The notes under the pieces: model-generated
The model's input: the letters and a program-made list of their open reading frames with translations, nothing else
Databases searched by the model: none
What the model was told of the DNA's origin: nothing
Part shown: piece by piece, positions 1 to 29,615 of the stretch
Layout of the letters: every line of letters starts with the position of its first letter
Numbering within the stretch: position 1 is the first letter of the stretch
Made by a program: the position numbers and the translations under genes
Virus record (IMG/VR): IMGVR_UViG_3300044515_000040
Coordinates: 1 to 29,615 of that record
From: a virus
Length of the DNA: 29,615 bases
Reading direction: 5' to 3' (one strand)

Positions 1-224
1 CGGCGTCCGCCGAGACTCCTGCGCCGAGCTTGGGACGGGCTAAGCGCATACCTACGCTTACATCGGCGGCACCGGTGGCGCCTCCCGCAGCGGCCACTGT
101 CACATCCGAACCGCCCGCACCAGCACCGACCACTGCGGCAAGACCCGTCGGCGCGATGACGACGACGGACGAGCCGGCGCTGGTGCGTGTGACGACTTCG
201 CCCGCGGCCACGCCCAAGGTTTAA
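1..224 (+). CDS. C-terminal end of an Ala/Pro/Thr-rich protein (5' partial)
   Basis: The frame is open from the first bases of the window (first full codon at 3) to a TAA at 222-224, so this is most simply the tail of a gene that begins upstream. The visible 73 residues are low-complexity, dominated by Ala, Pro and Thr, with a short basic patch (GRAKRIP) near residues 11-17. A TTG at 30 could serve as an internal start but has no clear ribosome binding site. Just upstream of a portal gene one expects a terminase large subunit, protease or capsid protein, but nothing visible identifies which. Disordered Ala/Pro tails occur on many phage proteins, so function cannot be assigned from this fragment. 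Confidence 0.5.
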   Translation, partial: ASAETPAPSLGRAKRIPTLTSAAPVAPPAAATVTSEPPAPAPTTAARPVGAMTTTDEPALVRVTTSPAATPKV

Positions 225-230
225 GCCCCC

Positions 231-416
231 GTGCGCCTCTTCGGCCTCAACATCCAGCCTGCAGCCTCACGCGCGGTCGTGCGCGACGCGGTAGGCATCG
301 CTGGTGCTGCGCTGATCATTTATGGCGTGTGGCTAATCTATCGGCCCGCGGCCTACGTCCTCGCCGGCCTCATGCTGCTCACGGCCAGCGTGCTGCTCGC
401 GCGCGGCGAAGGATAG
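231..416 (+). CDS. Small membrane protein upstream of portal
   Basis: A GTG-started ORF of 61 residues, 6 bp after the preceding stop and 7 bp before the portal start, so it fits the operon without overlap. After a short amphipathic N-terminus it has two hydrophobic stretches, roughly residues 21-37 (AVGIAGAALIIYGVWLI) and 42-56 (YVLAGLMLLTASVLL), split by a short RPA turn. That predicts a two-helix inner-membrane hairpin. Tiny membrane proteins directly before the portal gene are common in siphovirus late operons and their role is generally unknown. The GTG is chosen because no ATG is available in this frame near the beginning; no strong Shine-Dalgarno is visible. Confidence 0.6.
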   Translation: MRLFGLNIQPAASRAVVRDAVGIAGAALIIYGVWLIYRPAAYVLAGLMLLTASVLLARGEG

Positions 417-423
417 TCCCCCC

Positions 424-1845
424 ATGGCGCGCGGACTATTCGGCAGTTTGGTTAAAGGCGCTGACGATATCGCCCACTGGACGGAGGAGTCAGGCGGCTG
501 GTGGCCAGTCATTCGCGAGGGCTACGCGGGCGCGTGGCAGGAGAACATCACGATCCGTCGCGAGACGATGCTCGCGTTCACACCGGTTTACGCCTGCATG
601 ACGCGCATCGCGACCGACATCGGCAAGATGCCTATACAGTTGGTCGAGCAGACGGATGACGACATCTGGGTCAAGGTCAGACGGTTTTCCCCGCTGGGTA
701 CGGTCATCCGCAAACCCAACGACTACCAGACGCAGAGCCAGTTCCTGCAGCAATGGATGATTTCGAAGCTGCTCGCCGGCAACGCATACATACTCAAGCA
801 GCGCGACAACCGCGGTGTCGTCGTCAAGCTGTTCCCTCTCGACCCGACGCGCGTGCGCCCGCTGATCACGCCCGACGGCAGCATTTACTACAACCTGGGT
901 ATGGATCCGCTCTCCGAGCTCACCGACGGCGTGACGACTGTGCCGTCGAGCGAGATCATCCACGATCGCATGCCGGGCCTGTTTCATCCGCTGATCGGCA
1001 CGTCGCCGATCTTCGCGTGCTCACTGCCGGCCGCCCAGGGTCACGCCATGCAGAAATCGAGCGCAGCGTTCTTCAAGAACATGGCGCAGCCGTCTGGCGT
1101 GCTGACGGCGCCGGGCGCGATCGGCAACGACACAGCCGATCGGCTCAAGAAGGAGTGGACGGAGAAGTTTGCGGGAAAGAACGTCGGGCGCGTGGCCATC
1201 CTAGGCGACGGCCTGAAGTTCGATCCCATCACCGTTACCGCGCAGGCCGCGCAGGTGACTGAGCAGCTTCGCCTGACCGGCGAGCAAGTCTGCACGGCGT
1301 TCAACGTTCCCGCGTTCATGGTCGGCGTCGCGCCCACTCCGGCGATTCCCGGCATCGAGGCGCTGACGCAACTGTACTGGAGCACCTGCCTTCAGACGCA
1401 CATGGAGGGGATCGAGTCGGGTATGACGGAGGGCCTGGAACTATACGACTCGACGACGCAGCTCGAGGTCGCCGTCAAGCTCGATCTGTCCGTACTGCTG
1501 CGCATGGACACGTTGACTCGCTATAACGCGTACAAGGTTGGTATCTCTGGCGGCTGGCTGCATCCCAATAAGGCGCGCAAGTGGGAAAACTTGCCGCCAG
1601 TCAAAGGCGGAGACACGCCGTATCTTCAGGTCCAGAACTATTCGCTGTCCGCGCTGGCAGCGCGTGACGCCGCGGGGCCTCCCACATCGGGTCCGACGCC
1701 GCCTTCGTTGCCCGCGCCGGCAGATAACTCCAATCCAGACGATGGCGACGACGGCAACGATCTCGAGGACGCGCAAGACGCCGAGCTAGATTTTGCGAAG
1801 GGCGTCGAGTCACTGCGGCAACGCTTATTACTGGAAACAGCATGA
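424..1845 (+). CDS. Phage portal protein, HK97 family
   Basis: This 473-residue protein has the length and sequence style of HK97-family portals, the dodecameric ring at the capsid vertex through which DNA is packaged and ejected and on which the connector assembles. Recognisable blocks are the N-terminal region ending in PVYACMTRIATDIGKMPIQL (about residues 53-72), the segment around HPLIGTSPIFACSLPAA, the helical FFKNMAQPSGVL block with GKNVGRVAILGDGL, and the region around TGEQVCTAFNVPAFMVGV and IEALTQLYWSTCLQTHMEGIE. The C-terminus (about 405-473) is Pro-rich and then strongly acidic, a typical disordered portal tail. ATG at 424. The end overlaps the next gene by ATGA, implying coupled translation. 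Confidence 0.93.
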   Translation: MARGLFGSLVKGADDIAHWTEESGGWWPVIREGYAGAWQENITIRRETMLAFTPVYACMTRIATDIGKMPIQLVEQTDDDIWVKVRRFSPLGTVIRKPNDYQTQSQFLQQWMISKLLAGNAYILKQRDNRGVVVKLFPLDPTRVRPLITPDGSIYYNLGMDPLSELTDGVTTVPSSEIIHDRMPGLFHPLIGTSPIFACSLPAAQGHAMQKSSAAFFKNMAQPSGVLTAPGAIGNDTADRLKKEWTEKFAGKNVGRVAILGDGLKFDPITVTAQAAQVTEQLRLTGEQVCTAFNVPAFMVGVAPTPAIPGIEALTQLYWSTCLQTHMEGIESGMTEGLELYDSTTQLEVAVKLDLSVLLRMDTLTRYNAYKVGISGGWLHPNKARKWENLPPVKGGDTPYLQVQNYSLSALAARDAAGPPTSGPTPPSLPAPADNSNPDDGDDGNDLEDAQDAELDFAKGVESLRQRLLLETA

Positions 1846-3017
1846 AGACAGACTTCCAGAGACTGTTCCGGGCGATCGGCGACGTCATGCTCGAGGCCTT
1901 GAGGCCGATCACGGCGAAGCTCGTCGAGCTCGAGGCCCGAAAGCCCGAGAAGGGTGAGCGCGGTGAGCCGGGCGCGAAAGGTGAACCCGGTGATCCCGGC
2001 GAACCGGGTATGCGTGGCGAACTCGGTGAACCCGGCGTGAAGGGTGACCCTGGCGAGAACGGCATCGTCGGCGAGCGAGGAGAGCCCGGCCTGAAGGGTG
2101 ACGTCGGCGATCGGGGCGAATCTGGCGTGAAGGGCGATTCGGGAGAGCGAGGCGAGAACGGCATCGCAGGCGAGCGTGGCGAGCCGGGCGTTAAGGGTGA
2201 TCCCGGCGAACCGGGTATGCGTGGCGAACTCGGTGAACCCGGCGTGAAGGGTGACCCTGGCGAGCGAGGCGAGAAAGGTATTGCCGGCGAGCGAGGCGAG
2301 AGTGGCCAGAAGGGTGACGTCGGCGAGCATGGCGCAATAGGAGAGCGAGGCCCGAAGGGTGACGCAGGCGAAGCCGGCGCTAAAGGCGATCCAGGTGAGA
2401 AGGGCGATGCCGGAGATCGCGGTGATCCTGGCGTGAAGGGCGGCACAGGCGAACCGGGTGTGAAGGGTGATGCAGGCGAGAAAGGCGATCGCGGCGAACC
2501 CGGAATGAAAGGCGATCAAGGCGAACCAGGCACGAAGGGTGATCGCGGCGACGATGGCGCTGATGGCGCCGACGGTGATCCTGGCGCTGATGGCAACGAT
2601 GGCAAGTCGATTACGGTAGACGACGTCTTACCGGCGCTGGACGGGGTCGTCGCAAAATGGATGCTCGAGGTCGAGCGACGCATCATGGACATGGCGCAGC
2701 GTGCCGTCGACGCGACGCCGAAACCTCGCGACGGCAAGGACGGCGTCGACGGGCTCAACGCCGACGAGTTTCAGTTCTGCTTCGACCTTGAGACACGCGT
2801 TTTCAGCGCGACGCACAAGGATCGCGTTCTGTTTTCGCAGCGCATCCCGCTCCCGAAGTATATCGACGTCTGGACCGAAAGCTTCGGACAGTACGAAGAG
2901 GGCTTCATCGTCACGTTCGGCGGTCACGGCTGGATCGCTAAGCGCGACACGACGTCGAAACCCGGCACGGACGATTCGTGGCAGCTGTTCGTCAAGAAAG
3001 GGAGGGACGGCAAATGA
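1842..3017 (+). CDS. Collagen-like virion protein with C-terminal head domain
   Basis: 391 residues in three parts. Residues 1-37 are a helical N-terminus that could nucleate trimers. From G38 to about residue 253 there are 72 uninterrupted Gly-X-Y triplets rich in GEP, GVK, GDP and GER, a collagen-type triple-helix sequence with acidic X and basic Y positions that can form inter-chain salt bridges. A helical segment with VEVERR-like charge (about 260-290) leads to a globular C-terminus containing FGGHGWIAKRDTTSKPGTDD and WQLFVKKGRDGK. That Trp-rich ending recurs in phage collagen-like proteins and may be a small carbohydrate-binding fold (inference). It overlaps both neighbours by ATGA. Likely a surface or neck fibre; a pure host-adhesion role is also possible. 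Confidence 0.85.
   Translation: MKTDFQRLFRAIGDVMLEALRPITAKLVELEARKPEKGERGEPGAKGEPGDPGEPGMRGELGEPGVKGDPGENGIVGERGEPGLKGDVGDRGESGVKGDSGERGENGIAGERGEPGVKGDPGEPGMRGELGEPGVKGDPGERGEKGIAGERGESGQKGDVGEHGAIGERGPKGDAGEAGAKGDPGEKGDAGDRGDPGVKGGTGEPGVKGDAGEKGDRGEPGMKGDQGEPGTKGDRGDDGADGADGDPGADGNDGKSITVDDVLPALDGVVAKWMLEVERRIMDMAQRAVDATPKPRDGKDGVDGLNADEFQFCFDLETRVFSATHKDRVLFSQRIPLPKYIDVWTESFGQYEEGFIVTFGGHGWIAKRDTTSKPGTDDSWQLFVKKGRDGK
1989..2057 (+). repeat. 69-bp exact direct repeat, copy 1, in the collagen-like gene
   Basis: Bases 1989-2057 are identical to 2196-2264. The offset of 207 bp is a multiple of three and of nine, so the Gly-X-Y register is kept. The repeated block encodes GDP-GEP-GMR-GEL-GEP-GVK-GDP-GE. 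Its perfect identity at synonymous positions, among otherwise diverged triplets, points to a recent internal duplication or recombination. Confidence 0.9.
2196..2264 (+). repeat. 69-bp exact direct repeat, copy 2, in the collagen-like gene
   Basis: Second copy of the block at 1989-2057. The flanking triplets differ: GENGIV follows copy 1 and GERGEK follows copy 2. The copies therefore sit in distinguishable surroundings, and recombination between them would delete or add 69 residues in frame. Confidence 0.9.
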
Positions 3018-3421
3018 GCGGCTGCTGGTGGGGAAACGGTTGGTGGGACGACGACGATAAGCCGAAGGGTAATGTAGCCCGTGCGGTCCCGTTAAGCCTG
3101 GTTACGTTCCGCGGCGCCAAGGCGCAGCTCAACGTCGATCACGACCTCGATGATGACCTGATCAACAGGATACGCATCACCGCGTCAGGCGCTGTCCTCG
3201 ACTACATCAAGATCGACATCGGCGAGACGTCGTTCAACTGGGTCGACCTGTTCGGCGAGCCGATCGCCGAGAACGTCCCACCCGAGGTCGTCGCGGCCAC
3301 GCTACTGATGGTCGGCGCCATGTACGAGAATCGCGACGGCGACGTCTGGCGATCACCGCAGCCCATTTCACAACCCGCGATGGACCTGCTGTGGCGCCAC
3401 CGCGACCCGGCCATGGCGTGA
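3014..3421 (+). CDS. Head-tail connector protein, gp6-like
   Basis: 135 residues. The segment VPLSLVTFRGAKAQLNVDHD, then LDDDLINRIRITASGAVLDYI and VPPEVVAATLLMVGAMYENRDG, is the helical pattern of gp6-type connectors (Phage_QLRG / head-tail connector family), which form a ring below the portal. The N-terminus is odd: it carries four Trp in its first 11 residues and a run of Asp (MSGCWWGNGWWDDDDK) ahead of the conserved part. ATG at 3014 overlaps the previous stop (ATGA) and the end shares one base with the next start (TGATG). Position right after the portal/collagen genes and before the joining proteins supports the call. Confidence 0.82.
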   Translation: MSGCWWGNGWWDDDDKPKGNVARAVPLSLVTFRGAKAQLNVDHDLDDDLINRIRITASGAVLDYIKIDIGETSFNWVDLFGEPIAENVPPEVVAATLLMVGAMYENRDGDVWRSPQPISQPAMDLLWRHRDPAMA

Positions 3422-4158
3422 TGGACTGGGCGCTACGAAAACTGTGGGCCGGACAGACCTGCGCGGTGCTGGCGAGCGGACCCAGCATGTCGCGCGAGGT
3501 CGCTCAGGCGGTCCGCGAGAGCGGATGCCGCGTCATCGCCGTCAATAACCAGGGCATCGACACGAACGGCAAGACGGCGATGGCGCCGTGGGCCGACATC
3601 ATGTACGCGTCGGACGCGACGTGGTGGCTCAACAATAAGCGCGACGCACTCAAGTTCGCGGGACGCAAGGTTACCATCGCGCAGCAGAGCAACGTATTGC
3701 CCAACACGATATCGGATAGCGTCCACGTGATGGGTCACGGCGGGGTCGCCGGATTCGACGAGCGTCTCACGCACCTGCGCACCGGCAGCAATTCCGGCTA
3801 TGCGGCGACTCACCTGGCGATCCACCTGGGCGCCGCGCGTATCGTCCTGTGCGGATTCGACATGCGCGTGGCGGACAACGGGATGGCGCACTGGTTCGGC
3901 GATCACCACTGGCGCGGCCCGCATCGTACTGACTACTCACTGTTTCTCTATCACTTTCGCAACGCCGCGAAGGAATTTACCTCGCGAGCGCAGATCATCA
4001 ACGCGACGCCGGGATCGGCGCTCAAGTGTTTCCCGTCGATGGACTTAAAGGAGGCTCTGCATGGCGTGCAAGGCGTGCGCGAAGGCGAGGCGAGTGCTGC
4101 CGCCTCTGCTGAGGCGACCGCTCGAGCGGTTGGAGCGGCGACTGGAGGTGCAGCGTGA
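3421..4158 (+). CDS. DUF115 / MptE-like (motility accessory factor type) protein
   Basis: 245 residues. An N-terminal CAVLASGPSMSREV block and APWADIMYASDATWW, then TGSNSGYAATHLAIHLGAAR, IVLCGFDM and AHWFGDHHWRG, are recognisable features of the DUF115/6-hydroxymethylpterin pyrophosphokinase MptE-like proteins found in phage head modules; a nucleotide-sugar or nucleotide-binding Rossmann-type fold is expected. Bacterial relatives (motility accessory factors) take part in flagellin glycosylation, so a sugar-transfer or surface-modification role is possible, but in phages it is unproven. The conserved part ends near SALKCFPSMDLKEAL (about residue 215). The last 30 residues are an Ala/Glu-rich tail that overlaps another ORF with a strong ribosome binding site at 4061. 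Confidence 0.75.
   Translation: MDWALRKLWAGQTCAVLASGPSMSREVAQAVRESGCRVIAVNNQGIDTNGKTAMAPWADIMYASDATWWLNNKRDALKFAGRKVTIAQQSNVLPNTISDSVHVMGHGGVAGFDERLTHLRTGSNSGYAATHLAIHLGAARIVLCGFDMRVADNGMAHWFGDHHWRGPHRTDYSLFLYHFRNAAKEFTSRAQIINATPGSALKCFPSMDLKEALHGVQGVREGEASAAASAEATARAVGAATGGAA
4048..4054 (+). promoter_or_regulatory. Strong Shine-Dalgarno (AAGGAGG) inside the DUF115-like gene
   Basis: The sequence AAGGAGG lies 6 bases before an ATG at 4061. It is the closest match to the anti-SD consensus that I noticed in the first 5 kb, and no annotated large gene starts there. It decides in favour of a translated nested ORF at 4061. Confidence 0.5.
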
Positions 4159-4252
4159 CCGCACTGCTGGGACCCAGGGGAGGCTACACGGTCCAGGCGG
4201 GCAAGTTCCGCCACCGGGTGACGATCCAGCAGAAGACGGTGGGTCGCGATAG
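4061..4252 (+). CDS. Possible nested small Cys-containing basic protein
   Basis: A 63-residue ORF in another frame. It starts in the DUF115-like gene and ends in the joining-protein gene. Its N-terminus MACKACAKARRVLPPLLRR has a CxxC pair, a run of basic residues and a helical RPLERLERRLEVQRDR stretch, which is more protein-like than the Ala-rich reading of the overlapping frame. An AAGGAGG ribosome binding site lies 6 bp upstream. The C-terminal third becomes Gly/Pro-rich where it overlaps the start of the next gene by about 98 bp, which argues against, or suggests only the first part matters. No function can be assigned. The CxxC alone is too little for a zinc ribbon. Confidence 0.4.
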   Translation: MACKACAKARRVLPPLLRRPLERLERRLEVQRDRTAGTQGRLHGPGGQVPPPGDDPAEDGGSR

Positions 4253-4535
4253 CGCCGGCGGCATCACGGAGAGCTGGTCGAATTTCGCCAAAGACGTAAA
4301 CGCCGCAATAGACACGGTGACCGGCCGTGAGTCTGTGGCCTCACGGCAGATCACGGCGAAATACAGCACGGAGATATCGATTCGCTGGCGACCGGGAGTC
4401 ACGGCGACGATGCGCGTACTTCACGGAAGTGTCGTCTACAACATCGAGGGCATGATTCCCGACAGTGACACGGGTAGAAAGATCATTACCTTGCTGTGCA
4501 CGCAGCGAGACGCGGATGGGTTCAGAGATGGCTAA
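4155..4535 (+). CDS. Phage head-tail joining protein (SPP1 gp16 / HK97 gp9-type adaptor)
   Basis: 126 residues. The sequence from GKFRHRVTIQQKTVGRDSAG through GITESWSNFAKDVNAAID and VTGRESVASRQITAKYSTEI to the ending KIITLLCTQRD is the standard pattern of the Phage_H_T_join family, a small beta-barrel adaptor that closes the head-tail interface. GTG at 4155 overlaps the preceding stop (GTGA). No ATG is available before the conserved RHRVTIQ block, so the GTG is the best start. The gene overlaps the next one by 8 bp. Confidence 0.88.
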   Translation: MTALLGPRGGYTVQAGKFRHRVTIQQKTVGRDSAGGITESWSNFAKDVNAAIDTVTGRESVASRQITAKYSTEISIRWRPGVTATMRVLHGSVVYNIEGMIPDSDTGRKIITLLCTQRDADGFRDG

Positions 4536-4998
4536 CGACCAGGCACTTAAAGGTGTAGCCGAACTGATCACCAAACTGCGCGACGTCAAATCGCTCGACG
4601 ACGGCAAGGCGCTGCGCGCGGCCGTGCGCGCCGGGATGCGTCCCGCGCTGCTCGCCGCTCGGGCGAAGATCCCCATAGCCAAGAGCCCGTATAAGTTGTC
4701 CCCGTCGTATGGGAGAGAGACCGTCCAGCCTGGTTACGCGCAGAAGGCAATTCGTGTGATCACGACGGTGAGTCCGGATAAGCAGAAGGCGTCCGCGATC
4801 TTGGGTGTGCGCAAGCGCGCGTTCTTCGCGGTTAACTTCGTCGAGCTCGGCACCAGCAAGATGTCGGCGCAACCGTGGCTGCGCCCCGCGTTCTATTCGA
4901 CGCAGGAGGCGCAGAAGCAGGCGATAGCCGACAAGCTTGCGGCGTACCTCGCGAAGGTGGCGGCAAGCTCAGGGACCGGGAGCACGAGCAGTGATTGA
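4528..4998 (+). CDS. HK97 gp10-like tail completion/connector protein
   Basis: 156 residues starting at MANDQALKGVAELITKL. The pattern of an N-terminal helix, a basic RAGMRPALLAARAKIP helix, a variable loop with YGRETVQPGYAQKAI and the conserved VNFVELGTSKMSAQPWLRPAF segment is diagnostic of HK97 gp10-type proteins, which complete the head-proximal end of the tail. The internal ATG at 4528 is preferred over an ATG at 4465, because it gives a normal gp10 N-terminus and an 8-bp overlap with the upstream gene matching the 8-bp overlap at the other end. The C-terminal Ser/Gly/Thr tail is probably disordered. Confidence 0.87.
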   Translation: MANDQALKGVAELITKLRDVKSLDDGKALRAAVRAGMRPALLAARAKIPIAKSPYKLSPSYGRETVQPGYAQKAIRVITTVSPDKQKASAILGVRKRAFFAVNFVELGTSKMSAQPWLRPAFYSTQEAQKQAIADKLAAYLAKVAASSGTGSTSSD

Positions 4999-5377
4999 GG
5001 AGGCGCTTAACAGCCTGCTATCGAACGATGCGCCACTGACCACGCTGATCGGTAGTCGCGTCTATCTCATGATGGCGCCGCAGAACGTGCCAGCACCATA
5101 CCTGGTGTTTTTGAAAGTCGTCGAGTTGGCGAGCGGGACGCTGTGTGCGCAGGATCCAATGGTCCGCAGCCTGTTTCAGTTCGACAGCTACGCGAAGGTA
5201 GGTATTCAGGCATTGCGCGTCGCGAAGGTGATGCGCGATTCGCTGATTGATTTTAGAGGAACGGTGGACGGCACTTACATCGCCTCGATCCGGAAAGACA
5301 ACGAGATGGACGTTCTCGAGCCTGAGCCGGGTTTGTTCCGAGTGTCAACGTCACTATTCATCTGGCATGGAGATTAA
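4991..5377 (+). CDS. DUF3168 tail completion protein
   Basis: 128 residues from a GTG at 4991 (VIEEALNSLLSNDAPLTTLIGSRVY). The sequence continues with NVPAPYLVFLKV, FQFDSYAKVGIQALRVAKVMRDSL and SLFIWHGD, the DUF3168 family pattern (gp17 of SPP1 / lambda gpU-like), a protein that terminates tail-tube growth and docks the tail to the head. An upstream ATG at 4937 would add 18 Arg/Gln-rich residues inside the previous gene and lacks family support. The 8-bp overlap with the previous stop fits coupled translation, and the family normally sits between gp10 and the tail tube, as here. Confidence 0.85.
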   Translation: MIEEALNSLLSNDAPLTTLIGSRVYLMMAPQNVPAPYLVFLKVVELASGTLCAQDPMVRSLFQFDSYAKVGIQALRVAKVMRDSLIDFRGTVDGTYIASIRKDNEMDVLEPEPGLFRVSTSLFIWHGD

Positions 5378-5380
5378 AAA

Positions 5381-5818
5381 ATGTCTGAACCCGCATCGAG
5401 TTTTACCCGTATCGGCAACGAATTTAAGTTCCAAATTGGAGCGGGTTCGCCGCCGACTTTTTCAGATTTCTGCGCGGTGGTCGACACCGGATCTATCGGC
5501 GAGAGCAAGCCGCAGATCGACGTCACCTCGATGTGCGATGACGCTCGCGTCTATCGCGCAGGTTTAGCTGACGGCGCGCAGATCACCCTGAAGTGCAACT
5601 ACCTGTCTGGCGATTCCGTGATCCTGTCGCTGTACCAGGCGTTTAAGAATCACACCGTCGAGCTGTTTCGTCTGCTGGCGGACGACACCTCGCCTCCGGA
5701 GGCGTTCGAGTTCCACGCGACGATCTTGGGCTGGAACGTGACGACACCGGTCGGCGCCAAGGCCGAAGTCGCCTTCGTGCTGAAGATCACCGGCGATGTG
5801 GCGGTGCCGACGGCCTAA
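5381..5818 (+). CDS. Major tail tube protein
   Basis: 145 residues, located between the tail-terminator gene and the chaperone pair, which is the invariant place of the tube gene. The sequence has alternating beta-strand character: FTRIGNEFKFQIG at the N-terminus, VVDTGSIGESKPQIDVTSMCDD as the conserved loop, LADGAQITLKCNY and AKAEVAFVLKITGDVAV at the end. This is the lambda gpV-N / TP901-1-type tube fold, which stacks as hexameric rings around the tape measure. ATG at 5381 is 3 bp after the previous stop. A 34-bp gap follows. Confidence 0.82.
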   Translation: MSEPASSFTRIGNEFKFQIGAGSPPTFSDFCAVVDTGSIGESKPQIDVTSMCDDARVYRAGLADGAQITLKCNYLSGDSVILSLYQAFKNHTVELFRLLADDTSPPEAFEFHATILGWNVTTPVGAKAEVAFVLKITGDVAVPTA

Positions 5819-5852
5819 CGATTGATCAATTGACATCAAAGAGACCACAACA

Positions 5853-6161
5853 ATGAAATTCAAACTTAAAGAAGACGTAGTGACGGTTCGTGAAGAGTCA
5901 ATTCGCATCCGCGAGCTGACTCATGGCGAGCGACTTCGGTGGGTGAAGATCGCGACTGACGATCGGTTTCGCGGTCCGAGCCTGCTGGTTTCGCTCGGCG
6001 TCACCGATCCGAAGCTCACGGAAGAGGAGGCCGGAGAGTGGCCGGCTGACGTCGTGACGGCGGTGTCGGACGCGATCATGGCGCTGTCTAACATGAAGAC
6101 GAAAGCAGAGCCCGCCAAAGATGCGAGCGCGAAGGAGGACCCTGCCGAAAAACAACCCTGA
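5853..6161 (+). CDS. Tail assembly chaperone, short form (G-like)
   Basis: 102 residues (MKFKLKEDVVTVREESIRIR...). The N-terminal beta-rich part and the following ELTHGERLRWVKIATDD helix are typical of G-type chaperones that coat the tape measure protein and recruit tube subunits in the cytoplasm. The last part (KTKAEPAKDASAKEDPAEKQP) is a charged linker in which the ribosome shifts frame to make the longer G-T form. It begins with an ATG after an AT-richer 34-bp spacer and uses a TGA stop 9 bases past the shift site. Confidence 0.82.
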   Translation: MKFKLKEDVVTVREESIRIRELTHGERLRWVKIATDDRFRGPSLLVSLGVTDPKLTEEEAGEWPADVVTAVSDAIMALSNMKTKAEPAKDASAKEDPAEKQP

Positions 6162-6469
6162 CGCCGGACGAACTCTTTATTTGTCGAGTCGCTCTGGCGT
6201 ACGGCATAGCACCTTCTGAAGTCGAGGAGTTGGGCTGTGCTGATTACGATCTTCTGCAGCGCTATTGGAAAGAGGAACCTTGGGGTGCGTACCGGGACAA
6301 CGTTCACGCCGCCATCATCGCTCGCGAGATCAGGCGTGGGACGGTCAAGGGCGCGCATGCTCTCAAGGATTTCTTGTTGCAGACGGACGACAGACGGGTA
6401 CAGGAGGAACGCGGCGGATTTTTCGGCATGTTTAGGGCGATGGTAACTGGGAAGCGTAAAAATGGTTGA
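5853..6469 (+). CDS. Tail assembly chaperone, frameshifted long form (G-T-like)
   Basis: The 102-codon frame starting at 5853 is continued by a frame one base back that is open from 6092 to a TGA at 6467-6469. Translation after the shift reads TTLTPDELFICRVALAYGIA, then EVEELGCADYDLLQRYWKEE and WGAYRDNVHAAIIAREIRRG, a well-known T-domain pattern. There is no start codon near the beginning of that domain, so it must be made by a -1 shift. If the shift is at 6147-6153 the fusion is about 205 residues. The T part binds tail-tube subunits while G binds the tape measure. The stop lies within 4 bp of the proposed tape measure start. Confidence 0.85.
6147..6153 (+). promoter_or_regulatory. -1 ribosomal frameshift site (GAAAAAC)
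   Basis: In the starting frame the codons are GAA-AAA-CAA, and a one-base backward slip puts the A-site tRNA on AAA again before ACA. This is the only homopolymer run in the 66-base window (6092-6158) where the two frames are both open. It is not a perfect X-XXY-YYZ heptamer, because the P-site would re-pair as CGA, so the shift would rely mainly on tRNA-Lys slipping on AAAAA. The exact slip base is inferred. Confidence 0.6.
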
Positions 6470-6518
6470 TAGAGAAGCGAAGTCGCCGGCTCGAGCCCTC
6501 GTGGCGAGGGAGAGCTAA
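6462..6518 (+). CDS. Possible 18-residue leader peptide before tape measure
   Basis: An ATG at 6462 overlaps the G-T stop and opens MVDREAKSPARALVARES, ending at TAA 6516-6518, one base before the ATC at 6520 that begins the conserved tape-measure reading (IADLASLIVRLEAETSQY). It runs straight through the hairpin at 6489-6515. Translating it would melt the hairpin and deliver ribosomes to the tape measure start, a plausible coupling device. It may equally be chance. Nothing in the peptide itself suggests a function. Confidence 0.25.
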   Translation: MVDREAKSPARALVARES

Positions 6519-9500
6519 AATCGCGGACCTCGCCAGTCTGATTGTTCGGCTCGAAGCAGAAACGAGTCAGTATTCTGCCGCGATTCAGAAAGCGACCGAC
6601 CAAATCAGCGGATTCGCAGACACCGTCGGCTCGTCCGTCGCTGACGTCGCAAAGAATCTGCTCGGGCTCGAGGCGCTAAAGCAGGTCTTCGATTTCAGCG
6701 ACAACATCGTCAAGACGATGGCGAGCTTCGATCTGTTGTCACATGCGGTGGGCGCGACGACCGAAACGTTATCGCAGCTTAGTTTTGCCGGAAAACTAAC
6801 GGGCGTCGATGACATTGGCGCCGCGCTGGAGAAGATGGCGCGCTCGGTCGGTCAAGCCGAGATCGGAAACCAGAAGCTGATCGGCACGTTCTCGGCACTC
6901 GGCGTAAGCATTACCGACGCGAGCGGGAAGCTAAAATCTACCGACCAGCAACTGCTCGACATCGCCGATGCTGTGTCGAAGTACAACGATGGTCTCTCTA
7001 AGACCGCCGCGGTGCAGGCGATCTTCGGTCGCGGCGGGGCCGACTTCATCAAGTTCCTCGACCAGGGCGCAGAGGCGATCAAGGCTGCTCAGCAGGAGGC
7101 CATTGATCTCGGCGTGAGCATATCGGCTCCAGCGGCCAAAGCGGCGGACGAGTTCGAGAGCAACATGACGCGCATAGGCGCGGCGTTTCAGGGCGTCTTC
7201 TTCAAGGCGTTGGAGGAGGTGCTGCCGAAATTTATAGAAATCACCGACAAGATTGTCGAGTTTGCAAAGAACGCCGACAACACTAGGCCGATAGTAGAAC
7301 AGCTCGCTGCAGGATTTAAGATCATAGGCACGGTCCTGGTGATAGTCGGCACGGCATTCGAAGTCGTCGGGAAAGTAATCGGCCAGTTTGTAGGATCTAT
7401 CGTTCTTACGATCGAGGCCCTCGCTGATCTGGCGAACGCGTTCACTGATCCGATAGGGGCGATGCAAAAGTTTGCCAAAGAGCAAGTCGGTGTCATTGAA
7501 CAGATCAGTAATGCGTTCGCACATCCCGCTGACACAGCGAAAAAGTTTGTCAGCGATACACAAGACGCGCTCGACGGGATAGATAACGTACTCGAACATC
7601 CAATCGACTCGATAAAGAAGTTCTTCCAGACGCAGAAGGACGCTGTTAGCAGCGGACCGACGAGCGATGTTCTATCCACTCTAAAGGCTGGTTTGTCGGC
7701 GCTCAACGCAATGTGGGGCGATGCGAACGATCAGCTAAACGAGATCCACATCACGGCGAAGAAAATCAAGCCGGACCTCGTGCTTATCGATAACACTGCG
7801 CTCAAGGCAATGGAGAGCGCGATCGATGCCCTCGCCAAGCTCGACGATACGCTCAAGCAGCAGGTTGCGACGTACGGCTTGAGCGGCGCGGCGGCGACGG
7901 TCTACGACGTCACATTGGGCAAGCTGAGCGCGAGCGTCGACAAAGTCGATAATCTCAGTCCCAAACAGGCGCAGGCCGCGCTGGCAGCGCTCGAGAAGCA
8001 GGGCAAGCTGTCGAAGGCCGCGATCGACGAGATCAACGCGTCCATCGCTGCCGGCGTCCCCATCGGCGATGCGTTCAAAAAGTCGATCATCGACGAGGCG
8101 ACGGCTCTCGACCAGCTCAAAGCAGTGGACGCGCTGTCAAAGCTGGACGCTCAGCTGCTGACGATGACCGGGCACCTCGAGGACGCAGGGAAAGCGGCGT
8201 TTGACCTGGCTAACAGGCCGCTGCGCGTCACGATCCAAACGCAGCAGGACAAGACTACATTCAAGGGGCTTGATAACTCGCAGAGTGTCGCCCTGGCGAC
8301 CTCACAGCTCAACGATCTGAAGAGCCAGGCGATCACGATTAATGACGCGCTGGGCAAGAAGATCGCCGACGTCGACGCGGCGGCACTCGCGTCGGGTGAG
8401 GGTAACCTACAGGTAGCAGGTGAGGAGGCTGTCGCGCGTCAGGCCGCGATCTCGCAGCTCGAGGCCCTGTATGTCAAGGCGCAAGCGCTCGCCGAGGCGA
8501 CGGGCATGAAGTCTGCGGCCGAGCAGGCGAAGGCGTTGCAGAGCGCGATCGGCGCGATCCAGTTCAATCCCAAGATCGTTCAGGACGTCGACGCGGCGAC
8601 GGCGGCGCAGAAGAAGTTTACCGAGGCGACGCTCGTACAGAAGAAAGCGGACGACGATCTCTCTTTGCAGATGGCTGACCTAGCGAAGCAAAACGCTGAC
8701 GGTTCGCTCACCGATCTCGATTACATGGCCAAGCAGGACGACGCGCGTCAGAAAGCGATCGACCAGCTGACCGTGATCCAGGGACAGTATCTCGACCTTT
8801 ACAACAACAATCCCGGTAACGCGGCGGCGCTCGACCAGTACAAGAGGCTCGGCATCCAGATCGACGGTCTGCAGACGCAGATGGGCCAGCTCGCGAAGAC
8901 GGTACGCACCGACCTGACGGACTCGCTGACTAACGCTTTCGTGGGCTTCGCGACGGGGAGCGAATCGGCCAGCGCCGCGCTCAAGTCGTTCGTCGCCGAC
9001 TTCAGCAAGCAGATGCTTCAACTTGCGGCGAAACAGCTTTTCCAAAAGCTCTTCGAGTCGACGGGCATTTCAGCCGGCATCGATTCACTGTTCGGTGCGG
9101 CGACAAAGACGGCGGGTAGCGCGGCGTCGGGTGCGGCGATCGGGACTGCGATCACGACGGCGGCGACCGCGGGCGGAGCCACGATGGGTGGCGCCCTCGA
9201 GGCTTCGGGGACGCTGGCTGCCACGGCCATGGGGACCGCAATCGAAGCGGCTGGCACCGCAGCGGCTGCCGAGATGGCCGCGGCGATAGCAGGGTCCGGT
9301 GCCGCGAGTGGCGCAAGCGCGGCTACTGTCGTGGCCCTCGCCGCGGCCGGTGGCGGCCCGATCCCGGCGAATCAACTAACCCTGGTCGGCGAACTAGGTC
9401 CTGAGCTCTATGTCAGCGACCTAGGCGAGACGACGGCGGCGACGGCGACGAAGTCAGGTACGCAGATTCCCGATGACCTGATGCACGCGCACGTCATCGG

Positions 9501-10428
9501 GACGAACGGGCCGGAATACATCAAGCCCAACGTCAGCGGGTTCGTCGTCCCGAGCGACACGTTCTTAAAGGCGCTCGCGGATCGTGCCGCGCCTCGTGCG
9601 CTCCAGCCTATCCATGCCGCACCCGATGACGTCAAGGCCGAACAGGCTGAACCTGACGGCGGCCACCGCGGCGTCACGCAGGCCGCCGCCGGCATACGCC
9701 CGCCCGCACCTGTCGTCGATCTGATGCCCTTAATCGCGGCGCGCCTGCCGGCGCTGCAGACGCGTCTGTTCGCGCCGCCGCAGACGACGGCCGCTGAACG
9801 CGTTGAGCAGCCGGCCGGTCACGCGGCCGATGTCAGCGCCCCGATCCGGACGACCGTCGAGTCGCGTGGCGCGCCGTCGATCCAATTGCCGTCGCCGCCG
9901 TCGAACGTCATCGCCTTTCCCACGCCCACGATGCCTGCGTCGGGCCATGCCATGGCGAAGACACTCGACGTGGCATCTGAGCTGCCCTCGATCCCCGACC
10001 GGCTCGACGCCGAGGTGACCCGCGCCGACGCGCCCGAGGTACCTGCGATGCTCGACGAACCGACGTCGGCGATGATCATCAAGTTCGAGAAGATTGTGAA
10101 GAACGAGCAGCCGCCCATGCTCGACCCATACGAGTACGAGGCGTTGCTCACCGACCGGTACCTGCAGAAGCGCCAAGGCGGCGGACCGGTGAGCGCCGGC
10201 AAGCCCTACCTCGTCGGCGAGGGCGGACCCGAGCTCATGGTTCCCGACTCGTCGGGGACGGTGATGAACTCGTGGCAGACGCAGAACAATCAACCGAGCA
10301 CGATCGTTAACGTGAATAATCATTTTCTCGTTCAATCGCAGACGGGCAAGGTCGATCGCGCGTCGCAGGGTCAGATCGCGGCCAAGACGGGGATGAGCGT
10401 CCAGATGGCGTTAGCGAGAAACGGCTGA
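6466..10428 (+). CDS. Tape measure protein
   Basis: Up to 1,320 residues, by far the longest gene, directly after the chaperone pair. It sets tail length and is ejected with the DNA. At about 0.15 nm per residue it predicts a tail near 195-200 nm (rule of thumb). Visible parts: N-terminal helical segment (LASLIVRLEAETSQYSAAIQ), a hydrophobic zone around residues 280-325 (IGTVLVIVGTAFEVVGKVIG), long Ala/Gln/Lys helices, an Ala/Thr/Gly-rich stretch near 885-960, and a C-terminal part with two GGGP...VGE.GPEL blocks separated by a Pro-rich insert. The start is uncertain. TTG at 6466 touches the previous stop (TTGA), but the conserved N-terminus starts at ATC 6520 behind a GAGGGAGAG ribosome binding site. 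Confidence 0.92.
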   Translation: MIEKRSRRLEPSWRGRAKIADLASLIVRLEAETSQYSAAIQKATDQISGFADTVGSSVADVAKNLLGLEALKQVFDFSDNIVKTMASFDLLSHAVGATTETLSQLSFAGKLTGVDDIGAALEKMARSVGQAEIGNQKLIGTFSALGVSITDASGKLKSTDQQLLDIADAVSKYNDGLSKTAAVQAIFGRGGADFIKFLDQGAEAIKAAQQEAIDLGVSISAPAAKAADEFESNMTRIGAAFQGVFFKALEEVLPKFIEITDKIVEFAKNADNTRPIVEQLAAGFKIIGTVLVIVGTAFEVVGKVIGQFVGSIVLTIEALADLANAFTDPIGAMQKFAKEQVGVIEQISNAFAHPADTAKKFVSDTQDALDGIDNVLEHPIDSIKKFFQTQKDAVSSGPTSDVLSTLKAGLSALNAMWGDANDQLNEIHITAKKIKPDLVLIDNTALKAMESAIDALAKLDDTLKQQVATYGLSGAAATVYDVTLGKLSASVDKVDNLSPKQAQAALAALEKQGKLSKAAIDEINASIAAGVPIGDAFKKSIIDEATALDQLKAVDALSKLDAQLLTMTGHLEDAGKAAFDLANRPLRVTIQTQQDKTTFKGLDNSQSVALATSQLNDLKSQAITINDALGKKIADVDAAALASGEGNLQVAGEEAVARQAAISQLEALYVKAQALAEATGMKSAAEQAKALQSAIGAIQFNPKIVQDVDAATAAQKKFTEATLVQKKADDDLSLQMADLAKQNADGSLTDLDYMAKQDDARQKAIDQLTVIQGQYLDLYNNNPGNAAALDQYKRLGIQIDGLQTQMGQLAKTVRTDLTDSLTNAFVGFATGSESASAALKSFVADFSKQMLQLAAKQLFQKLFESTGISAGIDSLFGAATKTAGSAASGAAIGTAITTAATAGGATMGGALEASGTLAATAMGTAIEAAGTAAAAEMAAAIAGSGAASGASAATVVALAAAGGGPIPANQLTLVGELGPELYVSDLGETTAATATKSGTQIPDDLMHAHVIGTNGPEYIKPNVSGFVVPSDTFLKALADRAAPRALQPIHAAPDDVKAEQAEPDGGHRGVTQAAAGIRPPAPVVDLMPLIAARLPALQTRLFAPPQTTAAERVEQPAGHAADVSAPIRTTVESRGAPSIQLPSPPSNVIAFPTPTMPASGHAMAKTLDVASELPSIPDRLDAEVTRADAPEVPAMLDEPTSAMIIKFEKIVKNEQPPMLDPYEYEALLTDRYLQKRQGGGPVSAGKPYLVGEGGPELMVPDSSGTVMNSWQTQNNQPSTIVNVNNHFLVQSQTGKVDRASQGQIAAKTGMSVQMALARNG
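6489..6515 (+). promoter_or_regulatory. Stem-loop covering the tape measure ribosome binding site
   Basis: CCCTCG (6496-6501) pairs perfectly with CGAGGG (6505-6510) across a TGG loop, and outer GCTC (6489-6492) pairs with GAGC (6512-6515). The 3' arm contains the purine-rich stretch GAGGGAGAG that would be the Shine-Dalgarno for a start at 6520. Such a fold would hold translation low until ribosomes from upstream open it. There is no following T-tract, so it is not a normal terminator. Confidence 0.5.
9349..9420 (+). repeat. GPEL block 1 in tape measure C-terminus
   Basis: Encodes GGGPIPANQLTLVGE followed by LGPELYVSD. A diverged copy lies at 10177-10248 (GGGPVSAGKPYLVGE then GGPELMVPD). 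Many tape measure proteins carry a single block of this type near the C-terminus. Here two copies flank about 250 residues of Pro/Ala-rich sequence. Confidence 0.7.
10177..10248 (+). repeat. GPEL block 2 in tape measure C-terminus
   Basis: Second, canonical copy of the block at 9349-9420, followed by the usual SSGTVM and a terminal domain ending in QSQTGKVDRASQGQIAAKTG. Similar at protein level but clearly diverged in DNA, so an old duplication or an insertion into a duplicated end. Confidence 0.7.
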
Positions 10429-11060
10429 TGCCGACGATCGTCGCCGATACGCAGTACGCGACGTTTCCAGAGTGTCCCGGATTCGGGTTCACCGTCGAGC
10501 CGAGGTACATGACCCACTCGATCGATGGCGAAGGTGGCCAGGAGAATGTCGCCCGTCGCTGGAGCAAACCGCTATCGTTTTTTACAGCGGTACCGACCGG
10601 CAACCGTGACGCCGACGTGATACAGAACTTGCTGATCTTCTGGCACGCCGCCGGTGGAACTAGCAGACGTTTCAGGTTCAGAGATTGGGCGGATTACAAG
10701 AGCTGCAAGACGACGCAGAGGCCTACAGCGCTCGACCAGCCTTTCGAAGTCATCGGTGGGGCATATCAGCTGATCAAGCAGTACGCCGGTACGCTGCTGA
10801 CGCAGGATCGCGAGATTTACCGACCCGTCGGCTCGACGATTGTCGTGGCGAACACCCTGGGCGCAACGCAGACGGACTGGACGCTCGACGAAGCGACAGG
10901 CCTGCTAACGCCGGGTGGTGGCTTCGTCGGAACACCCGGATCCTGGGGCGGGGAATTCGACCTTCCCTGCAGATTCATGACCGAGTACTCGCTCAGCGTC
11001 GTCGATGGCGTCGACATCCAGAGCGGCTCGTTTACTCTGCGCGAGTGCAGGCCCAACTAG
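10428..11060 (+). CDS. DUF2460 tail protein, stand-alone paralogue
   Basis: 210 residues. The sequence YATFPECPGFGFTVEPRYMT, the Trp/Phe block SKPLSFFTAVPTGNRDADVI, FRFRDWADYKSC, and the ending SGSFTLRECRPN match DUF2460 (TIGR02217), the distal-tail-type protein encoded next to DUF2163 and NlpC/P60 genes in gene-transfer-agent-like tails. It probably forms the ring joining the tail tube to the tip. ATG at 10428 shares a base with the tape measure stop (TGATG). It is followed with no spacer by a second DUF2460 copy, with which it shares a 93-bp identical tract, although the rest differs at most synonymous sites. Confidence 0.88.
   Translation: MPTIVADTQYATFPECPGFGFTVEPRYMTHSIDGEGGQENVARRWSKPLSFFTAVPTGNRDADVIQNLLIFWHAAGGTSRRFRFRDWADYKSCKTTQRPTALDQPFEVIGGAYQLIKQYAGTLLTQDREIYRPVGSTIVVANTLGATQTDWTLDEATGLLTPGGGFVGTPGSWGGEFDLPCRFMTEYSLSVVDGVDIQSGSFTLRECRPN
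10828..10920 (+). repeat. 93-bp exact repeat shared by the two DUF2460 genes, copy 1
   Basis: Bases 10828-10920 equal 11458-11550 at every position (offset 630 bp). Sequences on either side in the same aligned genes differ at many third positions, so the tract is more recent than the gene duplication. It encodes the part around STIVVANTLGATQTDWTLDE. Confidence 0.93.
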
Positions 11061-13373
11061 ATGGATGTGCTCGCCGATACGACGTATGAGAGGTTCCCAG
11101 AATGCCCCGGGTTCGGGTTCACGGTTGAACCCAGGTACCTGACGAAGGCCATCGAGCGCGAGGGTGGACAGGAGCGCGTCGACCGTCGCTGGGACCGCAC
11201 GCTCGCGTTTTTCACGGCCGTGCCCACCGGGAATCGCGACGCCGACGTGATTCAGAATCTACTCATTTTTTGGCACGCCGTCGGCGGGATGAGTGGTCGA
11301 TTTAGATTCAGGGACTGGACGGATTACAAAAGCTGTAAGACGAATCAGACGCCGACGGCTTTAGATCAGCCTTTCGAGGTCGTCGACGCCGGCTACCAGA
11401 TGATCAAGCGGTACACGGCGGGGCCGATGACGCAGGATCGAGAGATCTACTGCCCTATCGGCTCGACGATTGTCGTGGCGAACACCCTGGGCGCAACGCA
11501 GACGGACTGGACGCTCGACGAAGCGACAGGCCTGCTAACGCCGGGTGGTGCGTTTGTCGGCACGCCGGGATCCTGGGGTGGAGAGTTCGATTTGCCGTGT
11601 CGGTTCCTGACCGAGTACTCCGTGGTCGTCGTCGACGGCAAGGGCATCCAGAGCGGGTCGTTTACCTTACGCGAGTGCCGGCCTAACGAGATCGGAATTG
11701 GAGGCGGAGGAGGTGGTGGCGGAGGTGGTGGTGGCGGCAGCGGTGGCGTCGTCGCCGGCCTGCCCTTCCTGATGCCCGATCTAGACACGATATTCGCCTC
11801 GCCGAAAATCGTGTTCGCCCACTACTTCCCGTCATTCCCGCTGTCGATCGACAACCTCGTGGCGACGGCCGACTACTACGAAGACGGTTATCTGGCGCCT
11901 GGCGGTGAAAGTGGCGACCACGTCGAATACGGCGGATTTTTGCGGCAACGGCCGTTGCCCGTCGCAGTCGGCGACCCGACCACGTACGTGCGCGACAACA
12001 TGGCGACCGAGGTTCGCGTGGCGATGGCGCGCGGCATCACGGTGTTCGCCATCGACGTCCTGAACCTCGCCAATGCGCTGAGCGGGATCGGGCACCTGCA
12101 GAACTTACTGGCGGCAGCGGCGGCGGTCGACAGTCGATTCAAGGTCATGGTGACGCTCGACATGTCGGCGGGCGGCCTGGGCTCGATCAGCGAGTCGGAT
12201 GCCGCATCGATTATCCAGGCGGTCGCGACATCGCCGGCCATATTCAAGCTGGGCACGGGGGAGATCGTGTTCTCAGCGTTCCAGGCCAACCTGCAGAGCG
12301 TATCGTGGTGGACGGCGATGATCGGAATCCTGACGACCGCCGGCATCCCGACGAAGTTCGTTCCCATATTGCTGGGCGCCCCGTCTGACGCCGGCTCGCT
12401 CGATCCGGTGAGCTACGCCGTCGGCCCGTGGGGTACGGCTACACCGAGTGCGGCGATCGCTCTGCAACCTAACCCGGCGATTGCGCACGGACACGGCCTC
12501 AAGTACTTGATGCCGATCTCGCAGCAGCAGTTCAGGATGAAAGACCAGATCTTCTGGGAGGCCAACAACAGCGAAACCATGCGCAAGTCGTGGGAGAGCG
12601 CGATCAACGGCGACTCCGACTGGGCGCAGTACGTGACGTGGAATGACTTTTCGGAGTCCAGCCAGATCGAGCCGTGCACGGACGCTACGCTCAATCTCAA
12701 CATCGGCAACGGGTTCTACGATCTCGGCGCGTACTACGCCGCGCGGTTCCTGACGGGTTCGTGGCCGACCATCACCAATGATCGCCTGTACTGCTTCTAT
12801 CGGCGCATGCCGTTGGGCGCCGCTCATCCCGATCAGGCCGATAATTTCACATGTGTCGGCGGCACGCCGTCAAACCTCATCGAGGTCGTCGCGATATTGA
12901 CGGCGCCGGGCACCGTGTCGATCAGTGTCGGAGGCAGTTCGGCGTCGTTCTCCGCACCCGCCGGACTGAGCGTGTACACGGTGCCGCTGGTTGCCGGCAC
13001 TCCGCTACTCGGGCTCGTCCGCGGCTCGACGGCGGTGATCTCTACGTTGGCCGCTCTGCAGATCTACGGCTACACGGGCGATCCGGCCGGCACGCTCGAC
13101 TACACCTACTGGAGCACGAGCGTGGCGCCGACGCCTCCGGCGCTCGACATGGAACCGTCGCCAGACCTGCCCGACGCGGAAGAGGGCGTCTCTTACACGG
13201 AGACGATCACCGGCAGCGGTGGTGTATTGCCGTACGTGTGGGGCTCAACTGGTGTCCCGGTGTGGGCCACAGAGACTATCAGCCTAGATACGACGATGTG
13301 GACCATCACCGGTATGCCGCCGATGAGCACAGAGATGGACACGATCGTACTCACACTCACGGATAGCTCTTGA
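11061..13373 (+). CDS. DUF2460-GH71 fusion: tail-tip alpha-1,3-glucanase-type depolymerase
   Basis: 770 residues. 1-212 is a second DUF2460 domain (FPECPGFGFTVEPRYLT...SGSFTLRECRPN). A linker of 13 consecutive Gly plus SGG follows, then about 240-595 reads as glycoside hydrolase family 71: PKIVFAHYFPSFPLS, ITVFAIDVLNL, FKVMVTLDMS (D367), IVFSAFQ, KYLMPISQQQF, YVTWNDFSESSQIEP (D529, E532) and YYAARFLTGSWPTITNDRLY. The TWND..ES block with its acidic pair is the hallmark of GH71, whose known members cut alpha-1,3-glucan. About 600-690 is a beta-sandwich-like region. The end (YTETITGSGGVLPYVW... MWTITGMP) resembles putative Ig (He_PIG) repeats. The DUF2460 part should anchor the enzyme in the tail tip. 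Activity and substrate are inferred from family. Confidence 0.87.
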   Translation: MDVLADTTYERFPECPGFGFTVEPRYLTKAIEREGGQERVDRRWDRTLAFFTAVPTGNRDADVIQNLLIFWHAVGGMSGRFRFRDWTDYKSCKTNQTPTALDQPFEVVDAGYQMIKRYTAGPMTQDREIYCPIGSTIVVANTLGATQTDWTLDEATGLLTPGGAFVGTPGSWGGEFDLPCRFLTEYSVVVVDGKGIQSGSFTLRECRPNEIGIGGGGGGGGGGGGGSGGVVAGLPFLMPDLDTIFASPKIVFAHYFPSFPLSIDNLVATADYYEDGYLAPGGESGDHVEYGGFLRQRPLPVAVGDPTTYVRDNMATEVRVAMARGITVFAIDVLNLANALSGIGHLQNLLAAAAAVDSRFKVMVTLDMSAGGLGSISESDAASIIQAVATSPAIFKLGTGEIVFSAFQANLQSVSWWTAMIGILTTAGIPTKFVPILLGAPSDAGSLDPVSYAVGPWGTATPSAAIALQPNPAIAHGHGLKYLMPISQQQFRMKDQIFWEANNSETMRKSWESAINGDSDWAQYVTWNDFSESSQIEPCTDATLNLNIGNGFYDLGAYYAARFLTGSWPTITNDRLYCFYRRMPLGAAHPDQADNFTCVGGTPSNLIEVVAILTAPGTVSISVGGSSASFSAPAGLSVYTVPLVAGTPLLGLVRGSTAVISTLAALQIYGYTGDPAGTLDYTYWSTSVAPTPPALDMEPSPDLPDAEEGVSYTETITGSGGVLPYVWGSTGVPVWATETISLDTTMWTITGMPPMSTEMDTIVLTLTDSS
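11458..11550 (+). repeat. 93-bp exact repeat shared by the two DUF2460 genes, copy 2
   Basis: Partner of 10828-10920. The gene starts are 633 bp apart but the tracts are 630 bp apart, so one codon has been gained or lost upstream between the copies. Confidence 0.93.
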
Positions 13374-13383
13374 GGAGTTTCTG

Positions 13384-14955
13384 ATGCCTAGCTCGATCAC
13401 CAAGACATATCACCTGAATGTTGTCCCGGCAGGACTCCCTCTGACGGCGACGCCGACGTTCTCGCCGGGCGCAGGCTCGTACTCTGGTACGCAGACAGTG
13501 GCGATCTCGTGCGCGACGCCGAGTTCAACGATCTACTACACCACTGACGGCTCGACGCCGACGACGGGAAGCACCGTGTATTCCGCGACGATCACGGTGG
13601 GCGCAAACGAAGTAGTCAAGGCGATGGCGACCGCGACGAGTCACGCGGACAGCGCAGTCGGCAGTGCGTCGTACATCATCGGCGGCGGTGGCGGCAATCT
13701 GATGATGTATTCGAATGGCGTGATCGACACCAGCAAATGGCCGACGGCGAACGACTACTCTTACGGGGCGACGCCGGCGCACGACTACCTCTACACCGGT
13801 AGTCCACAACCCGGGCACACGTACTCGAACCTGGTGCACGCGGCGAGCGGATGGCAACAGGCCACCAACTGGGCGGTGTCGCCGCCCAACGGTCAGGACA
13901 TTTCCCAGTACACGTATTTGCAATTCGACATCAAGCTTCAGGCGGGGTCGAACATAGGAATATCCGGTCACGCGACGCGCTCGACCGGCAACGACATCAA
14001 CGTCTGCGCATATTGCAATTCGATTGCCAACATACCGGGCATCGGCACGCTCACGCCGGGCGTTTGGCTGTACGCGAAGAAAATGCCGACGTCGTTCATC
14101 GGCCTGCTCGGCTCCGGCAATTATTACAAATACGCGATGCAGGACAACGGCAATTATCCGGTGGGCTTAAGTTTCCAACTGGATAACATTCAATGGGTTG
14201 CCGGAAACCTCGCGTGGGTTCATAACGGCGATCCCGAGGTCGCGGCGCTGCAGTCGGGGTGGACGGACGCGAGCACCGGTCTGACGGCGAACTACGCCTT
14301 CAACCCGACGACGGTCAACTCAGCGCTGTACTCATGCAATCAGCCACCGCAGGCTAACTCTTTCACCGGCACGCTGGTCGGTCCGGCATTGACGGTGTCG
14401 GGACTCACTGATGTGATCCACCCGGGACAGCAACTGGTTTACTTCCAACCGGGTGCGCAACCCGTGGTGTGGGGCGCGATCACGAGCGGCTCGGGCGGCT
14501 CGTGGAACGTCAGCTCGCCGGGAGGCAACTTCTCCGGTCAGAGCTGCTGCACGACGTGGCTGCAGTCGCAGATGCAGGCGATCAAGCTCACCATGACGGC
14601 GGCCGGCGCCAAGTGGCGCGTGAACTATGCGAGTGGTTTTGATCTCACGCCGCATACTCACCTCACGTTCGCCATCACACCGACGAAAACCGGTAACGCT
14701 TGGAAGGTGCAGTATTACGACACCTCGGGCGCCGCGACAGGCACGCCGGTCGTAATCTCGCCGGGGAGCCTGACGTACTGCGACGCCGACTACGGCATCA
14801 ACTGGAGCAGCGGAGCCCCGAACTACACCGTGTACGAGATCCCGCTCGCCGACCTCGGAGTGAGCGGCGCGACGATCGGCGGTTTTAGCATTCAGGACAA
14901 CAGCGGCAACACGACGAATGTGGCTTACCTGTCGGCGCCGGCGCACCACTCGTGA
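13384..14955 (+). CDS. Chitobiase-C-like plus carbohydrate-binding tail protein
   Basis: 523 residues, ATG at 13384 with a GAGGAG ribosome binding site 5 bp upstream. Residues about 15-98 (TPTFSPGAGSYSGTQTVAIS, then IYYTTDGSTPTTGSTVYSAT and VVKAMATATSHADS) match the chitobiase/beta-hexosaminidase C-terminal domain (CHB_HEX_C), a small Ig-like module common beside polysaccharide enzymes. A GGGGG linker follows. The remaining 410 residues look like two beta-rich modules, about 108-270 and 285-520. Each has Asp/Asn/Trp-rich strands and phrases such as YLQFDIKLQAGSNIGISGH and THLTFAITPTKTGNAW, suggestive of jelly-roll carbohydrate-binding domains, but I cannot name a CBM family. No catalytic motif is evident. 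Position after the GH71 fusion suggests co-operation on a surface glycan. Confidence 0.7.
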   Translation: MPSSITKTYHLNVVPAGLPLTATPTFSPGAGSYSGTQTVAISCATPSSTIYYTTDGSTPTTGSTVYSATITVGANEVVKAMATATSHADSAVGSASYIIGGGGGNLMMYSNGVIDTSKWPTANDYSYGATPAHDYLYTGSPQPGHTYSNLVHAASGWQQATNWAVSPPNGQDISQYTYLQFDIKLQAGSNIGISGHATRSTGNDINVCAYCNSIANIPGIGTLTPGVWLYAKKMPTSFIGLLGSGNYYKYAMQDNGNYPVGLSFQLDNIQWVAGNLAWVHNGDPEVAALQSGWTDASTGLTANYAFNPTTVNSALYSCNQPPQANSFTGTLVGPALTVSGLTDVIHPGQQLVYFQPGAQPVVWGAITSGSGGSWNVSSPGGNFSGQSCCTTWLQSQMQAIKLTMTAAGAKWRVNYASGFDLTPHTHLTFAITPTKTGNAWKVQYYDTSGAATGTPVVISPGSLTYCDADYGINWSSGAPNYTVYEIPLADLGVSGATIGGFSIQDNSGNTTNVAYLSAPAHHS

Positions 14956-15854
14956 AACCGATTCCCAGTCCACTGCAGGCGCACCTCAACGGCGACACGA
15001 CGACGCTGGCCCTGTGCTGGGCTATCTTAAAACGCAACGGCGACTACATCCGCGGGACGACGCACGACCGTGACGTGACGATCTCGTCGGGTAGCTACGC
15101 CGGGACGTATAGGGCGAGCTCGAATATCACGCCGTCGAACGTCAAGAGCAATAGCGACTTGTCGGTCGACAACCTCGACGTGACGGGCGCGTGGGCGGAT
15201 AACACGATACGCGTCGACATCACGCGCGCCGACATCGAGGCGCGCAACCTCGACTTCGCTTCCGTCAGGACGTTCACTGTCAACTGGCAGGCTCCCGACG
15301 ACGGCCAGATCCCGATGCGCAGCGGTTACCTGGGCGCGATCCCCTACGATTCTAGCGGCGGGTATACCACGCAGGTTCGCGGGCTCGCGCAGCTGCTGCA
15401 GACGAACATCGTGCAGACGTACTCCGACAGGTGCACGGTCAAGCGCCTGGGCGACGCGCGCTGCGGCGTCGACGTGGCGTCGCTCTCGATCACGGCGACG
15501 GTGACGAGCGTGGTCTCACGGCGCGAGTTCACGGTCAGCGGGATCGGCGCGCAACCCGCCGGGTACTTCTCGCTGGGCAACCTCGTCGGCCTGACAGGTG
15601 ACAACGCCGGGTTTCTGCGGCAGATCAGGATCGACGACGTCTCATCGGAGACCGGCCATGTGTCGCTATTCGGACCGTTCCCGATAGACGTCGCCATCGG
15701 CGACACGTTCACGATGTCACCGGGCTGCGATCGCCTGCCGGCGACGTGCAGGGATAAGTTCGACAACTGGCACAACAACCGTGCCTACGGCGTGCTGATT
15801 CCGGGCATCGATCTGCTGCTCGCCGGACCGGCCGGCCAGATGTCGACGCCATGA
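14952..15854 (+). CDS. DUF2163 tail-tip protein (hub-type)
   Basis: 300 residues. MKPIPSPLQAHLNGDTTTLA, the WAILKRNG and TTHDRDV segment, the NSDLSVDNLDVTG block and the conserved C-terminal part (VQTYSDRCTVKRLGDARCGVD, then PGCDRLPATCRDKFDN and PGIDLLLAG) identify DUF2163 / TIGR02218 with its C-terminal phage BR0599-type domain. In gene-transfer-agent-like tails this is the trimeric hub below the distal tail ring. Conserved Cys pairs (CTV...CGVD and CDRLPATC) are present; in related tails they can hold an iron-sulfur cluster, which is inference here. GTG start overlaps the previous stop (GTGA). The end overlaps the next gene by ATGA. Confidence 0.9.
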   Translation: MKPIPSPLQAHLNGDTTTLALCWAILKRNGDYIRGTTHDRDVTISSGSYAGTYRASSNITPSNVKSNSDLSVDNLDVTGAWADNTIRVDITRADIEARNLDFASVRTFTVNWQAPDDGQIPMRSGYLGAIPYDSSGGYTTQVRGLAQLLQTNIVQTYSDRCTVKRLGDARCGVDVASLSITATVTSVVSRREFTVSGIGAQPAGYFSLGNLVGLTGDNAGFLRQIRIDDVSSETGHVSLFGPFPIDVAIGDTFTMSPGCDRLPATCRDKFDNWHNNRAYGVLIPGIDLLLAGPAGQMSTP

Positions 15855-16291
15855 CGCCCGTATCTACGCAGTCGCTAATCGCCCAGGCACGACGCCTCGT
15901 CGGCGTCCCGTATGCGCACCAGGGTCGCAGCGTCCACGGGATCGACTGTATCGGATTCATCGCGATCTCTGCCACTAGCGCGGGTGTTGATCTAGTGAAG
16001 CTGACAGGACTAGAGGACAGGCGTGACTACGGACGAAAGCCTACGTCTCACCTGCTGTCGCTGGTTGCTCGGTCGTGCACGCGCGTCCGGGTGACAGAGC
16101 CCGGCCTGATGATCCTTTTCAGGTTTCCTAACGAGCGCGCGCCTCAGCATCTGGCGATACTTACCGATACTAATACGATCGTGCACGCTGACGCGAAGCG
16201 TGGTTGCGTCGTCGAGCACGGCTACAGGGGACAGTGGTTGCGATGGACGCACAGTCTTTGGCACATTCCGGGGGTGATGTATGGCGCATAG
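15851..16291 (+). CDS. NlpC/P60-type tail peptidase
   Basis: 146 residues. The N-terminal half has SLIAQARRLVGVPYAHQGRS followed by GIDCIGFI with the nucleophile C33. The second half has the His block PQHLAILTDT (H100) and IVHADAKRGCVVEHGYRG (H112), giving a complete Cys-His-His triad of the NlpC/P60 fold. It corresponds to TIGR02219 (gene-transfer-agent ORFG14-like), always found after DUF2163, and probably cuts peptidoglycan peptides when the tail tip reaches the wall. It overlaps the following cupin gene by 11 bp. Confidence 0.9.
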   Translation: MTPVSTQSLIAQARRLVGVPYAHQGRSVHGIDCIGFIAISATSAGVDLVKLTGLEDRRDYGRKPTSHLLSLVARSCTRVRVTEPGLMILFRFPNERAPQHLAILTDTNTIVHADAKRGCVVEHGYRGQWLRWTHSLWHIPGVMYGA

Positions 16292-16769
16292 TAAGTTTCG
16301 AAGCGTGAGAGAGTTCGCGCGCTGGTTCATGGCTAGGCCGATAGATTTCAGTCACGCCCCGCACGACGGGATCTCGGTGTACACGACAGAGGGAGGGGTC
16401 GTCAGCAGCCTGATCCTGTACCGCGACGCTCCCTTTCAGGCCGAGCTGTTCTTCGGCGTCGGCCCTGGGTACTTCCCAGATCACAGTCACCCGCATGTCG
16501 ATTCGATCGAGGTAGTGATAAGCGGAGGCGCGGATTTCACTCTTCGAGGGCAACATGTCATAGACCCGGCGCGCTTACTGCTCGTCTCTGACACCGGCGC
16601 GCTGCAGGTCGCAGGCGCCCGTGTTCGCATACGTCCTGGTGTCTTACACGGGGCGAATGTCGGCCCCAAGGGTGCGGCGTTTCTTTCTCTTCAGCACTGG
16701 CTTGAAGGGGTTGCGCCGACCAGCGTCGGTCTCGACTGGGAAGGCCCATCACACATAGAAGTTAGATGA
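16281..16769 (+). CDS. Cupin-fold protein inside the tail-tip operon
   Basis: 162 residues. Motif 1 reads GPGYFPDHSHPHVDSIEVVI with H68, H70, H72 and E77. Motif 2 reads RIRPGVLHGANVG with H123. These are the positions of the 2-His/Glu + His metal site of cupins. Segments before and after are beta-rich, as expected for one cupin barrel. It starts at ATG 16281 within the peptidase gene and ends with an ATGA overlap on the tip gene, so it is firmly part of the tail-tip operon. Cupins bind metals and small molecules or sugars, with very varied activities. No reaction can be assigned. It might be a structural or sugar-binding piece of the tip, or an enzyme acting on a host or virion glycan. Confidence 0.78.
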   Translation: MAHSKFRSVREFARWFMARPIDFSHAPHDGISVYTTEGGVVSSLILYRDAPFQAELFFGVGPGYFPDHSHPHVDSIEVVISGGADFTLRGQHVIDPARLLLVSDTGALQVAGARVRIRPGVLHGANVGPKGAAFLSLQHWLEGVAPTSVGLDWEGPSHIEVR

Positions 16770-19700
16770 GCAACGCTGGGCAGATTATTCTCGATATTGT
16801 AGGCGCCGTCGCCGGTTACTTCATCGGCGGTCCGACGGGTGCGCTGTATGGGCTCGCCCTCGCGAGCGGCGCCGGGCAGTTCTTATTTCCCACGCAGCTG
16901 CCGCCGGTCACGGGCCCGCGAATCACCGATCACAACACGACGACATCCGCGCTGGGCGATCCCGTCATCATCGGCTACGGCACGTTCATGTCGTCGGGCA
17001 CCGTGCATTTTCTGGCCGACCTGATCGAACACGCGACGACGACGCAGCAGGGCGGAAAGGGTGGCCCGACACAGACGTCGACGACGTTCAGCTATACGCA
17101 GTCGATTGGCATCGGCCTGTGTGAGACGACGAGCATGAACGGTGTCAACACGCCGATTATCGGCATCCAGCGAGCCTGGGAGAACGGCGAGCTCGTCTAC
17201 GACACGCGCCCGCAGCAACCCGGCGAGTCGGCGTCAGACTATAACAAGCGCGCCGCGTACACGGCGAAGTACGCGAGCACGTTCGTCCTCTACCTCGGGA
17301 CAGAGGACCAGGAGCCCGACCCGACGATCGAGCTGCAGCAGGGCGCAAACACGCCGTTCTACCGGGGACTGGCATACATCGTCTATCCGGACCGCGCGCT
17401 GCGCACCGACCAGGGCCTGCGACACCCGACCTTCAAGTTCGAGATCCTCAAAGCCGCGACAGTCGCACCAGAGGTAATTTTTCCGACGTTTCTGCCGGGC
17501 GCCAATAACGCGAACCTGCAGACGAACATGATCGCCGCCGACACGACTTATGGTCGCTACTACATATGGAACGCGACGACCGGTCACTTCGCGGTGCTCG
17601 GATTCAATATGTTTGACAACACGCAATTCGTCGAGAACGACACGCTGACGGGCTTCGCCCCGCTGGGTGGCGTCGGCCTGGCGGTCGCACCCGACGGATT
17701 CGTGCTCGTCACATGGTTTGACAGCGTGTCTACGGCGTTGATCGCACGACTAGATCCCTTGACGCTGAGCATCGACGGCGGACCGAAAGGATACAACGCT
17801 AGGGGAGTCGACTGGACGAGCTACGCGACGGCGACAGTCAACTTCGGTATGGGTTCGGTATACATCCTGGCGGCTGTCGGCGTGCTGCAGGAGATAACTC
17901 TGATAGATACCGGCTCGCTGGGTCAGATAGTGGCTTACACGATATATCCTCATCCTATAATTACTAGCGCGCCGAACGAGTCGGGCTGTGCTGTGTTCTG
18001 GGTTATCTCGAACACGCCCTCTACCGGACCGACCGGCGGTAACGTTGCGATTGTCAAGATTGAGATATGCGACACCTTGACTACTGCGTTATGGCTGCCC
18101 GATACAGATTATGCAATCGGAAACAGGGTCTTCAACGGTTCGAACAAATATGTGTGCAAACACGCCGGGACGTCTGCGTCGAGCGGCGGTCCCATGGGTA
18201 CTGGCAGCGACATCCACGATGGCAGTGTGATATGGAAATATATAGTCGTCGGTGGCGATACGCTGACACACACCTTCGCGCCGTCGGAGTTCGATCCTCT
18301 CTGGACATGGGTCAGTACGATAGGCGACCTGCTCGTCGACCTGAACGACGGGCACGTGATGTTCCGGGTGGCGGGTGGCGGTTCCGGTGCGACCAACACG
18401 GCATACGTCCTGAAATGCGACGGCAACACCGGCGCGATCGACTGGATCTCTCCCGTCATCGGAGCGGCTAACTACAACTTTGGGACGAGCCAAAACCAGA
18501 TCGCGAACAACATCTGGTGGCTGGCGGATAACCCGCCGGGTCTGTCGGGGTATTACCGCATAGACGTCGTGACGGGCGCCGTCACCATCGTGAGTCTGTC
18601 GTCGCTCACCGGTGGCGGCTCGCAGGTCGGCGCGCAGGTGACGAGTTCGGGCGGCGGTGGTGCGATACTCGCGCCGCTCGTCGGAGGACCCGCCGGCAGC
18701 TCGCCCGGCTGGTCGCTGATATTGCCGGAGGCCTCGCTCCCCGGCCAGGTCAGGATCGCCGACATTGTCGCCGACCTGTGCGATCGGTCAGGTCTCACTT
18801 CACACGACACGTCGTCTTTGGGCGATGAGTCTGTCGACGGCTACATGATCGCGTCCACGCCGATGATGGCGCGCGACGCGATCGTGCCTTTGCGATCGGT
18901 GGGCTTCTTCGACTCCTGCGAGACCGGCGACACGATGCGGTTCGTCCGGCGCGGCGGCGTGCCGGCGATGACGCTGCTGACGACAGACATCGGCGCGTAC
19001 GAGACGGCCACGACGGAGGATCCGGCGCCGGCCAACGCTGTCTCGAACACGATGGAGTCTGACCTGCCACAGCAGATCCGACTGACGTACACGTCGCCAT
19101 CGCGTGACTACCAGCCGGGACAGCAACTGTCGCTCCCACGGTTCGACACGATGTCGGACCAGCTCACCGACGTGCAGCTGGGTGGTATATGTATCGACGA
19201 TGATCAGGCCGCGCAGGCCGCGGAGATCCTGTGGAACGACGCGTGGGCGTCGGATCACACGTACACGTTCGCCGTCGATCAGAGCAAGGCTGCGCTCGAG
19301 CCGACGGATGTAGTGCTCGTGCCGATGGTCGACACACTGATGCGCGTGCGCATACTCGCCATCGACGATGCGTCTCAGATCATGCGCACGATGACCGCGG
19401 TGAGCGACGACGACGGCAACTACGTCTCGCGGGCGATCGCGGCCCCGGTCCCGTACAGGGTGACGATGCGGTTCTACGCGGGCAGTTCGCTGATACTCAT
19501 CGACGCTCCACTGCTGCTCGACTCGAACGACACCGGCCGCACGAGCGCACCGCTCTATTCTGTCGTCTACCCGACTAACACCGACACATGGACCGGCGCG
19601 GCGATACTCGAATCTGATGATGCGGGCGCGACGTTTACGAACGTGGCGACGGCGACGGGCGCGGCGGCGACTGGGCAGGCGACGACGGCCTTAGGAGACG

Positions 19701-20461
19701 TCGCCAATCCGTTCCTGACCGACACGACGAATAGTGTGACGGTCAAGATGGCGGCGGGCGCGACGCTGCCGGCATCGGTCACGACGGCACAGCTGCTCAA
19801 CGGTGCCAACGGCGCCGCGTTGATCAACGCCGACGGCAGTGTCGAGATATTCCAGTTCCGCGACGTCGCGGTCGTCAGCGCCGACACAGTGACGCTCTCG
19901 TACCTGCTACGCGGTCGACGCGGCAGCGACGAGATGACCGGCGGACACGCTGTCGGCAATCGCTTCGTCATGCTCAATCTGCCGGGTACAGTGCAGAAGA
20001 CGAACATCGCCATCAGCGACCTAAACACGGCGCTGCAATGGAAGGCCGTCGGGTCAAGGGATACCATCGCCAGCGCCACAGTCGTGCCGTTCACGACGGT
20101 CGGTCGCTCGCTGATGCCGCGCGCCCCATGGAACACGCGTACCATTCTGTCCGGATCCGACATCCTCATCAACGCGGACCGTCGCTCGCGCATCGAGAAC
20201 GACTCGCCGATCAGCTTTGCGAGCCCGACGCTCGCGCTCAACGAGGACAGCGAGGCGTACCAGGTCGATGTCTACGATGCCCCGGGAACGAGCGTCCTGA
20301 GAACGCTATCCGGCGCGTCGCTGCCGATCACATATCCAGCTGCTGACGTCGCCGCAGATTTCGGCGGCACGCCCGCCAACCTCTGGCTCGCCGTCTACCA
20401 GATGTCCGGCGAGGTCGGCCGGGGCTTCACACACAAGGTCAAAACAGGAGTCCCAACCTAA
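16766..20461 (+). CDS. Tail tip/host-specificity protein (GTA Orfg15-like) with large insertion
   Basis: 1,231 residues. The Gly-rich hydrophobic N-terminus (ILDIVGAVAGYFIGGPTGAL), GDPVIIGYGTFMSSG and WENGELVYDTR match the large tip proteins that follow NlpC/P60 in gene-transfer-agent-like tails. The family core resumes at RIADIVADLCDRSGL (about 661), MARDAIVPLRSVGFFDSCE, the block near 770-880, and LLRGRRGSDEMTGGHAVGNR (about 1048). Between roughly 235 and 660 lies an insertion of some 425 residues with repeated strand-turn-strand units, suggestive of a beta-propeller. It includes a CBM5/12-like DTDYAIGNRVFNGSNKYVC module (about 448-490). The tip protein sits at the distal end of the tail and is the prime candidate for receptor recognition; the insertion is the likely specificity element. 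Confidence 0.85.
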   Translation: MSNAGQIILDIVGAVAGYFIGGPTGALYGLALASGAGQFLFPTQLPPVTGPRITDHNTTTSALGDPVIIGYGTFMSSGTVHFLADLIEHATTTQQGGKGGPTQTSTTFSYTQSIGIGLCETTSMNGVNTPIIGIQRAWENGELVYDTRPQQPGESASDYNKRAAYTAKYASTFVLYLGTEDQEPDPTIELQQGANTPFYRGLAYIVYPDRALRTDQGLRHPTFKFEILKAATVAPEVIFPTFLPGANNANLQTNMIAADTTYGRYYIWNATTGHFAVLGFNMFDNTQFVENDTLTGFAPLGGVGLAVAPDGFVLVTWFDSVSTALIARLDPLTLSIDGGPKGYNARGVDWTSYATATVNFGMGSVYILAAVGVLQEITLIDTGSLGQIVAYTIYPHPIITSAPNESGCAVFWVISNTPSTGPTGGNVAIVKIEICDTLTTALWLPDTDYAIGNRVFNGSNKYVCKHAGTSASSGGPMGTGSDIHDGSVIWKYIVVGGDTLTHTFAPSEFDPLWTWVSTIGDLLVDLNDGHVMFRVAGGGSGATNTAYVLKCDGNTGAIDWISPVIGAANYNFGTSQNQIANNIWWLADNPPGLSGYYRIDVVTGAVTIVSLSSLTGGGSQVGAQVTSSGGGGAILAPLVGGPAGSSPGWSLILPEASLPGQVRIADIVADLCDRSGLTSHDTSSLGDESVDGYMIASTPMMARDAIVPLRSVGFFDSCETGDTMRFVRRGGVPAMTLLTTDIGAYETATTEDPAPANAVSNTMESDLPQQIRLTYTSPSRDYQPGQQLSLPRFDTMSDQLTDVQLGGICIDDDQAAQAAEILWNDAWASDHTYTFAVDQSKAALEPTDVVLVPMVDTLMRVRILAIDDASQIMRTMTAVSDDDGNYVSRAIAAPVPYRVTMRFYAGSSLILIDAPLLLDSNDTGRTSAPLYSVVYPTNTDTWTGAAILESDDAGATFTNVATATGAAATGQATTALGDVANPFLTDTTNSVTVKMAAGATLPASVTTAQLLNGANGAALINADGSVEIFQFRDVAVVSADTVTLSYLLRGRRGSDEMTGGHAVGNRFVMLNLPGTVQKTNIAISDLNTALQWKAVGSRDTIASATVVPFTTVGRSLMPRAPWNTRTILSGSDILINADRRSRIENDSPISFASPTLALNEDSEAYQVDVYDAPGTSVLRTLSGASLPITYPAADVAADFGGTPANLWLAVYQMSGEVGRGFTHKVKTGVPT

Positions 20462-21240
20462 TGGGCGCGAAAAATCTTCCGACGATAGCGTCAAGTCAGC
20501 TGCAACCCTACCAGACGTCGAACGACGCCGACGCGGCACTGGAGTCGGCCGTCTCGGACGACCTGACGGTCGACCTGTCGGCGGGCGACCACGTGCTCAC
20601 GGATGCCGAGTTCACGCGTGCCGTCTACTTCGCCTCGACGGGTAACGCCGTCTCACGCACGCTGACAACGCCTGCTCTGAATAGCCTGTTCGCCGTACAC
20701 AACGGCGGGAGTAGCGCGCTGAGCGTCAAGACCGGCTCGACGACCTTGAGCGTCGCGGCGGGCGATACGGCGATGTTCTATACCGACGGGACGACAAACG
20801 GGCTCGTCACGATCGTCGCGAGTTCCGGCGCGTCAGGCACTGCGGGAGGGGACCTGTCAGGTACATATCCCAACCCGACGATCGCTGCGGATGCCAAAGC
20901 GTCGCCGCGATTCGCCGTGTCCGTATCCGATGCGCCGGGTGCGTCCGTCAACGATTACGCTCCGACCGGATTTCACGCGGGGACGACGACGCGAATGCTC
21001 ATTACGGCCAATGCCGGTGGCACGACGTTAACCGGTATCGACGCGACCGGCGTGACCGACGGTGCATCAATTTATCTGAGGAATCCATCAACGACGGATT
21101 TCCTCACCCTCGCGCATGCTTCAGGTAGCTCATCGGCGGGAAACAAATTCTCATGCCCTGGCGCGGATAGCTTCCCGATCGCGCCGCTGGCGGCAATATT
21201 ACTTGTGTACGTCGTTAACCAATGGACCTTCGCCTCATGA
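20461..21240 (+). CDS. Tail fibre-like protein
   Basis: 259 residues; ATG shares a base with the previous stop (TAATG). The N-terminal third (about 1-110) is beta-rich and resembles the repetitive strand units of phage fibre shafts. The middle has GGDLSGTYPNPTIA (about 137-150), a motif typical of tail fibre proteins. The C-terminal domain (ASIYLRNPSTTDFLTLAHAS... VYVVNQWTFAS) is compact and beta-rich, like small receptor-binding tip domains. Directly downstream of the tip gene it is best read as a fibre attached there. No enzyme motif is visible. Its ATGA end couples it to the next gene. Confidence 0.72.
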   Translation: MGAKNLPTIASSQLQPYQTSNDADAALESAVSDDLTVDLSAGDHVLTDAEFTRAVYFASTGNAVSRTLTTPALNSLFAVHNGGSSALSVKTGSTTLSVAAGDTAMFYTDGTTNGLVTIVASSGASGTAGGDLSGTYPNPTIAADAKASPRFAVSVSDAPGASVNDYAPTGFHAGTTTRMLITANAGGTTLTGIDATGVTDGASIYLRNPSTTDFLTLAHASGSSSAGNKFSCPGADSFPIAPLAAILLVYVVNQWTFAS

Positions 21241-22448
21241 AAAAATTAGCTTTGCTACTCGCGCTAGTCGCAGGTTTCGCGCACGCGCAGACCTATAACC
21301 TGTTCAAGCCCGCGAACGGCATTCTCAAGGGCAGCACCAGCACCTACGTGACAACTCCAGCCGCGGGGAGCGATGTTGTCGCACTTTGGCTGACGGGCGT
21401 CTGCGACGCGACGACCTACCTGCGCGCAGACTTGCATTGTGTGACCCCGCCGGGTGCGACCAGCGGAACCGTCACAAGCGTTGCGCTGACGGTGCCGAGC
21501 TTCTTGTCGATTAGCGGCTCACCGGTCACGACGTCAGGAACGCTCGCTGTTTCACTTTCGGGAACGGCACTTGCCGTCGCGAATGGCGGCACTGGCGCGA
21601 CGACGATTAGCGGGCCGATCAAAGGCAACGGCACCAGCGCTTTTAGTGCAGCGGCGGCAGCCGATATGTATGGTCTCTGGTCTGGCAGCTGCTCATCCAG
21701 CACGTACCTGCGCGGCGATGGCAGCTGTGCGACTCCCGCCGGCACCAGCACCGGGACTGTCACCAGCGTTGCTCTCACGGTGCCGGGCATCTTGAGCATT
21801 TCTGGCTCACCGGTCACCACGACGGGCACGCTTGCGATCGGCGCCACCGGCACCTCGGGCGGCATCCCGTACTTTTCCAGCACCACGGCGCTTGCGTCGA
21901 GCGGACTGCTGACCGCGAACGCGCTCGTGTTGGGCGGCGGCGCGAGCGGGACGCCGACCGTCATGGCCTCGCTCGGCACGACCACCACTGTGCTCCACGG
22001 CAACGCGTCTGGCGCCGGCTCATTCGGCGCGGTCAATCTCGGGACGGACGTGACCGGCACGCTCGCCGCCTCGAGCCTGCCCTCGAACACGAAAGTACGA
22101 TCGTTTGGGACGACCTTTGGCGATACCGGCGGCTCCGCGCTGACCTCAGGCTCCGTGGTCTATTTCACCGTCCCCTACACGTGCACGATCTCGGCCTGGA
22201 ATGCCACCGTCGACGCGGGCACAGTGACGTTCGATATTTGGAAGATCGCGACTGGCACCGCTGTCCCCACGGTGACAAACACGATCACCGCCTCGGCGCT
22301 GCCCGCGATCTCGACCGGCACGGCACTGCACAGCACCACGCTCACGAGCTGGACGACCTCGGTGTCTGCGAATGACATTGTCGGCATTCAACTCAAGACC
22401 GTAGCCACCGCGAAATATGCTGAATTGGACGTGGAGTGCGATCAGTGA
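21237..22448 (+). CDS. Repeat-containing tail fibre/adhesin with Sec signal peptide
   Basis: 403 residues from ATG 21237. The first 17 residues (MKKLALLLALVAGFAHA) form a textbook type I signal peptide with AHA-Q cleavage, unusual for a virion protein. The body has two copies of a module, about residues 56-105 and 152-200. Each carries a Cys pair and TYLR.D..C block and the near-identical GTVTSVALTVP..LSISGSP strand. A NGGTGATTISGPIKGNGTSAF stretch, typical of tail fibres, follows the first. The end (about 285-403) is a separate beta domain. It overlaps the fibre gene before it (ATGA) and the next gene (GTGA). It could be a fibre exported and assembled outside the membrane, or a surface adhesin. 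Confidence 0.7.
   Translation: MKKLALLLALVAGFAHAQTYNLFKPANGILKGSTSTYVTTPAAGSDVVALWLTGVCDATTYLRADLHCVTPPGATSGTVTSVALTVPSFLSISGSPVTTSGTLAVSLSGTALAVANGGTGATTISGPIKGNGTSAFSAAAAADMYGLWSGSCSSSTYLRGDGSCATPAGTSTGTVTSVALTVPGILSISGSPVTTTGTLAIGATGTSGGIPYFSSTTALASSGLLTANALVLGGGASGTPTVMASLGTTTTVLHGNASGAGSFGAVNLGTDVTGTLAASSLPSNTKVRSFGTTFGDTGGSALTSGSVVYFTVPYTCTISAWNATVDAGTVTFDIWKIATGTAVPTVTNTITASALPAISTGTALHSTTLTSWTTSVSANDIVGIQLKTVATAKYAELDVECDQ
21402..21548 (+). repeat. Fibre repeat module 1
   Basis: Encodes the Cys-TYLR-Cys block and the strand GTVTSVALTVPSFLSISGSP. It is paired with 21690-21836 in the same gene (offset 288 bp). The proteins are near-identical in the strand part but third positions have drifted, so the duplication is not fresh. 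Confidence 0.75.
21690..21836 (+). repeat. Fibre repeat module 2
   Basis: Second copy of the module at 21402-21548 (STYLRGDGSC and GTVTSVALTVPGILSISGSP). The conserved Cys pair in both copies could form a disulfide, which would only make sense outside the cytoplasm, consistent with the signal peptide. Confidence 0.75.
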
Positions 22449-23851
22449 AGCGGCCGCTCTTAGCGCTGCTGCTCGCGGCCGGTTCTCTATGCGCGCAGAG
22501 CGTATGGGCAGCCATTGCGTTTGTGGCCACGTCGACGGGACCGAGCGTCAGCGCGACCTCTGAAACGCTCACCCTGCCGACCGGATACAACACGGCTGGA
22601 AATGTCACGGTCGCGGTGTTCGCGCAGACCTGCGCCTCGACCGATGCACCTAGCGGGACTTTCGGCGGCACGGGACCGGTGTTCACTGCGCCGACCGGGT
22701 GGACGGTACTCTTGAGTTCTCCCTGCACGCTGATCGTCTACCGGGCCTATGTGTCCGGGGATGGCTCAACAATCACCGCGAGTTCTACGGCAACGTCTAA
22801 TTGGTGGATGTCGATCGCCGATACGTATTCCGGCTGTGACACCACGACGCCGATAGATAACTTTTCATCGTTCGTCACCTATCGATCAGACAACACGGCG
22901 TTGTTCCGCGCACCGCAACTCAATCCCAACTTCAATAATTCCATGCTGCTCGTGGGATTCACAAGCAACCAGAGTTCCGGCAGCCCCTCGTGGAGCGCCA
23001 AGCCCAGCGGCTTCACCCAGCGTGGTAACACCGACGTAGGGACTCACATCTGGACGGGCGAGAAGGCGCTGAGCACTGGCGCAGCGACGGGCGATCAGAC
23101 GATAACGGGCGAGAACTCGATCTCCTTCCACGTCGGCTTTCAGTTGGCCTTAAAACAGTCTGGCGCATCGGCCGCGACGCTTGCCACGGCCTATCCCTAC
23201 ATCGCCGGATTGAGCGGCCAGCAGTTCGGATCAGCGTCTAACTTTCAGCCTGCGCTTGATCACTTGAGCGTGCAGAACAACGACCTGGTTGTCTTGATCA
23301 TGCCGACCGCCGGCATCTATACGCCACCCGCTGGATATACGAACCAAAACAACACCGTGGGCGGCAAGGTCTATACGCATCTGTGGCTGACCGGCGATAC
23401 GCTGGTGCCGACCTTCACCTATGTGTCGGGAAGCAACTTCCTCACCTATACGGTGTTCGTGCTGCGCGCCATGGGGGCAGGGACGACGCAGGTCTATCTT
23501 GACCAATTGAGCGCGGCGTTGACCTCTGGGACCACGGCGGTGACCGGCACGACGAATTCGATCACCCCCGCGGGCGCCTCTGAATTGCTGCTCACCTTTT
23601 TCGGGCGCAACACCTCGACCGGCACGGATGCGTGGTCGGCGATCTCCGGAGGACTCACCGTCGACATCAACAGTTCAGCGATGCTCACCGTCGCGGGGCA
23701 TGTATCGCCCGCAGCATCGCCGACGGGGAGTTTTTCAGCCACCGATACCGTCTCCGGGCAGACCTTTGGCATTGAGGCGGTAGCCGCACTCTTTACCGTC
23801 ATTCCACCCGGCAGCGGAACAGTCGCGCGTCATAAGTTGTTACTCAATTAG
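22445..23851 (+). CDS. Second secreted-type fibre/adhesin with duplicated domain
   Basis: 468 residues from a GTG at 22445 overlapping the previous stop (GTGA). A longer start at GTG 22436 would add three residues. The N-terminus VKRPLLALLLAAGSLCAQSVWA is a Sec signal with probable cleavage after VWA. There follow two related beta-rich halves, about 25-230 and 250-465. Each has a loss-of-charge strand pattern and phrases like GNVTVAVFAQT / NNDLVVLIMPT and an Ala-Pro-Gly-Tyr/Trp turn (APTGWTV / PPAGYTN), so the protein looks like an ancient tandem duplication. Cysteines occur mainly in the first half. No catalytic motif is seen. With its upstream neighbour it forms a pair of secreted-type, probably fibrous, proteins of unknown target. 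Confidence 0.65.
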   Translation: MKRPLLALLLAAGSLCAQSVWAAIAFVATSTGPSVSATSETLTLPTGYNTAGNVTVAVFAQTCASTDAPSGTFGGTGPVFTAPTGWTVLLSSPCTLIVYRAYVSGDGSTITASSTATSNWWMSIADTYSGCDTTTPIDNFSSFVTYRSDNTALFRAPQLNPNFNNSMLLVGFTSNQSSGSPSWSAKPSGFTQRGNTDVGTHIWTGEKALSTGAATGDQTITGENSISFHVGFQLALKQSGASAATLATAYPYIAGLSGQQFGSASNFQPALDHLSVQNNDLVVLIMPTAGIYTPPAGYTNQNNTVGGKVYTHLWLTGDTLVPTFTYVSGSNFLTYTVFVLRAMGAGTTQVYLDQLSAALTSGTTAVTGTTNSITPAGASELLLTFFGRNTSTGTDAWSAISGGLTVDINSSAMLTVAGHVSPAASPTGSFSATDTVSGQTFGIEAVAALFTVIPPGSGTVARHKLLLN

Positions 23852-23861
23852 GCAAATCACA

Positions 23862-24107
23862 ATGACAGAGACAGACTTGCATGGCAGCACTCAAATCATC
23901 CCTACTGGCTCGGTGTGGCGCGACATCCTGGAGCGGTTCACGTCGCGCAAATTCTTGCTCACGGTATTTGTACAGGCAATTGGCGCAGCAGGATTCTTGC
24001 ATCACGTGATGGATGGGGGCACGTATGTCGCGCTATCGACGTTGGTGCTTTCTTCCTACAGTGCCGCAAGTATCGCGGATAAAAAGTTAAACAGCAGTAG
24101 TGGATGA
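23862..24107 (+). CDS. Small membrane protein, holin candidate
   Basis: 81 residues. After a polar N-terminus of about 28 residues there are two hydrophobic stretches (about 31-48 FLLTVFVQAIGAAGFLHH and 54-70 YVALSTLVLSSYSAASI) and a charged tail (ADKKLNSSSG). The two-helix topology, size and place at the head of the lysis cluster fit a class II holin. Start ATG at 23862, 10 bp after the preceding stop, with only a weak ribosome binding site. Other small membrane genes lie nearby, so which one is the holin cannot be told from sequence. Confidence 0.6.
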   Translation: MTETDLHGSTQIIPTGSVWRDILERFTSRKFLLTVFVQAIGAAGFLHHVMDGGTYVALSTLVLSSYSAASIADKKLNSSSG

Positions 24108-24137
24108 CAGGCGCGTTCTTGTTCAAATTTTTCATCT

Positions 24138-24143
24138 AGGAGA
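24138..24143 (+). promoter_or_regulatory. Ribosome binding site (AGGAGA) for the 56-residue membrane protein
   Basis: AGGAGA lies 5 bp before the GTG at 24149. A GTG at 24147 would read straight into TGA. This spacing and the open frame that follows fix the start. Confidence 0.6.
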
Positions 24144-24148
24144 AACGT

Positions 24149-24319
24149 GTGACTGATATTGAAAAACAGGCGCAGGCCTCACTCGACGCAGAAACCGCCA
24201 AAGCAAAAACCTGGTTTGCAGCGAATCGCGAGGAAGCGATCGTGCTGGTTTGCATCTCGTTGGCAGTCGGATTGCTGCTCGGCATGCTGGTCGGCTACAT
24301 CATGCGCGGGCACGCATGA
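24149..24319 (+). CDS. 56-residue membrane protein before endolysin
   Basis: A small gene with a GTG start at 24149 and an AGGAGA site. The sequence MTDIEKQAQASLDAETAKAK is a charged helix. It is followed by TWFAANREE and one strong membrane helix (about 33-52, IVLVCISLAVGLLLGMLVGY) with a positively charged end (IMRGHA). The stop overlaps the endolysin ATG (ATGA), tying it to the lysis operon. A single membrane span plus amphipathic helix fits a holin accessory, an antiholin or a general small membrane protein. There is no homologue I recognise with certainty. Confidence 0.65.
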   Translation: MTDIEKQAQASLDAETAKAKTWFAANREEAIVLVCISLAVGLLLGMLVGYIMRGHA

Positions 24320-24867
24320 TCCTGGTCAGTGATTTGATAGACGGCCTGATCGCGCGCGAGGGGACAATCTTCACGGATCGGCCGGACGACAAGGGCGGAC
24401 CGACCTGCTGCGGGGTCACGCTTGAGACGCTGCGTGCTTATCGAGCGCCCGCGGCCACGTCGGTTGACGATCTGCGCAAGCTTAATCCGCAGACGGCACG
24501 CCCTGTCTACCAGCACGTGTTTGTCGACGCGCCCGGTTTCGGTCAGATCGCGGACCACAACCTGGAGGCGCTGGTGGTCGATGCCGGCGTTCAGCATGGC
24601 ACTGTAGAGGCGTCAAAGATGGTGCAGCGGGCCGTCGGCGTCTTTCCCGACGGCCATCTAGGGCCAGTATCGCTCGCCGCAATCAATTCGCACGATCCCT
24701 TGTCACTGCGCATGCTGGTGTGCGGCGCGCGCATCCGGCTCTATGGCGCGCTGGTGACGCATGACGCGAAGCTCGCGCTGGCAAAGCTCGCTGGCTTTGA
24801 ACTGCAGGCCGACAACGCTTTGGGATGGGCCAACAGAATCGCGCAATTTGTCGAGGCGATTGCGTGA
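24316..24867 (+). CDS. Endolysin, GH108 muramidase with C-terminal peptidoglycan-binding domain
   Basis: 183 residues. LIDGLIAREGTIFTDRPDD followed by GGPTCCGVTLETLR is the hallmark of GH108 (secretion-activator/TtsA-type) lysozymes, with E15 as the catalytic Glu in REG. The C-terminal part (NLEALVVDAGVQHGTVEASK, then VGVFPDGHLGPVSLAAIN) matches the PG_binding_3 domain usually fused to it. It cuts the glycan backbone of peptidoglycan at lysis. No signal peptide or membrane anchor is seen, so it depends on a holin. ATG at 24316 is chosen over upstream in-frame GTGs because of the family N-terminus and the ATGA overlap. The C-terminus is basic-poor and ends in QFVEAIA. Confidence 0.93.
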   Translation: MILVSDLIDGLIAREGTIFTDRPDDKGGPTCCGVTLETLRAYRAPAATSVDDLRKLNPQTARPVYQHVFVDAPGFGQIADHNLEALVVDAGVQHGTVEASKMVQRAVGVFPDGHLGPVSLAAINSHDPLSLRMLVCGARIRLYGALVTHDAKLALAKLAGFELQADNALGWANRIAQFVEAIA

Positions 24868-24880
24868 ACCACGACGTGGC

Positions 24881-24918
24881 AGAACAACGGTTGCGAAGCT
24901 ATAACGCAGCGTCGTTCT
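24881..24918 (+). promoter_or_regulatory. Stem-loop between endolysin and next membrane gene
   Basis: AGAACAACGGTTGCG pairs with CGCAGCGTCGTTCT across the loop AAGCTATAA, giving about 13 pairs with one mismatch and one bulge. It fills most of the 66-bp gap between 24867 and 24934. No T-run follows, so it is not a typical intrinsic terminator. A processing or translational control element is possible. Confidence 0.4.
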
Positions 24919-24933
24919 CATCAATGGTGTCCC

Positions 24934-25185
24934 ATGAATGCGCTGAAAACAGGCTATCGATATCTCTCCGATCACCTCACCAAAGCATTGGGCGCGCTCG
25001 GCGGCGGCACAATGACGGTGGCCTTGATGGACCCGGCGCCTATACGCGACGCAGCGCAGACCTACTTGGGCCAGCAGTGGGCGCCGAAGATCGGCATTGC
25101 GCTATTCGGGCTCGTAATTCTGCGCGGCCTTTACACCGGCAAGAAGGCCAAGCAGCTCGAGGCCGCTCAACCGCCAGTGGCGTAA
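24934..25185 (+). CDS. Small membrane protein, holin-like
   Basis: 83 residues with an N-terminal amphipathic helix (MNALKTGYRYLSDHLTKALG), a Gly-rich stretch with LGGGTMTVALMDPAP, and a hydrophobic segment about 52-66 (KIGIALFGLVILRGL) ahead of a Lys-rich tail (YTGKKAKQLEAA). It lies after the endolysin and before the coiled-coil membrane proteins. This is compatible with a phage holin of the one- to two-span type, but the N-terminal half is too polar to be sure. The ribosome binding site is weak. A GTG-started frame covering 24864-25217 overlaps it but is Arg/His-rich and looks like a shadow. Confidence 0.6.
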   Translation: MNALKTGYRYLSDHLTKALGALGGGTMTVALMDPAPIRDAAQTYLGQQWAPKIGIALFGLVILRGLYTGKKAKQLEAAQPPVA

Positions 25186-25213
25186 CGGCGCGCTCAGCGA
25201 TCGAGCGGCGTCC

Positions 25214-25573
25214 TTGAGTGAGAATCATGCGCATGACTGGGGCGGCACTACGGCGGTTATCGCTTTTGTTCGTAAGCGGGTCACCCCGGCGGCTCTGTGG
25301 GGCGCCATTGTCGGCACAGGCGGCATGCTGGTGTTTGCTGTCACGGCGTGGGTCGGCACGCAAAAGAATATCGCGCACCTCCAGGAGCTATCCGCTCAGC
25401 AGCAAGCGCATGAACAGAAGACCGATGAGCTATTGCAGCAGCTCGTTACCGGGCAGGCGGTCATGAATGGCTCCGTCGAGATGATCAAAACGGAGGTCGA
25501 CCGCCAGCGCGAATGGAGGGAAAAAATAGAGGATGAAGCCGAGGCACCGCCGCACGCAAGGAGACGAAGATGA
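25214..25573 (+). CDS. Membrane protein with coiled coil
   Basis: 119 residues from a TTG at 25214 (MSENHAHDWGGTTAVIAFVR). A single membrane helix (about 29-49, AIVGTGGMLVFAVTAWVG) is followed by a long charged helix, about 55-108, rich in Gln, Glu and Lys (LSAQQQAHEQKTDELLQQL), predicted to be a coiled coil, and a basic tail. Such a membrane-plus-coil layout resembles spanin-like or tail-associated small proteins. Because a clear Rz/Rz1 pair exists downstream, this is more likely an accessory lysis protein. TTG is used since no ATG or GTG lies in frame earlier without entering the 28-bp gap before 25185. Confidence 0.6.
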   Translation: MSENHAHDWGGTTAVIAFVRKRVTPAALWGAIVGTGGMLVFAVTAWVGTQKNIAHLQELSAQQQAHEQKTDELLQQLVTGQAVMNGSVEMIKTEVDRQREWREKIEDEAEAPPHARRRR

Positions 25574-25917
25574 CGGATCGCGCAGAATTGACACTCTGGC
25601 TCGCAGGCGCCAGCGTTTTCTTGTTGCTATGCCTGCTCGCAGGACTCTTCTGGTACAAACACCGCATCGATAAACTCGGCGCGCACGTCGGCGGCATTCC
25701 GCAAGGCGACGTCGGCGCACTTCACAAAATAGTCGCTGACCAGCAAGAGATGACCCGGCAGCATGTCACGAACACCTTTGGCAGCCTCGCCCATGAGACC
25801 GAAACGAATAAGGGGCTGCTATACGGGCTGTATGACAGCATGGTCAAGATGCTCACGAAGATCGTCAATCCGCCGAAGGATACGACTAAGGCTCAAGTGA
25901 AGGACGACACGCAATGA
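25570..25917 (+). CDS. Membrane-anchored helical protein (lysis region)
   Basis: 115 residues, with an AAGGAG ribosome binding site and ATGA overlap with the previous gene. The N-terminal membrane helix is about 9-28 (LWLAGASVFLLLCLLAGLFW). The rest is polar and helical (KIVADQQEMTRQHVTN ... ETNKGLLYGLYDSMVKMLTK), ending in a charged TKAQVKDDTQ tail. DUF2730-like or similar small phage membrane proteins have this layout, but I cannot assign a family with certainty. It is coupled to the Rz-like gene by another ATGA overlap, so it is made together with the spanins. Confidence 0.6.
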   Translation: MTDRAELTLWLAGASVFLLLCLLAGLFWYKHRIDKLGAHVGGIPQGDVGALHKIVADQQEMTRQHVTNTFGSLAHETETNKGLLYGLYDSMVKMLTKIVNPPKDTTKAQVKDDTQ

Positions 25918-26414
25918 GCATTGCAACGCTGATCAATCCGTACCTCACGTACATCAAGATCGCCGCGGTAGCCGTGCTGCTGGCGGCCTTTGGCCTATAC
26001 ACGCTCCATGAGCGATCGGTGGGGGAGCAGAAGATCGAAAAGGCAGATGCCACGGTTGTGGCCAAAGCCGAAGTCCATAACACCCAGGTCGAGGCCACGC
26101 AATCGGCCGACGACAAGAAAGCAGGAGCTAAACTTGATGCGTCCCTATCTGATCCTATTGGCGCTTTGCCTTCCCTTCCTCCAAGCATGCCAGTCCAGGC
26201 CTGTCCAAGCGCCGTGCCCGCTCCCCGAAGCCATCCCAGCCCGAGCGCTCCAGCCACCGTCCTACGAACTGAGCCGACGCCAAGCGTGGTGCAACCTGAC
26301 TGGAAGGACATTGAGCGATCCGACGTGCAGTCCGGCCACAACGCCGACGCCGAAGTAACCTATCTACATAGCTTGCTTGAGGCGCAGTACAAACTGTGCG
26401 CCGGGAAGCCGTGA
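25914..26414 (+). CDS. Inner-membrane spanin (Rz-like)
   Basis: 166 residues with a single N-terminal membrane helix (about 14-32, YIKIAAVAVLLAAFGLYTL) and a charged helical region (about 33-72) rich in Lys, Glu and Ala, the i-spanin layout. A Pro-rich stretch from about 85-125 coincides with the nested Rz1 frame, whose coding constraint explains the low complexity. The C-terminus EVTYLHSLLEAQYKLCAGKP is helical. Together with the nested lipoprotein it should bridge inner and outer membranes and disrupt the outer membrane at lysis. The gene is ATGA-coupled to the upstream one. Confidence 0.78.
   Translation: MSIATLINPYLTYIKIAAVAVLLAAFGLYTLHERSVGEQKIEKADATVVAKAEVHNTQVEATQSADDKKAGAKLDASLSDPIGALPSLPPSMPVQACPSAVPAPRSHPSPSAPATVLRTEPTPSVVQPDWKDIERSDVQSGHNADAEVTYLHSLLEAQYKLCAGKP
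26137..26358 (+). CDS. Outer-membrane lipoprotein spanin (Rz1-like), nested in Rz
   Basis: 73 residues in the +1 frame within the i-spanin gene, with a GCAGGAGC ribosome binding site (26121-26128) 8 bp before ATG 26137. The N-terminus MRPYLILLALCLPFLQAC is a lipoprotein signal with an LQAC lipobox, so the mature protein starts at C18. The mature part is short and Pro-rich (QAPCPLPEAIPARALQPP), the usual composition of Rz1-type o-spanins. Nested o-spanin genes are well known in phages of Gram-negative bacteria. This gene confirms an outer membrane in the host. Confidence 0.88.
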   Translation: MRPYLILLALCLPFLQACQSRPVQAPCPLPEAIPARALQPPSYELSRRQAWCNLTGRTLSDPTCSPATTPTPK

Positions 26415-26581
26415 AGTCTCGCGAGCGCTCGCCGCGCCACCATATGTACTATTTGAGCGCCGTCGAAGTCGCCCGTTGCTATGCGCGTATCGAGGCCATC
26501 TATGCGGCGCGAACGCAAATTATGCAGCGTACTGGCTCTGTGTATCAACCTCAGGCCGCCATGCCACGGCTGGCCGCATGA
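26411..26581 (+). CDS. Small unknown protein
   Basis: 56 residues from a GTG at 26411 that overlaps the Rz stop (GTGA); it ends in an ATGA overlap with the next gene, so it is bounded on both sides by coupled junctions. It contains a helical EVARCYARIEAIYAARTQIM stretch (about 24-43) with basic and aromatic residues and no membrane segment. Function unknown. It might be a small regulatory or DNA-binding protein, but there is no motif to support that. Confidence 0.55.
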   Translation: MKSRERSPRHHMYYLSAVEVARCYARIEAIYAARTQIMQRTGSVYQPQAAMPRLAA

Positions 26582-26823
26582 TCCGTCTCGCGCACATTGA
26601 CCTGGATCTCGAGCTTGATTTCATTAGGGAATTCTCTGTCGGCGGCTGCCTCACAGGTTTGAGCCTGATCGATCGCAGCGAACGCATCCGCGTCGCGATC
26701 TATGCGGGCAAACTCGCGCGATCGCCGTTCCGCGATAGCGGCATGGATTACGGTCAAGCCTTCGCCCGCTGTTTTGGTCGGCCGATCGAGATGCGCAGCG
26801 CCGCGCGGCAGAGCGCCGCGTGA
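26578..26823 (+). CDS. Small unknown protein
   Basis: 81 residues, ATG 26578 overlapping the previous stop (ATGA) and itself ending in a GTGA overlap. The sequence MIRLAHIDLDLELDFIREFS, then GGCLTGLSLIDRSERIRVAIYAGKL, looks like a compact alpha/beta fold with a basic, Arg-rich C-terminus (EMRSAARQSAA). I do not recognise a family. The conserved coupling of this four-gene run (26411-27398) suggests a small co-expressed set downstream of the lysis genes. Confidence 0.55.
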   Translation: MIRLAHIDLDLELDFIREFSVGGCLTGLSLIDRSERIRVAIYAGKLARSPFRDSGMDYGQAFARCFGRPIEMRSAARQSAA

Positions 26824-27158
26824 AACTCACTGATCTTGAGCCTAAGTTTTGCAAGCTCACGGATCATCCGAACGACGGCAGCTGGCGCGATGATGCGACA
26901 TTCGATAACAACGACGGACTGATGTTCCTCTGTCCACTCTGCTGGACGAAGAACAAGGGGCCGATCAGCACGCACCGCGTCATCTGCTGGAAGCCACACG
27001 TCCCGGCGCATATCAGTCCTGGCCCTGGCCGGTGGAACCAGACCGGCACCGGATTAGCGGATCTCTCTCTGGTCGCCGGCAGTTCGTCCGTCAAACTCGA
27101 AGGCGGCTGCGCTTGGCACGGGCACATCACGGCTGGCGAAATTAAAGGTGGGTTTTGA
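26820..27158 (+). CDS. DUF6527-like small protein with Cys/His metal site
   Basis: 112 residues, GTG 26820. LEPKFCKLTD, then LMFLCPLCWTK (CPLC), WNQTGTGLADLSLVAGSSSV and GCAWHGHITAGEI near the end resemble the DUF6527 family. That family comprises short phage proteins with a CPxC pair and a C-terminal C..HG.I motif that probably binds zinc. I judge this from the layout rather than a search. The role of the family is unknown. The gene lies in the co-directional set between lysis and the terminator, and its TGA is immediately followed by the next ATG. Confidence 0.6.
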   Translation: MKLTDLEPKFCKLTDHPNDGSWRDDATFDNNDGLMFLCPLCWTKNKGPISTHRVICWKPHVPAHISPGPGRWNQTGTGLADLSLVAGSSSVKLEGGCAWHGHITAGEIKGGF

Positions 27159-27398
27159 ATGGCCGTGAAACGACACGCTTCAGTCAGGGATGCGAGGGCG
27201 AGGCCCAGTTCTGTGACGTCACAAGATTGGTTTGACTATCAGTGCAAGAAAGCCGCGCCGAAGCCGCAGACTCAGCAGCGCATGCCGAAGTTCGATAGAA
27301 CCCAGCCGATCGACGCGCGTCAGACAGGCGTCGAGGTCGAAGAGACCGACACTACCGCGTCAAATATCCTGCGGATATTCAAGAAACCGTGGGGATAG
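27159..27398 (+). CDS. Small basic unknown protein
   Basis: 79 residues starting immediately after the preceding stop. It is basic in its N-terminal half (MAVKRHASVRDARARPSSVT) and polar throughout, with a WFDYQCKK patch and a hydrophobic/aromatic C-terminus (ASNILRIFKKPWG). It is probably partly disordered. It is the last plus-strand gene before the convergent minus-strand unit, four bases from the end of the small minus gene. No family recognised. Confidence 0.5.
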   Translation: MAVKRHASVRDARARPSSVTSQDWFDYQCKKAAPKPQTQQRMPKFDRTQPIDARQTGVEVEETDTTASNILRIFKKPWG

Positions 27399-27402
27399 TG
27401 GG

Positions 27403-27549
27403 CTACTGCGGCGCGATTGAATCGTGCGGCGGCGAAATCACGGTTTCGCTGTGCGTGAATGGTCGAGTACTGAGGATGGCGATGATGACCATGAGCAGTG
27501 CAATGCCGGCGATGATCCAGGTGCTGAGAGACGTTTTCCCGTCGGCCAT
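27403..27549 (-). CDS. 48-residue membrane protein, minus strand
   Basis: Read on the minus strand from ATG at 27549-27547: MADGKTSLSTWIIAGIALLM followed by VIIAILSTRPFTHSETVISP and PHDSIAPQ. A GGAGA ribosome binding site sits 5 bases ahead of the start. A strong membrane helix (about 10-27) separates a short cytoplasmic N-terminus from a Pro/Ser-rich end. The forward-strand frames here are low-complexity and probably shadows. It is the last gene of the minus unit, end to end with a plus gene (4 bp apart). Role unknown; small membrane proteins at such places may act in superinfection exclusion. Confidence 0.62.
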   Translation of the reverse strand: MADGKTSLSTWIIAGIALLMVIIAILSTRPFTHSETVISPPHDSIAPQ

Positions 27550-27590
27550 CGCTATTCTCCATGTCCTTGCGATGCGTGCATTCTATCTGG

Positions 27591-27689
27591 CTACGGAGTC
27601 GAAGTCTCTTTGTGAGCGATGTAGGGGGCAACCCCCTGAGCGATAAAGGATCTGTTTCCCCTCGGCGCGCGCTTCTTCGTCTTCTTCAT
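27591..27689 (-). CDS. Possible 32-residue basic peptide, minus strand
   Basis: A minus-strand ATG at 27689 opens MKKTKKRAPRGNRSFIAQGV followed by APYIAHKETSTP. It is strongly basic at its N-terminus and lies between the glycosyltransferase gene and the small membrane gene. There is no clear ribosome binding site, and the coding region contains the AGGGGG/CCCCCT hairpin at 27623-27637, so it may be chance. Confidence 0.3.
   Translation of the reverse strand: MKKTKKRAPRGNRSFIAQGVAPYIAHKETSTP
27613..27643. repeat. GAGCGAT direct repeats flanking a perfect hairpin
   Basis: GAGCGAT occurs at 27613-27619 and 27637-27643. Between them AGGGGG (27623-27628), loop CAA and CCCCCT (27632-27637) form a perfect 6-bp stem. 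This is in the 229-bp region 27550-27778 that holds no certain gene. It may be a small regulatory or binding element. Confidence 0.35.
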
Positions 27690-27706
27690 CGCGCGGCCGG
27701 GATCTT

Positions 27707-27743
27707 GCCCCGTTCTGATCCAAAACAGGGCGGGGCTCTTTTT
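27707..27743 (+). terminator. Rho-independent terminator, plus strand
   Basis: GCCCCGTTCTG (27707-27717) pairs with CAGGGCGGGGC (27726-27736) as an 11-bp stem with two G-U pairs, across the loop ATCCAAAA, and is followed by TCTTTTT. It should end the plus-strand late transcript. For the convergent minus unit the same hairpin lies 36-72 nt past the stop at 27779 but lacks a U-run on that strand, so it is at best a weak terminator there. Confidence 0.85.
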
Positions 27744-27778
27744 GGGCGCCACGGGGGTCCCGTTGCTCAGATAGCAGG

Positions 27779-28522
27779 TCAGCGATAGTGCTCGACGATC
27801 CACGGGTGACGCTGCCGCACCTGCGGACCCCATGGATCGTGGCGGCCGTGCATAACGACGATCTTAGCGGCCGCCGGTAGCTGGCCGCCCTTGGGCACGA
27901 TCTCGTTGCGGTACGAGTACACGCCGTCGGCCTTCGTGAACTTCGCTTCGTGCGGCCCCAGGCATGTGGCGATCCACGCCTGGTCAGAGCCGATGTATTT
28001 GAGCTTCCTGCCGATCTGCGGTGACGTGCGCGGATCGAACTTCTCCCACAGCTGAGTCCTCGAGCCCGGCCAGTGGTAGATGAGCGACCCGTTGTACGGC
28101 GTGCCGACCGCGGTGTCGCCGTATATCTTGAAATCGACGTCGACGTCGAACAGCTCGGTGATCTCCCCGCAGATGACGACGTCCAAGTCGATCGAACAGA
28201 CGCGTGCTCCCAGGATCTCGCGCGCCTCCCTGGAGAACATCTTCAGCCGGCGGTAGCACGACGGGTAGGCGACGCCGTGCGGTGACATGACGCCCGCGTG
28301 GTCGCTCCACAGCTCGACGACGCGCACCTGGGAAACGATGCCCGCAGGATCGTCGGTGACGCAGACCAGTTCGAAGGGTTTCAAGTAGTGGCGTCTCAGC
28401 ATCGAATAGAGCACGTTCACTGTTTTATGGTCGAACTTCGATCGGTACTCCGATCGAGGTCGCCATTTAAAACAGACGAAGCAGATGGGCGTATCCGACC
28501 AATTCAGCACGACGTCGTTCAC
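27779..28522 (-). CDS. Glycosyltransferase, GT-A fold (GT8-like)
   Basis: 247 residues from GTG 28522, overlapping the upstream GT2 gene (GTGA). The N-terminal ICFVCFKWRPRSEY and VNVLYSMLRRHYLKPFELVC, then the SIDLDVVICGEI segment with a DLD metal-binding motif (DxD), the NGSLIYHWPGSR and KYIGSDQAWIATCLG blocks, and VMHGRHDPW at the end match phage GT-A glycosyltransferases resembling GT8. It should transfer a nucleotide-activated sugar, with a divalent metal held by the DLD Asp residues. Acceptor unknown. It could decorate DNA, a virion protein or a host surface glycan. Confidence 0.8.
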   Translation of the reverse strand: MNDVVLNWSDTPICFVCFKWRPRSEYRSKFDHKTVNVLYSMLRRHYLKPFELVCVTDDPAGIVSQVRVVELWSDHAGVMSPHGVAYPSCYRRLKMFSREAREILGARVCSIDLDVVICGEITELFDVDVDFKIYGDTAVGTPYNGSLIYHWPGSRTQLWEKFDPRTSPQIGRKLKYIGSDQAWIATCLGPHEAKFTKADGVYSYRNEIVPKGGQLPAAAKIVVMHGRHDPWGPQVRQRHPWIVEHYR

Positions 28523-29250
28523 GGGTAGATCTGCCGGTAAGGGAAGGTGAGCCTGCGTGTTTGCCTGTCGCGATCGCGGGCGCGCTCGGCCTTGACGCGC
28601 GGGATCCCCTCGCGGTCCTCGGGCTGCTTACGCATGTACGTCGTCGTCGAGGCGTCGGGGATCGTCGTGCGCGGCACGCGCCAGACCACGTCGTCGAGCA
28701 TCTTAGGCTCGCCGAACCTTCTTACCAGCCGGTCGCGAAAGTCGGCGTCCGTCCCGTACAGGCCGGCGAAGCGCTCGTCGTACCCGCCCATCGCGTCGTA
28801 GGCCGCGCGGGTCATCAGCCAGGTGTTGGGATGAGGTTTGTAAGGCGACAGCAGGTCTGGATAGACCGAATCGAGCGTCATGCGCGCAAACCGGTAGACG
28901 TTCGACTTGCCGAGCTTGCGACCGAGCAGCGCCGTCCACGTGCCTTGCGGGATGAGGTGATCGATGTCGGTCAGAAGCACCCAGGGAGTCGACGAGTGGT
29001 GCACGGCGATGTTACGCGCCGCGTCCTGGTTCCACCTGATGTCTACGCCGATCTTGAAGATCGACAGCGGACAACCGATGTCTGCGCTCGCCGCGTCACC
29101 ATCTGGCGAGCCATCGTCGACGACGATCACGGCGATCTTCTTGAGCGTGCCGGGATCTAGCGCGCGGATGCGCCGGTACTGTTCCTGCAGCATGCCGGCG
29201 TTGCAATAGTAGGGCAGGCACAGGGTGATCGCCGGCCTCTTGTCCTTCAA
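28519..29250 (-). CDS. Glycosyltransferase family 2
   Basis: 243 residues. Start is TTG at 29250-29248 (MKDKRPAITLCLPYYCNAGM) overlapping the upstream stop (TTGA). GT2 hallmarks are present: IAVIVVDDGSPDG (nucleotide-sugar binding), NIAVHHSSTPWVLLTDIDH with the DxD-type TDID, and YDERFAGLYGTDADFRDR near residue 158-175 with its acidic catalytic-loop residues. The C-terminus is rich in Arg (RVKAERARDRDRQTRRL). No transmembrane segment is seen, so it is a soluble enzyme. It acts with the GT8-like gene downstream, with which it is translationally coupled. Confidence 0.9.
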   Translation of the reverse strand: MKDKRPAITLCLPYYCNAGMLQEQYRRIRALDPGTLKKIAVIVVDDGSPDGDAASADIGCPLSIFKIGVDIRWNQDAARNIAVHHSSTPWVLLTDIDHLIPQGTWTALLGRKLGKSNVYRFARMTLDSVYPDLLSPYKPHPNTWLMTRAAYDAMGGYDERFAGLYGTDADFRDRLVRRFGEPKMLDDVVWRVPRTTIPDASTTTYMRKQPEDREGIPRVKAERARDRDRQTRRLTFPYRQIYP

Positions 29251-29555
29251 ACCGGGTCTCCCTTAGCCTTTCCAAAGTCTGTCGATTCACACGGCCGGAC
29301 ATGAAAGTCGAGCACGTAGAGCGACCCCGAGTCGTTGCGAAACGTGGCCTCTAGGTGATGCCAGCCGGAGCCCGAGGCCGCGCACCTCAGCAGTGCCGGC
29401 GTCATGACCTTGACGATATCCGCTGTCGCGTCGGCTGCCTGCGTCTCCGTCTTCTCGTCGGATCGCTTGAACCGTTTAGCCGCTTGCCAGCCGATCCATG
29501 CGACAGCTAACTCCACATCGCTGTCTTTACAGTTGCCCAACGGCGTCTCACGCAT
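29247..29555 (-). CDS. Unknown protein of the glycosyltransferase unit
   Basis: 102 residues from ATG 29555 (MRETPLGNCKDSDVELAVAW, then IGWQAAKRFKRSDEK). Residues 12-30 look helical; the rest is soluble with a single GWHHLEATFRND segment and a C-terminal VLDFHVRPCESTDFGK. No catalytic motif or membrane segment is evident and I recognise no family. It overlaps an upstream partial gene by 8 bp and the GT2 start by 4 bp, placing it firmly in one minus-strand unit. The frame is open upstream of the ATG for 10 codons without a better start. Confidence 0.6.
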   Translation of the reverse strand: MRETPLGNCKDSDVELAVAWIGWQAAKRFKRSDEKTETQAADATADIVKVMTPALLRCAASGSGWHHLEATFRNDSGSLYVLDFHVRPCESTDFGKAKGDPV

Positions 29556-29615
29556 AGCCGGGATGAACTCGCCCCAGTACTCCGGTTATCTCGACGGGCC
29601 CCAGGTTAGTTATGA
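29548..29615 (-). CDS. 3' end of a minus-strand gene (partial)
   Basis: The last 68 bp read on the minus strand give ITNLGPVEITGVLGRVHPGY-A and a TGA at 29550-29548. The ATG of the next minus gene is 8 bp before the end of this stop, an overlap of the same size as those at 4528 and 4991. The body of the gene lies beyond the window, so its function is unknown. Confidence 0.5.
   Translation of the reverse strand, partial: ITNLGPVEITGVLGRVHPGYA

Follow-up and report, generated by a model that had tools for sequence, protein, structure and literature searches.

The window, by which we mean the whole 29,615-nucleotide stretch of viral DNA analyzed here, carries a run of tail genes in which two DUF2460 genes are placed between the genes for the tape measure and the baseplate hub (Table 1). 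The first encodes a plain distal tail (Dit) protein, and its TAG stop is immediately followed by the ATG of the second, which encodes a DUF2460 domain joined to a GH71 domain. The fusion reading frame is unbroken, with 770 codons and a stop codon at 13,371–13,373. Pfam placed DUF2460 (PF09343) on residues 11–195 with an E-value of 3.7e-30 (105.4 bits; cut-off, 30.4) and GH71 (PF03659) on residues 304–660 with an E-value of 1.7e-31 (109.8 bits; curated cut-off, 34), the latter spanning positions 8–374 of a 375-position profile. The N-terminal block at approximately residues 235–303 lies outside the PF03659 match, yet it can be aligned to bacterial GH71s. The linker glycines are encoded by mixed GGA, GGC, and GGT codons. 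The Ig-like tail at the C-terminus had no Pfam match and is of low confidence in the AlphaFold2 model. Among solved structures, those closest by sequence to the DUF2460 half were the Dit of RcGTA (6tba, E 1.6e-17) and its counterpart in the marine phage R4C (8gtc, E 1.7e-12), and those closest to the GH71 half were the fungal enzymes Agn1 (8yfh, E 3.1e-12) and AnGH71C (9fnf, E 1e-6).

An initial annotation of this gene had described a DUF2460 tail mount, a 13-glycine linker, and a complete-looking GH71 domain with a TWNDFSES block (D529 and E532) and the AHYFPSFPLS, FAIDVLNL, and LMPIS blocks. The mount is borne out by the PF09343 match, the Dit structures, and the position among tail genes; the linker and all four blocks were found as described, the AHYFPSFPLS block within FAHYFPSFPLS, and the Pfam match covers nearly the whole GH71 profile. 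We consider the GH71 family assignment and the tail location well supported.

Table 1 Features of the fusion gene and its surroundings in the window
Feature	Position	Strand	Basis
Tape measure protein	6466–10428	+	PHROG tape-measure families, best E 4.7e-22
Plain DUF2460/Dit protein, copy 1, 210 aa	10428–11060	+	PF09343, E 2.2e-30
DUF2460–polyG–GH71 fusion protein, 770 aa	11061–13373	+	ORF, Pfam, PDB sequence matches
DUF2460 domain, Dit copy 2, residues 11–195	11091–11645	+	PF09343; Dit structures 6tba, 8gtc
Apparently mobile cassette (poly-Gly, GH71, Ig-like tail, partner gene), 3263 bp	11693–14955	+	DNA match to L022
13-glycine linker, residues 214–226; 5′ boundary of the cassette	11700–11738	+	Sequence; DNA similarity to L022
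GH71 (beta/alpha)8 barrel, residues ~250–565	11808–12755	+	AlphaFold2 model; Foldseek
Predicted catalytic DxxE dyad in TWNDFSES (526–533): D529 (12645–12647), E532 (12654–12656)	12645–12656	+	Sequence, alignment
GH71 C-terminal beta-sandwich, residues ~575–663	12783–13049	+	AlphaFold2 model; PF03659 match to residue 660
C-terminal Ig-like tail, residues ~690–770	13128–13370	+	By inspection only; conserved in L022
Cassette partner, 523 aa: Fn3-like CHB_HEX_C_1 domain and unmatched C-terminal part	13384–14955	+	PF13290, E 3.3e-18
Baseplate hub protein (GTA g13-like), 300 aa	14952–15854	+	PF09931, E 4.1e-44; PF09356, E 2.4e-16
NlpC/P60 tail peptidase (GTA g14-like)	15851–16291	+	PF00877, E 1.7e-8
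Megatron-like baseplate protein (GTA g15-like)	16766–20461	+	NF048004, E 7.5e-111, below its cut-off; PF13550, PF23666

The duplicated Dit and its neighborhood

Copy 1 and the DUF2460 half of the fusion are 80% identical. The fused half is nearer to its counterpart in a 67-kb phage contig (L002; 89% identity) than to its own neighbor, so the Dit duplication is probably older than the split of these phages. Judged by its score against TIGR02217 (the Rcc01695 family), 69.7 bits for a cut-off of 136.65, the fused DUF2460 is a distant relative of that subfamily, outside its membership. In RcGTA, Dit forms one hexamer between the tail tube and the baseplate, and its C-terminal Arg209 touches the baseplate (PMC7296036); the enzyme of the fusion sits on this same end.

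Four sister phages (L003, L004, L005, and L108) have, in the sequence examined, a single DUF2460 gene and no GH71. Where GH71 is absent in this way, the hub has an extra C-terminal domain of approximately 375 aa, a pattern that fits the swapping of host-surface modules. These hubs are 682–688 aa long, compared with ~300 (for example, L003:6627–8693 and L108:5671–7719). By eye, the added domain is barrel-like and may be another tail enzyme; that of L108 had no Pfam or PDB match.

Several other genes of the window deserve mention. The megatron-like protein matches RcGTA-type models chiefly in its C-terminal half (~650–1226), and Pfam returned no match to a GTA TIM-barrel domain in it. A 162-aa gene between NlpC/P60 and megatron (16281–16769) had no Pfam or PHROGs match; small tail-tip genes of L002, L003, and L108, which bear a histidine-rich, cupin-like motif, resemble it by eye. 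The gene directly after the portal gene (1842–3017; 391 aa) encodes long stretches of collagen-type Gly-X-Y repeats (PF01391, E 1.4e-38). Near the contig end, 28519–29250 on the minus strand encodes a family-2 glycosyltransferase (PF00535, E 4.7e-9), and L105 also carries a glycosyltransferase-like gene, as seen by eye.

Fold, active site, and apparent transfer of the GH71 domain

The structure prediction that the initial annotation had suggested returned a GH71 fold with an unbroken catalytic block. In the AlphaFold2 model of the fusion, for which 30 sequences from the window and the loci were used, the barrel and sandwich have pLDDT values mostly of 80–98, with dips in the barrel at approximately 441–443 and at 531–544, a loop that starts within the catalytic motif. 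The DUF2460 half was poorly predicted, with values mostly of ~40–60 before residue 100. Foldseek searches of the PDB gave six best matches that were all GH71 (E 9.7e-23 to 4.0e-20; TM 0.74–0.79 by target), followed by GH99. An identity as GH99 was rejected, as the better fold matches are all GH71 and the dyad is DxxE, with Asp first, as in GH71, and not the ExxE of GH99 (PMC12394665).

TWNDFSES aligns with TWNDYGES of Agn1, and the barrel strand equivalent to strand 8 ends at residue 524. In AnGH71C, the catalytic Asp265 and Glu268 are essential and belong to the loop that follows strand 8, and a C-terminal beta-sandwich is packed on the barrel, as predicted here; across the two enzymes assayed, substitution of the dyad lowered activity by 200- to 15,000-fold (PMC12394665). 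The dyad was kept in all 85 GH71 rows that we aligned (the window and 84 loci). Among the three tail-fused copies, pN/pS was 0.27–0.33, which shows purifying selection across GH71, barrel included.

The two tail-fused relatives reveal how the domain is mounted elsewhere. The L002 contig has the same two DUF2460 genes and the same in-frame fusion (1267 aa), with 71% identity to the window in GH71; poly-Gly and lectin/CHB_HEX domains take the place of the Ig-like tail and the partner gene. In L022, a locus on a 132,772-bp contig, GH71 is joined through a 21-glycine run to a Big_1-containing tail-region protein. The tail of L022 differs from that of the window (its tape measure belongs to phrog_24), and no DUF2460 was found on the contig. 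Positions 11693–14955 of the window are 74.8% identical in DNA to L022:7946–11205. This similarity begins at the glycine codons and stops at the stop codon of the partner gene, which defines a cassette of poly-Gly, GH71, Ig-like tail, and partner. The partner proteins are 82% identical; the structure model of the window copy had a mean pLDDT of 31.6, with few relatives available. Since the mount in L022 is, by sequence, unrelated to DUF2460, the cassette appears to move between unrelated tail proteins. A tandem-paralog mount in L022, like that of the window, was not supported, the neighboring Big_1 proteins being not clearly paralogous (E 0.065).

Outside the cassette, the window resembles the 17-kb locus of L022 in DNA only over a short stretch of a GH108-type lysozyme gene. 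This stretch covers 24181–24495 of the window (ORF 24250–24867) and L022:17045–17362 at 73.5% identity, and its presence in an otherwise unrelated locus suggests either exchange beyond the cassette or overlapping hosts. The contig that bears L022 (also L142 and L151) holds two GH71 genes ~71 kb apart and two distinct lysozymes, one of GH108 and one of lambda type; it represents either a phage of large size or an assembly chimera.

A viral branch of GH71 and its bacterial relatives

Protein-pattern and catalytic-motif scans of IMG/VR identified eight GH71 domains on seven contigs, window included (one of them, L141, from a putative virus). Three are fused to tail proteins and five stand alone (~430–480 aa), and all eight keep the DxxE dyad. 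A weak match in L021 was dropped, as no GH71 ORF is present there. In our trees, which contained no fungal rows, the viral domains form one clade (100/99) with two branches, one tail-fused (100/100) and the other stand-alone (99/97), and with three proteobacterial GH71s as sister rows. Some stand-alone genes lie beside lysis genes: that of L142 adjoins the lambda-type lysozyme, and that of L136 comes ~3.3 kb after a phage lysozyme (E 3.7e-40), with which it shares a gene run. In L134, small genes form a run that looks much like this one and includes a putative lysozyme-like gene.

The initial annotation knew of no characterized phage tail enzyme of this family, and our searches agree. The 50,697 deposited phage records gave no match to the tail-type GH71 even at E ≤ 1 and none to the stand-alone type at E ≤ 0.01, so a known isolate as the source was rejected; no GH71-like structure was found among viral structures, and a literature search found no paper on phage GH71. 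Many roseophage DUF2460 proteins (phrog_2913) are labeled 'glycoside hydrolase' in deposited annotations. This label looks inherited and does not count as evidence of an enzyme; their match to the fusion covers DUF2460 only.

Scanning genome contigs with two phage GH71s gave no match; relatives were found once a bacterial GH71 was added to the query. The closest cellular GH71s are encoded by a single Gammaproteobacteria MAG, in two genes (L025 and L026) that are 50% and 47% identical over the whole domain. They flank EpsE and EpsF (above NCBIfam cut-offs), EpsG (just below), and EpsL (below), in a cluster with a WcaI-family glycosyltransferase and with a flippase and more glycosyltransferases nearby; by its gene content, this neighborhood is an exopolysaccharide (EPS) biosynthesis cluster. 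A Methylocapsa GH71 has a possible repeat-unit polymerase (below cut-off) and an FkbM methyltransferase in its vicinity, a weaker case, so that the EPS link comes from one MAG with two GH71 genes. GH71 is rare in the orders of these relatives (1/296 and 1/298 over the cut-off). DUF2460 relatives, at no more than 38% identity, are commoner in the class of Methylocapsa (51/385) than in that of the Gammaproteobacteria MAG (4/369). A recent acquisition from fungi is disfavored, as the fusion domain aligns with an actinobacterial GH71 at 37% identity over 433 residues and the nearest kin found are proteobacterial, in trees built without fungal rows.

It is this gene context of the bacterial relatives, beyond the family name alone, that points to EPS as the target. 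The initial annotation had described GH71 as an alpha-1,3-glucanase family known mostly from fungi and some bacteria. This activity has been demonstrated for fungal enzymes only, with characterized GH71s cleaving the alpha-1,3-glucan of fungal cell walls; bacterial members were uninvestigated according to a 2025 study of the family (PMC12394665).

Proposed function and alternatives

We consider it likely that the fusion is a tail-mounted depolymerase that cuts host EPS during adsorption. The whole-domain GH71 matches, the dyad, the purifying selection, and the position in the tail operon argue for this reading, as do the L002 fusion, the cassette on another mount in L022, the EPS-cluster relatives, and the hub domain of the sister phages. 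The RcGTA Dit hexamer (PMC7296036) and the evolved Dits of lactococcal phages (PMC10688798) offer precedents. We infer activity and substrate, since the sources searched held no characterized bacterial or viral GH71, and likewise incorporation into the virion, ring geometry, and the role in adsorption.

In the proposed scheme, the Dit gene would have been duplicated in tandem, with copy 1 staying the ordinary tail-tip ring and copy 2 gaining a flexible C-terminal poly-glycine tether and a GH71 from a lineage adjoining bacterial EPS genes. By analogy with the hexameric Dit of RcGTA, the Dit half of the fusion would dock in or beside the distal tail ring, and the tail tip would then be surrounded by as many as six GH71 domains. 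Through the inverting mechanism of GH71, with Asp529 as the presumed general base and Glu532 as the general acid, the enzyme would hydrolyze an alpha linkage, probably an alpha-1,3-glucosidic one, in host EPS or capsule, and this cleavage would let the baseplate reach the outer membrane. The Fn3-like partner, which travels with the enzyme, probably aids binding or mounting. Where Dit meets the hub, a C-terminal extension could cause a clash if the tether did not point outward. The DUF2460 half is poorly modeled, and the assembly of copy 2 into a ring is hypothetical; copy 2 may either share one ring with copy 1 or form a second.

It is also conceivable, if unlikely, that GH71 acts mostly after lysis, with spare or tether-clipped copies freeing the progeny from the EPS matrix. 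The stand-alone viral GH71s, which are the sister clade and lie near lysozyme genes in L142 and L136, would suit such a role, and a GTA tailspike is reported to detach and degrade biofilm (PMC13420450). However, the enzyme is fused to Dit here and to a different tail-region protein in L022, so mounting on the particle is the simplest reading. Loss of catalysis, which would leave GH71 as a carbohydrate-binding adhesin, has a parallel in the evolved Dits of lactococcal phages, which bear carbohydrate-binding domains and not enzymes (PMC10688798); we regard it as improbable here, given the dyad in every viral copy and the selection over the barrel.

A target outside the host, with the enzyme or its partner keeping the particle attached to alpha-1,3-glucan of the habitat, whether fungal or not, would agree with the fungal cell-wall substrate of the characterized GH71s (PMC12394665). 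The phage domains nevertheless group with bacterial GH71s, near the EPS-cluster enzymes (again in trees without fungal rows), and we find such matrix adherence very doubtful. The least credible explanation is an artifact, arising from an assembly chimera or from a frame error in the glycine-rich tract. G-rich linkers are error-prone and this virus contig comes from a metagenome, but the same in-frame fusion in L002 and the parallel one in L022 contradict it. Indeed, this recurrence in two other phage contigs, the E-values, the PDB matches, and the purifying selection indicate that the fusion is not due to chance.

Parts of the depolymerase reading have precedents: depolymerases carried on tails are already known, as are Dits to which carbohydrate modules have been added and the combination of a TIM barrel (PF23845) with DUF2460. 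With the fungal enzymes Agn1 and AnGH71C, the fusion shares a full-length domain of (beta/alpha)8 barrel and beta-sandwich and a DxxE after strand 8; it differs from them in its bacterial-type sequence, its lack of a secretion signal, and its phage tail mount. The EPS-cluster GH71s of the MAG, unlike the phage fusion, are chromosomal and have, by eye, a signal-like or lipoprotein-like N-terminal segment. The Dits of RcGTA and R4C (DUF2460, Rcc01695, TIGR02217) have the same domain and the same hub, NlpC/P60, and megatron neighbors, whereas here Dit is duplicated and the second copy bears a C-terminal enzyme. The evolved Dits of lactococcal skunaviruses likewise combine Dit with an extra carbohydrate-active module and aid adsorption to EPS-bearing lactococci (PMC10688798), but theirs are binding domains inserted in a single Dit, in contrast to the predicted C-terminal enzyme on a second Dit. 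Non-contractile tail sheath proteins (NCTSP; PF23844-PF23845-DUF2460) of alphaproteobacterial prophage or GTA-like loci (L128–L130) also unite a TIM barrel and DUF2460 in one protein; there, the barrel is N-terminal, belongs to another Pfam family, and has no glycine tether, and Pfam found neither PF23844 nor PF23845 in the fusion. Finally, RcGTA TspA and phage tailspike depolymerases open a path through EPS or biofilm with a tail-borne enzyme (PMC13420450), in the form of trimeric tailspikes rather than a GH71 barrel on Dit. No source searched described a phage-borne GH71, one mounted on a duplicated Dit, or one in a glycine-bounded cassette.

On balance, we lean towards a dedicated viral GH71 lineage, in which a poly-Gly cassette jumps between unrelated tail scaffolds and a stand-alone enzyme lies, in some cases, beside lysis genes. 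Such a lineage would give the first viral GH71 on record and the first glycanase mounted on Dit, directed at an alpha-1,3-linked proteobacterial exopolysaccharide. That the cassette begins at the glycine linker shows a way for an enzyme to pass between unrelated tail proteins. For environmental proteobacteria coated in EPS, a compact and modular enzyme mounted on a duplicated Dit offers a clear way to test how phages gain access to the cell. If active, it would provide a new source of alpha-1,3-glucanase and a marker of hosts coated in such glucans.
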